The position numbers were made by a program, and so were the translations under genes. The notes under the pieces are model-generated. The model searched no databases. It was given only the letters and a program-made list of their open reading frames with translations, and was not told where the DNA came from. Of a stretch of DNA of 64,000 nucleotides, positions 1 to 64,000 are shown piece by piece (position 1 is the stretch's first letter; every line of letters starts with the position of its first letter). Origin of the DNA: Nitrospira japonica (GTDB taxonomy: Bacteria > Nitrospirota > Nitrospiria > Nitrospirales > Nitrospiraceae); contig NZ_LT828648.1 in assembly GCF_900169565.1 (NCBI RefSeq), forward strand, positions 3,756,501 through 3,820,500, in the 5' to 3' direction.

Positions 1-3000
1 GGCATCCGCCTTGGCCACGACCGCGGTCTCGTGGATGTCCGGATGCTCCATCAGCTGCGACTCGATTTCTCCCGGCTCAATCCTGAACCCTCTCACCTTC
101 ACCTGATGATCGATCCGGCCGAGGAACTGCACGGTACCGTCGGGCAGATAGCGGGCCATGTCGCCGGTCCGATACAGGCGCGAGCCCGGTTCGTCGGAGA
201 AGGGATGCGGCACGAACACGCCGGCCGTCTTGGCCGGATTCCGCAGATACCCCCGGCCGACGCCGGCTCCAGCCACGCACAACTCCCCCGCAACACCGAC
301 CGGCACCGGTGAGAGGGAGGGCGACAAGACGTACACTTCAAGATTGGGCACGGGTCTGCCGACCGGCATCGAGACGACCTGTTCGTCCGGACTCTCGGTG
401 ATGCGGTGCAAGGTGACGTCGTCCGCACATTCCGCCGGACCATAGGCATTGACCAGCGGAATCAACGGATGGCGGGCCAGCCATCTTCGGCACAGCGGCC
501 CGGGCAGCGCCTCTCCCGTCGGCAGAACCATCCGCAGACGTTCGAGACCCGGCCGTTGGGCGGCCGCCGAATCCGCCGCATCGAGCATGCCCTGCAGAAG
601 CGCCGGCACGGTTTCGAGAATCGTGATTCCCGCGCGTTCGACGTGGCGCAACAGCCGCTCCGGATCGTGGGCGATTTCATCGGACACGATGCAGACCTGT
701 GCGCCGCACAAGAGCGGAGCCAGGAATTGCCAGACGGAGATGTCGAAGCATTGGGACGCGGTTTGGGCAACCACGTCGCCGGCCGTCAACGGCAGGGTCG
801 AGACTTTCCCCCAGAGGTGATTGAGCATCCCGCGATGCTCGACCACGGCGCCTTTGGGCGAGCCGGTGGATCCGGAGGTATAGATCGCGTAGGCGGCCTC
901 CGCCGCATGCCTCGGTACGCTCGGACCGGGATCCGCGGTCGCCGATCCCTGGATCCATTCCATCGTGAGCACGGCCGGCCTCGTCCCCTCCGCCAACATG
1001 TCCAACACCGGCTTCACTCGCCGGCGATGACTGTCCGTGGTCAACAGCACGGCGGCTCGGCTCTCGGAAAGCATGTGCGCCAGACGAAGATCGGGGTGCG
1101 CCGCATCCAGCGGCAGATATACGGCGCCAACTTTGAGAATTCCCAGCAGCATCGCGAGAAAGTCCACGCCTCGATCGCCCAGAAGCGCCACGACCGTTTC
1201 CGGTCCCGCTCCTGCAACTCGCAATGCATGGGCGACCCGGTCGGCCTGCCGGCTCAGTTCGCGGTACGTCACGCGCCGTTCCCAACACGATGCCGCCGTG
1301 GCATCGGGGGTCGCCGACGCCTGATCCTCGAACAATTGAGAGAAGGACCGGCCGGGCACGCGAAGCGGCGGGCCGGCATTCCATTCGGTCAACAGGCGGC
1401 GCTCTTCTTCACCGGTCAACAGGCGCAGTTCTTCGAGCGCGGCATCGGGCCTGGCCACCATGTCCCGCAGGATCAGCTCGTAGTGCCTGAGCATGCGTTC
1501 CACGCTGTCGGCGGAGAACAAATCGGTGTTGTATTCCATCGAGGCCGTGAGTCCGCCCTCGGTTTCACACAGGGTCAGCGTCAGATCGAACTTGGCCGTC
1601 AACGGCTCCGCATCGACCGCGGCGATGCGCAGACCGGGCACGGCCAGCTCAGACGTGGGCGCGTTCTGCAATTCGAACATGACCTGGAAGATGGGCGAAT
1701 AGCTGACGTCGCGAACCGGCTGCAATACCTCGACCAGCTTTTCGAACGGGACGTCCTGGTGAGTGTAGGCACCGAGACAGATTTCTCGGACGAGCGCCAA
1801 GAGCTGGCGGACCGTCTGGCTTCCCGACAGGTCCACCCGCAGCGCCAACGTGTTCACGAAGAAACCGATGAGCCCTTCGATCTCGCTGCGCGTTCTGTTG
1901 GCGATGGGCGACCCGACGATGAGGTCGGCCCGGCCCGTGTACCGGTACAGCAACGCGTAAAAACCGGCCAGCAGGGTCATGAACAGGGTCACGCCCTCGC
2001 GCCGTCCGAGTTCGGATACCGCCGCGGACAATTCCGGCGACACGGGTATCGTCAGCGAGGCGCCGCGCGAGGTCTGAACCGGAGGGCGCGGGCGGTCCAT
2101 CGGCAGGTTCAGCGGCTCGAGGCCGCCCGCCAGCCGATCCTTCCAGTAATTCAGCTCGCGCTGGAGACGCGCGCCGGACAGCCACTGGCGCTGCCATACG
2201 GCAAAGTCTGCGTATTGAACCGGCAATTCGGGCAGCGACGCCGGTCTGCCTTGAAGCTGGGCCACGTACAGTTCGGTCATTTCCCGCACCAAAATATGCG
2301 AGGACCACGCGTCGGACACGATGTGGTGCATCGTCAGGAGCAGCACGTGCTCCTCCGCGTCGAGCGTGAGCAACGTGACACGCAGCATCGGCCCGTAGGC
2401 CAGTTCGAACGGGCGCTGCGCTTCGGACGTGGCGAGCCGCAACACCGCCGCCTCGCGCTCCGAACCGGGCAAGTGATCGAGCGAGACGACCGGAAGGGGA
2501 ATCGTCTGCGCCGGCGCCACGAGTTGAACCGGCTGCCCTTCCGAAAGAGACACCGTGGTCCGCAGGATTTCATGGCGGCGGACCAACTCATTGATACTCC
2601 GCTCCAGTGCCGCCGGATCGAGAATACCGGACAACCGCAGCGCGATCGGAAGATTGTAGGACGCGCCGTCCGGGTCCAGCTGGGTCAAGACCCACAGGCG
2701 CTGCTGCGCGAACGACAACGGAATCGCCCCGTTGCGCGCCGCCCGCGACACCGGCGGCACGTCCGCATCTCCGGCCTGAAGCCCGGCGGATTCCACCGCC
2801 TCCCCCAACTGGGCCACCGTGGTCGCCTCGAACAGGGTCCGCAGCGGCAGGTCCACGTGAAAGACCGACCGGACCCGCGCCATCACCTGCGTCGCGAGCA
2901 ACGAATGTCCGCCGAGATCGAAGAAATTGTCGTAAATCCCGATCTGCTCCCGCTTCAGAATGGACCCCCAGATGCCGGCCAGCATCTCTTCCGTCGGATT

Positions 3001-5922
3001 GCGCGGCGCCACGTACCGCCGGCTCGAGGCCAGATATTCTTCGGGATCCGGCAGGAGCGTCCGATCGACCTTTCCGTTCTGATTCAACGGCAGCGCCGGC
3101 AGGCAGACCATCGCCGAGGGAATCATGTAGTCCGGTAACCGTTCCTTTAAGAATTCTCGCCAACCGGATGGTTCGCCGCTGGTATCCCCCGGCACGACGT
3201 AGGCGGCCAGGTACTTCTCGCCCGCCCCGCTCTGGCGCGCCGTCACGACCGCCTGCCGAATGCCTGGATGCTCGGTGAGACAGGCTTCGATTTCTCCCAA
3301 TTCGATGCGGTACCCCCGGAGCTTGATCTGGAAATCCGCGCGGCCGAGAAACTCAACGGCACCGTCCGGCAGAAGACGCGCGACATCCCCCGTCTTATAG
3401 AGCCGCCCTCCCGGCTCCGACGCCAGCGGATGAGGCACGAACCGTTGGGCCGTGAGATCGGGCCGTCCGAGATACCCGCGCGCCAGCCCCGCTCCGCCGA
3501 GGTAGAGATCTCCCGGAACACCGACCGGCACCGGATCGAGCCGCTCGTTTAGGATGTAGGCTTCGGCGTTGTCGATCGGACGGCCGATCGGCACGGTCGC
3601 GGAGAGCCTCGCGTCTTTGTCCTGTTGCTCGACGGAAAAAGTCAGGCAGCCGATCGTCGTCTCCGTCGGTCCATAGTGATTCAGCAGGCGGCAACGACCG
3701 GCCGCCGCCACATGATCGGCGAGCGCGTGCGGCAGGACATCGCCGCCGAGAACGAGCAGACGACGGGGCAGCACCTCGGAACCGTCCGCCGTGGCGAGCA
3801 ATGCCTGGAGATGGGCCGGCACGATCTTGAGGACGTCGATGGGATGCGCCGCGCAATAGTCCCCGAACTTCAGTCCGTCGGTGGCCGTGTCATATCCGAT
3901 CACATGCAGACAGCCGCCGGACGCCAGCGAGGCGAAGATCACGGTGTTGCCCAGGTCGGCTCCGAGCGTCGAGACGGTCGCATAGTTCAGATTCGCCTCC
4001 GCGTTCAACGCGCGGCAGATGAAATCCGTGTAGTTCGAAACTCCAAGGTGCGTCGCGGCCACGCCTTTCGGAACACCGGTCGATCCGGAGGTATAGATCA
4101 CATAGGCCAATTCCATGGGATGAACCGGCCGATCCGGATTACCCGTCGCTTCTTGCGTGAAGGTCCACTCGTGGAAATCCAGACAGTGAGCCCGTATCCC
4201 TGAGGCCGGCAACCGCGGCAGCCATTGCTCCTGCGTCAGCACGACGGCAATGCCGGCCTGCGAGATCTCGAACGTCAGGCGCGCCGGAGAATTCTCCGGA
4301 TCGAGCGGCACATAGGCGGCGCCGGCCTTCAGCACCCCCAATAATCCCGCGACCATTTCGACCGAGCGCTCGACGCACAGGCCCACGAGCGCGCCGCGCC
4401 CGACACCCATCCGGTTCAACCCATGCGCGATCTGATTGGCCTTGGTGTTCAATTCCGCATAAGTCAGACGACAGTCTCCGCAGACGACGGCGACGGCATC
4501 GGGACGCGCCGCCGCTTGACGTTCGAACACACTGTGGAGGGGCCGGGCTGCCGAGAGCGGATGCGCGGCCCCGCGGCCTCCCTGCAGCAATCGACGCCGT
4601 TGGGAGTCGCCCATTACGGGCAGCAGCCCGACGGCGGTCTCCGGCTGCGCCGCCGCACCGGTGAGTACTGCCGTTACGGCCTCTGCGAGAACCGGAAGCG
4701 CCGCCGAGTGAACCGATCCGGGATCAGCCTGCAGGCACAGGCGGATCGATCGGCCTCGCGTCGTACAGATCAGGTTGAGCTTGAGCGGCTCGAACCGGAC
4801 GCCCGCTGGATCAAACGAGAACAACACGTCTCCGATATGCGCGAGCGGTCCTCCGCTATCGAACTCAAAGCCTGCCAGCTCCGACGTTGCGGCTCCGGCG
4901 GCATCGGTTTCGCTCTCCCACGTCAAATATTCCTGCCACTCGCGCGCGCGGTTCCGGTCGGACACGGCCGAGTCGATCAGATTCTGAAACGGGCGATCCG
5001 GATCGATCCGGCATCGCAGCGGCATCCACTTGGCAAAGAGTCCCATCCCGGACTCCAGCTCGTCGTATTTCCTCCCGTCGCCGAGCAGCCCCATGAGAAA
5101 GGTGCGCCGGCCGCCGACCCGCCAGAGCACCACCTGCCAGGCCGCCAAGATGAGCGCCTCAACGGGCGTCTCGCGCCGTTCGGAAAGAGTCAGCAACGAT
5201 GCGGCCGCGTCCGCATCCAGTTCCCAGGCGAGCGTCTTGGCCGGCCAGCCGGAAGTGGTTTCCACGCCTCGCGCCGCATGCTCGAACGGCAGCGTGACGG
5301 TAGCGGGATCGGCCAACAGTTCCCGCCAGAAGCGGCGGCCCTGGGCCGCTTCCTCGTCCGCCAATAATTCGTTCTGCCATTCGGCGAACTGCGCGTACTG
5401 CACCGGCTCCTCGCCCGATTCGGTCACAACATCCCTGCCGTAACCGGCGGCGATCTCGCCGGCCAGATTGTGAAGGGTGCGAATGTCGGCGCATAGGGCC
5501 GGAAGACTGATCAGGAGCCAATGACTCCGGTTCGACAACCGGCACAACGTGCACCGGAAAAGCGGCCCACGGTCCCAATCGATCGGCCGGCGCCGGTGCT
5601 CCTCCAAGATTTCATCACGTTTCACAACCTGCGCCGCGGGACCAACCGCCTCGACGTCGACGACGTCCCAGGCCGGGTTGCCGTCCTCGGCAATCACCTG
5701 CAGCGGCACTTTCACGCCAGGCTCCCGGCAAAACAGCGTCCGGAAGGCCTCGTGTCTCGCCACCGCCGACTCCACCGACCGTTTCAACCGCGTCCCGTCC
5801 AAGGCGCCGTCGATCACCAATGTCCCTTGGGCATAGGCGGCGCCGAACGTCTGTTGAAGCGTCCACAGCCGTTTTTGCTGGGGCGAAAGCCGGAACCCTT
5901 GTACGTCGATGCTTGGTTGCAT
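1..5922 (-). CDS. Nonribosomal peptide synthetase, interface-A(Asp)-PCP-C-A(Dab), C-terminus beyond the window
   Basis: I translated this frame by hand. It is open from an ATG at 5922 to base 1 (1974 codons) without a stop, so the protein continues off the left edge. Domains in order: a condensation-like domain (about 1-440) lacking the HHxxxDG motif; an A domain (about 455-955); a PCP with LGGHSL (about 975-1045); a C domain with HHIVSDAW (about 1060-1510); and an A domain cut before its end. The first A domain gives the pocket residues D-L-T-K-V-G-H-I-G-K, the classical Asp code. The second gives D-I-W-E-L-T-A-D-D for the nine positions visible, the 2,4-diaminobutyrate (Dab) code. It starts 60 bases after the preceding NRPS, which ends in an Asp hydroxylase domain, so the two probably build one hydroxyaspartate module together. 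Later modules and any terminal release domain lie outside the window. Confidence 0.93.
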   Translation of the reverse strand, partial: MQPSIDVQGFRLSPQQKRLWTLQQTFGAAYAQGTLVIDGALDGTRLKRSVESAVARHEAFRTLFCREPGVKVPLQVIAEDGNPAWDVVDVEAVGPAAQVVKRDEILEEHRRRPIDWDRGPLFRCTLCRLSNRSHWLLISLPALCADIRTLHNLAGEIAAGYGRDVVTESGEEPVQYAQFAEWQNELLADEEAAQGRRFWRELLADPATVTLPFEHAARGVETTSGWPAKTLAWELDADAAASLLTLSERRETPVEALILAAWQVVLWRVGGRRTFLMGLLGDGRKYDELESGMGLFAKWMPLRCRIDPDRPFQNLIDSAVSDRNRAREWQEYLTWESETDAAGAATSELAGFEFDSGGPLAHIGDVLFSFDPAGVRFEPLKLNLICTTRGRSIRLCLQADPGSVHSAALPVLAEAVTAVLTGAAAQPETAVGLLPVMGDSQRRRLLQGGRGAAHPLSAARPLHSVFERQAAARPDAVAVVCGDCRLTYAELNTKANQIAHGLNRMGVGRGALVGLCVERSVEMVAGLLGVLKAGAAYVPLDPENSPARLTFEISQAGIAVVLTQEQWLPRLPASGIRAHCLDFHEWTFTQEATGNPDRPVHPMELAYVIYTSGSTGVPKGVAATHLGVSNYTDFICRALNAEANLNYATVSTLGADLGNTVIFASLASGGCLHVIGYDTATDGLKFGDYCAAHPIDVLKIVPAHLQALLATADGSEVLPRRLLVLGGDVLPHALADHVAAAGRCRLLNHYGPTETTIGCLTFSVEQQDKDARLSATVPIGRPIDNAEAYILNERLDPVPVGVPGDLYLGGAGLARGYLGRPDLTAQRFVPHPLASEPGGRLYKTGDVARLLPDGAVEFLGRADFQIKLRGYRIELGEIEACLTEHPGIRQAVVTARQSGAGEKYLAAYVVPGDTSGEPSGWREFLKERLPDYMIPSAMVCLPALPLNQNGKVDRTLLPDPEEYLASSRRYVAPRNPTEEMLAGIWGSILKREQIGIYDNFFDLGGHSLLATQVMARVRSVFHVDLPLRTLFEATTVAQLGEAVESAGLQAGDADVPPVSRAARNGAIPLSFAQQRLWVLTQLDPDGASYNLPIALRLSGILDPAALERSINELVRRHEILRTTVSLSEGQPVQLVAPAQTIPLPVVSLDHLPGSEREAAVLRLATSEAQRPFELAYGPMLRVTLLTLDAEEHVLLLTMHHIVSDAWSSHILVREMTELYVAQLQGRPASLPELPVQYADFAVWQRQWLSGARLQRELNYWKDRLAGGLEPLNLPMDRPRPPVQTSRGASLTIPVSPELSAAVSELGRREGVTLFMTLLAGFYALLYRYTGRADLIVGSPIANRTRSEIEGLIGFFVNTLALRVDLSGSQTVRQLLALVREICLGAYTHQDVPFEKLVEVLQPVRDVSYSPIFQVMFELQNAPTSELAVPGLRIAAVDAEPLTAKFDLTLTLCETEGGLTASMEYNTDLFSADSVERMLRHYELILRDMVARPDAALEELRLLTGEEERRLLTEWNAGPPLRVPGRSFSQLFEDQASATPDATAASCWERRVTYRELSRQADRVAHALRVAGAGPETVVALLGDRGVDFLAMLLGILKVGAVYLPLDAAHPDLRLAHMLSESRAAVLLTTDSHRRRVKPVLDMLAEGTRPAVLTMEWIQGSATADPGPSVPRHAAEAAYAIYTSGSTGSPKGAVVEHRGMLNHLWGKVSTLPLTAGDVVAQTASQCFDISVWQFLAPLLCGAQVCIVSDEIAHDPERLLRHVERAGITILETVPALLQGMLDAADSAAAQRPGLERLRMVLPTGEALPGPLCRRWLARHPLIPLVNAYGPAECADDVTLHRITESPDEQVVSMPVGRPVPNLEVYVLSPSLSPVPVGVAGELCVAGAGVGRGYLRNPAKTAGVFVPHPFSDEPGSRLYRTGDMARYLPDGTVQFLGRIDHQVKVRGFRIEPGEIESQLMEHPDIHETAVVAKADA
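4600..5922 (-). other. Degenerate condensation-like (candidate interface) domain at the N-terminus of the last NRPS
   Basis: The first 440 or so residues have the overall C-domain fold signature: LSPQQKRLW at the start, ARHEAFRTLF, and a YAQFAEWQ segment. At 5461-5520, where a C domain has HHxxxDG, the protein reads SLPALCADIR. Both catalytic histidines are replaced (Pro-Ala), Asp is retained and Gly is Ile. Peptide-bond catalysis is therefore unlikely. Published work on beta-hydroxyaspartate siderophores describes non-catalytic C-like interface domains that help recruit Asp/His beta-hydroxylases. This domain sits directly before an Asp-specific A domain and directly after a protein ending in such a hydroxylase. 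That it is an interface domain is my inference from motif loss and context. Confidence 0.72.
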
Positions 5923-5981
5923 GATGCTCTATACCTCGTGGTCTCTTTGCTTGCTGCGGCCTTCAGGGAAACGGCGCATCC

Positions 5982-8900
5982 TTACGCATTCACCGTCTGG
6001 ACATCCCGCCGATTGATCATCTCTCCCATGGCCACGACGATTTTTCTCGGCCCGACGAAGGGCGCGCGGGCGTGAGCCACCAACATATTGTCGAGCATGA
6101 GCAGATCCATCTCACGCCACGGAAACCGCACGGATGTCCGCTCGTAGAGCTCGCCGATTTCGGCCGCGATATCGTCCTCGATCGGAGTCCCGTCGCCGAA
6201 GTACACGTTGCGCGGAACCCGCTCGATGCCCAGTACCTCGATCAGCGAATTCCGAACCGCCGGCTCCAGGTAGGACACGTGGTGCAGCTGGATCTGGTTG
6301 AAGAATACCCACTCGCCGGTCTTTGGGTGCTTGAGGATCGCGGGACAGACCTGTCTGGTTCGCAGCCCTCCGTCCGGCGTCCAATCCCATTCGACCCCGT
6401 GCTGCCGGCACGTTTCCTCGACCGCCGCCTTGTCCTCGGTGTGAAAGAAATCCTGCCAGCTCACGTCGAACCCCGGCGTGAAATTTCTGACGTACATCAA
6501 CGACCGCTCCTGGAATTTCGCGCGGAGCTCGGGCCGGAGCCTCTCGTACATTTTCCGGCAGTCCACGATCGGGGTCTCTCCGCCTTCCCGCGAGGCCTGC
6601 ACGCAGAAGAACGACTGCTTCAGCGGCCAGCGATGCAAGTGCGAGCTCTCGTTGTGAAAAAGAATGGCCTTGTCTGCCGGATAGGGCGTAGATCCGTAGA
6701 CGTGGCGTCCGGCCTTCTCGCGCGGCAGATCGCCGTACTCGCTGAACAGCGCGGGGCAGAGGGCCTGTGCGACCTGTTCGAAACCCTCGATGCGCTTGAG
6801 CGCGAATCCACGGAACAGGATGGCCCCGTGCGTGAACAATTCCTGTTCGACCTTCGCCCGGTTGTCCTGCGCCCAGGCGGCCAGATCCACGTCCTCGACG
6901 GCCGGCTGCAGCACCAGCGGCAGCGTCTGGTCCGGCGTCAGGTACCGCCGCTCCACCAACGTGCGCTGGGCGAGATTCACCGCCTTCGGTTGAATGCTCT
7001 TGAACCGCTTGAACTTGCCATCCTCGCGCTGCTTGGATTCGATCATGGCGGACTCCTTTTCTGTATGAGAGAGCACCTCGAGCGCGGACAGTCGGGCTTC
7101 CGGCTGGGCAACGATGCTGGCCAGCAGCGTCACGAACCGGTCCGACAGGCCGGCGATCGTCGAAGCCTCGAAGAGATCTGTGCTGTATTTCCACAGACCG
7201 GTCAGTCCCTCCTCGGTGTCTTCCATGAACAACCCGAGATCGAACCGCGCGACCTCGCTTTCGAGTTCGAGCGCACCGACCTCCAAACCGGGCAATTCCA
7301 TGGTGGGCGGCCGCACGTTCTGCAGCACCAGCAGCGCTTGGACGAGCGGATTTCCTCCCAGGTCGCGTTTGAGCTTCAGCGTTTCCACGATCTTTTCGAA
7401 CGGCAGGTCCTGGTGAGCATAGGCCTCCAATGCCGTCCGGCGCACTTGGGTGAGCAACTCCAGGAACGTCGGATTGCCGCCGAGGTCACTGCGAAGGGGC
7501 AGGAGATTGACGAAAAAGCCGACCAGTCCTTCCGTCTCCTGGCGATTTCGGTTGGCGACGTCGGTCCCGATCAGGATGTCTTCCTGGCCGGTCGTGCGGA
7601 ACAACAGGGTATTGAACGCGGCCAGCAGCGTCATGAACAGCGTCACGCCTTGTTTACGGCTCAGCGCGCGCAGCCGCTCGGCCTGCTCCGCCGATACCGT
7701 GAAGACGTGGCGCGCGCCACGGAAGGTCTGCACGGGGGGGCGAGCCCGATCCACCGGCAGTTTCAAGACCGGCGGATTCGCACCCAACCGCTGCTTCCAA
7801 TAGGCCAGGTGCGCGTCCAACACGGGTCCCTGCAACCATTGCCGCTGCCATCGAGCGAAATCCGCATACTGCACCGGCAACGGCGGCAGCTCCGCCGGCG
7901 CCGTGCTTTCCGCCGCTTGCCCGACATGCGCTTGATAGAAGACCGCCACCTCATGAGCCAGCAGCGTCATCGACCAGGCGTCCGCGGCAATATGATGGAG
8001 CGTCACGAGCAGGACGTGCTCCTGCTCCGCCAGATGCAACAGGCGGGCGCGGATCGGGCGATCCTGCTCCAGCCGGAACGGCCGGCGAACTTCCCGGGCG
8101 GCGGCCTCCCGCACCGCCTGATCCCGCCGGTCCTCCGGCAGCCCGCTCAGCTCGTCCAGCGGCAAGGTCAAGCCTTCCGCAGCTCCGATGATTTGCGCCG
8201 GTTTGCCGTCCACCTCGCGGAACGTGGTCCGTAACGTTTCGTGTCTGGCGATCACCTGTTCGAAGCTGTACGACAAGGCGGCCAGATCCAGCATGCCGGA
8301 CAGGCGCAGGGCGAAAGGCAGATTGTAGGACCAGCCGTCCGGCTCCATCTGCGCCAGGAACCACAGCCGTTGCTGGGCGAACGACAGGGCGAGCGGCCCC
8401 CCGCGTTCGGCCGGCGCGAGCAGCGCCGGCGGCGCGCCGGCGCGGCCGGCACGGGCCTGTTCGATGACGGCGCCCAGCGCCTCGACCGTCGGCGCCTCGA
8501 ACAGGCTCCGGAGCGGCAGTTCGATCTGAAACGAGGAACGGATCCGCGAGACGACCTGCGTCGCCAGGAGCGAATGGCCGCCGAGTTCGAAGAAGTTGTC
8601 ATGGATGCCGACATGCTTGGCGCCGAGAATTTCCGCCCAGATACCGGCGAGAATTTCTTCCACTGCCGTGCGCGGGGTTCCCTCGCGGGGCGACTGATCG
8701 CCTTCCTCCGGCGCCGGCAACGCCTTTCGATCGATCTTCCCGTTCGGCGTGAGGGGCAGCGCGTCGAGAAACATCACGACGGAGGGAACCATGTAGTCCG
8801 GCAGCGCCTCGGCCACGAAGGACCGGAGCACCGCGGCGTCGCGGGCGGCGCCTTCGCTCACGACATAGGCAACCAACCGCTTGTCTCCCGGCCGGTCCTC

Positions 8901-11900
8901 CCGCGCCGCCACGACGGCTTCCCGTACGAGGGGATGCTGCGCCACGCGCGCTTCGATCTCGCCCAGTTCGATGCGATAGCCGCGGATCTTGACCTGATGG
9001 TCCCGCCGCCCCAGGAATTCGAGCGTCCCGTCGCGGCGAAACCGCACCAGGTCGCCGCTGCGATAGAGACGCCGGCCCGCGTCGGACGCGAACGGATCCG
9101 GCACAAAGGCGGCCGCGGTCCGCGCGGGATCGTTGAGATAGCCCCGGCCGACTCCCATCCCGCCGATGCAGAGTTCACCCGCCACCCCGATGGGCAGCAG
9201 TTCCAAATCGGGTCCCAGCACGTACAAACGAAGATTGGGGATCGGCCGGCCGATCGGAATGTATCCGCTCTCCGATTCATCGGGGACGACCATGGTATGC
9301 AGCGCCACGTCGTCGGCGCATTCCGCCGGACCGTAGGCGTTGACGAGCGGCACGGACGGATACCGCGCGAACCACTTCCGGCATAATTCGGGCGACAGCG
9401 CCTCCCCTGTCGGCAGCATCCAGCGCAGAGGAAGGTCCATGGATTCCTCTTCGAGAAGACCGCTCATCAGCGAGGGCACGATTTCCAAGACAGTGACGCC
9501 CTTGGCGCGCATCTCACGCAGCAATGCCCGCGGGTCCTGCACCACGGTGCTCGGAACGATCTCCACGCGCCCGCCGCACAGGAGCGCCGTGAGGAATTGC
9601 CACACGGAAATGTCGAAACATTGCGAAGCGGTTTGAGCCACGACGTCGCGGCCGGTCAACCGCAAGGCCGGAATCTTGCTGAGCAGATGATTGACCATCG
9701 CTCGCTGCTCCACCATTGCGCCCTTCGGCACGCCGGTCGAGCCGGACGTATAGATGACGTACGCCAGATTGGCCGGCGCCGCGTTCACGACCGGATTGGA
9801 ATCCGATGACCGTTCTTTCTCCAACTGCTCCAACGTGGAAACGGGCGTGCTCAGCCCGGCGAGGGACGTCGCCCGGCCGATCCGATCGACATAGCGCTCG
9901 GTCGTGACGATCATCGCCGCCCGGCTGTCCTGCAACACTTGGGCAAGACGCCGTTCCGGATGTCCGGGATCGAGCGGCAGATAGGCCGCCCCGGCCTTGA
10001 AAATACCCACGATCATTACCAGCAGGTCCAACCCCCGCTCGTTCAAGATGCCCACCAGGCGGTCGGGGCCGGCACCGCGCGCGAGCAGCGCGTGGGCCAC
10101 GGCATTCGCCCGGCGGTTCAACTCGGCATAGGTCAGGCTCACTCCCTGACAAGCGGCAGCGATGGCATCGGGCGTCTTGACGGCTTGCGCCTCGAACAAC
10201 CGGCTGAACCGGTCATCCTCAAGTTCGACCTCCTTCGTGACGCTCCATTCCTCGGTCAGCCGCCGGCGCTCCTCGTCCGCGATCAACGAGAGGTCGACCA
10301 ATCGTGCATCCGGATTCGCGACCATGCATTCGAGGAGATGCTTGAGATGGTCCAGCATCCGCTGCACGACTTCGCGCTCGAACCAGCGGGGCTGGAACGA
10401 GAGCCGGACGCCCAATTCACGGCCGGGATAACCGACGACGGTCATGGGATAGTTCGTATGGACCCGGTCGTGGTCATACGCAATATCGACCGTGCCCCAT
10501 TGCTCGCCGAGGCGCGGGTCTTTCGGCGCGTTCTCGAACACCAGCAAACTATGGAATAGCGACTGTCCAGCCGCCATTCCTCCCCAGCGCTGAATCTCGA
10601 TCAGCGGCGGATACTCGAACTGTCTGATCCGATAGTTTTGCGCGAGCAGTTCTTTCAGCCACTCGACAAGAGACATCTCAGAAGAAACTCGAACTTTAAG
10701 CGGTAAACTATTGATAAATAACCCGACAATAGACTCGACACCGTCCAGATCCGTGGGCCGACCCGCGACCGTCACTCCGAACACCACGTCACGCTGTCCG
10801 TTATAGCGGGCCAACAACAGCGCCCATGCCCCCTGGACGATCGTGTTCGGCGTCAGTTGGTGCCGCGAAGCCAGCGCTTGCAGCTGTTCGGTCGCCCGGG
10901 TCGACAGCTCCATATACACGTCGTCGACCGAATCTTCTCCGCCCGACGCGCCGGCCCGCTCGATACCCAGGGCCGTGGGACCAGAGCAATCTTTGAGTTC
11001 CGTCCTCCAAAACGTTTCCGCAGCGGCGAGGTCCTGCTTCTTCAACCACGCGATGTATTCCCGATAGGGTGTGACGGGCGGCAATTCCACGTCCCTCCCC
11101 TGAAGAAAGGCCTGGTAGTAGGCGCGGAAATCCATCATCAACAGCGAGAAACACCAGTCATCGGTGAGAATATGATGGAAGCTTCTGACGACCGCGTAAT
11201 AGTCATCCGCCAGCCGGACCAGATGAATCCGCATGAGCGGCGGCTTGGCCAGGTCGAGCCCTCTCGACAACTCGGCCTGCAGCAATTCCTGCAGCCGTTC
11301 GCCATGCTCCGACTCCGGATGCGTACGCCAATCCAATTCTTCGATGACCGAGGACAGATCGACCGTGGTATGCACGGCTTGGAGCGGCTGCGGAAGGTCC
11401 TTCCACATGAAGGACGTGCGGAGGATTTGATACCGCTGAATCACCCGGTGCCATGCGCGCACGAACAGGTCGCGATCCAAGTGACCGCGCCACATGTACC
11501 GCTGTTGCATCAAATAGATTCCCGATCCCGGATTCATCAGCGTGTGAAACAGCATCCCCTCCTGCATCGGCGAGAGCGGATAGAGATCTTCGATCTGCTC
11601 CCAGTCGTCGCGGAGCGGCGCCAGGTCCTCACGGCTGACGGCGACGAGCGGAAACATCCCCGGCCCCCCGGCGTCGGCCGCCTTGACGGGAGCCGTCTCA
11701 GCGGCGGGCGACGAAACATTCTCGGGTTTGGCCGCGCCTTCGTTCGGAGCCGTCGCAGGCCCTGCCGCGACGGCCGCGGCTTCGGCGACGGTTTGACATT
11801 CGAACAGCTGCTTCGGAGTCAACTTGACGCCCTTCTGATTGGCTCTGGCGATCACTTGGAGACTGCGGATCGAATCTCCCCCCAGCGAGAAAAAGTTGTC

Positions 11901-14900
11901 GTGAATCCCGATGCGCTCCCGGCGCAGCACGTCCGCCCAGATACCGGCGAGAATCGACTCGATCTCGTTGCGGGGGGCCACGTAGCCCACCGAACCGGTC
12001 GCCGCGTCCTGCGAGTCCGGCAGCGCGGCCCGATCCACCTTTCCGTTACGGGTCAAGGGCCAGGATTCCATCACGACGATCGCGCCGGGCACCATATATT
12101 CCGGCAGTGTCTTGGCCAATCGATTGCGCAGCTCGGCGACGTCGATTGGTGCGTTCGCCGTGACGTAGGCCACCAGCTGTTGCGATCCGCCTTCCCCCTC
12201 GCGCACGAGGACGACGGCCTCGGACACGCCTCCCTCGCTTCGCAGTCTGTTTTCGATTTCTCCCAACTCGATGCGGAACCCTCTGAGCTTCACCTGATAA
12301 TCCACGCGACCGATATATTCGATCGTTCCGTCCTCGCGCTCGCGCACGCGATCGCCGGTTCTGTAGAGCCGTCCTCCCGGCTGTTCTCCGAACGGATCGG
12401 GAATGAATCGGTCCGCGGTCAGATCGGGACGACGGAGATACCCGCGCGACAGTCCGGCTCCTCCGACGTACAGTTCCCCCGGCACTCCGAACGGCACGAC
12501 GTTCATGTCATGATCGAGGACATAAGAGCAGGCGCCGGCAAGCGGACGCCCGATCGGCACCACCGTTTCGTCGTCGGACCAGCCGTCCAGTCGATTGGCG
12601 ATCACGCCGACCGTCGTCTCGGTCGGTCCGTAGTGATTGACGACGGCGCAATCGGGCGCCAGCGCTCTGACCTTGTTCACGAGTTCGGGGCGCACGCGTT
12701 CTCCGCCGAGGATGAGGCAATGCCTGGGAAGGACGTGGGCCGGTTCGGCTGCTTCCAGAAGCCCGCCGAGATGGCTCGGAGCGATCTTGAGGACCCCGAC
12801 CCGATGACGATGCATGTACGACGCCATTGCATCGGGGTCGAATCCCCGATCCGCCGACAAGACATGAAGGGTACGCCCGGAACACAGCGCCCCGAAGATG
12901 GAGGTATGGCCCAGGTCCGCCCCCACGGTGGACACCGTTGCCAGGCTTGCATCGGGGGGCAGCACCAGCCGATCCAGGACGGCCCGCACATACGCGACGA
13001 GTTGCCGGTGCTCTACCGACACCCCCTTGGGTTCGCCGGTCGAGCCGGATGTATAAATGACGTAGGCGACGTGCTGCGGGCTCGCCGGCGAGGACTGAGT
13101 CTGCGGCGAGGCGGTCTGCACGGCCGGCCATTCGCGATCCAATGGAATACAGGTCACGGCGATCCCGTGGAGCAGCTCCATCCACGCGGAGTGCGTCAGC
13201 ACGACTTCGGCGCCACTGTCACGCAGCATGAACGCGACCCGCGCCTGCGGCAGCTTGGGGTCGATGGGAACGAATCCCGCTCCCGCCTTGAGGACCGCGA
13301 GCAACCCGACGATCATGTCCAGTGACCGGTCCATGCAGAGTCCGACGAGACTCTCCGGCCCGACATCCATCGTACGCAGAACGGACGCCAGCGATTCGGC
13401 GCGCGCGTCGAGATCGCGATAGGTCAACGACTCCCCTTCGTACACCACGGCGGCCCTATCCGGCTCTTTTCGCGCATGCTCGGCAACCATCTCGTGGATA
13501 CAGACGGCAGACGCGGCCGGTCCGGACGCGGTCCGCGGCGTCGACGGCTTCCGCCGCTCCGCCTGGGTGCCGGCCGAGAGCTCGAACAGCCGGGCCGTCG
13601 GTGCCGCCAGCATGCGGTCCAGCGACGCCGTGAGATCGGTCAATAAACGGCGGACGACCGCGTGCGTAAACCGGCGGCGCGCATAGGACGCAATGAGCCG
13701 CAACTCCTCTCCCGGCTCCACCATGAGCGAGAGCGGATAATTGTTCCGGCCGGTCGTGAGGAGATGTCCCGATTCCGTTCCGTCGTTTCGACCGCTCTTG
13801 AGCGCACTGATCGTCACGCCGGTGGCCGGCCCTTCGGACTCTTGCTCCGGATAACTCTCGAACACGACCAGCGTCTCGAACAGCGGACGCCCTGCCGCGA
13901 TGTCGCTCCAACGCTGGATCCTGGCCAGCGGCGTCCATTCGTACTGGCGGATCGTGCTGTTGTGCACCTGCAGCGCGCTCAGCCACTCCGCGATCTTTTG
14001 ATCTCCGGATACCGCGACTCTCACCGGTATGGTGTTGATGAAGAGACCGACCATGTTCTCGGAGCCGGTGAGTTCGACGGGACGTCCGGACACCGTGGCC
14101 CCGAACAGCACTTCCCGCTCACCGCTGTACCGGTTGAGCAGCAGCGCCCAGGCCCCTTGAATCAGCGTATTGACCGTCACCCGTTGCTGCTGGGCAAAGG
14201 CTTGCATCGCCTGCCAACGCGACGGATCGACCCGCACTTCCTGCTCCGCGTAGAGAAACCGCTCGTCCGACGCCGCGTCGTCGGGCTCCGGCAGCGCCGG
14301 CGCGGTGGGAACGCGGAATCCGGCGAGTTCGGCGCGCCAGAACGTCTCCGCCGCGCGCTCGTCCTGCCGGTTTCTCCAGGCGATGTAGTCGCGATAGGGC
14401 CGCGACTCGTTCTGCCGCGGCGTGCGGCCCTGCCGCAGCGCTTCATATATCGACAGGACGTCCTGCAGCAGCAGCGACATGCTCCAGCCGTCCAACAGAA
14501 TGTGGTGATGGCTGTTGAACAGATACCAGCGGCGTTCCGAAACCGCGATCAGGTGCAGCCGCATCAACGGCGGCACCATGAAATCCATGCCGTTCTGCCG
14601 GTCCTTGGCGAGGAGCGCTTCGACGGCCTTCTCGCGATCGGCCTCGGACAGGCCTCGGAAGTCATGCCGATGAATCGGCATCTCCACGTCACGACGCACG
14701 ACCTGCAACGGCCGCTCGACACCCTCCCACACGAAGGCGGTGCGAAGGATCGCATGCCGCCGAACCGCCTCTTGCCATGCCTTGACGAAGAGGTCTTCCT
14801 GCAGATCGCCCTGCAGCTGGTATCCATACTGATACCAATAGGGATCGGCTTCCCCTTCGGCGACACGGTGAAACAGCAGTCCCTCCTGGAGCGGGGACAG

Positions 14901-14925
14901 GTAGTACATCGCTTCGATCTGTTTC

Positions 14926-14945
<20 letters not shown>
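5982..14945 (-). CDS. Nonribosomal peptide synthetase, C-A(Asp)-PCP-C-A(Dab)-PCP-C with C-terminal Asp beta-hydroxylase
   Basis: 2987 residues. Domains: C1 (about 10-450, HHHILLDGW), A1 (485-985), PCP1 (LGGDSI, 1010-1080), C2 (1115-1550, HHILTDDW), A2 (1580-2080), PCP2 (LGGHSL, 2100-2170), C3 (2190-2620, HHIAADAW), and a TauD/SyrP-like hydroxylase (2634-2987). The A1 pocket reads D-L-T-K-I-G-H-V-G-K (Asp). A2 reads D-I-W-E-L-T-A-D-D-K (Dab). C1 follows the upstream synthetase's terminal epimerase, so it should be a D-donor condensation domain. C3 has no A domain behind it in this protein; the A domain it needs is probably the Asp domain of the next gene. The ATG at 14945 has GGGGAG just upstream and overlaps the previous gene by 20 bases, which suggests translational coupling. 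A second in-frame ATG at 14936 is possible. Confidence 0.95.
5985..7046 (-). other. Fused SyrP/TauD-family Fe(II)/2-oxoglutarate hydroxylase domain of the NRPS
   Basis: The last 354 residues of the 2987-residue NRPS form a complete non-heme iron dioxygenase-like domain. The metal-binding HxE motif is in FHNESS (residue about 2767). The distal His lies in LVAHAR (about 2957), with the conserved GPRKIVVAM after it. A TRQVCPA segment and SREGGETPI are also typical. It aligns by eye along its length with the stand-alone hydroxylase at 22851-23876, sharing ILFRGF, EGG.TPI.D, MYVRN, LRTRQVC and LMLDNML. Members of this family (SyrP and the siderophore Asp beta-hydroxylases) act on Asp tethered to a PCP. 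The substrate is probably Asp on the next protein's first PCP, with PCP1 of its own chain as the alternative. Confidence 0.88.
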
Positions 14946-22839
<7,894 letters not shown>

Positions 22840-22850
22840 CTGTCCACCTG

Positions 22851-23876
22851 TTAGTGCTTGCTCGATTCAGCCATGGCCACGAGGATCTTGCGCGGGCCTT
22901 TGAACGGCGTGCGCCCATGCGCCGCCAGCATGTTGTCCAACATCAGCACGTCGCCCCGTTGCCACGGAAATTGGACGGCGTGACACCGGTAGACGTCCCT
23001 GATTTCATCCAGCACCGCCGTGTCGATCGGCGTGCCATCCCCGTAACAGGCCTGCCGCGGAAGATCGGCTTCGCTGACGACGGAGAGCAACGCCTCGCGT
23101 ACCGCCGATTCCAGGTTGGACACGTGAAACAGATGCGCCTGGTTGAACCAGACCGTCTCACCGGTGCGCGGGTGCACGGCGACGGCCTGGCAGACCTGGC
23201 GCGTGCGCAGTTCCCCGTCCGGCTTCCACTCATAGGCAATCTCAGCCGCGCGGCAGAACCGCTCGACGACGCCGCGGTCCATGGTGTTGAAGACCTTGGT
23301 CCAGGGCACGTCCAGTCCGTTGCCGTAGTTGCGGACGTACATCACGCCCTTTTCGACGAACCGGTCCCTGATCCGGGCCGGAATGTGCCGATACATCTCG
23401 CGGCTGTCCGCGATCGGCGTGTAACCGCCCTCCGGAGACGCCTGCGCGCAGTAAAACCAGATCTTCATCGGCCATTCGGTGGTATAGGCCTGCTCGTTGT
23501 GCAGCGGGATGTGCTGGTGCGGAGGATATTCCGTCGACGTGTAGATCTGATTGTGGACTTGCGACCGCGGCGTCGACCCGAATTCGTACGACGCGAGGTC
23601 CGGGGAAATCCGCTTGACCATGGCCTCGAAATCCGCCGCCGAATCGACGGGAAATCCTCGAAACAGGATGCCGCCGACAGTGGAGAGATGGGCCCCGATT
23701 ACACGGTCGATGTCATCCTGATAGCCGGCCAGCGGCAACCGTTCGGTCGGCGTCACCACGACCGGAAGCGGAGTGTCGGCATCCAGCCGTCCTACCGCGC
23801 AGGCTCGCAATCCCGTGGCCGCACCGGACGCGTCGTCCATCGTCACCGGACCCGCGTCGTTATGATTCACGTGCAT
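22851..23876 (-). CDS. Stand-alone SyrP-like aspartate beta-hydroxylase (TauD/TfdA family)
   Basis: 341 residues. The ATG at 23876 is preceded by GGAGGT at good spacing. It is a non-heme Fe(II)/2-oxoglutarate dioxygenase: the HxE metal motif is in LHNEQA (about residue 127), the distal His in LAAHGR (about 319), followed by GPRKILVAM. ILFRGF and LMLDNML are further family landmarks. Relatives hydroxylate Asp bound to an NRPS carrier protein, giving beta-hydroxyaspartate, a bidentate Fe(III) ligand in many siderophores. It lies between the type II thioesterase gene (42 bases upstream) and the next NRPS (11 bases downstream). The cluster has two Asp-activating A domains and two such hydroxylases. 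This one probably serves the first Asp module of the 5982-14945 protein, which has no adjacent interface domain. The pairing is inference; stereochemistry cannot be read from the sequence. Confidence 0.9.
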   Translation of the reverse strand: MHVNHNDAGPVTMDDASGAATGLRACAVGRLDADTPLPVVVTPTERLPLAGYQDDIDRVIGAHLSTVGGILFRGFPVDSAADFEAMVKRISPDLASYEFGSTPRSQVHNQIYTSTEYPPHQHIPLHNEQAYTTEWPMKIWFYCAQASPEGGYTPIADSREMYRHIPARIRDRFVEKGVMYVRNYGNGLDVPWTKVFNTMDRGVVERFCRAAEIAYEWKPDGELRTRQVCQAVAVHPRTGETVWFNQAHLFHVSNLESAVREALLSVVSEADLPRQACYGDGTPIDTAVLDEIRDVYRCHAVQFPWQRGDVLMLDNMLAAHGRTPFKGPRKILVAMAESSKH

Positions 23877-23918
23877 AGGACACCTCCGTCTCTCGCCGGT
23901 TCATGTGTGGCAGGACCG

Positions 23919-24683
23919 TCATCGCGCCGTCCCCCGGCATCGCGACACCAAAGAGGACAGGGCTTCCAGCATCGGCTCCTGCGCGGTCCGAAGAAAAAAG
24001 TGATCGCCTTGGAACAGCCACAGCTGGAATCGCTCACGCGAGTGCCGCTTCCAGCCTTCCAGTTTGGCGCCGCTCACGTGGCCGTCGGCCATCCCGCCGA
24101 ACGCCGTGATCGGGCAACCCAGCGGCGGCTCGTCGCGGTGCAGGTAGCGGTCGCGGAGCGAAAAGTCCGCGCGCAGCGTGGGTAGGACCAACTGCATCAG
24201 TTCCGGATGATGGAGCACTTCCGGCGGCGTGCCGTTGAACTGCTTCAACCGGTCGACGAACTCGGATTCGGACAGCTCGCTCAGACGATCCGAATCCGGA
24301 TGGTGCGGCGCGGGGCAGCCGGACACGAACAAGTGAACGGGCTCGAGGCCCCTGGCGCGCCGGAGTTCGCGCGCCAACTCGAAACACACCAATGCGCCGA
24401 TGCTGTGGCCGAAAAACGCGAACGGTCGATCGAGGTACGGCTCAAGCGCGTCACTCAATCGCGGCACGAGTTCGCGCAGGTCGGCGACCGGCGGCTCCGT
24501 GATTCGGGATTCCCGACCCGGGAGCTGTACGGCGCAGATCTCGACGTCGGACGGCAGCCCGTCCGGCCAGCTTCGGAATGCCGACGCCCCGGCCCCCGCG
24601 TACGGGAAGCAGATCAGACGCATCCCGTCGGGCGACGGCCGATGAGTCACGACCCAGGGCGACGGCCGCGCCGCGGTCAGCAT
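23919..24683 (-). CDS. Type II (external) thioesterase
   Basis: 254 residues of the alpha/beta-hydrolase thioesterase family found beside NRPS/PKS genes. The nucleophile elbow is GHSIGA (Ser about residue 93). The FPYAGA oxyanion region sits near the N-terminus, the acidic residue in GGMADG, and the catalytic His in GDHFF near the C-terminus. Such enzymes clear misprimed or stalled acyl groups from carrier domains. It is a separate protein, not the release domain of the assembly line. The frame is open further upstream, but that part overlaps the MbtH gene in another frame. I chose the ATG at 24683 because it overlaps the MbtH stop by 7 bases and gives the normal family length of about 250 residues. 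Confidence 0.93.
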
Positions 24684-24919
24684 GACGTCGCCGTCTTCTC
24701 GGACTTGGCCTGCTGGTCCATCCATTGCCGCAGGCTCAGCGGCCGCATGTCGGTCCATACCTCCGTGATATACGCCAGGCATTCAGCCTTCAGGCCCGTC
24801 TTGCCGGCGTCTTTCCAACCCAGCGGATTGTCCCGATAGGCGGGCCAGATCGAATACTGTTCCTCATGGTTCACCACGACTTTGTATACGGTCGTGTCTT
24901 CCCGTTCCTCGTTCTGCAT
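24677..24919 (-). CDS. mbtH: MbtH-like protein
   Basis: 80 residues. It has the family hallmarks: [10 protein letters not shown], then NPLGW and the GWxxxG spacing, and VWTDMRP followed by a terminal helix. These small proteins bind the N-terminal subdomain of A domains and are needed for folding or activity of many of them. The ATG at 24919 follows a perfect AAGGAGG at 4 bases. It sits between the acylase and thioesterase genes and overlaps the latter by 7 bases. It could serve any of the A domains encoded here; the Ser, Asp and Dab domains are all plausible clients. Confidence 0.97.
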
Positions 24920-24932
24920 GGCGCCTCCTTGG

Positions 24933-27356
24933 TTAGTATGGTTGACGATCGAGGACGGCCTGTCCGGACATGGCGGCCGTCGTATGGGAAACCGGGATCA
25001 GTGTCATGGTATGGACCGCCGGTCCCGCCAACAACGGAAGCGGCAGCCCGTCGCGCCAGTAGGGATGTTGGTCCCGGTAATGCGGTGAAAGCGGATGTCC
25101 CGACTGGCCGCCCGGCATGTGCAGAATCCCCGCGTCCGAATGTCCCGGTGAGACGACGAGACGCTGGCTGGCCGCAAGCCCGGCGTTCATGACCCTGACA
25201 CATTGGCCGCAGCCCGGCGACGGTCCCTCAGGCATATTGAGCACGGGTCCCAACCCGGGCAGCGCGTCCGCGAGGGGATGCGTGATGCGCACCCGGTTCA
25301 CCTGCCCCCAGGTCAACTCACTCAAGGCTACGGAGGGAAATTCGGCTTCCAGTTCGCGCGAACTCTCTTCCAGGACGTGCACGAGAAACTCCGTCCAGCC
25401 GGGAAAATGTTCGGGGTCGGGATTGAGTTCCGGGGGCTGCGCCGTCAACAGACTGCGCAGCGGCGTGTCGAGATCGCCGCTCAGCACGAACCGTGGCTCG
25501 CGCTCGAGACAGGACGACAGGTACGGAGTGAACACGGCACGGGTCAGCACGTCGCGAAACCGCACGACTAGTCCGAACCCGAGACTGTCGGCCTCTGCCT
25601 TGCCGTTCCAGGCGTCCAGGACTTCCCGCGCCTGAGCCAGCAGCGGATTGGCCGCCACGATCGAATCGGTCAACAGGCCGCGCGCGGTCTTCCGGTAGAA
25701 CTCGTAGAATTGGCTTGTCGAATCCAGTTGCAGCTCCAGAAGGTCCCGCTCCCGGATTCCCGTCATGGCTTCGAGCCGCTGGGAGATGCGGAACGCGCGG
25801 TAGCCATTGGCGAAGGAATGGCCGATCACATAGGGATAGTCCCGACCCAGCATGCGATGGTTCGCGCTGACGACGAAGCCGGACGGAGGATCCGTCATCC
25901 GGGGCACCGCCTCCGGTGTGACATACCCGGTCCAGCCTGCCCGTCCGTCGGCCCAGGAGACGCTGGACGATCCGTCGAATCCGCGCCGCACGGGAATCTT
26001 GCCCGTGTAGGTCCAGGCGATGTGCCCCTCGCGATCGGCAAGCAGGACGTTATTCGCCGGACCGCCGGAATGGGTCATCACCGCGATCGCTTCGTCGACC
26101 GATCGCACGCGATCCATCTCGATCTGTCCGAGGTCCACGGCCTGCGGATCGAGCGCCGTCCAGCGGACGGCGACCGGCCTGCCGAGCAGCGGCTGCTCCG
26201 ATAGGGGTCCCCAGATCGTATCCGCAAACTCGACGGCCACGTCCTCACCGCCCTTGACCTTGATCACCTCGCGCCGGATTTCGAACGACCGCCATCCCTC
26301 GGGAGTCCTGTACAGACTCGGATCGCCGGGATGCACCTCCACCGGAACCAGATCGAGAAAATCCCCTTCCACGTTCGTGACGCCCCAGGCCACGGCGCCG
26401 TTGGTCCCCGCGACGACGACCGGAATGCCGGGCACGGCCACGCCTGCAAGTTCGACCGATCCGTACCGCAACTGCGCGCGGTGCCAGATGTTCGGCACGG
26501 TGACGTCCAAATGCATGTCGTTCGCCAGCAATGCTCGCCCGTCCGCCGTCTTCATTCCATGAACCACCCAGCCGTTCGAGCCCAGTCCGATGCGGCTTTG
26601 CCGCACGAGCGCCGCCTTGGACAGGGAGGACGGATCGACCGGACGCCGCAGGGCGGCGAGCGATTGCACCGGAATCGCCGGAGCGAGATCCCGCAGGTCC
26701 GCTTTCCCGAGCAGGGCCTCCGTGTAAGGATCGGTCTCCGGCACCAGAAATGCCACGACGTCCGGCGGAAGCGCCTGCGTCATCACGGTTTTGGCGCGCT
26801 CTTCGTCGTCGGTCCCGTTCAACATCTGAAACACCCCCAACACGACCAGCACGCTGTCCTCGACTTCCCATCGATCCGGTCCGTAGCCGAGCAGCAGAAA
26901 TTCGAACGGCGCCGTCCGCATCTCCGCCAGATAGGCGTTGACGCCGTCCGCATAGGCGTCGAGGACCGTCCGCTGTTCGCGCGGCAACCGGGCGGCGATG
27001 GCCTTCGCCGCGCGACCGAAGCCCAAGCGGCGCTGCCGGACGTCGGTCTCCCGAACCGAGTCGCCCAGCACCTCGGCCAGCCGTCCCGCCCCGCTGCGCC
27101 GGAGCGCATCCATTTGAAAAAGACGGTCGCGCGCGTGGACATAGCCCAGGGCACGGACGGCGTCTTCCCGCGAATCCGCAGTGATCGTCGGAATTCCGTA
27201 GGCGTCGGACGCCACGACGACCGGATCATGCAAGCCCGCCAACGGCGCGCGCCCGTCCAGCGGCGGCAACGACGCCCGCACGGCGAGCGCGGCGACGACG
27301 AGACCCGCCGCCGGTACGAGCGCTGCCACGAGCATGAGCCATCCCAACCGTTTCAT
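24933..27356 (-). CDS. Penicillin-acylase family N-terminal-nucleophile hydrolase (PvdQ-like acylase)
   Basis: 807 residues. The N-terminus has a hydrophobic segment (residues about 5-28), so it is exported to or anchored facing the periplasm. The conserved GSNGW motif near residue 262 marks autocatalytic cleavage, with Ser becoming the N-terminal nucleophile of the beta chain. The C-terminal PGGQSGHP and SPHYRDQ segments are also typical of the family. Family members include PvdQ, which removes the fatty acid from acylated pyoverdine precursor, and acylases that trim amphiphilic siderophores. With a fatty-acid-loading FAAL in the same cluster, removal of the acyl tail in the periplasm is the likely job. 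The frame stays open far upstream, but the true start is the ATG at 27356, which overlaps the aminotransferase stop as ATGA. Confidence 0.9.
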
Positions 27357-28759
27357 GTCCTCGCATCGCGCTCCGCCGCGACGACCGCTTCGCCGAAGAT
27401 CGACGCGATGAGATCGATCTCCTCTTCCGTCACGACGAGGGGCGAGAGAAAACGGACCACGCAGCCGTTGCGCCCGCCCAGTTCGAGGATCAGTCCCCGG
27501 CGGAGCGCTTCCGTCTGAATCTTGCGGGCCATCTCCGGCGCAGCCGGGTAGGTCCCCCGCGCGTCCGGACGCGCATCCGTGTCGACGACCTCCACTCCGA
27601 TCATCAGACCGCGTCCGCGGACGTCGCCGAGACTGCGGGACGAGGCTTGGAGCGCGCGCAGATGCGTGAGCAGCCGCTCCCCCATGATCTGCGCGTGCTG
27701 GTCGAGACGATGGGTCCGTACGAACTCGATGGTTGCGGCCCCGGCGGCCATGGCCATCTGGTTGCCTCGAAACGTGCCGGCGTGCGCCCCCGGCTGCCAG
27801 AGATCCAGCTCGGGCCGGTACACGACGACGCTCAGGGGAAGCCCGCCGCCGATGGCCTTGGACATCACCAGGACGTCGGGAGTGATGCCGGCCCGTTCGA
27901 ATGCCAGCAGCGTTCCGGTGCGGCCCAGTCCCGTCTGGATCTCGTCGACGATCAACGGAATCTTGCGCTCTCTCGTGATTCTCCGGATGTCCTGCAGCCA
28001 CGCGTCGGGACAGGGAATCACGCCGCCTTCTCCCTGGACCACTTCCAGGATCATCGCGGCGGGCGACACGACGCCGCTGTTGGGATCGTCCAGGAGGCGT
28101 TCGATATAGGTGCTCGACAGGCGATGTCCGCTTTCCCCGCCGGTGCCGAACGGGCAGCGATACTCATAGGGGTATGGAAGGAATTGCACGTCGGGCATGA
28201 GCCCGCTGACGGCGCTCTTCGGCCCGAGATGGCCGGTCAACGCCAGTCCGCCGTGCGTCATGCCGTGGTAGGCGCCTTGAAACGACAGGATCGTCCGCCG
28301 GCCCGTCACCGTCTTGACGAGTTTGATTGCCGCCTCCACCGCGTCGGCTCCGGACGGGCCGCAGAACTGGATACGGGCGTCCTCCGCGAAGGTCTTGGGC
28401 AGAGCGGCGAACAGCGAATCCACGAATTGGTCCTTCACCGGCGTGGTCAAGTCGAGCGTCTGGAACGGGACACCGTCCTCCAGGAACCGTTGGATGGCCT
28501 CCAGCACGACGGGATGGTTGTGCCCCAGCGCCAGCGCGCCGGCACAGGCGAGACAATCGATATAGGTCCGGCCGTCGGTGTCTTCGACGTAAATTCCCTT
28601 GGCCTTGCGCAGCGCCAGCGGCAAACGCCGGGGATAGCTCCTGGCGTTCGATTCGCGCTCCGTCTGCCGCTCGAGGTAGGGATTCACCCGCTGTTCCGCG
28701 GGCGGAGCCTTCCGGCTCGTCGAAAACGTGTGTCGCATGTCATCCACGTGAACGGTCAT
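27353..28759 (-). CDS. Diaminobutyrate-2-oxoglutarate aminotransferase (PvdH/Dat type)
   Basis: 468 residues, a class III PLP-dependent aminotransferase. Landmarks are FCGPSGADAVEAA, AYHGMTHG, VDEIQTGLGRTG and the PLP lysine in MSKAIGGG (about residue 299), followed by AGTFRGNQ. The pattern fits enzymes that convert aspartate semialdehyde plus glutamate to L-2,4-diaminobutyrate. The NRPSs here contain three A domains with the Dab code, so it supplies their substrate. The start at 28759 is preceded by AAGGAG at ideal distance; an upstream TTG (28777) would place that ribosome-binding site inside the gene. It ends in an ATGA overlap with the acylase gene, indicating translational coupling. An ectoine-type EctB is the alternative, but no ectoine genes are present. 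Confidence 0.93.
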   Translation of the reverse strand: MTVHVDDMRHTFSTSRKAPPAEQRVNPYLERQTERESNARSYPRRLPLALRKAKGIYVEDTDGRTYIDCLACAGALALGHNHPVVLEAIQRFLEDGVPFQTLDLTTPVKDQFVDSLFAALPKTFAEDARIQFCGPSGADAVEAAIKLVKTVTGRRTILSFQGAYHGMTHGGLALTGHLGPKSAVSGLMPDVQFLPYPYEYRCPFGTGGESGHRLSSTYIERLLDDPNSGVVSPAAMILEVVQGEGGVIPCPDAWLQDIRRITRERKIPLIVDEIQTGLGRTGTLLAFERAGITPDVLVMSKAIGGGLPLSVVVYRPELDLWQPGAHAGTFRGNQMAMAAGAATIEFVRTHRLDQHAQIMGERLLTHLRALQASSRSLGDVRGRGLMIGVEVVDTDARPDARGTYPAAPEMARKIQTEALRRGLILELGGRNGCVVRFLSPLVVTEEEIDLIASIFGEAVVAAERDART

Positions 28760-28812
28760 GACTGGCTCCTTCCGCAATGAGACCGGCTGCCGCGGATCCG
28801 TCCGCAGCGTCG

Positions 28813-30510
28813 CTATTCCCCGCCGGCCGAGAGTTGTGTGTCGTAACGCAACGCCCCCATTCCGTCGGACACGTCGGCGAGCTTGCCGAGGTCCATCCGC
28901 AGACAGCGATCCGCCACGGCGAAATACTGGTCGTCGTGCGTGATCACCAGCGCCGTCTTGCCGCGCGCCCGCAGGTCGGGCAGCAGCTCCTCATAAAACA
29001 CGCGCCGGAACACCGGATCCTGATCGGCGGCCCACTCGTCGAACACGTAGAACGGCCGGTCCTCCAGGTACGCGGTCAACAAGGCCAGCCGCTTGCGCTG
29101 CCCCTGCGACAACGACTGCGTCGAAAAGATGCCGTCCGTGATCCGAACCTTGTCCTGCAATTGCAGGCGGGTCAGATAGTCCCTGGCCCGGCCATCCAGG
29201 CCGGTCCGCTCCAGGCCCAACAGGGACTCGAAGAGATGGAAGTCGGAAAAGACGGCGGCAAAGAGCTGGCGATAGGCATCCCGATTCATCTCGCCGACCG
29301 GCACACCATCCACACGGATCTGTCCGGACTCCGGCGCATAGAGGCCCAGCAACAGTAACGCGAGTGTCGTCTTGCCGCTGCCGTTGCCGCCGACCAGGAA
29401 CACCAGCTCACCGGGTTTGAAACTCAGATCGATCGGGCCGAGTTGAAAATCTCCGTCCTCCTGCTCCCGGTAATAGCGGTGCGTGACACCGGCCAATTCC
29501 AGCCGGTTCCATCCGGCAGGAACGCTCCGGACCATGTCCTTGCCGGCTGCACGGTCGCCGGACGGCGCAGCCTCGGCCTCGGTCGCGGCGGAGGTCAGGG
29601 ACAAGCCCAGCGCTTCGACTTTCTCCAGCGCCACGTCCGCCCGTCCCACGCTGGGAAGCGTTTCCACGATCTGCGAGAACGGACCCATCATGTACAGGAG
29701 GACCAAGGCGGACCCGGCGACGGCCGACGGCTCGAGCTCGAACCATTCGGGCAACAGGAACAACGCCAGACCGATCACCGCGTAGAAAAGGAACAATCCC
29801 CAGTTCGAGGCCACGGCATACACCGCCATGCCGTTCACGAAATCCCGTTTGTAGTCCGCCACCGTCGGCCGAAGCGCGTCGTGCAGGAATGCTCCGCGGC
29901 GATCCCGATGAAGTTTCAGTTCTTTGATTCCCTCCAACAGCGACTGGAAATGGCGGAACAATGTGTCATTGGTCTCACGGGCCTGCTTGAAGGACTGGAG
30001 CGCGCGCCGCTCCTGAACCTGAAACGACAAGGCGCCGAACGCCATGCACCCGACGACCACGGCCAGCACCGGCCACGAGAGCCACCCCAGATAGAGCAGG
30101 CACCCGACGACCGTCGCGGCGTTGACGCAGATCAGCGGGATCTGCACGTACGCCTGCGCGATGACGTCGGTATCGTCGTTGAGAGCCGCCAGCAGCCGGT
30201 GCCTCCCCAATTCTTGTAAACGACGGAGCGGAGCCTGGAGAATCTGCTCGCACAAGTGCACGCGGAGTTGCGCGATGATGTCCTGCCCCAGTCTGGTCAG
30301 CAGGATTTCCGAGACCGCTTTGGTCACGACCGCCAGGATGATGCCCGCGAGAAATGCGACGCCGAGCAGACTCGTGCGCGGACCTGGTCCCAGCGCCGAG
30401 TTGATCACCGCGATGAGGCCGGCGCTCGCCAAACCGCTGATCAACCCTGCGGCCATCGAGAAAGCGACCAGCCGCCATGAATTTCGTAGAAGAAAGCGGA
30501 TCAGGCTCAT
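28813..30510 (-). CDS. Cyclic-peptide-export-type ABC transporter (PvdE/SyrD family), fused membrane and ATPase domains
   Basis: 565 residues. The N-terminal half holds about six membrane segments (starting FLLRNSWRLVAF). The C-terminal half is an ABC ATPase: Walker A GGNGSGKTT (about residue 372), an LSQGQRKRLAL signature, Walker B YVFDEWAADQD and the switch His in VITHDDQYF. The FDEWAADQDP stretch and overall size match the PvdE/SyrD group, which moves siderophore precursors or lipopeptides across the inner membrane. The start at 30510 has GAGGA overlapping the PKS stop. Located between the PKS and the Dab aminotransferase, it probably delivers the acylated peptide to the periplasm, where the acylase acts. 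Confidence 0.93.
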   Translation of the reverse strand: MSLIRFLLRNSWRLVAFSMAAGLISGLASAGLIAVINSALGPGPRTSLLGVAFLAGIILAVVTKAVSEILLTRLGQDIIAQLRVHLCEQILQAPLRRLQELGRHRLLAALNDDTDVIAQAYVQIPLICVNAATVVGCLLYLGWLSWPVLAVVVGCMAFGALSFQVQERRALQSFKQARETNDTLFRHFQSLLEGIKELKLHRDRRGAFLHDALRPTVADYKRDFVNGMAVYAVASNWGLFLFYAVIGLALFLLPEWFELEPSAVAGSALVLLYMMGPFSQIVETLPSVGRADVALEKVEALGLSLTSAATEAEAAPSGDRAAGKDMVRSVPAGWNRLELAGVTHRYYREQEDGDFQLGPIDLSFKPGELVFLVGGNGSGKTTLALLLLGLYAPESGQIRVDGVPVGEMNRDAYRQLFAAVFSDFHLFESLLGLERTGLDGRARDYLTRLQLQDKVRITDGIFSTQSLSQGQRKRLALLTAYLEDRPFYVFDEWAADQDPVFRRVFYEELLPDLRARGKTALVITHDDQYFAVADRCLRMDLGKLADVSDGMGALRYDTQLSAGGE

Positions 30511-30523
30511 CGCGATCTATTCC

Positions 30524-33500
30524 TCACGTCTTGCCGTTCCTGCCGCCCGCGCCCTGGCTCGCCGCAAGCTTGGCCCTTCTGGGCAGCGCCACAATGTCGG
30601 GGGCGGGCCGGGCCCCGTCGGCCTTGCTTCCACGAATTTCCGCCGCGAGCCCCGCCACCGTCGGAGCCTCGAAAAACTTCCGCAGCGCGACTTCGACGCC
30701 GAAGACCTCCTGGACGCGGTTCAGAATTTGGAGCGCCGCCAGCGATTCGCCGCCGAGGGCGAAGAAGTCTTGCCGGAGTTCCACCTGCTCGATGCCGAAG
30801 ATCTGCTTCCAGATGAACGCCACCTGCTCTTCGATCGTGGCGCCCGGCACCGGCGCGGTATGACCCGTCCCCGGCCTCGCCGGCTCACAGGTTCCGCCGA
30901 AGGCGGCATGACCAGTCGCGTGCGCAAGCGCCGTTCGCGCGCTGTACGCGATCACCGAGGAAAGATCGCGTACCGACACCATGACCTGGGGCGTGAACCG
31001 ATTCTCGAGAATCCGGGCGAACACCTCCAGGCCTTCCGCAGCCGTCATGCCGTCGAATTCCGATCCGTCGATCTGCATCGCGTTCAAACGCGCCTCGGCC
31101 TTCGCCGCCATTCCGACTTGATTCCATCGATCGAAATTCACGCTGATTGCGCGCAGGCCGCGTCGAGACATCGCGTGGGCGAGCGCATCCAGCGCGGCGT
31201 TGGCGCCGCAATAGCCGGCTTGGCCGACGCCGCCGGTCAATGCGTTCAACGACGAGCAGAAGACCAGAAAATCGAGCGGGACATCGCGCAGGATCTCGTC
31301 CAGCACCAGCGCGCCGGCGACTTTCGGCGCGAATTCATCCCATGAGGCTTCGACGGTCTTAAGATCGAGAAGACCGCCGCCGGCGATGCCCGCCGCATGC
31401 ACCACGCCATGGATGGCGCCGAACCGCTCACGCGTCGTCGCCGCGACCGTGCGCATCTGCCCGGCATCCGCCACGTCCGCGTTGAGGACGAGAATCTCGG
31501 CGCCGGCCGCCCGGAGCGCATCGACCGACCGTTGCTGTTCTTCGGAGGGCTTCGACCGGCCCACCAGGACCAGGCGGGCCCGAACCGTTTGAAACAGATA
31601 GTCCGCAAGAGCGAGTCCGACGCCGCCGAGGCCTCCCGTGATGAGATACACACCGTGCATCCGCAAGCAGGCTGGCTTGTCCGACCGATCGATCCGGACC
31701 GACTCATGGGCCGGCACCCAGCGATATGACCCGCGATAAGCGACCACGGGGTCGTCGGATTGCGTCTCGGCAAGGAGTCCGTCGATCAGCCGGTCGTCCA
31801 GCAACGGCGATCCCGTCCGGTCTTCGAGATCGATCGTCCGATAGGCGAGGTTGGCATATTCCTGAGGCGCCACCCGGCAAACTCCCAGCAGCGGCGCGAG
31901 CGCGGGCCGCAACTCTTCGTCACCCGTCACGTCCTGCAGGCCGGTCGTGAGCACCAGAATCCGCGTCGATTCGGCTGACGTTCGGCTTCCCAGCGCCTGC
32001 GTCAAAAAGACGAGGCTATGGAATCCACGATCTTGCGCGAGGCGAAACCGGTCAACGGTCAGATCGACGCCGGGCGTTCGGACGTTCCAGCAGTGCGCCA
32101 CCCGTCGCGGCACTCGTTGAGCGTGCCGGAGAGCATCGACCAGCGATTGATAATCGTCACGCACACCGGGACGGATTCGATAACCATGCTGCCCGTCTCG
32201 TTCGAAGCGGTCGCCCGCCGACACGCGGATGACGGAACTCCCCGCCCCTTCCAAATGGCGGACGATGGCGGCACCCGCGCCATGATCATCGAGAAACACC
32301 AACCATGGAGCCGGTTCCGGTTGTGCCGGTCGACGGCATAGGCCCGCCCGTTTCCAAGATGGCCGATACAGCCAGTCGGCGCTGTCGGACTTCTTCGCCG
32401 AGATGTCTCCGAAGGAATCGGCTTCGCTGCGCGCTGCCGGTTCCACCCAAAAGCGCCGCCGCTCGAACGGATACGTCGGCAACGGCACGCGGCCTGCCCG
32501 TTCCCCCCGCAATCCGCTCCACTCGATCGGCACACCCGCTCCCCACAGCCGGCCGACGGCATCAAGAAATTCGGTCGCCTCCTGAACCGCCGCAGCGGCC
32601 CGACGCCGGCGCGACAACGACGCGAACACCGTCGACGTTTCGCCCTCGATCTGCCGTTGTGCGAGTGTGCAGAGCGTCTGACCCGGCCCCACTTCGAGCA
32701 GGACTCGTTCAGGCGCGCGGCGTATCGTGCGAATGCCGTCCGCAAAGCGGACGCCTTGCCTCAAGTGGTCGGTCCAATATCGGGGATCCGTCGCCTGCTC
32801 GGTGGAAATCCACTCTCCGGTCACGTTGGAGACCCATGGAATCGTCGGCGGGCGCCTGGCGGTGTCGCCGACGCGCGTCCGAAAGGATTCCAGGATGGGA
32901 TCCATCATCCTGGAATGGAACGCATGAGATGTTCGGAGCCGCACCGTCTGAATGCCTCGGCCGGCGAGGACTGTTTCCGCCCGATCGATCGACTCGATCG
33001 GTCCGGACCACACGCATTGATTCGGTGCATTGACGGCCGCAAGATCGACATCGTGCTCACGGAGCCACGGAGCCGCTTCGGCTTCGGGCATCGAGACCGC
33101 CAGCATGGCGCCGGCCGGCAGAGCCTGCATGAGCCGGCCTCGCAGAGCGACCAATGAGAGGGCGTCCTCCAGCGAGAAGACCCCGGACAAACAGGCGGCG
33201 ACGTACTCCCCGATGCTGTGGCCGATCATGCCCTGCGGCTGCACACCCAGGCTCATCCAGAGCCGGGCGAGCGCATACTCCAGGGCGAAGAGAGCCGGCT
33301 GCGTGACGGCCGTTCGGTCGAGCCGTTCGGGATCCGCCGTGCTTTCTTCGAACAACCATGGCCTGATGTCTCCTCCGACGTGCGGCACGAGAAGCTCCGC
33401 GCACCGATCGATCTGCTCCCGAAAAACCGGCTGGCACCGATAGAGGCCGACACCCATCGTGGGGTATTGGGATCCCTGGCCCGAGAACAGAAACACCACC

Positions 33501-35122
33501 GGCCGCGCCCCGTCCGCCGCCGTGCTCGTTCTCGTCTCGTCGGGACGGCCGAGTGCGGCGACGGCCTCGTCGACTGTGTCCGCCGCAATCCATCGGCGAT
33601 GGGCAAACGCGCGCCTACCCTCTTGCAACGTATACGAGACGTCGGCCGGATGGATGCTCCGGTCTTCGCCGAGACGGGCTGCCAGCTTGCGGCATGCGTC
33701 GCTCAACGCCGATGCCGATCTGGCGGAGAGTACGAAAAGATGCGGGCCGGACTCGGCCGGCCTGGAATCGGACAGGGGCGCTTCCTCCAGGACGACGTGC
33801 GCGTTGGTTCCACCGAGGCCGAATGAACTGACGCCGGCCCTGCGGGGCGTCCCATTGCGCGCCCAATCCGCCAACTTCTCGTTGACGTAAAACGGGGTCT
33901 CGGCAAAGGCGATTTCGGGATTCGGCCGGCTGAAATGCAAACTGGGAGGAATCTGCCGATGCGATAGCGCGAGCACCGCCTTGATCAAGCCCGCGATCCC
34001 GGCAGCCGCGTCCAGATGTCCGATGTTGGTCTTGACGGAGCCCAGCGCGCAGAAGCCCCGCCGGTCCGTGCCGGCACGAAAGGCTTGGGTCAGGGCGGCG
34101 ACTTCGATCGGGTCGCCCATCGGCGTGGCGGTGCCGTGGGCCTCGACATACGTGATCGAGTCCGGTTCCACTCCGGCGGCGGCCTGAGCCGCTTGAATGA
34201 CCTTGGCCTGTCCTTCGATGCGAGGCGCGGTATAGCCGACCTTCTGCGCCCCGTCGTTGTTTACGGCGGATCCTTTGATCACGGCCAGAACATGGTCGCC
34301 GGCGGCTTGCGCGTCCTCCAACCTCTTCAGCAGGACGAGGCCGACGCCGCTGCCGCCGACCGTGCCCCGCGCATCCGCGTCGAACGTCCGGCAATGCCCG
34401 TCCGGCGAGGCGATGCCGCCCTTCTGATAGAGGTATCCGACTTTCTGAGGCACGTTGATCGAAATCCCGCCCGCCAGAGCCATCTCGCATTCCCCCGCGA
34501 GCAGGCCCTGGCAGGCCAGATGCACGGCGACGAGGGAAGTGGAACAGGCCGTCTGAACTGCGACGCTGGGGCCTTCCAGGTTTAGCTTGTAGGACACGCG
34601 CGTCGGCAGCGAATCTTTCTCCACGCCGAGCACCGCAGCCATGTCGGCGGCCGACTGGAGCGTGAGGCCGTGAGGAAAGAGGTTGAAGAGATAGCCGCTG
34701 GAACTCGAGCCGGCATAGCAGCCAATGGCACCCTGAAACCGTTGCGGGTCGTAGCCGGCATGTTCGAACGTTTCCCAGGCGCATTCCAAAAACAGGCGCT
34801 GCTGGGGATCCATGAGTTCGGCCTCCCGCGGCGTCACGCTGAAGAACGCCGCGTCGAACAGATCGATGCCCTCCAGGACGCCCCGCCGCTTGACGTAGGT
34901 TCGGTCTCGCTGCAATCGGGCGGGCACGCCGGAGGCCGTCAGGTCCTCTTCGCTGAGCGTGGCAATGGACTCGACGCCGTCTCGCAGATTGCGCCAAAAC
35001 GCGTCGCAATCGCCGGCGCCGGGGAAGCGTCCGGCTATTCCGATGACCGCGATGTCTAATCCCTCGCGCTCCCGATCGTGGTCGTGCCGTTGCACCGGAT
35101 CCCGCTCCTTGTCAGATGCCAT
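30524..35122 (-). CDS. Type I polyketide synthase module, KS-AT-KR-ACP
   Basis: 1532 residues. The ketosynthase (about 22-445) has the active-site Cys in TACSTS (about 192) and the two His in EAHGTA (about 327) and NIGH (about 367). The acyltransferase (about 540-830) has FSGQGSQ, GHSIGE and a HAFH motif, which points to malonyl-CoA. A ketoreductase has TGGLGGVG at about 1160 and catalytic Tyr in GYCGAN. The ACP has LGGESL at about 1455. There is no dehydratase, enoylreductase or methyltransferase. Placed after a C-A-PCP module, it should extend an aminoacyl chain by two carbons and reduce it to a beta-hydroxy-gamma-amino (statine-like) unit. The ATG at 35122 overlaps the previous stop by 11 bases; a GTG nine codons on, with AAGGAG upstream, is an alternative start. 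Confidence 0.95.
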   Translation of the reverse strand: MASDKERDPVQRHDHDREREGLDIAVIGIAGRFPGAGDCDAFWRNLRDGVESIATLSEEDLTASGVPARLQRDRTYVKRRGVLEGIDLFDAAFFSVTPREAELMDPQQRLFLECAWETFEHAGYDPQRFQGAIGCYAGSSSSGYLFNLFPHGLTLQSAADMAAVLGVEKDSLPTRVSYKLNLEGPSVAVQTACSTSLVAVHLACQGLLAGECEMALAGGISINVPQKVGYLYQKGGIASPDGHCRTFDADARGTVGGSGVGLVLLKRLEDAQAAGDHVLAVIKGSAVNNDGAQKVGYTAPRIEGQAKVIQAAQAAAGVEPDSITYVEAHGTATPMGDPIEVAALTQAFRAGTDRRGFCALGSVKTNIGHLDAAAGIAGLIKAVLALSHRQIPPSLHFSRPNPEIAFAETPFYVNEKLADWARNGTPRRAGVSSFGLGGTNAHVVLEEAPLSDSRPAESGPHLFVLSARSASALSDACRKLAARLGEDRSIHPADVSYTLQEGRRAFAHRRWIAADTVDEAVAALGRPDETRTSTAADGARPVVFLFSGQGSQYPTMGVGLYRCQPVFREQIDRCAELLVPHVGGDIRPWLFEESTADPERLDRTAVTQPALFALEYALARLWMSLGVQPQGMIGHSIGEYVAACLSGVFSLEDALSLVALRGRLMQALPAGAMLAVSMPEAEAAPWLREHDVDLAAVNAPNQCVWSGPIESIDRAETVLAGRGIQTVRLRTSHAFHSRMMDPILESFRTRVGDTARRPPTIPWVSNVTGEWISTEQATDPRYWTDHLRQGVRFADGIRTIRRAPERVLLEVGPGQTLCTLAQRQIEGETSTVFASLSRRRRAAAAVQEATEFLDAVGRLWGAGVPIEWSGLRGERAGRVPLPTYPFERRRFWVEPAARSEADSFGDISAKKSDSADWLYRPSWKRAGLCRRPAQPEPAPWLVFLDDHGAGAAIVRHLEGAGSSVIRVSAGDRFERDGQHGYRIRPGVRDDYQSLVDALRHAQRVPRRVAHCWNVRTPGVDLTVDRFRLAQDRGFHSLVFLTQALGSRTSAESTRILVLTTGLQDVTGDEELRPALAPLLGVCRVAPQEYANLAYRTIDLEDRTGSPLLDDRLIDGLLAETQSDDPVVAYRGSYRWVPAHESVRIDRSDKPACLRMHGVYLITGGLGGVGLALADYLFQTVRARLVLVGRSKPSEEQQRSVDALRAAGAEILVLNADVADAGQMRTVAATTRERFGAIHGVVHAAGIAGGGLLDLKTVEASWDEFAPKVAGALVLDEILRDVPLDFLVFCSSLNALTGGVGQAGYCGANAALDALAHAMSRRGLRAISVNFDRWNQVGMAAKAEARLNAMQIDGSEFDGMTAAEGLEVFARILENRFTPQVMVSVRDLSSVIAYSARTALAHATGHAAFGGTCEPARPGTGHTAPVPGATIEEQVAFIWKQIFGIEQVELRQDFFALGGESLAALQILNRVQEVFGVEVALRKFFEAPTVAGLAAEIRGSKADGARPAPDIVALPRRAKLAASQGAGGRNGKT

Positions 35123-38100
35123 CTTTGGCGCCTTGCCGCTGTTCCCGCTGCCGGCGAAGCCGGCGCACGCCGGCCGTGCGCCGCTCTTTCGCGCGATGCG
35201 CCAGATCCGCGTTCTCCTCCGCGCCTCCGCGATCCGTGCCGTCCCCGCTTCCCTCGAGATACGCGGCCAGCGACTGCACGGTCGGATACCGGAAGAGATC
35301 GAGCATCGCGAGCGGACGACGACTCAACGAACGAAGGCTGGTGAGGATCTTGGCCAGCAGGAGAGAATGACCGCCAAGATCGAAGAAGTTATCCTGCCGA
35401 CCGACGGCCGCCACGCCCAGCGCGTCCTTCCAGATTTCCGCGATTGCCTGTTCGGTTTCTGTCTCGGGCGGCGACGATGCGGCTGGGGTCTCCGGCGAGC
35501 GTTGGACCAGCGCGCGCAAGGCCTCGCGATCGACCTTGCCCCGTTCGGTCAACGGAAACGCATCCAGGAATACCCAGACCGCCGGCACCATATATTCCGG
35601 AAGACGTTCCGCGAGAAAGGAACGGAGCTGCTGCATGGAGAGAGACGAGCCCTCCCGAAGCACGGCATACCCGACAAGCCGAACCGGTGCGGAGATTTCC
35701 CCCGCCCGATCGGCCGATTCGAGATACACACGCACGTCTTTGACGTCGGCATGTTCTCGGGACCAGAACTCGATTTCGGCCGGCTCGACCCGGAAGCCCC
35801 TGATCTTGATCTGATCGTCACCGCGTCCCAGAAAATCCAGGTTGCCGTCCGGACGCCTCCGGACCCGGTCGCCGGTGCGGTACAGCCGCGCCCCCGGCTG
35901 GTCGCTGAAGCCGTGAGGAACAAACCGATCGGCAGTCAGCCCCGGTTGACCGTGGTAGCCTCGGGCCAGTCCAACCCCGCCAATGCACAGTTCACCGGCG
36001 ATGCCGGCCGGAACCGGCTGGAGAGACGAATCGAGGACATACAACTGCACATTCGAGATGGGGCGCCCGATCGGCACCGCAGCCAGGGACATCCAGCTGC
36101 GATCCTCACCCGGGACGAAATAACTCGCGGTGACCGTCGCTTCGGTCGGACCGTACGAATTGCACCAGGCAATCCGATCGCCGACGAGCCGCTGCCACCG
36201 GGCCAGGTTGTCCGGCAACGCCTTTTCGCTTCCGACGACGACCAATCTGACGGACGGCGGGAGCGTCGTTCCATTCTGCTCCATCACCTCGGTCCAGTCG
36301 GCCCAGTACGGGGTCGGCAGGTTGAGCAGCGTCAGTCCGTGATCCAGGATGAAGCGATGGAGATCGGCAAATGCGGTCACCGGCTCATTCGGCCGCAATA
36401 CGACGGTGGCACCGGCAGCCCAGCTGGGAAAACACTCTTCCGCCGCGACGTCGAAGCTGACGGAGGCAAACTGAAGCACGCGGTCGCCCGGGCCCAATCC
36501 ATAGTGACGCACCATCGCCGTGCTGTGGTTTACCAGGGACCGGTGCGAAATCGCGGTGCCTTTCGGCCTGCCTGTCGTGCCGGAGGTATAGAGCACATAG
36601 GCGAGATTGTCGGGCCCCACGGACACGGGGGCGGCGAGCGACGGAGCAGCGGCGACGCTCTGCCATTCTTCATCCAACGCCAAAACGGGAACGCCGCAAT
36701 CGGAAACGGCGGGGCGGCTGCGGCCCTGGATCAGGAGCAGCTCCGCTCCGCTGTCCCGAATCATGAAGGCCAACCGGTCTCCGGGATAGGCTGGATCCAT
36801 CGGCACATATGCGGCCCCTGCCTTGAGCACGCCGAGCAGTCCCACCACCATTTCAAGCGAGCGCTCCACGCACAAAGCGACTCTGGTCTCCGTCGTCAGG
36901 CCCCGCGACCTCAAATAGGCGGCAAGCCGGTTCGAGCGGGCATCCACGTCCGCATAGCCGTACGCGCGGCCCTCTGCGACCAGCGCGACGGCGTCGGGTC
37001 TCATACGCGCTTGTTCTTCGAACAGGTGGTGGAGACAGTGCGAGCTTGGATAGTCCGCGGCAGTTCGATTGCAATCCACGAGCACCGCAGCACGCTCGTC
37101 CCCGGACAACATCGCGAGTTCGCTGAGACGGGCCTGAGGACGCCGAACGATTTGCCGGAGCAGCTCGTCAAAGTGAGTGGCCATGCGGGCCATCGTGTCG
37201 CCGGCGAACAGGTCCGTGCTGTATTCAAGGACCGCGCTTACGCTCCCATCCGGCTGCGCCGTCAACTCTAACGCCAGGTCGAAGGCCGACGTGCCGGTAC
37301 TCGTCGCCATTCGCCGGACGTCACAGCCGCTCAACCGGCAGAGGTCCGGCGGATTGTCCTCGAGGACCATCATCACCTGATAGATCGGCGTATGGCTGAG
37401 GGATCGCGGTATCTGGAGGGTCTCGACCAATCGCTCGAACGGAACGTCCTGATGTGCCTGCGCGCCAAGTACCGTCTTGCGCACCCGCTCGAGTAATTCG
37501 ATGAACGGCGGATCACCGGACAGATCGGCGCGCACCGCAACCGTATTCACGAAGCAGCCGATGAGATCTTCGCTGTCCAGTTTGCCGCGGTTGGCCACCG
37601 GCGTTCCGACACAGAAATCGGTCTGGCCGCTGTATCGGCTCAACAGCACGTCGAATGCCGCGAGCAAGGTCATGAACGACGAGCACCGCCGCGTCCTGCT
37701 GAGCGCGTCGATCCGCGTGCCGATCTCCCGATCGATCGTCCATGCGTGCCGGGCGCCGCTTTGCCCCTGAACCGCCGGCCGCGGAAAATCGAACGGCAGT
37801 GTCAACGTGTGCGGCGCTCCCTCCAGCTGACGGCGCCAATAGTGCTCCTGCTTCTTCCATTCTTCTCCGTCCGCTTGCTCCCGCTGCCGCAGCACCGTGT
37901 CCACGTACTGCACCGGCAGCGCGGGGAGCGGCGACGGAAGTCCTGCGAGAAACGCCTCGTACAGGCGCGAGAGTTCGCGGCTGAGCACGCGCATGGACCA
38001 GCCGTCGGCCGCGATGTGATGGACGGTCAACAACAGGACATGCTCGGACTCGCCGAGTCGTAGAAGCCTGGTCCGCAGAACCGGTCCCCGGCTCAAATCG

Positions 38101-40478
38101 AACAGGCGACGCGCCTCGTCGGTCATCGCGCGCCTGAGCCGTTCTTCCCTATCGGCGCCCGCGAACGCGGAGAGATCGTCGATCGAAAGGACGCCGTCGA
38201 CTGGAGGGACGATGCGTTGCCCTGGCCGTCCGCCGTCCAATACGAACAGGGACCGGAGTATGTCGTGGCGCCGGATGATTTCCGCGTGGGCGCGTTCGAG
38301 CGCCGGGACATCGAGCGGTCCGGCGATGTGGAGCGCCACGGGAATGTTGTTGAATGGGCTGTCCGGAGACAGTTGATCCAGAAACCAGAACCGGTCCTGC
38401 GAATAGGACAACGGCATCACGTCCATGCGGCGTTCCCGAGCCGCCCCCGACGGCTGTTTGATCGCCGGAAGCTCGGCCAGGCGGCGCGACTCCACCAGTG
38501 CGGCGAGTCCGGCCACGGTAGGAGTATCGAACAGCGACTCCAACGACACGTCCACATCGTAGATCTTCCGTAGGCGGACCAACACCTGCGTGCCGCGCAA
38601 CGAGTCTCCGCCCAGCGCGAAGAAGTCGTCGTCCGGTCCGACGGATGCACGGCCGAGCACCTGCGCCCAGACCCCGGCGATCGCCCTTTCGACGGAATCA
38701 GCGGGACCCCAGGCGTGGGCTTCTACGGCTGGTGCTCCACCGGTTTGCAAGACCGCGCGGATCGTGTCCAACCCATCCGTCAAGAATTTCTCCCGGCACA
38801 GACGTCGCTGCACTTTTCCGCTGGACGTCTTGGGAAGCGTGCCCTGCTTGATCAATACGACCGCATGAACCTGGATCTCGTGGTGCTCGGCGACGGCCTG
38901 GCGGATGTCGGCGATGAGGGCTTCGACGTCCAGGCCGGCTCGTCCAGCCAGTTCCTGCACGACGACCAACTGCTCGTCACTCTCAACCTCGACTGAAAAC
39001 GCCGCGCTGCCGCCGGCCCGCAGGGCAGGATGCACGCCTTGAACCGTCGCTTCGATATCGTGGGGATAGTGGTTGCGCCCGCGGATAATGATCAGGTCTT
39101 TCAACCGGCCGACGACGAATAGTTCGCCGTCTTTCGTCACCCCGAGATCGCCGGTTCGAAGAAACGGGCCTTCGCCGCTTTCCGCGATGACGGCCTCGAA
39201 GGTCTGGGCTGTTGCATCCCGCCTGTTCCAGTAGCCTCGCGCCACGCTCGGCCCCTTGACCCACACCTCTCCCACCGCCCCGTCCGGACGGACAGTACGG
39301 CTATCCGGATCGACGATGCGGATCTGTTGATCCAGTCCCGATATGCCGCACCCAACCAGACGCTGAGCGTCGCGCTCGTCCGCGGAGTCCACCAGGCGGG
39401 CCTGCGCGAGAGCCGCCTTTTCCACGTTTCGCAGCATCGGAGCACGGCCGTGCACTCCTCCCGACACGAACAGGGTGGCCTCGGCCAATCCGTAGCAGGG
39501 ATAAAAGGCCTCCCGCCTGAATCCGCACGGCCCGAAAGTCTCCGTGAAACGATCCAGCGTTCCGGGATGAATCGGCTCCGCCCCGTTGAACGCCACCGAC
39601 CAGGAACTGAGGTCCAGCGAGGCTCGCTCCTCTTCATTCACGTGGCGCACGCAGAGGTCGTAGGCGAAATTCGGCGCGCCGCTCGTCGTGGCCCGATACC
39701 GGGAAATGGCCGACAGCCAGCGAAACGGCCGCTGCATGAAATGCGCGGGAGACATCAGGACGCAGGGCCGCCCCAAATACAACGGCTGCAGCACGTTTCC
39801 GATCAATCCCATGTCGTGATACAGCGGCAGCCATCCCAGCACGGTCGTCTGTGCCGTATGGCCGAAGGCCTGCCGGATCATGTGCTGGTTGTGCAAAAGA
39901 TTGTCGTGCCCGACCATCACGCCCTTCGGCGAACCCGTCGATCCGGAGGTGTATTGGAGGAAGGCAAGCGTCTCACCCGTTACGGTTGGACGCCGCCATT
40001 GATCTTCGATGGCAGCCGGCACCGCATCGGTCTCCAGCCATCGGAGACGCGACAGGCCGGCAAGCGTCTCGGGTTCTTGGTCCGCAAACCGTTCGATGTT
40101 CGCGCGAATTTTCCCGGTCGTGAGGGCGAAGATGGCTCCGGAATCGGCGAGCACGGCCTGCAGGCGTCCCATGGTTCGCTTCCGCAGAGGCGGATAGGCC
40201 GGCACCGCCACCACCTGGGCATACAGGCAACCGATGAATGCGGCGATGTAGTCAAGGCCGGGAGGGAACAGCAGGATGGCCCGTTCATCCCGCGCGCCGA
40301 ACGACTGCAGCCAGGCGGCGATCGCGCGAGCACGGCGATCGAGTTCCCCGTACGTCAGTTCACACGCTTCAGTCTCCCCGTCGAGGAGAAACGTGTACGC
40401 GGATTGCGCGGGGGACTCGCCTGCTCTTCGGCGGGCGAGATCGACCAGAGTCTTGTCTCCGTGCTGACCTACCCCCAC
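35112..40478 (-). CDS. Fatty-acyl-AMP ligase / NRPS hybrid, FAAL-ACP-C-A-PCP (lipo-initiation module)
   Basis: About 1788 residues. The FAAL domain (about 10-575) has YTSGSTGSPKGV, a FNGAEPI motif and GYWNRRD; it activates a fatty acid as acyl-AMP and loads it on the following ACP (LGGDSL, about 595-665). Then come a C domain (about 690-1120, HHIAADGW), an A domain (about 1150-1650) and a PCP (LGGHSL, about 1665-1740). The A pocket reads D-V-E-N-V-V-S-V-T-K, which I cannot assign. Glu and Asn at the third and fourth positions are shared with an Orn/hydroxy-Orn code, so a basic residue is possible. I prefer the GTG at 40478, which has GGAGG 7 bases upstream. An ATG at 40514 adds 12 residues but has no ribosome-binding site. 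This is the first gene of the biosynthetic row. Confidence 0.93.
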   Translation of the reverse strand: MGVGQHGDKTLVDLARRRAGESPAQSAYTFLLDGETEACELTYGELDRRARAIAAWLQSFGARDERAILLFPPGLDYIAAFIGCLYAQVVAVPAYPPLRKRTMGRLQAVLADSGAIFALTTGKIRANIERFADQEPETLAGLSRLRWLETDAVPAAIEDQWRRPTVTGETLAFLQYTSGSTGSPKGVMVGHDNLLHNQHMIRQAFGHTAQTTVLGWLPLYHDMGLIGNVLQPLYLGRPCVLMSPAHFMQRPFRWLSAISRYRATTSGAPNFAYDLCVRHVNEEERASLDLSSWSVAFNGAEPIHPGTLDRFTETFGPCGFRREAFYPCYGLAEATLFVSGGVHGRAPMLRNVEKAALAQARLVDSADERDAQRLVGCGISGLDQQIRIVDPDSRTVRPDGAVGEVWVKGPSVARGYWNRRDATAQTFEAVIAESGEGPFLRTGDLGVTKDGELFVVGRLKDLIIIRGRNHYPHDIEATVQGVHPALRAGGSAAFSVEVESDEQLVVVQELAGRAGLDVEALIADIRQAVAEHHEIQVHAVVLIKQGTLPKTSSGKVQRRLCREKFLTDGLDTIRAVLQTGGAPAVEAHAWGPADSVERAIAGVWAQVLGRASVGPDDDFFALGGDSLRGTQVLVRLRKIYDVDVSLESLFDTPTVAGLAALVESRRLAELPAIKQPSGAARERRMDVMPLSYSQDRFWFLDQLSPDSPFNNIPVALHIAGPLDVPALERAHAEIIRRHDILRSLFVLDGGRPGQRIVPPVDGVLSIDDLSAFAGADREERLRRAMTDEARRLFDLSRGPVLRTRLLRLGESEHVLLLTVHHIAADGWSMRVLSRELSRLYEAFLAGLPSPLPALPVQYVDTVLRQREQADGEEWKKQEHYWRRQLEGAPHTLTLPFDFPRPAVQGQSGARHAWTIDREIGTRIDALSRTRRCSSFMTLLAAFDVLLSRYSGQTDFCVGTPVANRGKLDSEDLIGCFVNTVAVRADLSGDPPFIELLERVRKTVLGAQAHQDVPFERLVETLQIPRSLSHTPIYQVMMVLEDNPPDLCRLSGCDVRRMATSTGTSAFDLALELTAQPDGSVSAVLEYSTDLFAGDTMARMATHFDELLRQIVRRPQARLSELAMLSGDERAAVLVDCNRTAADYPSSHCLHHLFEEQARMRPDAVALVAEGRAYGYADVDARSNRLAAYLRSRGLTTETRVALCVERSLEMVVGLLGVLKAGAAYVPMDPAYPGDRLAFMIRDSGAELLLIQGRSRPAVSDCGVPVLALDEEWQSVAAAPSLAAPVSVGPDNLAYVLYTSGTTGRPKGTAISHRSLVNHSTAMVRHYGLGPGDRVLQFASVSFDVAAEECFPSWAAGATVVLRPNEPVTAFADLHRFILDHGLTLLNLPTPYWADWTEVMEQNGTTLPPSVRLVVVGSEKALPDNLARWQRLVGDRIAWCNSYGPTEATVTASYFVPGEDRSWMSLAAVPIGRPISNVQLYVLDSSLQPVPAGIAGELCIGGVGLARGYHGQPGLTADRFVPHGFSDQPGARLYRTGDRVRRRPDGNLDFLGRGDDQIKIRGFRVEPAEIEFWSREHADVKDVRVYLESADRAGEISAPVRLVGYAVLREGSSLSMQQLRSFLAERLPEYMVPAVWVFLDAFPLTERGKVDREALRALVQRSPETPAASSPPETETEQAIAEIWKDALGVAAVGRQDNFFDLGGHSLLLAKILTSLRSLSRRPLAMLDLFRYPTVQSLAAYLEGSGDGTDRGGAEENADLAHRAKERRTAGVRRLRRQREQRQGAKDGI

Positions 40479-40517
40479 CTGACTCCCTCCGAACGGTAGA
40501 CACACCCCGAGCATAAA

Positions 40518-40534
40518 ATGACGGAATCCGTCAT
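40518..40534. promoter_or_regulatory. 17-base perfect palindrome upstream of the biosynthetic operon
   Basis: ATGACGGA-A-TCCGTCAT reads as two 8-base arms around one base, about 40 bases upstream of the preferred start of the FAAL/NRPS gene. A related half-site, tgacggaatacg, recurs near 40794 in the same intergenic region. The position would suit an operator or activator site controlling the whole cluster. It does not match the Fur consensus. No transcription start is known to me. Confidence 0.45.
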
Positions 40535-41123
40535 CACCGAACCGGCAAGAAATCTGCGCGGATTTTTCTCAGTTCACTCTTCCATCCGCCTCGATCGCTC
40601 TGCCCGTCACCAGCCGTGCGGGCGGAACCGAAGCCGATGAGTCGCGGAAGCTCTGTCTCTCGGATCGAACCGGATCCGTCGGAACCTTGTGGGTGCCTGC
40701 GCACCGCCTCATTCATTTCTTGCGTCGCAACTTGTCGTAGGCGGTTCGGTCAGATGGTGGACAATGCATCCTTCCATTGCCGCCTTTCTCATTGACGGAA
40801 TACGACCCGGCTCCCTCACATGTGCGGAGTTTTTTTGTCGTGGCCGGAACGAGGCCGTTCTAGCACCAAGCATGCCGACGCCAAGGGTTTTCCCCACATG
40901 GATCTACCGTTAGGTAGAAAGACCCAATCCTGAGATAGAGCCGAATGAGGCGGGACCATTCATTTTGAGAAAATGCAAATCGTCAAAAACGGCCGACGGG
41001 ACAAATCCCCTCGTACGCGGATATGATGGAGAAGAGACATTTTCCGTAAACCAGTTCGGAATCCACTGTGACTCACGCCACGCGTCAAGCATTCCATTTG
41101 TCGATTCACGATCGGAGGGCGAC
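40535..41123. promoter_or_regulatory. Divergent intergenic region, presumed promoters for the siderophore cluster and the lipoprotein gene
   Basis: About 590 bases separate the leftward biosynthetic row from the rightward lipoprotein gene, by far the longest gap in the biosynthetic half. It holds the half-site near 40794, a T-run near 40830 and the AT-richer palindrome at 40961-40975. I see no convincing gene in it; a 60-codon minus frame at 40534-40716 lacks any recognisable feature. I could not place -35/-10 elements with confidence. Confidence 0.5.
40961..40975. promoter_or_regulatory. AT-rich inverted repeat CATTTT-GAG-AAAATG
   Basis: Perfect 6-base arms with a 3-base centre, 149 to 163 bases upstream of the lipoprotein start. 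It has some of the character of a Fur-family or other repressor operator but is not a clear match to the Fur consensus. Confidence 0.25.
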
Positions 41124-41774
41124 ATGAAAGATGTGCTCCGTGTGTCCCTGCTCCTGTGCGGTCTGCTGCTGACCGCCGGGTGCGCGCAAACTGTGGTCGT
41201 CGATGCATCCGGAACGACGAAGTCTGGAGCCGTTCCTCCACATGTCACGTACGTGGTGCTTCCCACGGCCGAAGTGGAGAAAGATCAGGCCTTCCCCGCG
41301 TACGCAGCGTTGGTGGCCGGCAAGATGGATGACCTGGGATACAAGAAAACGAGCGAGAAGACCGCCCAACTCGGCGTGTTCCTCGCGTACGCGACCCATG
41401 AAGGCGCTTCCGCCGCTCCCGCCAAGTCCGGTAATGCCGGCGCAAACATGGGCGGGATGGGTCCGGGAAGCCCGGGAGGCAGCGGCTATGGGATGTCGAG
41501 CGGGCCATCTCAGGATACGTCCGGGCAGCGCACGTACACCAATCAATTGGTCGTCGTCGTCGTGGATCTCCAAAAATCCAGCAACACCGGACCCGTCGTC
41601 GAACTGTGGCGCGGCGAAACCACGAATACCAGCCGTTCGAAAAACTTTGAGCAAGTGGCTCCGCTGATGGTGGATGCCGCTTTTCAGCATTTCGGCGAAA
41701 GCACTCCCAGCGCGGTGCGGCACCAATTCACCCTGGAGGACGGCAAGAAACCGCAGGAGATGAAGAACAAGTAA
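41124..41774 (+). CDS. Secreted lipoprotein, DUF4136-like
   Basis: 216 residues; the only rightward gene recognised in the window. The signal peptide ends in a lipobox LTAGC (Cys at about residue 20), so the mature protein is lipid-anchored. The fold signature, with repeated beta segments such as VTYVVLP, a GKMDDLGY helix and QLGVFLAY, resembles DUF4136-type lipoproteins. A Gly/Ser/Met-rich loop (about 105-135) interrupts it. The ATG at 41124 has GGAGGG at good spacing; the frame is open earlier but without a better start. Its position, divergent from the siderophore cluster, does not by itself prove a role in iron uptake. Function unknown. Confidence 0.8.
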   Translation: MKDVLRVSLLLCGLLLTAGCAQTVVVDASGTTKSGAVPPHVTYVVLPTAEVEKDQAFPAYAALVAGKMDDLGYKKTSEKTAQLGVFLAYATHEGASAAPAKSGNAGANMGGMGPGSPGGSGYGMSSGPSQDTSGQRTYTNQLVVVVVDLQKSSNTGPVVELWRGETTNTSRSKNFEQVAPLMVDAAFQHFGESTPSAVRHQFTLEDGKKPQEMKNK

Positions 41775-41823
41775 GTGGCTCCCGCCCCTTGGAGAAGCCG
41801 GCGGCGACGCATGACCGCCCGCG

Positions 41824-42039
41824 CTACAGGATATCGGAAGAATCGGCGATCGAGGAGGCGCGTGCCTCGGATCGGCCGACGCACCACAGCACCACGGCGA
41901 TCGGAGTGCCGAGCGTGATCCACGACACGACGTCCCAGATTCCGTCGCCGAGAAGCGCGGCGATCAATCCGACTCCGGTGAGCCACGCGAGACTCACCGG
42001 CATCGCCCAGATTTGACGGGTTGCGCGCGGACGACTCAT
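41824..42039 (-). CDS. Small inner-membrane protein next to the PepSY protein
   Basis: 71 residues from the ATG at 42039 (AAGG upstream). An in-frame ATG at 42090 would overlap the end of the PepSY gene and add a charged tail. Two membrane helices: MPVSLAWLTGVGLIAALLG and a second around WITLGTPIAVVLWCVG, separated by a short DGIWD loop. Small two-helix proteins of this kind accompany PepSY membrane proteins in TonB-receptor operons; they may be a subunit or assembly factor. No catalytic motif is visible. It is the last gene of its operon and converges on the lipoprotein gene. Confidence 0.65.
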   Translation of the reverse strand: MSRPRATRQIWAMPVSLAWLTGVGLIAALLGDGIWDVVSWITLGTPIAVVLWCVGRSEARASSIADSSDIL

Positions 42040-42073
42040 GGCTCTACCTTCAGCAGGACATTCATTCCGGGGC

Positions 42074-43213
42074 TTAGACTCGAACCGCATTCTGTGAGGG
42101 GTCGACGACGATCATATCCTCCACCCTCTGCTGCCGCTTTCTCCACCACAGGTACAGCCCGCTCCAAAGGACGACGATGGTGATCGCATCCAACAGCGCC
42201 CAGAGGATCTTGAGCGGCATGCCCCCATAGTCTCCGAAATGCAGCGGCTGGCTGACCAACAGCAGAGTCAGATACCAGGGAAGGTCCCGCCGGTCGCTGA
42301 CCTGGCCCGTTTCCGCATCGACCAACAGAGGCGCGAGCAGACGGGCCGTGAGCGGCGTGTCCCCCCGCATGAACACCATATAATGGTGAGAGCCGGCGAA
42401 GGGAGTTCCGGGAAAGGCAATGAATCGGATCAGCATGTCAGGCACCGCCCCTTCTGCAGCCCGGACGGCGTCGTCTACCGGACTGATACGGGCCGGCGGG
42501 TTCTTGCCTTTCCATGGCGCGATCATCTCGGAGATCTCCGTCATCTGCCAATAGCCCAACAGAGGACGGTCCAGCGTATTCACCACCCCCGTGATCCCCA
42601 CGACCAGCGCCCACAGCACCGTCACGATCCCGAGCAAATTGTGCAGATCCAGCCAGCGCAGCCGGGGGCCGCGAGCGCCTCGCACCAGTCCAAAGGGCAA
42701 CTTGCGCATGAAGGGGCCGTACACCACCACGCCTGAAACGACGGACGCGACGAAGAGCAACCCCATCACACCGAGAAACAGCGTTCCCGGCAATCCGGCC
42801 AACATATCGACGTGCAATCGAAAGAGGACATTGACGATCCCCTCATTCTGCGGCACCGCGTGAAGGAACTCGCCCGTTCTGGAGTCATACGTGAAGGTGG
42901 CGCTATTTTCCTGCGCCGCGGGCGTGTCGCCCATCGTCACGAACCAGGCGGGACCGTCGTCGTCGCGGATGAGAAACTTGACGTGGTCTTGCGGCCGCCT
43001 GGCCCGCGCATCCTGAATCAGTGCATCCAGAATGACAGGCTCGGCCCTCACGGCATGCTCGGGCGGTTCGACGGCTTCGCCCAGCCAGAGACGCAGTTCG
43101 TCGCTGAACACCAGCGGCAAACCGGTCAGGCAGAGAAGGAGCAGAAACACGGTGCAGACCAGGCTGGTCCACTTGTGAATCCAGTACCAGCGCCTGAACG
43201 AGTCGATGGTCAT
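42074..43213 (-). CDS. PepSY-associated membrane protein, putative ferrisiderophore reductase (PiuB/FoxB-like)
   Basis: 379 residues with four main membrane helices. The first is near residues 15-37 (VCTVFLLLLCLTGLPLVF), the second about 145-165, a third follows WLDLHNLLGIVTVLW, and the last is near 340-360. His residues in RRWYWIHKW, FRLHVD and DLHNLLG match the heme-ligating or redox-associated positions of this family. A periplasmic PepSY-like portion lies between the helices. Family members (FoxB, PiuB) are implicated in reducing iron on siderophores at the inner membrane. It starts 16 bases after the receptor gene stop, so it is the third part of the first receptor operon. Confidence 0.88.
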   Translation of the reverse strand: MTIDSFRRWYWIHKWTSLVCTVFLLLLCLTGLPLVFSDELRLWLGEAVEPPEHAVRAEPVILDALIQDARARRPQDHVKFLIRDDDGPAWFVTMGDTPAAQENSATFTYDSRTGEFLHAVPQNEGIVNVLFRLHVDMLAGLPGTLFLGVMGLLFVASVVSGVVVYGPFMRKLPFGLVRGARGPRLRWLDLHNLLGIVTVLWALVVGITGVVNTLDRPLLGYWQMTEISEMIAPWKGKNPPARISPVDDAVRAAEGAVPDMLIRFIAFPGTPFAGSHHYMVFMRGDTPLTARLLAPLLVDAETGQVSDRRDLPWYLTLLLVSQPLHFGDYGGMPLKILWALLDAITIVVLWSGLYLWWRKRQQRVEDMIVVDPSQNAVRV

Positions 43214-43228
43214 ATCAACAAGCCAGCC

Positions 43229-45721
43229 TCAATAGAATTCCAACTTGATCGATCCGAGAAAGGTCAGGGGCGCACCGGGGAACCCGGCCATCGCGCGGCT
43301 CTGGCCGCCGCTGTAGAAATAATCCTGATTGAGCAAGTTCTGCGCGTTCAGCTGTGCGATCAGGTTGGTATGCGGGAAGATCTCCGGCTTGCGATAGTAC
43401 AGCGCCGCGTCGGTCCGCACATACCCCGGAAGCTCGAACGTATTCGCCAAGTCCCCCGCCCGCTCGCCCGCGGCGAAAATGCCAGCGCCGACGCCGAAAC
43501 CTTTCAACGGAGCGACCTGGAAGTCGTACGTGGTCCAGAAACTCCCCGTGTTCCGCGCCACCAATGGCAAGCGATTGCCGACGATCGCCCTGGTGTCTTC
43601 CGTAACCCGCGCGTCGGTATAAGCGTACGTCGCAATGACCTTCCATCCTTCCGCCAACTGCGCGGTCAGATCGAACTCGACACCCTGGCTCCGTTGAGCC
43701 CCCGTCTGAATGAAAAAGAGCGGGTTGACGGGGTCGGGCGCAAGAACGTTGGTTTTGTCGATTCGATAGACGGCCAGAGTGGACGTCAGACGTCCGGGGA
43801 CGATGACACTCTTGACTCCGGCTTCGTACTGCGTGCCTCTCGTCGGATCGAATTGATTGCTGGCGGCGGTGAACGGGCCGAAGTTCGGCTGAAACGAACG
43901 CGTGAAGTTCGCATAGACCGAAAACGATTCCCACGGCTGATAGGTCATGCCGACGCGCGGGCTGAAGGCATAGTTCTCGGCCTTGGTGTCCACGCCGTTG
44001 ACTCCGCTGTGTTGGTAGAAGTAATCGCCGCGCGCACCCACCAATACATGGAAATTGTACGGCAGGGAGATCTGATCCTGGACGTAGCCGCCCAGGGCAT
44101 TCGCGAAGCTGTTGCTGAACGGGATTCTCTGCAAATTCGGCTCGGGGGTTTGATTGTAGACGGGATTGAAGATACTAACCGTGTCGAACGGCACGGCGGC
44201 TTGATTGTAGGACGCGTATTGCCGGCCGAGTTCGGCGCCGGTCAGGATTTCATGCTTGATCGAACCGGTCGACAGCTTGCCGATGACATCGTTGCGCCAG
44301 TAGTAGCTGGAGATGGGAGCCAACTGATTGAAGAAAAACCGGGCCAGCGACTGGTTCCCCAATACCGCCAGGGGAACGGTGCGAGCCGCCGTGGCGGTGG
44401 ACATATCGGCCCTGAATCGGCTTTCGATGCGCCAGGCGTCGTTGAACTGGTGCAGGACTGAGAGAGCGGCGCGCCCTTCTTCGAACGCCATGGTATCGAA
44501 CGGTTCGCCATAAAAGCGGGTATCCGGCACCGGCGCGACGCCGGTGCCGATCGCCGGGAGTCCGGAATCCGGAGTCCGGCGATCCCGGATGTACTCGCCT
44601 TCCACGCTGATCGTCGTATGATTGCTCGCCTTCCACGTAAAGACCGGGGCGACGAAGTAACGAAAGCCGTGCACGTAGTCCCGGAAACTCTCCGAGTTCT
44701 CGTAGGCACCGTTGACCCGGAACAGTAATTTTTTACCTTCGTCGAGCGGCCCCGTGACGTCGATCATGGTGCGGTAATAGTTATAGCTTCCGACGATCTG
44801 ATCGATGGAAGCGTACCGGTCCGCCTGCGGCTGTTTCGTCAGAATATTGACGATACCGCCCGGTTCGCTTCTGCCGTAGAGGACCGAAGCGGGCCCTTTC
44901 AGAACTTCGATCCGCTGCATGTTGGCCACGTCCCGATATGTCAGCGCCTGATTCTGATCGTCGTTCCGGAGATAGTTCTTGAAGTACCCGCAGGGGAATC
45001 CCCGGCAATAGGCCACATCGGCCGCAATCCCCGACTGGCCGGCATCGCCGAGCGCGACGCCGCTGACGTTGCGCAGCGCCTGTTCGACACGAACCGCCCG
45101 CTGGTCTTGAATGACGTTTTGCGTCACGACCGCGATGGACTGGGGGACCTGAATGATCGGAGTATCGGTGCGCGTGGCCGTGTTGGCGTCCTCCGCCACA
45201 TAGTTGGCCGTATCGTCGCGTGTCCGGACATCCTTCACCACGACTTCCGGCACTCTGACCGGCTTGGGAGCAGCCGCGCCGTCGCCGGACACGGATGACG
45301 CGCCGTCGGCCATCACGACCGCCCCGGCCGCTCCGGCCGCGGCCAACGGCACGACCACCGGAAGAGACGAGGTTTGCTCCAGCGTGAACGTCGTGGCGTC
45401 GATGAACCGGTAGGTCACGCCCGTTCCCTCGAGAAGGCGGTCGAGCGCGGCCTCAGGGGTAAACGTTCCCTGCACACCGTGGCTCGGCACATCCTGTCGA
45501 ATGCCGTCCCCATACAGGACTTGGTACCGCGTCGTCGCGGCAAAAGCCGCGATTGCGGCGCCCAGAGGTTGTGCTTCGATATTGAACGCACGGGCGGTCG
45601 GTGCGGGAGGTTGACCCATCTCATGAGACTGCGCGTAAACAGGCATGGGGCCGAGCCCCGTCGCGACAGGGGCCGACAGGCTGCACAATACGAAGAGGGC
45701 ACGGAAAACGAGACGCCGCAT
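43229..45721 (-). CDS. TonB-dependent siderophore receptor with STN signalling domain (receptor 1)
   Basis: 830 residues. Signal peptide to about residue 31, then an STN domain (about 43-115, FNIEAQPLGAAI...) that relays to FecR. An Ala/Gly/Val-rich stretch follows, then a TonB-box-like PEVVVKD, a plug domain (PQSIAVVTQ to VNILTKQP) and the beta-barrel, ending in an aromatic residue. The plug contains a CRGFPC pair, an unusual local disulfide candidate. A perfect TAAGGAG precedes the ATG at 45721. Upstream lie its own FecR and FecI; downstream are the PepSY protein and a small membrane protein. The receptor is of the siderophore type; which siderophore cannot be told from sequence. Confidence 0.95.
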   Translation of the reverse strand: MRRLVFRALFVLCSLSAPVATGLGPMPVYAQSHEMGQPPAPTARAFNIEAQPLGAAIAAFAATTRYQVLYGDGIRQDVPSHGVQGTFTPEAALDRLLEGTGVTYRFIDATTFTLEQTSSLPVVVPLAAAGAAGAVVMADGASSVSGDGAAAPKPVRVPEVVVKDVRTRDDTANYVAEDANTATRTDTPIIQVPQSIAVVTQNVIQDQRAVRVEQALRNVSGVALGDAGQSGIAADVAYCRGFPCGYFKNYLRNDDQNQALTYRDVANMQRIEVLKGPASVLYGRSEPGGIVNILTKQPQADRYASIDQIVGSYNYYRTMIDVTGPLDEGKKLLFRVNGAYENSESFRDYVHGFRYFVAPVFTWKASNHTTISVEGEYIRDRRTPDSGLPAIGTGVAPVPDTRFYGEPFDTMAFEEGRAALSVLHQFNDAWRIESRFRADMSTATAARTVPLAVLGNQSLARFFFNQLAPISSYYWRNDVIGKLSTGSIKHEILTGAELGRQYASYNQAAVPFDTVSIFNPVYNQTPEPNLQRIPFSNSFANALGGYVQDQISLPYNFHVLVGARGDYFYQHSGVNGVDTKAENYAFSPRVGMTYQPWESFSVYANFTRSFQPNFGPFTAASNQFDPTRGTQYEAGVKSVIVPGRLTSTLAVYRIDKTNVLAPDPVNPLFFIQTGAQRSQGVEFDLTAQLAEGWKVIATYAYTDARVTEDTRAIVGNRLPLVARNTGSFWTTYDFQVAPLKGFGVGAGIFAAGERAGDLANTFELPGYVRTDAALYYRKPEIFPHTNLIAQLNAQNLLNQDYFYSGGQSRAMAGFPGAPLTFLGSIKLEFY

Positions 45722-45918
45722 AGTGACTCCTTACGCAGTATCGGTACGAATCGGCTTCATAGCGATACAACGGACGGCGCGTTCGAACCCGCATCCGGCA
45801 TGACAACTTTTTTTTCGCGTGTGCGCGGCGCCTCGAGACGAGAGGACTGCCGCACCGGGCAGGAATTTACCAAGCCGTGCCCCATGGGAGCCTGAACCCC
45901 TTCCAGGAGAACAACGGC

Positions 45919-46917
45919 TTAGTAGAGGACAAGAATGTTGAGAGGAAGTGACAGGGAGCGGACATGGAATGTCCGCTCGACAGCGCGGACTACGGCGTCT
46001 GGATCGTGGATATCGAACACCCCGTTCACCGGGAGTTGTCTGAGCCTCGGGCCCGCCACAAAAACCCGTCTGTCCCACTGCTGGTTCAGTTCATCGATGA
46101 CTTCTGCCAGCGGTCTTTTGTTGAAGACCATTTGCCCTCGCTGCCAGGCAAGGCTCGTCACCGGGTCGCTCCGCCGCAGCGATCCCATCCCGTCCGACCC
46201 GGAATAGCTGACGGCCTCGTTGTGCGAAACCTCGACCGATGAGTCGGCGACGGTTCCCCCGCCGGAGCGAGGAGACGGTGAAACACGGACGACCCCTTCG
46301 ACGACGGTGACGGTGGCCGTCGATTCACGAAGCCTGACGTTGAATTCGGTTCCCACCGCTCTCGTCGTTCCGAGGCCGGCATGTACCTCGAACGGCCGCT
46401 TCGAATCCTTGGCCACGACAAAGAATGCTTCACCCGCTTCCAATTCCATTCCGCGGTGCTGTCCGGTAAATGCCACGCGTACGGTCGTATTGGAATTGAG
46501 CAGAACGGACGAACCGTCCTCCAGCTGAAATCGTCGATGCTCGCCTTTAGCCGTCTTGAGGACATCGGGAGACAATGGAGTTGACGCGGGCCTGAAAAAG
46601 ACCAGGAACAGGAGCGCCATGCAGGCGGCCACGGCAGGCACCCACCACCTGGCCCAGACCCTTGATCGGGAAGGCGTTTTGAAGAGCTGCTCATCCCAGG
46701 CTTCCAACGCCAGACGACGAAGCTTCCCCACGAACATTTCCGCTTCCGAATAGGCGTTGCGATGCGAGTCGCTCAAGGCAAGCCACGCGGCGAACCCGGC
46801 ACGGTCCGCATCGGTGGCTTCCTCGGATTGCAGACGGACCAGCCAGGCGACAGCCTGATCCTGGAGATGGCGTTGGGGAAGCTGTGGGTCGATCATGTCA
46901 AATACGGCGCCGTCCAT
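45919..46917 (-). CDS. FecR-family anti-sigma / sigma-regulator (cassette 1)
   Basis: 332 residues. The N-terminal cytoplasmic part (WLVRLQ..., FAAWLALSDSHRNAY) is the sigma-binding DUF4880-type region. One membrane helix follows (about 90-108), then the periplasmic FecR domain (RRFQLEDGSSVLLN, GTEFNVR) and a C-terminal STN-contacting part. It should receive the signal from receptor 1 and control the sigma factor encoded 36 bases upstream. The ATG at 46917 has AAGGA upstream. A gap of 197 bases before the receptor gene leaves room for a sigma-dependent promoter. Confidence 0.93.
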   Translation of the reverse strand: MDGAVFDMIDPQLPQRHLQDQAVAWLVRLQSEEATDADRAGFAAWLALSDSHRNAYSEAEMFVGKLRRLALEAWDEQLFKTPSRSRVWARWWVPAVAACMALLFLVFFRPASTPLSPDVLKTAKGEHRRFQLEDGSSVLLNSNTTVRVAFTGQHRGMELEAGEAFFVVAKDSKRPFEVHAGLGTTRAVGTEFNVRLRESTATVTVVEGVVRVSPSPRSGGGTVADSSVEVSHNEAVSYSGSDGMGSLRRSDPVTSLAWQRGQMVFNKRPLAEVIDELNQQWDRRVFVAGPRLRQLPVNGVFDIHDPDAVVRAVERTFHVRSLSLPLNILVLY

Positions 46918-46953
46918 CCCTATCCTTACACAACGATTGTCCCGAGGAAAGCC

Positions 46954-47508
46954 TCACCCATGGCTTGCGTCGCCCCGTCCCTCGACATACCCGCGACAAT
47001 GAATGATCGCCTTGCTCATGTGCTTCTCGACCGCACTGATTGAAATACCAAGACGATCGGCAATTTGCCCGTAGGACAATTCCTGCGACATGCGTAAGAG
47101 AAATACCATTCGGCATTTCTCGGGCAACGCGGCGATGGCCTGTTTGAACAGCCTATCCTCCTGCTTCGCCGCGATCGCCGCGTCCGGAGCCGGTGCCGTT
47201 GAGGCGACCACGAGGTCGTCGATGCTCCCGGCATCGAGTTTCTCCCGCATGCGCTCATGTCTTGCATGGTCCGTGGCCAAGTTTGCTGCGACTCTGAAGA
47301 CCAGCGCGCGCGGATTCGTGTGTCGGGGTTGCTCGCCTCTCATCGCCAAGCGAATGTACGTATCCTGCACGATGTCCGCCGCAGCTTCAGGGCATCCCAC
47401 TCGGCGGGTAAGAAACGACTTCAGCTCTTTCACGCAGGCGTGAAACGCGTTGAACAGTTGCGATTCGCCGAACGGCTGCGGACTGGATTCGGAGTTGGGT
47501 TCAGTCAT
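46954..47508 (-). CDS. ECF sigma factor, FecI type (cassette 1)
   Basis: 184 residues with region 2 (ADIVQDTYIRLA, ALVFRVAANLATDHAR) and region 4 helix-turn-helix (LSYGQIADRLGISISAVEKHMSKAI), the FecI/iron-transport ECF pattern. It should direct transcription of the receptor 1 operon when signalled through FecR. An interrupted inverted repeat (TTGATC...GATCAA, 47513-47533) lies just before the start and overlaps the weak ribosome-binding site, so it could influence expression. Confidence 0.94.
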   Translation of the reverse strand: MTEPNSESSPQPFGESQLFNAFHACVKELKSFLTRRVGCPEAAADIVQDTYIRLAMRGEQPRHTNPRALVFRVAANLATDHARHERMREKLDAGSIDDLVVASTAPAPDAAIAAKQEDRLFKQAIAALPEKCRMVFLLRMSQELSYGQIADRLGISISAVEKHMSKAIIHCRGYVEGRGDASHG

Positions 47509-47713
47509 GGCCTTGATCGACGTACAGGATCAACGAAGCCTGACTCTAGACTGAACAAAAGTAAGAGGGAATGTTCGTAGGCCGGAAAATCACGTGGCGG
47601 ATGATGAAATCGCCGGACTGATCAATGCGGCAGGAAAGGGTGCAAACGCTCCACAAGTCCGGCTACTTACGAGGAATAGCCGGCACTCCACCGGCTTCCG
47701 GGCCTCGGCAACT

Positions 47714-50278
47714 CTAGAATTTTATCCCCACCGTGGCCAACACGGTAAAGGGCTCGCCGAACAGAAATTGCGGAGTTCCGTTGTACGACGTCGCCACGTA
47801 CCGCTGGTTAAGCAGGTTTCGCATGTTCACCGCCACGTCGACCCCCTTGGCTCCCAGCCAATTTCCATGCTCGAGTGCCCGGTTGTAATACACCGCCCCG
47901 TCCGCTCTGATATAGCCCGGCATGACCGGCTGATCGACGAAGATCGATCCGTTTCGATCCGAATACGCGAAGAGTCCGCCGCCAACGCCGAATCCCCGCA
48001 GCATCCCCTCCTGAAAATGGTATGTCGACCAGATGGTGAACTTGTTATAAGGCACGTTCGCCAGACGCTTATTGAGCAACTGGGGATCATTGTCTTTCGT
48101 CACTTCGGCGTCCGTATAGGCATAGCTGGCGATCACATTCCATCCGGGCGTCACCCGGGCGGTGACGTCCAACTCGACGCCTTGACTCCGCTGCTCGCCC
48201 GTTGCGACCTGAAACAAAAAGTTCGACGGATCGGTCGTGAGCACGTTCTGGCGAGTGAGATGAAACCACGCGAGAGTGGCGGATACCCGGTTTTCGAGCG
48301 CGAAGATCTTGGCCCCCACTTCATATTGGGTGGATCGCTCCGGGTTGAACAACTGGCCGCTCGCATTGAACGAGCCCGGCGAGCTCGGCTGAAACCCCCT
48401 GGTCCAAGAGGTATAGAGCGAGACCGGCTCGATCGGTTGATAGACCAGGCCCAACCGGGGACTGACAGCCGTGGTGTCCGACGAATCGCTCGTCGCAGCG
48501 GTCTGATTCATCTGATGGACATAGTCGAATCTCAGGCCGGCGACGGCTTTTAGGTTGTGCAGGATGGCGATCTGATCCTGCATGTAGAACCCGGCGGTCC
48601 TATTGGTCGCCAGAAAGTTGTTCGGCGGGTCGGTAAACGGCAACGGCGGAATGGAATAGTCCGGCGCATAGAGGTCGAGCGGCGGTGCGGCGCCGACTTG
48701 ATACATGAACTGATCGGTTTTCTCTTGGCGCAACTCGAAACCGGTCAAGAGCGTGTGATCCATCTCCAGAAACCGCAGATGACCGATGAGATTCGTGATC
48801 ATCGAATCGGCATGCCGCCGGTTGATGGCCGGCTGCAACACTTGCAATCTTTGGAGTGTCCGCTGATCGGGATCCAATGTATCCGGGAACGCGTAGAGGC
48901 TGTTCTTGTCATCCGTCACGATCGAATGCCGATAGGCATTGCGAATGGACCAGGCATCATTGAATTGATGGCTGATATCGTAGCCGACCCGATAAGAGGT
49001 GCGGTTGAGATTGCTGAAATTCCCGAGCGTCACGGATCGGTTGCGGGGCAGCGGGCCGTTGATGTTCGGGAGATACGTCCCCTCCGCCGGAAGACCGTAG
49101 GGATCGTTGCTCCATCTGCGCAGATAATCGAAATCAACCGTCAACGCCGTCCGGGCGCCCATGAGCCAGGTCACGCTGGGAGCCACCGCCACGAGATCGC
49201 GATTGGCAAAGTCGATGAAGCTATTGGCCTTCTGGCCGGCGACGTTCAACCGATAGAGCAGAGTCTTGCTGGCATTGAGCGGACCCGTGGCGTCAATTTC
49301 AGACCGATAGAAGTTGAAGTTGCCGAGCGTCACGTTGGCCGAATATGCGGCTTCGGACAGCGCCTTGTTGGTTACCACGTTGATGATACCGCCCGGGTCG
49401 CCCTGCCCGTAGAGCACTGCCGCCGGCCCTTTCAATACTTCGATCCGCCTGATGTTGTACGTGTCGGAGGCGATAAACTGCGCGAACGGATCCAGCAACC
49501 CGTTGCGAAAGTAGCTCCGCTCGGTGGCCACGAACCCGCGAATGAGGAGATTGTCGTACAGCGAGAGCGCGGCGTCGGTGGCGTTGATGCCTGACACGTT
49601 CTCCAGCGTGTTTTGCAGCCGGAACGTGCGTTGCTCCTCGATCACCTTTCTGGTGATGACCTGCACGGACTGTGGGACGTCGCGAATCGGCGTGTCGGTC
49701 CTCATCGCCGTGCCGTCCTCCTGCGCGACGTACGACTTCGTATCGTTGTCCCGCTCCCGCACGTCCTTGACGAAAATCTCCGGTACCTTCACGGGCTTTT
49801 GACCGGCCGCGATGCTCGACGTTCCTTCTTCGGCTGAGGCCGCAACGACAGCGCCGGCGGCAGCCCCGGCTGCGGCGCCCGCAACCACCGGGGCGACAAG
49901 AGAGGACGTCGCCCGCTCCAAGGTGACCGTATCGTCGCTGGACGACCGATAGGTCAATCCGGTCCCGCTCAGCATCCCATCCAGCGCCTCCCGCGCCGAG
50001 TGCCGCCCGCTGACTCCCGGAGACACCACCCCGCGCGTGATGTCCGCTCCATAGCCCACCTGCCAGTTGGTGACCTTGATGAACTCGTCGATGGCCGACG
50101 ACAGCGGCTGCGACGGGATGTCAAACGTATACATCGGCTCAGACATGGCAACCTGCGCCTCTTCGGCATGGGCAATTGCCCCCACAGACACACATGGCGA
50201 CACACCGAGTTCCACCATTACGCACAACCATCCTAGTCCTCTCATCCAAGCTCGGACGGTTCTCTTCTCCGACGTCAT
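47714..50278 (-). CDS. TonB-dependent siderophore receptor with STN signalling domain (receptor 2)
   Basis: 854 residues. Signal peptide to about residue 39, STN domain (about 50-120, FDIPSQPLSSAIDEF), then a hydrophobic Ala/Gly/Val-rich linker, TonB-box-like PEIFVKD, plug (PQSVQVITR to INVVTNK) and barrel, ending in Phe. GAGGAG precedes the ATG at 50278. Its regulators (FecR2, FecI2) lie immediately upstream with a 173-base gap. The overall pattern is the FecA/FpvA transducer type. No reductase gene follows it; the next gene is FecI of cassette 1. Confidence 0.95.
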   Translation of the reverse strand: MTSEKRTVRAWMRGLGWLCVMVELGVSPCVSVGAIAHAEEAQVAMSEPMYTFDIPSQPLSSAIDEFIKVTNWQVGYGADITRGVVSPGVSGRHSAREALDGMLSGTGLTYRSSSDDTVTLERATSSLVAPVVAGAAAGAAAGAVVAASAEEGTSSIAAGQKPVKVPEIFVKDVRERDNDTKSYVAQEDGTAMRTDTPIRDVPQSVQVITRKVIEEQRTFRLQNTLENVSGINATDAALSLYDNLLIRGFVATERSYFRNGLLDPFAQFIASDTYNIRRIEVLKGPAAVLYGQGDPGGIINVVTNKALSEAAYSANVTLGNFNFYRSEIDATGPLNASKTLLYRLNVAGQKANSFIDFANRDLVAVAPSVTWLMGARTALTVDFDYLRRWSNDPYGLPAEGTYLPNINGPLPRNRSVTLGNFSNLNRTSYRVGYDISHQFNDAWSIRNAYRHSIVTDDKNSLYAFPDTLDPDQRTLQRLQVLQPAINRRHADSMITNLIGHLRFLEMDHTLLTGFELRQEKTDQFMYQVGAAPPLDLYAPDYSIPPLPFTDPPNNFLATNRTAGFYMQDQIAILHNLKAVAGLRFDYVHQMNQTAATSDSSDTTAVSPRLGLVYQPIEPVSLYTSWTRGFQPSSPGSFNASGQLFNPERSTQYEVGAKIFALENRVSATLAWFHLTRQNVLTTDPSNFLFQVATGEQRSQGVELDVTARVTPGWNVIASYAYTDAEVTKDNDPQLLNKRLANVPYNKFTIWSTYHFQEGMLRGFGVGGGLFAYSDRNGSIFVDQPVMPGYIRADGAVYYNRALEHGNWLGAKGVDVAVNMRNLLNQRYVATSYNGTPQFLFGEPFTVLATVGIKF

Positions 50279-50451
50279 GCAATGCTCCTCGTGTAAGACC
50301 GCGTCCCGCCCTTGTCGGCCGGTTCATATGTCATGACGAACGGAGCCGTCGAAAGTCTTAACCGTAGACGAACACGACAGCCGGAATGAGAGGACGAAGC
50401 GCGCCGAGCCGAATGTGCGGGAATGAACCAGGGGGGAATGATCGAACCGCG

Positions 50452-51414
50452 CTAATGGAGAATGATCACGTAACTGGAGATGTTAACGACCCTCGCATGC
50501 GTGGCATCGGCAAGGGAGGCCACGACGGCGGCGGGATTGTCGAGTCGGTAATTACCGCTGACGCGGATCGCGTTCAACCTCGGATCGGTGACGAGAATGA
50601 CGCCCGAATGGTGCCGATCGAGTTCGGCGAGCACGTCCCCGAGCGGCTGATCATGAAATCGGATGCGACCCTCAACCCAGGCGAATGCGTCGCCAGGATC
50701 CACACGACGCACCGGCTCCATTCCACGAGACGTGACGCGCACGAGATCCCCTGCGTGAAGATGGATTTCCTCCTGCCCCTCCCCGGAGCGGCGGACAGCC
50801 ACTTCGCCATGGTGGACGGTCACGATGGAGGCGTCGGACTCGCGCCGCATGGAGAACCCCGTCCCGACGACTCGCGCAACGGCCTCCCCGCCGGCCAACT
50901 CAAACGTCCGCCGCGGGTCTTTACTGACGTCGACATACGTTTCCCCTTTCAGCAATTCGACTCTGCGGGCCTCCGGCGTGAACTGAAGCGCGACCGCGGA
51001 TCCGCTGTTCAGAACCGCCGTCGATCCATCCGAGAACGACAGCCGCTCGCGCTCCCCGACGCCGGTGCGGTGGTCGGACTGCCAGGCCACGCGAATGGCG
51101 GTCAGGTTCATCAATCCCACGGCCAGCAGCGCGCAGGCTGCGATCGCCGCATATCGCTTCCATGGCCGAGTTTTTCGCTGCTCGATGACCTCGCAGGCCG
51201 CCTGTCCATGGCGGGCCACGGACGCGGTAAATTCCGGAGACTCCCACATGGCGACGACGGCACGGTAAGCCCCGGCATGACTGGGATCGGCCGCCCGCCA
51301 GGCGTCGAAGGCGCGGCGGTCGGATTCACCGACGCCCGCCTCCTTCAGGCGCAGGAACCAATCCAAGGCCTGTTCCATCGGCCGGCTGAGCGCCGGGGTT
51401 CGATCAGAGCGCAT
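50452..51414 (-). CDS. FecR-family anti-sigma / sigma-regulator (cassette 2)
   Basis: 320 residues: cytoplasmic N-terminal region (WFLRLKEAGVGESDRRAF), one membrane helix (about 88-104), periplasmic FecR domain (LSFSDGSTAVLNSGS, VVGTGFSMR) and a C-terminal part. It overlaps the sigma gene by 11 bases, indicating coupled translation and a one-to-one partnership. It should couple receptor 2 to that sigma factor. Confidence 0.93.
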   Translation of the reverse strand: MRSDRTPALSRPMEQALDWFLRLKEAGVGESDRRAFDAWRAADPSHAGAYRAVVAMWESPEFTASVARHGQAACEVIEQRKTRPWKRYAAIAACALLAVGLMNLTAIRVAWQSDHRTGVGERERLSFSDGSTAVLNSGSAVALQFTPEARRVELLKGETYVDVSKDPRRTFELAGGEAVARVVGTGFSMRRESDASIVTVHHGEVAVRRSGEGQEEIHLHAGDLVRVTSRGMEPVRRVDPGDAFAWVEGRIRFHDQPLGDVLAELDRHHSGVILVTDPRLNAIRVSGNYRLDNPAAVVASLADATHARVVNISSYVIILH

Positions 51415-51934
51415 CCTTCTCCACCATAGCGGCCAAACAGTGCGCCACCGCGAAGCGAATATCGTTGTAGACCGTGCTTTCGGACACCCCGAGTTGCGCG
51501 GCGATCTCGGGATATCCCAATCCCTGGATCTTGTTCAGGAGCAGCATCCTCCGCGCGCGAACCGGCAACGTCGACAATGCCGCGTCGAACAAGGCCAACC
51601 GCTGCCCGTCCATCGTCTGCGTTTCCGGAGACGGCTGCGCCGAGGGCACGGCCGTCAGCGTATCCGCTTCGGCGGCGTCGTTCATGAAGCCCCGACGGAG
51701 CCGCTCGCGCCGGATGTAGTCGATCGCCAGATTGCGGGCGGTTTGATACAGAAAGTTCTGAAGATTGAGAATCGGACGCGCGTCTAACGCCTGGGAGACC
51801 CTCAGGTAGGCTTCATGCGCGAGGTCCTCGGCCGTGTGGCGGCACCCCACCATGCGTGCGATCGTCGACACGAGGGTGTGGCGGTGCGTCACGAACAATT
51901 GTTCGAGCATGGATGTCCGGCTATTCTCGTTCAT
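51404..51934 (-). CDS. ECF sigma factor, FecI type (cassette 2)
   Basis: 176 residues. Region 2 (AEDLAHEAYLRVSQA, NFLYQTARNLAIDYIRRERLRRG) and region 4 (LGYPEIAAQLGVSESTVYNDIRFAV) place it in the FecI-type iron-regulation group; the short region 2 sequence resembles PvdS/FpvI-like sigmas. It is first in its cassette, with 185 bases between it and the stop of receptor 3. Confidence 0.94.
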   Translation of the reverse strand: MNENSRTSMLEQLFVTHRHTLVSTIARMVGCRHTAEDLAHEAYLRVSQALDARPILNLQNFLYQTARNLAIDYIRRERLRRGFMNDAAEADTLTAVPSAQPSPETQTMDGQRLALFDAALSTLPVRARRMLLLNKIQGLGYPEIAAQLGVSESTVYNDIRFAVAHCLAAMVEKDAL

Positions 51935-52119
51935 AGAAGAAGACGAATGAGCCCCTGCCGAGTCTTAATCACGCCGGGAAACTGGCACTATGGGGTACCC
52001 GTCACCAGGAGGCCATGTTCAGCCGCCGGAAGACTCAAATAGTTTCCGAGGCCGTGCTGCCAAGGGCTGGTCTGAACGAGGAAAAGAGAGAGTGGCGCTG
52101 CCGCAGTCCGTCCGGGTCT

Positions 52120-54633
52120 TCACCATTTATACGCCACGGTGCCGACGACCGTCCGGAGTTCGTTGTACGTACACGTTTGCCCTTCGTTGAAGCAGGCGAA
52201 GGTGTGCCGGTTAAAGATGTTGGTGACGTTCAGGGCGAACCGCCACTGTTTCCAGAGATAGTCGACGACGGCGTCTCCGAGCACGTAGCTCGGCACCTTG
52301 ATGGTGTTGGCTCTATCCGCGTAAGTGTGGCCCGTATAGCGGGCTCCGCCACCAAATCCGAACCCTTTCAGCAGACCTTCCGGAAACGTATATTTCACCC
52401 ACATCGATCCGAATTGCGGGGGCGTCTGGATGAACATTTTCCCCTGTTCCACCGGATCCGTCGTTTCCAGGATTTTCGTATCCAGGAACGTATACGCGGC
52501 GATGATGTCCAGACCGGAATCGAGGCTGGCGCTCCCTTCGAACTCGACACCCCGGGACCTGGCTTTGCCCCGCTGGACCGGCAAGAAGGTTCCGGGATCG
52601 GTCTGGACGTAGTTCTCCCTGGTCAGATCGAAGACGGCCGCCGTCACGAACGCCCTCGTACGGGGAATCTGATACTTGATGCCGGCCTCGTATTGCATCC
52701 CGGTTTCCGGCTTGAATTGCTGCCCGCCCGGATTGACTCCGATCGAGGGCAGGAAAAACGTCGAGTAACTGATATACGGCGCGAGACCCGTTTGAAAGAG
52801 GTAGGTCAAGGCCGCGCGGCCGGTGAGTTTTTTATCGGTTTGACTCTGGTTCGTATTGGCGAGCAGATCCGCTGTTTCATTCTTGGCCCAGTCGTGGCGG
52901 ATGCCACCCGTCAGGAGCCACTGGTCGTATTTCACCTGGTCCTGCACGTACACGCCGGTTTGATACTGCGTAAACTCCTGGTTGCTGTTGAAATACGGAA
53001 TGACCCCCGGCGTGCCGTAATCATATCGGTTAAACACGTCGACGGAAGACGCCTCGGCAAACTGCCGTTGTAACGCAAATGTCGTACGCCAAAAATCGAC
53101 ACCACCCAGGACGGAGTGGTGTAGGGATCCCGTGGAAAACTTACCGTGCAACTGGTTGTCCATCGCCAGGCCGCCCAATCTTCCGACGTCGCTCCATTCG
53201 TCGCGGAGACCGGTCCGCTGGTCCGGCTCCAGGGCAAAGATATAGGTTGTCGCCTGATTGACATTGTTCTGGTTGTAGCGGACTTTCTGAAGAAAATTCC
53301 AATTGCCGGCAAATTCATGACGAAACTCGTAGCCGACGTGATATTCGGAGCGGTTATAGTGGTCGGTGCTGGGCTGGCCGCCGAACCGGTGCGGCGTCAC
53401 GACGCCGTTCGGATTGGGAAGCAACGTCCCCGACGAAGGCAACCACTGCAGCGCGTTGACGTTGTCCTTCTGATACGTGGCCAGAAACGTCAGGCTGCTT
53501 CTGGAGGACATGCGCCAGGTCAGCGCCGGTGCGACAAAGATGCGATCGTACGGCACATGATCGATTTGGGTGCCGCTCTCACGGAAGAGGCCGGTCAGGC
53601 GAAAGGACAACGTGTCGCTCTCGGTGATTTTCCCGCCGAAGTCGAACCGGCCTTCATAGCGGTTGAAATTGCCCACGACCATCTGGACGTCGCGCACGGG
53701 GTCCAGCGTCGGCCGCTTCGTGATGAAGTTGAGCAGCCCGCCCGGACTCCCTTGCCCGTACAGAAACGACGCGGGACCTCGCAGCACGTCCACCTGTTCC
53801 GCGCCGTACGGCTCCAGATTGTAGGTCGTACCGAACGAGGGGTTGCGAAGCTGCAAGCCGTCCTTGAACAGTCCGTCGGTTGAACTCTCGAAACCACGCA
53901 GCCGGAGCCAGGTGAGACGAGGTTCGAACCCGGACGGCTCGCCTTGCACGCCCGCGGTATATCGTAGCGCTTCGGCCATCGTATTGACCTCCTGCGATTG
54001 CATCCGTCCGCGGGTGATGACCGAGACGGACTGGGGCGTTTCGAGCAGCGGGATATCGCTTTTCGTCGCGCTATTCGTCTCCTCGGCCACGTAGGACATG
54101 CCGGGGTCGCGCATCCGCACGTCCTTCACCACGACTTCTTGCACCTTCAGCGGCTTGGTGTCGGCGCGCCCGGACCCTTCCGGCGGTCCCGATGCGCCCT
54201 GAGGTTGCACCTCCGGCGCCGCGATAATGGGCGGAGGAACGACGGCCCCTTCCTCCTGCACCAGCGTGACCGTGCGCGGCTGGGTAACGCGAAAACTCAG
54301 TCCCGTGCCGGAGAGCAGTTCTTTCAACGCTTTCTCCGGCTCCAGCGATCCCGTCACACCTTGGCTCCTGACGTTGTCGGCCATGTCCGCGCTGTAGAAC
54401 ACCTGCCAGCTGCTTTGCTCGGCGAACGCCGTGAGCGCGCCGGTAAGCTGTTGCGGTGGAATGTCGAACCGTACCGAGTCCCCTTTCGCGACGCGAATCA
54501 ATCCGGGTAGCGCGGTTTCTTCGTTCGAGAGGCCATGTCCGTTCGCTCGGACAGGCCAGGCCGTCATCATCAGGAAAAACGGAATCCCCAAGCCGACGAT
54601 CAGTCGAAACCCCACGTTGCCGATTCTCTTCAC
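52120..54633 (-). CDS. TonB-dependent siderophore receptor with STN signalling domain (receptor 3)
   Basis: 837 residues from the GTG at 54633, chosen because GGAGG lies just upstream; an ATG at 54672 is in frame but lacks a site. Signal peptide to about residue 31, STN domain (FDIPPQQLTGALTAFAEQ), a Pro/Ala-rich linker, TonB-box-like QEVVVKD, plug and barrel ending in KW. Near the C-terminus, two Cys (FACFNEGQTC) precede RTVVG, an arrangement common in ferrichrome/hydroxamate-type receptors of the FhuA/FpvA group. Unlike receptors 1, 2 and 4, the linker is not an Ala/Gly/Val hydrophobic run. Confidence 0.94.
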   Translation of the reverse strand: MKRIGNVGFRLIVGLGIPFFLMMTAWPVRANGHGLSNEETALPGLIRVAKGDSVRFDIPPQQLTGALTAFAEQSSWQVFYSADMADNVRSQGVTGSLEPEKALKELLSGTGLSFRVTQPRTVTLVQEEGAVVPPPIIAAPEVQPQGASGPPEGSGRADTKPLKVQEVVVKDVRMRDPGMSYVAEETNSATKSDIPLLETPQSVSVITRGRMQSQEVNTMAEALRYTAGVQGEPSGFEPRLTWLRLRGFESSTDGLFKDGLQLRNPSFGTTYNLEPYGAEQVDVLRGPASFLYGQGSPGGLLNFITKRPTLDPVRDVQMVVGNFNRYEGRFDFGGKITESDTLSFRLTGLFRESGTQIDHVPYDRIFVAPALTWRMSSRSSLTFLATYQKDNVNALQWLPSSGTLLPNPNGVVTPHRFGGQPSTDHYNRSEYHVGYEFRHEFAGNWNFLQKVRYNQNNVNQATTYIFALEPDQRTGLRDEWSDVGRLGGLAMDNQLHGKFSTGSLHHSVLGGVDFWRTTFALQRQFAEASSVDVFNRYDYGTPGVIPYFNSNQEFTQYQTGVYVQDQVKYDQWLLTGGIRHDWAKNETADLLANTNQSQTDKKLTGRAALTYLFQTGLAPYISYSTFFLPSIGVNPGGQQFKPETGMQYEAGIKYQIPRTRAFVTAAVFDLTRENYVQTDPGTFLPVQRGKARSRGVEFEGSASLDSGLDIIAAYTFLDTKILETTDPVEQGKMFIQTPPQFGSMWVKYTFPEGLLKGFGFGGGARYTGHTYADRANTIKVPSYVLGDAVVDYLWKQWRFALNVTNIFNRHTFACFNEGQTCTYNELRTVVGTVAYKW

Positions 54634-54787
54634 ATATCCTCCGTGCCATGCTTCACCAGTGGAAGGACCCACGAGCCTCGAGGCGGCTTCGGAAGTTCAC
54701 TTGTTGACGTGGGCACGGGTAATAGACGATGAACCACGAGAAAACCGGACGGGAATTTTTAGGAGAAAGTCAAAACGAGGTGAGGCT

Positions 54788-55816
54788 TCAGCGGAGAAAT
54801 ACGTATCGGTTGGTCATATGAACGGTCGTCACCGGCAATGTCCGTTCAATTGCGGCCACTGCGGAATCCAGCCGATCGAGATCGAAGACGCCGCTGACGC
54901 GGTGATTGGAAAGGCTTGGGCTCAACAACATGATATGGCCGGGTCGGTACCGGTTGATCTCGTCCACGACGGTCGCCAGGGGAGTGCCCTCGAAAATTAA
55001 TTTGTTCCGTTGCCAGGCTGTGGCCAGGTGCGTATCGACCCGTTGAACCGGGCCGACTCCTAGCGCCGGGCCGAACTGCAAACGCTGGCCAGCCTCGAGG
55101 CGGACCGGTTCGTCCCCGCCCGACCGTCCTGGTAAGGCACGAATTTCCACGATGCCTTCGATAACCGTGACGACCGTCGTATCCGGCATTTTGCGGACCA
55201 TGAATTCCGTACCGACCGCGCGCACGTTGCCGTCATCCGTCGTCACAACGAAGGGGCGTGAGATATCCTTCGCAACCTGGAAATCCGCCTCCCCTTCCAA
55301 CACATCCACTCTCCGCGTGGAATCGGTAAACCGAATGGCGACCGCCGCTTGCGTATTGAGTTGGAGAAGGCTGCCGTCGGCCAGCCTGGCTGTTTCCTGA
55401 TCACCGGTCCCCGTCCGGTAATCCGCAGAAAAGCGCGCGAAGAACCCGGACTGCAGCACGACGGTGATGGCGATCGCCGACAGCGTGGCCGCGATGGCGC
55501 ACCACGCGACCCGGGGTCGCGCAGTCGCACGTCGCCCTCTTCCGGCACTTGCCACAGTCGACGAGGCCGGTGCGGACTTCGTCGAAAGAAACTCGGCCGA
55601 TGGCTCGGCGACATGGGAACGCAGGCCTTCCAAGCCGATCCACAGACGTTCCACCTTTAGAAAAGCCTCTTCATGGTCCGGGCTAAGACGTCGCCACGCA
55701 TTGACCGCGTCATGATCGGCTTCCGTAGCATCGCCGGACGTCAGCCTGACGATCCAGGTCACGGCTTCAGTTTCCAGACGCTCCTGTTCATCGCCCGTTG
55801 GATCAGGTCCGGACAT
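54788..55816 (-). CDS. FecR-family anti-sigma / sigma-regulator (cassette 3)
   Basis: 342 residues from the ATG at 55816. The frame is open to 55876, where only TTG or GTG starts are available. It has a cytoplasmic region (WIVRLTSGDATEADHDAVNAW), a membrane helix (about 105-122), the FecR domain (ARLADGSLLQLNTQA, VGTEFMVRK) and the C-terminal part. It pairs with the sigma factor upstream and receptor 3 downstream. The exact N-terminus is uncertain. Confidence 0.91.
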   Translation of the reverse strand: MSGPDPTGDEQERLETEAVTWIVRLTSGDATEADHDAVNAWRRLSPDHEEAFLKVERLWIGLEGLRSHVAEPSAEFLSTKSAPASSTVASAGRGRRATARPRVAWCAIAATLSAIAITVVLQSGFFARFSADYRTGTGDQETARLADGSLLQLNTQAAVAIRFTDSTRRVDVLEGEADFQVAKDISRPFVVTTDDGNVRAVGTEFMVRKMPDTTVVTVIEGIVEIRALPGRSGGDEPVRLEAGQRLQFGPALGVGPVQRVDTHLATAWQRNKLIFEGTPLATVVDEINRYRPGHIMLLSPSLSNHRVSGVFDLDRLDSAVAAIERTLPVTTVHMTNRYVFLR

Positions 55817-55933
55817 AGACCACCACCATCCATGGATACGCCAGTTCAAGTACGACACTTCAGCCCTTCCGATCAAGAGGCGCCTTCTACAAGACGTTTC
55901 ATCGGCGAATAACCAGATCGCTCGAGCGCGGCA

Positions 55934-56443
55934 TCAGCGGGAGGCCTCCTTCATCCGTCGCCGGCAATGGTTCAATGCCCGCGCGATGTTCTTTTCCACG
56001 GTGCTGAGACTGATGTCGAGACGGCCCGCAATGGCTCGATGAGGCAGCCCTTCGAATCGATTGAGTGAGAAAATACGCCGGCAGAGTGGCGAGAGTTCCT
56101 CCAAGGCCGCCAACGCGGTCGCCAATTCCTCCTTGGCCAGTAACGCCGCTTCGGGGGTGGAAGCGCCATCGGGATGATCCAGCACGCCTTCCTCCCGATC
56201 CTCCATCGACGAGCGCCGCCGCGCGCGTGCGCGCAGATGATCGGTCGCCAGATTGGCGGCGATCCGAAACACGTAGGTGCGAAAGTTTTCGATGGCCTGG
56301 AGATCAGGCAGCTGGGCCAGCCGTAGAAAGGTTTCCTGCGTCAGATCCGCCGCCGTCGCCTCACACGACACGCGACTTGCCAGAAAGCGCTGCACGTCCG
56401 GGGCGTGATCGCTGAACAGATGGGCAAGATCGTGGCCGCTCAT
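55934..56443 (-). CDS. ECF sigma factor, FecI type (cassette 3)
   Basis: 169 residues from the ATG at 56443, which has GAGGA upstream; an in-frame start at 56506 would add residues unlike the family. Region 2 (AADLTQETFLRLAQL, RTYVFRIAANLATDHLR) and region 4 (LPHRAIAGRLDISLSTVEKNIARAL) are clear. First gene of cassette 3; 289 bases separate it from the PepSY gene of the neighbouring cassette. That gap contains A- and T-runs but no gene I can see. Confidence 0.92.
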   Translation of the reverse strand: MSGHDLAHLFSDHAPDVQRFLASRVSCEATAADLTQETFLRLAQLPDLQAIENFRTYVFRIAANLATDHLRARARRRSSMEDREEGVLDHPDGASTPEAALLAKEELATALAALEELSPLCRRIFSLNRFEGLPHRAIAGRLDISLSTVEKNIARALNHCRRRMKEASR

Positions 56444-56732
56444 GGCAATATCCTCGGGAAAGGATCCCGGCGCGCATATACGCTCCGGTCCCCTCAAAAC
56501 CGTCATCGGCAGACCAGGTCCTAGGCTGCGAGGCCGTCACGAGTCGGGTCACGCGGAGGTGGATCCGTAATGTAGGAATACCAAGCATTGAGGTACCCCA
56601 CTGATCAGACGTTTCAGAAAGACAAAACCGCACTGACCGCAGAAAAAAACAGCGGCCGAATCGAACAATCCAAATAATCGGAATTAGAGAGCGTTTGGAC
56701 GCTGGCTTGCGGAAGGACCTCCGGTCGTCCGT

Positions 56733-57983
56733 CTAATGAGACGCCAGGGAATTGCGCGAAGAATTGTTCGGCGCGGTCGTCAAGGCGCTCAGGGTGCCGC
56801 GCCGCTTCAACCAAATCACGATTCCTGTGACCGAAAGCCCAGCGACGGCCAGCCCCATGAGTGAAATGAAGATGCGACCGGGTACGCCGGCGATACGGCC
56901 GCTGTGGAGCGGGAACTGGAGTTGGAGAAACATGTCGCCTGCAGTTCCAGTTCCGGGAATCAACTCACCGAGGTAGGCGCCGTCCGTCCCGTCGATATAG
57001 ATCCTCCGCACGCCGAACCCTCCGGACCCGTGATCGTTGCCGGGTTGGAAAAATCTCACCTGGTAGATGCCGTACCGGGCGTTGTAAGAGATGCTCCCCA
57101 CCGGCTCGGTCCAGCCCTTGAGCCGAGCCTCTTCCTGACCTCTGGCGATCGCGGCGGCGTAGTCGAGCGTCGGCTCCAGGGGATTGTTCAAGGGCCGTTG
57201 CACCCGCACATCGAACGGGCTCGGAGTCACGGTCGTCATCGTCGACACGACCGGGCGGACGATCTCCCGGTTCAGATTCAAGTACACCGCGCTCATCGCC
57301 AGGACTAACAACATGCCCCAGGTCCACAAGCCACCGGCCCGATGCAGGTCGAAATTCAGTTGATAGCGGCTGCCCAGGCGAATCGCGAAGGATTTTCGCC
57401 ATCGTTGCCGGTCGGGAAAGGAAATGGCCAGGGCGACACAGCAGTCGAACAGCCAGATCAGCGCAACCCCGCCCATAAACCAGTGGCCCCAACGGTTCTG
57501 ACCGGCGAAATTGGGGATGTGCAAGGTATAGTGGAGGCGATAGAGAAACGCCATGAGATGTTCCCGGTCCACGGCCACCGCACCCCACTCGCGACGGCCT
57601 AGCTCCCTCCCCGTTCCCGGATCGAGAAAGACCTGGTTATAGTCCAAGCGATAGAGTTTCCCCGTCTGGTGATCCACACGCGGCTGCACGCCGAACAGCA
57701 GCGACCGGCCCGGCTCGGTTTGCAAAGGCACGTTGCTGACACGCACGCGAGGATCGGCGGTTTCAATGCGGGCCGCCAACTCGAGGTAGGGAATCGCCGG
57801 GCCGGTCGTGTCCGCATCGAACAGATGGGTGTTGAGCCATTCATCGATTTCATGGTCCCAGGAAATGACCGTGCCCGTCAGCCCGGACATGAACAGGAAC
57901 AGGGCAGTCAGCAACCCGGCCCACCGATGGATCACGACACCCAAGATACGCATGTGGATCACGTATTTGAACCCGACGCCCAT
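56733..57983 (-). CDS. PepSY-associated membrane protein, putative ferrisiderophore reductase (cassette 4)
   Basis: 416 residues. The ATG at 57983 follows GGGGAG; the frame is open to 58055. It has four membrane helices: near residues 18-38 (RWAGLLTALFLFMSGLTG), about 170-190, about 230-250 (GLWTWGMLLVLAMSAVYL) and about 370-392. Conserved His residues occur in VIHRWAG, YRLHYTLHIP and DLHRAGG. It resembles the PepSY_TM family more than its counterpart at 42074-43213 does. It lies 114 bases after receptor 4 and is probably cotranscribed, supplying an inner-membrane iron-reduction or release step. Confidence 0.88.
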   Translation of the reverse strand: MGVGFKYVIHMRILGVVIHRWAGLLTALFLFMSGLTGTVISWDHEIDEWLNTHLFDADTTGPAIPYLELAARIETADPRVRVSNVPLQTEPGRSLLFGVQPRVDHQTGKLYRLDYNQVFLDPGTGRELGRREWGAVAVDREHLMAFLYRLHYTLHIPNFAGQNRWGHWFMGGVALIWLFDCCVALAISFPDRQRWRKSFAIRLGSRYQLNFDLHRAGGLWTWGMLLVLAMSAVYLNLNREIVRPVVSTMTTVTPSPFDVRVQRPLNNPLEPTLDYAAAIARGQEEARLKGWTEPVGSISYNARYGIYQVRFFQPGNDHGSGGFGVRRIYIDGTDGAYLGELIPGTGTAGDMFLQLQFPLHSGRIAGVPGRIFISLMGLAVAGLSVTGIVIWLKRRGTLSALTTAPNNSSRNSLASH

Positions 57984-58097
57984 AGACTCCCCGGCATCAC
58001 CACAGGACGCCCTCATAGAGTATGACGTTTTTGCCGGCGAATACCCCCTTCGCATCCCTGCGTGGTATTTGAGCCCGGGTGACGTAATGTTGTCAGA

Positions 58098-60692
58098 TTA
58101 GAAATCGAACGTGGCCGAGAGCAGAAAGGTTCGAGGATCTCTCACAAAGATCTGGCCGGCAAAAAAACTCCCGTACCATGCGTTGTTATTGAGCACATTC
58201 TCAAGAAATGCGCGAATTGTGATCGGCTTGCCGATTAGCCCTTTGAACCAGTACCGAGCTCCAAGGTCCCATTGAGTCCATTCAGGGACCTGCTGGGTAT
58301 TAGCGAGATTTACATATTGGGAGGATCCGTGTGCCACACGGGTGGTCAAAGTGAGCGCCTTGTGAAAGGGCATGTCCCATTCGCCATAAGCGGTCAATTG
58401 AAAGGGAGTAACCGCGGCTTTGTTGCCCTGATTGACGCCGCCTTGCGTCTTGGTCAATTCGGCGTCGATATAGGTCGTGCCACCAACGACGCGGAGCCCC
58501 TCCATCACCTCACCGAAAACCATGAACTCCACACCACGATTACGCTGTTCACCATCGACGCCAAAGACGTTCGTGGTGGGATTGACGAACGCATTCGGCT
58601 GGGTAATTTGAAAGACGGCCAAAGTAGTGGCAATACGACCGAAGTCCACCTTGGCGCCGATTTCGTACCCTTTGGACACAAACGGAGCGAAAACTTCACC
58701 GGCATTGGTCGCAGTCGCCGGAGCCGTAGGGCCTTGCTGAAGTCCCTCAATATAGTTTCCATAGAGCGAGACATGCTGCCATGGCTTCACAACCAGCCCG
58801 ACCATCGGCGTGGGCGCGCTTTCATCATACTCGCTGGCCACGGCCCCCGTCGCCTGATTGAAGTTGGTAGTCTTGATCTGTTGAAAGCGCACTCCGCCGG
58901 TTAGTTGCACGCGCTCATCGAGGATCGAGAGGGTATCACCGAGCATGGCGCTATAGAGATCATTTTCACTAAGTTTTTGCATGCTGCCGTAACTCGGCGG
59001 TAACGACGCTGGTGGTCCTGGAACTAAGACGGGATTGTAGATATTTGAAGCAGGAAGAGTAAAAGACGGTTGACGATTTTGATTGTCTCGTGAGAACAGG
59101 GTATAGGCCGCGACAGCCTGGTGATGAATAGGTCCGGTGTCGAAGGTTCCGCGTAGTCCGGCGTTGAACGTTATGATCTGGTTTTCAATCGCCGTAGCAA
59201 AAGGAGTATTCGTCGCGGCCAATGTGCCAAAGGAATCGGAAATCTGGCGATTGGAGATAATACTTTGTCGGCGATCATTTGTGATGCCAAAGTCGGCAAA
59301 GGCGGTGAGGTACTTGGTCACATCAACCTCGCCACGCAGAGTGCCGTACAGCGCACGAGAGTGACTGAGTTCCCATGGCTGGTTGGCATTGGTGCGGGTA
59401 TTGGGCGGCTCCGGCAGTGCCGTCAGTCCGGGAGCCACCAAGAACTGCCGTCGGGCACCATCTATCTCCTGCTCCTGATAACCGAAATCCGCCGACAGAC
59501 GGACGATGTCGCCTCGGTAATCCAAGCCCATAGTTGCCAATGCCGATTGCCGCGAGGAGTGGTCGATAGGCAGATCCCCATTCCGGTACACTCCATTGAT
59601 GCGAACGCCAAACTCCTTATGCTTACCAAAGCGTCGGCCAATATCTCCATGCACACCAAATTGGGTATCGGACATATACTGCGCCGTGAGCTGGGTTAGC
59701 GCTTCCTCGCCGGCGCGTTTGGCTACCAGGTTCACCATGCCTCCGATGCTTCCAAATGGTGCGGCCCCATTGAGCACGGCGTTGGGTCCTCTGAGGACCT
59801 CGACCCGCTCGATAGACTCCGTCATCATAGTCCCATTGAAAGTCGGGGCGATCGCCAGGCCATTGAACAATGTATCGTTGTCGCCCTGCCGGAATCCACG
59901 AATCGCGAAATTTGTAAACCCCGTCGCGGACGGCTGGCCAAGTTGTACGGAAGGATCGTTTTTGAGGACGTCCGCAAGAAACCGCGCCTGCTGGTCCTGA
60001 ATGATCTTCGAGGTGTAGTTCATCTGGGTGAACGGCGTATCCATGATGTCCTTGTTACCAAGGATGCCCACTCGGCCGCCGCGAGCGACATCGCCGCCTG
60101 CATATTCGGGCGGCAGATTGTCCAGTTCCTGCGTCACTCGCTGCCTGACGTCCTTCACCAGAATCTCCGGAACTTTGATCGGTTTCTGTGCGGTTTGAGT
60201 CGCTTCCTCTGATCCATCAACGGCGGCCACGGCGCCGGCGGTTGCGGCAGCGCCAGCCGCGACCACCGCTGGCGCGACATCGGAAGAAGAACCTGGCACC
60301 AGTGTGACGGCATTCACATCCGTCACGCGATACGTCAGGCCGGTTCCTGCAAGCAACCGGCTCAGTGCGTCCAACGCTTCATGAGATCCGATGACACCCG
60401 GAGAAACTTTCCCGGCGGCAAGGTCGGTGGGCACGCTGACCTGCCACCCTGTCGCATCGGCAAAGGCATTGACGGCGTTGCCCAGCGGTTGTGACGGAAT
60501 GTTGAAGTCCACGACGGAGGGCATCTGAGCGGTGAAGGTTCCTCCTTGTGCATGGGCCGATTCGCTCCATGCCACGAAGGACGTCAGTGCGATGACAAAG
60601 AAGACGAGTGCGTGTTGGTTCCCGCGATCCCTAGACCCATCGAACGCCCGCATGTCATCGTGTGTTCTGTCCCTCCGGTAGGTATCCTCCAT
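58098..60692 (-). CDS. TonB-dependent siderophore receptor with STN signalling domain (receptor 4)
   Basis: 864 residues. The signal peptide ends near residue 49 after a charged N-terminus. STN domain (FNIPSQPLGNAVNAFADATG), an Ala/Gly/Val-rich linker, TonB-box-like PEILVKD, plug and barrel ending in FDF. GGGAGGGG precedes the ATG at 60692. The barrel half closely matches the truncated receptor at 62775-64000 by eye, including GLQQGPTAPA, FAPFVSKGYE and VDGEQRNRG. GC is lower than in receptors 1-3 (31/60 in the line at 58621). A minus-strand CGTCTA lies 32-37 bases upstream of the start. Confidence 0.95.
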   Translation of the reverse strand: MEDTYRRDRTHDDMRAFDGSRDRGNQHALVFFVIALTSFVAWSESAHAQGGTFTAQMPSVVDFNIPSQPLGNAVNAFADATGWQVSVPTDLAAGKVSPGVIGSHEALDALSRLLAGTGLTYRVTDVNAVTLVPGSSSDVAPAVVAAGAAATAGAVAAVDGSEEATQTAQKPIKVPEILVKDVRQRVTQELDNLPPEYAGGDVARGGRVGILGNKDIMDTPFTQMNYTSKIIQDQQARFLADVLKNDPSVQLGQPSATGFTNFAIRGFRQGDNDTLFNGLAIAPTFNGTMMTESIERVEVLRGPNAVLNGAAPFGSIGGMVNLVAKRAGEEALTQLTAQYMSDTQFGVHGDIGRRFGKHKEFGVRINGVYRNGDLPIDHSSRQSALATMGLDYRGDIVRLSADFGYQEQEIDGARRQFLVAPGLTALPEPPNTRTNANQPWELSHSRALYGTLRGEVDVTKYLTAFADFGITNDRRQSIISNRQISDSFGTLAATNTPFATAIENQIITFNAGLRGTFDTGPIHHQAVAAYTLFSRDNQNRQPSFTLPASNIYNPVLVPGPPASLPPSYGSMQKLSENDLYSAMLGDTLSILDERVQLTGGVRFQQIKTTNFNQATGAVASEYDESAPTPMVGLVVKPWQHVSLYGNYIEGLQQGPTAPATATNAGEVFAPFVSKGYEIGAKVDFGRIATTLAVFQITQPNAFVNPTTNVFGVDGEQRNRGVEFMVFGEVMEGLRVVGGTTYIDAELTKTQGGVNQGNKAAVTPFQLTAYGEWDMPFHKALTLTTRVAHGSSQYVNLANTQQVPEWTQWDLGARYWFKGLIGKPITIRAFLENVLNNNAWYGSFFAGQIFVRDPRTFLLSATFDF

Positions 60693-60777
60693 CCACCCCT
60701 CCCTTGTTTGTCCTACGCAAGCGTAGACGCAAGAGAAAACAATTTCCCTCAGCCCACGTCAGGGAAAAGTGAGGAGA

Positions 60778-61824
60778 CTAATACAGAACGATGAATCGGT
60801 CCGTGACGGCGACCGAACGGAGGGGGAAGGTCTTTGTCAGAAGTGCGAGGATCTTTGATGGTTCTTCGAGATTATAGGTTCCGGTGACCTGCGTGGATGC
60901 CAGGTCTCGATTCCACAACAGAATCATGCCCGGATGGTAACGACGCACGTCGTTGATGACTTGCTCAAGCGGCGCGCCGTTGACCACGAGCCGGCCTCGT
61001 CGCCAAGCAGCAACCGTGTACAAGTCGACCGGTCGCGGGTCGCCCAGCCGGCCGGTCTGCATTTCGACCTGAAAGCCGGCCGACAATCGCTTCGTCTGCT
61101 CGTCCGTCCGTCGATTCGCCACTTCCACGGTTCCCTCGACGACCGTGACGCGATCGCTCATGCTGCCGGCTCGAACGATGAATTCCGTTCCGACGGCCCG
61201 CGTGGTCGTGTCTGTGCTTTCAACCAAAAATGGTCGGTCAGGATCGGATTGCACCTTGAACGATGCCTCCCCTTTCAGCAACCGAATCCGCCGCCCCTGC
61301 TCGTCGAATGCCATGGCGATCGCCGTATCCGTATTAAGCATGACCATGGAGTGATCGGGCAATTCAATCATTCGTCGCTCACCGACCACGGTGGAAAAGT
61401 CCGCCTGCCATTTCGTGATAAGATCGAACTCGAACGCGGCCATCCACATCAGGATGGCGCAAGCAGCTACGGCTGATCCGTACCCAAACCATCGCGAGAT
61501 GGCAGGCCGCGGCCTCGCCGTACTCGGCACCTCCGTTCGTGCCGCTTCGATAGCCGCGCCATGCAACTCGGGGTCGTCCCAGACTTCGGATACGTTCTTG
61601 TACATTTTGGCGTGGATGGGGCTTTGCGCATGCCAAGCATCGAAGGCCTGACGCTCCTCTGGAGACAGGTGCTGGTTCCGCAAACGGATGACCCAGGCGA
61701 TGGCTTCGGCGCGAAGTCCACCCTCTCCTGACGACGATGATTGGTTCGTGGTTGGCATGCTTCTATCCCGGCAATGACGCCGCAGGAGCGAAGAGGCCTG
61801 TAGTATAGCTTGTGACGGATTCAC
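60778..61824 (-). CDS. FecR-family anti-sigma / sigma-regulator (cassette 4)
   Basis: 348 residues from a GTG at 61824 with GAGGAG 8-9 bases upstream, overlapping the sigma gene's stop; an ATG at 61758 is a weaker alternative. Cytoplasmic region (WVIRLRNQHLSPEERQAFDAW), membrane helix (about 115-131), FecR domain (IELPDHSMVMLNTDTA, GTEFIVRAG) and C-terminal part ending in IVLY, as in cassette 1. It should couple receptor 4 to its sigma factor. Confidence 0.92.
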   Translation of the reverse strand: MNPSQAILQASSLLRRHCRDRSMPTTNQSSSSGEGGLRAEAIAWVIRLRNQHLSPEERQAFDAWHAQSPIHAKMYKNVSEVWDDPELHGAAIEAARTEVPSTARPRPAISRWFGYGSAVAACAILMWMAAFEFDLITKWQADFSTVVGERRMIELPDHSMVMLNTDTAIAMAFDEQGRRIRLLKGEASFKVQSDPDRPFLVESTDTTTRAVGTEFIVRAGSMSDRVTVVEGTVEVANRRTDEQTKRLSAGFQVEMQTGRLGDPRPVDLYTVAAWRRGRLVVNGAPLEQVINDVRRYHPGMILLWNRDLASTQVTGTYNLEEPSKILALLTKTFPLRSVAVTDRFIVLY

Positions 61825-61836
61825 AGGCCAATCTCC

Positions 61837-62355
61837 TCAGTCGGACGAGTCCTGCGTCTCAACGCTGCGACAGAATTGATCAAGGGCGCGCATCAATAAT
61901 TTTTCCACGGCGCTTTCCGATATACCCATTCGACGGGCAATTTCCCTATAGGTGTACCCGTACACGCGATAGAGCAGAAAGGCTTCTCTGGTTCGCGGAG
62001 GTAGAACTTCAGTCGACTGAAGAAAGCGATGAAATCTCTGCTTGGCCTGGAGTTGACGTTCCTGTGATGGGACGGGCGATGCGACGTTCAGCGTCGCCTC
62101 CGCATCGCCGCTATCATGCAGCCGGTTCTTTTCCCTTCTTGCATGATCGATGGCGAGATTAGTGGCGATACGATGCAGCAATGCACGCGGCTGTTCGACC
62201 ACTTGTCTATCGGCCAGCCCCAGAAGTCGTAAATAGGTCTCCTGGACGAGATCCGCCGCCGTTTCCCTCGACTGGACCATCGTCAAGAGCCGTCGCGTGA
62301 GCTCGTCACGGTACTGATGGAACAGGTGTTCTATTTGCGCGTAAGACAGCGTCAT
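61837..62355 (-). CDS. ECF sigma factor, FecI type (cassette 4)
   Basis: 172 residues from the ATG at 62355; the frame is open to 62463 but that part does not resemble the family. Region 2 (AADLVQETYLRLLGL, LLHRIATNLAIDHARR) and region 4 (YTYREIARRMGISESAVEKLLMRAL) are clear. It is the first gene of cassette 4 and is followed 12 bases later by its FecR. The partial receptor lies upstream in the same direction, beyond a gap of about 420 bases. Confidence 0.92.
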   Translation of the reverse strand: MTLSYAQIEHLFHQYRDELTRRLLTMVQSRETAADLVQETYLRLLGLADRQVVEQPRALLHRIATNLAIDHARREKNRLHDSGDAEATLNVASPVPSQERQLQAKQRFHRFLQSTEVLPPRTREAFLLYRVYGYTYREIARRMGISESAVEKLLMRALDQFCRSVETQDSSD

Positions 62356-62774
62356 GGCCTGCCCGATCCCTGCCTTAATTACACCGCATGGCGGGAACGC
62401 TAACATAACGCGCGGGGAAGCGGGAATGTTTAGTTTCCGGAAAATGAGAAGGAATCGGTCCATGCGGGAGACGGAGAATCGCGAATATCTCTTGGGTAGC
62501 AGGTCCGTTTGCAGCTGGAAGAAGTACTGAAGTTGTTATTCCCACGAAGGCAGGCTCCAGGCAAGGCCTGCTACTCAGCAGTGGGGCCTGATCGATGGAC
62601 GGCTGCCCGCTTTTGCCAGCATGACAACGGAATGAGCGCTCGCTCCGTTTGATTCCGCTAATCTAGTCTCTCACCATGGGGGCTGATGCAAGCAATCCAG
62701 CCCGATTCCTGTCCCGTTATCCGTAATGGGAGAGGCGCTGATCGGAAGCGTGCAGGTCCCCGAGGCGCCGGGCC
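62356..62774. other. Intergenic region between receptor 5 and cassette 4
   Basis: About 420 bases with no gene I can support. It contains a TTTCCGGAAA palindrome (62434-62443) about 80 bases upstream of the sigma gene. It also has an imperfect hairpin with 6-base arms (GCAGGC...GCCTGC, 62550-62571) that could mark the end of the receptor 5 transcript, though no T-run follows it. The promoter for cassette 4 should lie here. Confidence 0.4.
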
Positions 62775-64000
62775 TCAAAAATCGAACGTGGCTGAGAGCA
62801 GGAAAGTGCGGGGATCTCTCACAAAAATACTGTTCCCTGAGGAACTTCCGTACCATGCGTTAGTATTAAGTGCATTGTCTAGATTAGCGCGGACGGTGAT
62901 CGGTTTGCCGTTAGAACGTTCGAAGCGATAGCGTGCCCCAATATCCAATTGAGTCCATTCCCTTATCTGTTGGGTGTTAGCAATATTAATGTATTGCGAT
63001 GAGGCATGCGTTACGCGGCTCGTAAGCGTGAGGGCCTTCATGAAGGGCAAATCCCATTCGCCATAAAGTGTGAACTGAAATGGGAAGATCGGTGCCTTAT
63101 TTCCTTCATTGACTCCACCTGCTGTCTTGGTCAACTCGGCGTCGATATAGCTCGTGCCGCCAAGAAGGCGTAACCCCTCCATCACTTCTCCGAAGGCTGT
63201 GAATTCTATTCCCCGGTTGCGTTGCTCTCCATCCACACCAAACACATTCGTCGCAGGATTGATGAAACCGCTTGGCTGGGTAATTTGAAAGGCTGCCAAC
63301 GTTGTGACAATACGACCGAAATCAACTTTAGTGCCCACTTCATACCCCTTTGAGACAAACGGAGCAAAGACTTCACCAAAATTTGCAGCGTTCGCAGGAG
63401 CTGTGGGGCCTTGTTGCAGTCCCTCGACATAGTTTCCATAAACTGAGACATTCTTCCACGGTTTAACTACCAGCCCCACCATAGGAGTTGCAGCGGACTT
63501 GTCATAATCGCTTGTTACGGCACCAGTCGTAGCGTCAAAATTAGTTGACTTGATTTGTTGAAATCTGACACCGGCAGTCAATTCCACGCGTTTATCAAGA
63601 ATTGAAAGGGTATCCCCAAGCACGGCTCCGGAGAGCTGAGTTTCTGAAAAGGGCTTGGCATCGCTTAGAGTTGGCATGTTAGATGCGGGTGGCTCCGGCG
63701 CGAATACTGGATTGTAGATATTTGAAGCAGGGACCCCGGAACGCAAGTTCGTGAGACGAAATTCTGATGAGTATAGAGTGTAGGCTGCAACTGTTTGATG
63801 ATGGACAGGACCAGTATGGAAAGAACCGCGCAGCCCGGCGTCGAAGGTCAAGATCTGAGTTTTCGAAACCAATTGTCGAACCGTGTTGCCAGAAGCCGAA
63901 AGTGTGCCTGCCGAACTGTCAATTTCTCGATTGGTAAATATACTCTCACGCTGCGTCCAATTTGTGCCAAACCCAGCAAGCGCTGTGAGGTATTTATTGA
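62775..64000 (-). CDS. TonB-dependent receptor, C-terminal part (receptor 5, cut by the right edge)
   Basis: The frame is open from the stop at 62775 to the window edge (about 408 residues seen); the start, STN and plug domains are outside. The visible part is the beta-barrel, ending in FDF. It lines up over its whole length with the end of receptor 4, with long shared stretches such as GDTLSILD, TPMVGLVVKPW and QYINIANTQQ. Internal TTG/ATG codons such as 63872 are not real starts. GC is lower than anywhere else in the window (26/60 in the line at 63301). Probably a tandem duplicate of receptor 4 or a separately acquired relative. Confidence 0.93.
   Translation of the reverse strand, partial: NKYLTALAGFGTNWTQRESIFTNREIDSSAGTLSASGNTVRQLVSKTQILTFDAGLRGSFHTGPVHHQTVAAYTLYSSEFRLTNLRSGVPASNIYNPVFAPEPPASNMPTLSDAKPFSETQLSGAVLGDTLSILDKRVELTAGVRFQQIKSTNFDATTGAVTSDYDKSAATPMVGLVVKPWKNVSVYGNYVEGLQQGPTAPANAANFGEVFAPFVSKGYEVGTKVDFGRIVTTLAAFQITQPSGFINPATNVFGVDGEQRNRGIEFTAFGEVMEGLRLLGGTSYIDAELTKTAGGVNEGNKAPIFPFQFTLYGEWDLPFMKALTLTSRVTHASSQYINIANTQQIREWTQLDIGARYRFERSNGKPITVRANLDNALNTNAWYGSSSGNSIFVRDPRTFLLSATFDF

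What the first reader, a model, noticed from the sequence alone, without database searches (positions are those of the whole stretch)
5985..23876. Two distinct Asp beta-hydroxylases for two Asp modules in one assembly line
A stand-alone hydroxylase (22851-23876) and a fused one (5985-7046) coexist. Exactly two A domains visible here carry an Asp code. One Asp module has an adjacent interface-like domain, the other has none. Literature on these enzymes separates interface-dependent and thiolation-domain-dependent types with different stereochemical outcomes. The product may therefore hold two hydroxyaspartates of different configuration.
Basis: partly seen in the sequence, partly recalled or inferred. 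Interest (0 to 1): 0.65.

Follow-up and report, generated by a model that had tools for sequence, protein, structure and literature searches.

The report
Two-handed hydroxyaspartate siderophore pathway in Nitrospira
A Nitrospira bacterium carries a gene cluster for a probable iron-scavenging lipopeptide in which two different enzymes each decorate one aspartate, probably with opposite handedness, an arrangement already known from siderophores of other bacteria.

Summary
The window lies in a Nitrospira genome. A stand-alone TauD-type Asp hydroxylase (22851-23876, -) and one fused to the end of an NRPS (5985-6995, -) sit in one FAAL/PKS/NRPS line with exactly two Asp-coded A domains. In a 74-row tree the two fall on opposite sides of a 100/100 branch: the stand-alone one with MobD (L-erythro product), the fused one with CcsFGH (3S, L-threo assigned). 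The modules match: the Asp module in gene 5982-14945 has a catalytic C domain and a GGDSI carrier; that of the next gene starts with a motif-less 'interface' domain and has a GGHSL carrier. Of 85 Asp-coded modules examined, 54 are C+GGDSI and 21 interface+GG(H/N)SL. All 19 family genomes with the fused enzyme also have a stand-alone one. So one L-erythro and one L-threo hydroxyaspartate is a well supported prediction, chemically untested. It is not new in kind: potashchelins, cupriachelin and cyanochelin B are precedents. Extra points: some Nitrospira have, in that place, another hydroxylase clade with an interface-His-like module; this genome and G083 lack two modules that 12 relatives have (deletion or assembly collapse); the third iron ligand is not identified.

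The parts
22851..23876 (-). stand-alone Asp beta-hydroxylase, thiolation-dependent (TbetaH-Asp) type; predicted 3R (L-erythro) product
   Evidence: Pfam TauD; tree with MobD
5985..6995 (-). Asp beta-hydroxylase domain fused to NRPS C-terminus, interface (IbetaH-Asp) type; predicted 3S (L-threo) product
   Evidence: Pfam TauD; fused side of a 100/100 branch
5982..14945 (-). NRPS C-A(Asp)-T(GGDSI)-C-A(DIWELTADDK)-T(GGHSL)-C-hydroxylase
12006..13511 (-). A domain, code DLTKIGHVGK (Asp)
11736..11969 (-). T domain with GGDSI motif, no E domain after it; proposed site of the stand-alone hydroxylase
7044..8405 (-). C domain directly before the fused hydroxylase (HHIAADA)
1..5922 (-). NRPS I-A(Asp)-T(GGHSL)-C-A(DIWELTADDK)-T-TE; runs on beyond the window (2401 aa in all; the TE is read from the sequence, GWSNG motif)
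4579..5904 (-). interface domain: C superfamily, PALCADI instead of HHxxxDG
   Evidence: 576 bits interface model, 168 bits C model; one clade of 20, SH-aLRT 98
3043..4542 (-). A domain, code DLTKVGHIGK (Asp)
2773..2997 (-). T domain with GGHSL motif; proposed site of the fused hydroxylase
14926..22839 (-). NRPS C-A(DIWELTADDK)-T(GGDSI)-C-A(Ser)-T(GGDSI)-E; looks like a fusion of two genes of relatives
23919..24782 (-). type II thioesterase
24933..27353 (-). penicillin amidase family acylase, distantly PvdQ-like (34 bits, cut-off 950); start near the end of the dat gene is approximate, the open frame runs to 28001
27353..28777 (-). diaminobutyrate aminotransferase (dat)
   Evidence: TIGR00709 565 bits, over cut-off
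28813..30510 (-). cyclic peptide export type ABC transporter
   Evidence: TIGR01194 over cut-off
30524..35122 (-). PKS module KS-AT-KR-ACP
35112..40514 (-). loading NRPS: fatty-acyl-AMP ligase (by likeness)-ACP-C-A(DVENVGSVTK)-T
43229..45721 (-). TonB-dependent siderophore receptor
   Evidence: TIGR01783 over cut-off
45919..47508 (-). FecR-type regulator and ECF sigma factor

Best explanation
This is a PKS/NRPS lipopeptide siderophore line of Nitrospira with two site-specific Asp beta-hydroxylases. The stand-alone Fe(II)/2-oxoglutarate enzyme is recruited in trans by the GGDSI carrier of the first Asp module and hydroxylates Asp-S-T at C3 with R outcome (L-erythro; no E domain follows). The enzyme fused to the end of the same NRPS acts on the next protein's carrier, where the interface domain at its N-terminus places hydroxylase and Asp-S-T together; outcome 3S (L-threo). 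Shown here: the genes, domain order, subtypes, module pairing and its conservation. Inferred: activity, timing on the carrier, stereochemistry, siderophore function.
For: Opposite sides of a 100/100 branch (again in a 47-row set). Calibrators: MobD, L-erythro (PMC10391617); CcsK 3R and CcsFGH 3S (PMC12628792). Fe-ligand and 2OG residues (HxE...H...R, recalled motif) are present in both. 85 Asp-coded modules: 54 C+GGDSI, 21 interface+GG(H/N)SL, 2 interface+GGDSI (both followed by E), 3 C+GGHSL, 5 not readable. Of the 22 fused-side loci 21 have an interface-Asp module in the next reading frame; in the 22nd the locus ends 263 bases after the fused frame. 19 of 19 family genomes with the fused enzyme have a stand-alone match too (175 genomes). 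In G142, G143 and G060 a separate hydroxylase clade (3 rows, 100/100) stands directly before an interface-A(DSALIAEVWK) module, so enzyme and interface module seem to be exchanged together.
Against: No chemistry from any Nitrospira was found. Few chemically assigned calibrators are in the trees; CcsK and CcsFGH are basal on their sides, PMC12971057 names cyanobacterial cyanochelin enzymes as separate classes, and the branch between Nitrospira and proteobacterial fused enzymes is long (0.73). The fused Trichormus protein L111 attaches at the base of the stand-alone side; a branch with all 23 fused rows on one side has 77/84 support, so gene layout and clade are nearly the same thing in this set. 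Two cyanobacterial Asp modules have an interface domain together with GGDSI and a stand-alone enzyme nearby, so the interface domain alone does not fix the type. The loci are not independent (many close Pseudomonas and Bradyrhizobium). The pair is not always one cluster as assembled: in 15 of the 19 genomes the two lie 16-22 kb apart, in G075 0.75 Mb apart, in G160, G063 and G071 on different contigs.
Confidence: 0.82

Rival explanations
1. Only one of the two hydroxylases works, so the product has a single hydroxyaspartate.
For: No product known; no functional data.
Against: Both frames are intact with the expected catalytic residues; both are kept together in 19 of 19 family genomes that have the fused one.
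Confidence: 0.07
2. Both work but give the same C3 configuration, because subtype-to-stereochemistry rules from other phyla do not carry over to Nitrospira.
For: Few calibrators; the cyanobacterial ones are named as separate classes; long branch to proteobacterial fused enzymes.
Against: The calibrators agree with the side of the tree they fall on, and the potashchelin paper reports the same rule; module features agree with enzyme type.
Confidence: 0.08
3. The enzymes work on each other's modules (crossed pairing).
For: None found; the stand-alone gene lies beside the DIWELTADDK/Ser gene, not beside either Asp gene.
Against: On the fused side the next frame holds an interface-Asp module in 21 of 21 loci where it can be read; in loci where only a stand-alone enzyme was in view, 46 of 54 Asp-coded modules are C+GGDSI, 3 C+GGHSL, 1 interface+GGDSI, 4 not readable (views mostly 10 kb each side, so a fused enzyme may be out of view); joint exchange of hydroxylase and interface-His-like module in G142, G143, G060.
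Confidence: 0.03

Closest known systems
Potashchelin cluster, Halomonas sp. MG34 (PMC7100376; passages seen)
   Same: Stand-alone PtcA and fused PtcB domain, L-erythro plus L-threo hydroxyaspartate in one lipopeptide, positions fixed by partial hydrolysis.
   Different: Different peptide; contains cyclic N-hydroxyornithine, for which no convincing gene was found here. Sequences not compared.
Cyanochelin B, Leptolyngbya NIES-3755 (PMC12628792; passages seen; DNA in L103, L106)
   Same: FAAL/PKS/NRPS line; fused CcsFGH followed by an interface-Asp module (3S) and stand-alone CcsK (3R).
   Different: The CcsK module also has an interface domain and an E domain (D-threo product); thiazoline part.
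Cupriachelin, Cupriavidus necator (Reitz et al. 2019, recalled; cited in PMC7100376)
   Same: Both enzyme types, both diastereomers.
   Different: Sequence not compared here; carries hydroxyornithine (recalled).
Azospirillum oryzae, Janthinobacterium lividum and Eleftheria terrae plasmid clusters (L109, L108, L107)
   Same: Stand-alone enzyme, NRPS ending in a fused enzyme, then an interface-Asp module; L109 also has a diaminobutyrate aminotransferase.
   Different: Azospirillum and Janthinobacterium have an annotated Orn/Lys N-hydroxylase gene; products were not looked up.

Membership tests
TbetaH-Asp (thiolation-dependent Asp beta-hydroxylase; definition from Reitz 2019, recalled, and PMC10391617) | stand-alone TauD-type protein in an NRPS siderophore cluster | tested here: met
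TbetaH-Asp (thiolation-dependent Asp beta-hydroxylase; definition from Reitz 2019, recalled, and PMC10391617) | groups with chemically assigned members | tested here: met
   in a 47-row clade (100/99) with MobD; one such calibrator inside that clade
TbetaH-Asp (thiolation-dependent Asp beta-hydroxylase; definition from Reitz 2019, recalled, and PMC10391617) | Asp module without interface domain, GGDSI carrier | tested here: met
TbetaH-Asp (thiolation-dependent Asp beta-hydroxylase; definition from Reitz 2019, recalled, and PMC10391617) | L-erythro (2S,3R) product | not testable with these tools
   needs purified product or enzyme assay
IbetaH-Asp (interface-associated Asp beta-hydroxylase; Reitz 2019, recalled) | fused to the C-terminus of an NRPS | tested here: met
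IbetaH-Asp (interface-associated Asp beta-hydroxylase; Reitz 2019, recalled) | interface domain in the partner Asp module | tested here: met
   gene 1-5922, residues about 7-448
IbetaH-Asp (interface-associated Asp beta-hydroxylase; Reitz 2019, recalled) | groups with chemically assigned members | tested here: inconclusive
   on the fused side with CcsFGH, 100/100, but CcsFGH lies at its base and may belong to a separate cyanobacterial class; no assigned proteobacterial sequence was confirmed in the set
IbetaH-Asp (interface-associated Asp beta-hydroxylase; Reitz 2019, recalled) | L-threo (2S,3S) product | not testable with these tools
   needs chemistry
Interface domain (C superfamily) | C-superfamily domain lacking HHxxxDG, separate clade | tested here: met
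   PALCADI; one clade of 20 rows, SH-aLRT 98, quick tree
Lipopeptide siderophore of cupriachelin/potashchelin type | fatty-acyl loading module, NRPS, siderophore receptor | tested here: met
Lipopeptide siderophore of cupriachelin/potashchelin type | N-hydroxyornithine as third ligand | tested here: not met
   one weak match (21.7 bits, cut-off 21.3) to the Orn/Lys N-monooxygenase family in the genome, about 1.35 Mb from the window; that search also rings in 12 of 14 control genomes

The most novel reading that the evidence does not exclude
The stand-alone hydroxylase (or an unknown trans enzyme) also works on the first DIWELTADDK (probably diaminobutyrate) carrier. That module has the same signature as the hydroxylated Asp module: a GGDSI carrier followed by a C domain of the clade that otherwise follows E domains, with no E domain between. 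This would give an extra beta-hydroxylated or D residue, and possibly help to supply the missing third iron ligand. The signature stands at this site in all 13 Nitrospira loci of that set where it could be read, while outside Nitrospira 11 of 14 E-less GGDSI sites are Asp. Against: Nitrospira relatives also have E-less GGDSI carriers on Ser (9 loci) and Gly (1), which suggests relics of lost E domains.
Probability: 0.1. Interest if true: 0.55.

Novelty: new member of a known kind. Interest (0 to 1): 0.35.

Why it matters
Nitrospira are major nitrite oxidisers of soil, water and wastewater plants (general knowledge). Hydroxyaspartate siderophores are photoreactive (PMC12628792). A predicted mixed L-erythro/L-threo siderophore there extends the known stereochemical rule to another phylum, and the presence in some relatives of another hydroxylase with an interface-His-like module in the place of the fused-enzyme/interface-Asp pair is a natural test of the interface-domain idea.

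Tried and rejected
Considered and rejected: that the interface domain alone predicts the configuration; CcsL-type modules have interface+GGDSI with a stand-alone enzyme. Considered and not settled: whether 'fused' versus 'stand-alone' merely mirrors gene layout; the one odd row, L111, attaches between the two sides, while the free-standing interface-His type enzymes of G142, G143 and G060 show only that an interface partner need not be fused. The text of PMC10999976 on variochelin stereochemistry has threo in one passage and erythro in another in the held copy, with letters lost, so it was not used as calibrator. The introduction of PMC7100376 assigns PtcA/PtcB the other way round from its abstract and results; I followed abstract and results. 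The ARAGORN tRNA-Pro at 13860-13957 lies inside a C domain on the coding strand and is taken as spurious. Full-text searches for two A-domain codes found nothing, so code readings rest on recall, except that DIWELTADDK as diaminobutyrate is backed by the dat gene and by co-occurrence (20 of 21 loci with the code have a dat-like gene, 7 of 76 without; loci related). Papers on a Nitrospira siderophore of this kind: none among the titles and abstract starts listed (20 of 57 papers; 20 of 63; 12 of 12; 3 of 3). PMC12971057 counts 16 NRP-metallophore regions in 15 of 307 Nitrospirota genomes (passage); PMC9765116 reports NRPS and NRPS-PKS clusters in Nitrospira, and the word siderophore is not in its main text (passages). 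No structure prediction was run.
Full report
WHERE IT IS. The window is G000:C1:3756501-3820500 of a 4,084,817-base single-contig genome. The nearest named hits to the stand-alone hydroxylase are two Nitrospira MAGs and a 'Nitrospirae bacterium' MAG (77-81% identity); 'Candidatus Nitrospira defluvii' FP929003.1 has 68%. So the organism is taken as a Nitrospira; the species is not established.

THE LINE. The biosynthesis genes run on the - strand. Order of action, inferred from domain logic: FAAL-ACP-C-A(DVENVGSVTK)-T (35112-40514); KS-AT-KR-ACP (30524-35122); C-A(DIWELTADDK)-T(GGDSI)-C-A(DVWHISLIDK, Ser)-T(GGDSI)-E (14926-22839); C-A(DLTKIGHVGK, Asp)-T(GGDSI)-C-A(DIWELTADDK)-T(GGHSL)-C-hydroxylase (5982-14945); interface-A(DLTKVGHIGK, Asp)-T(GGHSL)-C-A(DIWELTADDK)-T-TE (5922 to beyond the window start). 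Accessory genes: ABC exporter, diaminobutyrate aminotransferase, acylase of the penicillin amidase family, type II thioesterase, TonB siderophore receptor, FecI/FecR-like pair. The expected backbone, by inference, is acyl-X-ketide-Dab-D-Ser-OHAsp-Dab-OHAsp-Dab, from which the acylase may remove the acyl chain.

TWO ENZYMES, TWO SUBTYPES. The two TauD proteins are 44% identical and are the only matches in the genome by the Pfam TauD search. From 116 TauD domains in the loci then held I kept 74 rows, thinning stand-alone rows to about four per genus apart from loci of interest, and built a careful tree. 22 of 23 fused domains incl. this one are on one side of a 100/100 branch; the 51 stand-alone ones are on the other, with the fused Trichormus protein L111 at their base (a branch that puts L111 with the fused rows has 77/84). 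Calibrators by chemistry: MobD of tistrellabactin, L-erythro, in a 47-row clade (100/99) with the stand-alone enzyme (PMC10391617, passages); CcsK (3R) and CcsFGH (3S) of cyanochelin B, each basal on its side (PMC12628792, passages). The potashchelin paper makes the same assignment, fused gives L-threo and stand-alone gives L-erythro (PMC7100376, passages), but its sequences were not in the set. A caution: PMC12971057 (passages) treats the cyanochelin enzymes as two additional classes.

THE MODULES AGREE. In an alignment of 118 C-superfamily domains of at least 330 residues from 21 chosen locus sets, 13 lack the HH pair: one odd row (DNLLVDA, L106), left out, and 12 alike, among them the N-terminal domain of gene 1-5922 (PALCADI). 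A model of these 12 found 25 domains that it fits better than the C model does; 23 of the 25 stand before an Asp-coded A domain, the others before DSALIAEVWK (G060) and an incomplete code (L111). In a quick tree of 123 domains the 20 interface domains included (5 near copies dropped) are one clade, SH-aLRT 98. Of 85 A domains with a code beginning DLTK in the locus sets: C+GGDSI 54, interface+GGHSL or GGNSL 21, interface+GGDSI 2, C+GGHSL 3, not readable 5. The first Asp module of the window is C+GGDSI and the second interface+GGHSL. PMC10391617 also links the stand-alone type to a GGDSI carrier. For the 22 fused-side loci, the next frame downstream holds the interface-Asp module in 21; in L058 the locus ends.

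CONSERVATION. A scan of 175 family genomes (own included) with the fused domain found matches in 25; 19 have the fused enzyme (over 500 bits, in frames of 2868-3042 aa) and all 19 also have a stand-alone match; the other 6 have matches in short frames only. Of the 19, 13 have the two enzymes about 22.3 kb apart, 2 (this genome and G083) about 15.8 kb, G075 0.75 Mb, and 3 on different contigs. Among 61 genomes (own included) searched with the stand-alone enzyme, 8 match, 6 of them strongly. So the trait is patchy. In G142 and G143, and in G060 of another family, a separate hydroxylase in a clade of its own (100/100) stands before an interface-A(DSALIAEVWK)-T(GGHSL) module. That code is recalled as His-like, which would fit the known IbetaH-His type. 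G060 has this in addition to both Asp enzymes.

A SHORTENED LINE. N. defluvii, G003, G029, G057, G121, G092, G119, G118, G087, G064 (with one gene split in two frames), G143 and G142 have two NRPS genes where this genome has one. G083, of another genus, has the same short form as this genome. The window's gene 14926-22839 follows relatives' gene 1 up to the second A domain and gene 2 through T and E. In N. defluvii, G003 and G057 and in G087 and G064 the Ser A-T segments of the two genes are 99.9-100% identical over about 1.7 kb; in G029 and in G121, G092, G119, G118 and G143 no such repeat was found; G142 was not tested. Recombination across such a repeat would delete two modules; collapse of the repeat during assembly would look the same. 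I cannot tell which.

MOVEMENT. RpoB is 97% identical to G003 (same genus) and 93% to G029 (another genus), but the stand-alone and fused hydroxylases are 67% and 65% identical to G003 and 80% and 87% to G029. This points to transfer of the cluster between Nitrospira lineages; one marker gene only was compared.

WHAT IS OPEN. No convincing N-hydroxylase for a hydroxamate was found; catechol genes were not searched. So only two bidentate ligands are accounted for. The first DIWELTADDK module has a GGDSI carrier followed by a C domain of the clade that otherwise follows E domains or hydroxylated Asp, yet no E domain. These are the points where the cluster could still hold something new.

VERDICT.

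Noticed in passing
window 14926-22839; L169 (G083): The gene looks like a fusion of two NRPS genes that are separate in 12 relatives read (two modules missing); G083 shows the same short form. True deletion or assembly collapse of a 1.7 kb repeat.
   Followed up: partly
L112-L113 (N. defluvii), L115-L117 (G003), L121-L122 (G057), L159 (G087), L160 (G064): Ser A-T segments of two neighbouring NRPS genes are 99.9-100% identical over about 1.7 kb within each genome, as if homogenised by gene conversion.
   Followed up: partly
L162 (G143), L164 (G142), L126 (G060): A third hydroxylase clade stands directly before an interface-A(DSALIAEVWK)-T module, probably His; hydroxylase and interface module seem exchanged together.
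   Followed up: partly
window 19600-19824 and 18160-19539: GGDSI carrier plus a C domain of the after-E clade, without an E domain, at a DIWELTADDK module; same in all 13 Nitrospira loci of that set where it could be read.
   Followed up: partly
window 27353-28777: A diaminobutyrate aminotransferase gene lies inside the cluster, overlapped by a longer acylase reading frame.
   Followed up: yes
window 42074-63998: Further ORFs around and beyond the receptor; of those checked, FecR-like (54788-55876, 60778-61824) and PepSY_TM (42074-43213, 56733-58055), which suggests repeated iron-uptake units.
   Followed up: no
G000 versus G003 and G029: Cluster identity conflicts with RpoB identity, pointing to transfer of the cluster between Nitrospira genera.
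   Followed up: partly
G075 (L158, L024): The two hydroxylases lie 0.75 Mb apart on one contig, unlike in the other single-contig cases; real split or misassembly not examined.
   Followed up: no
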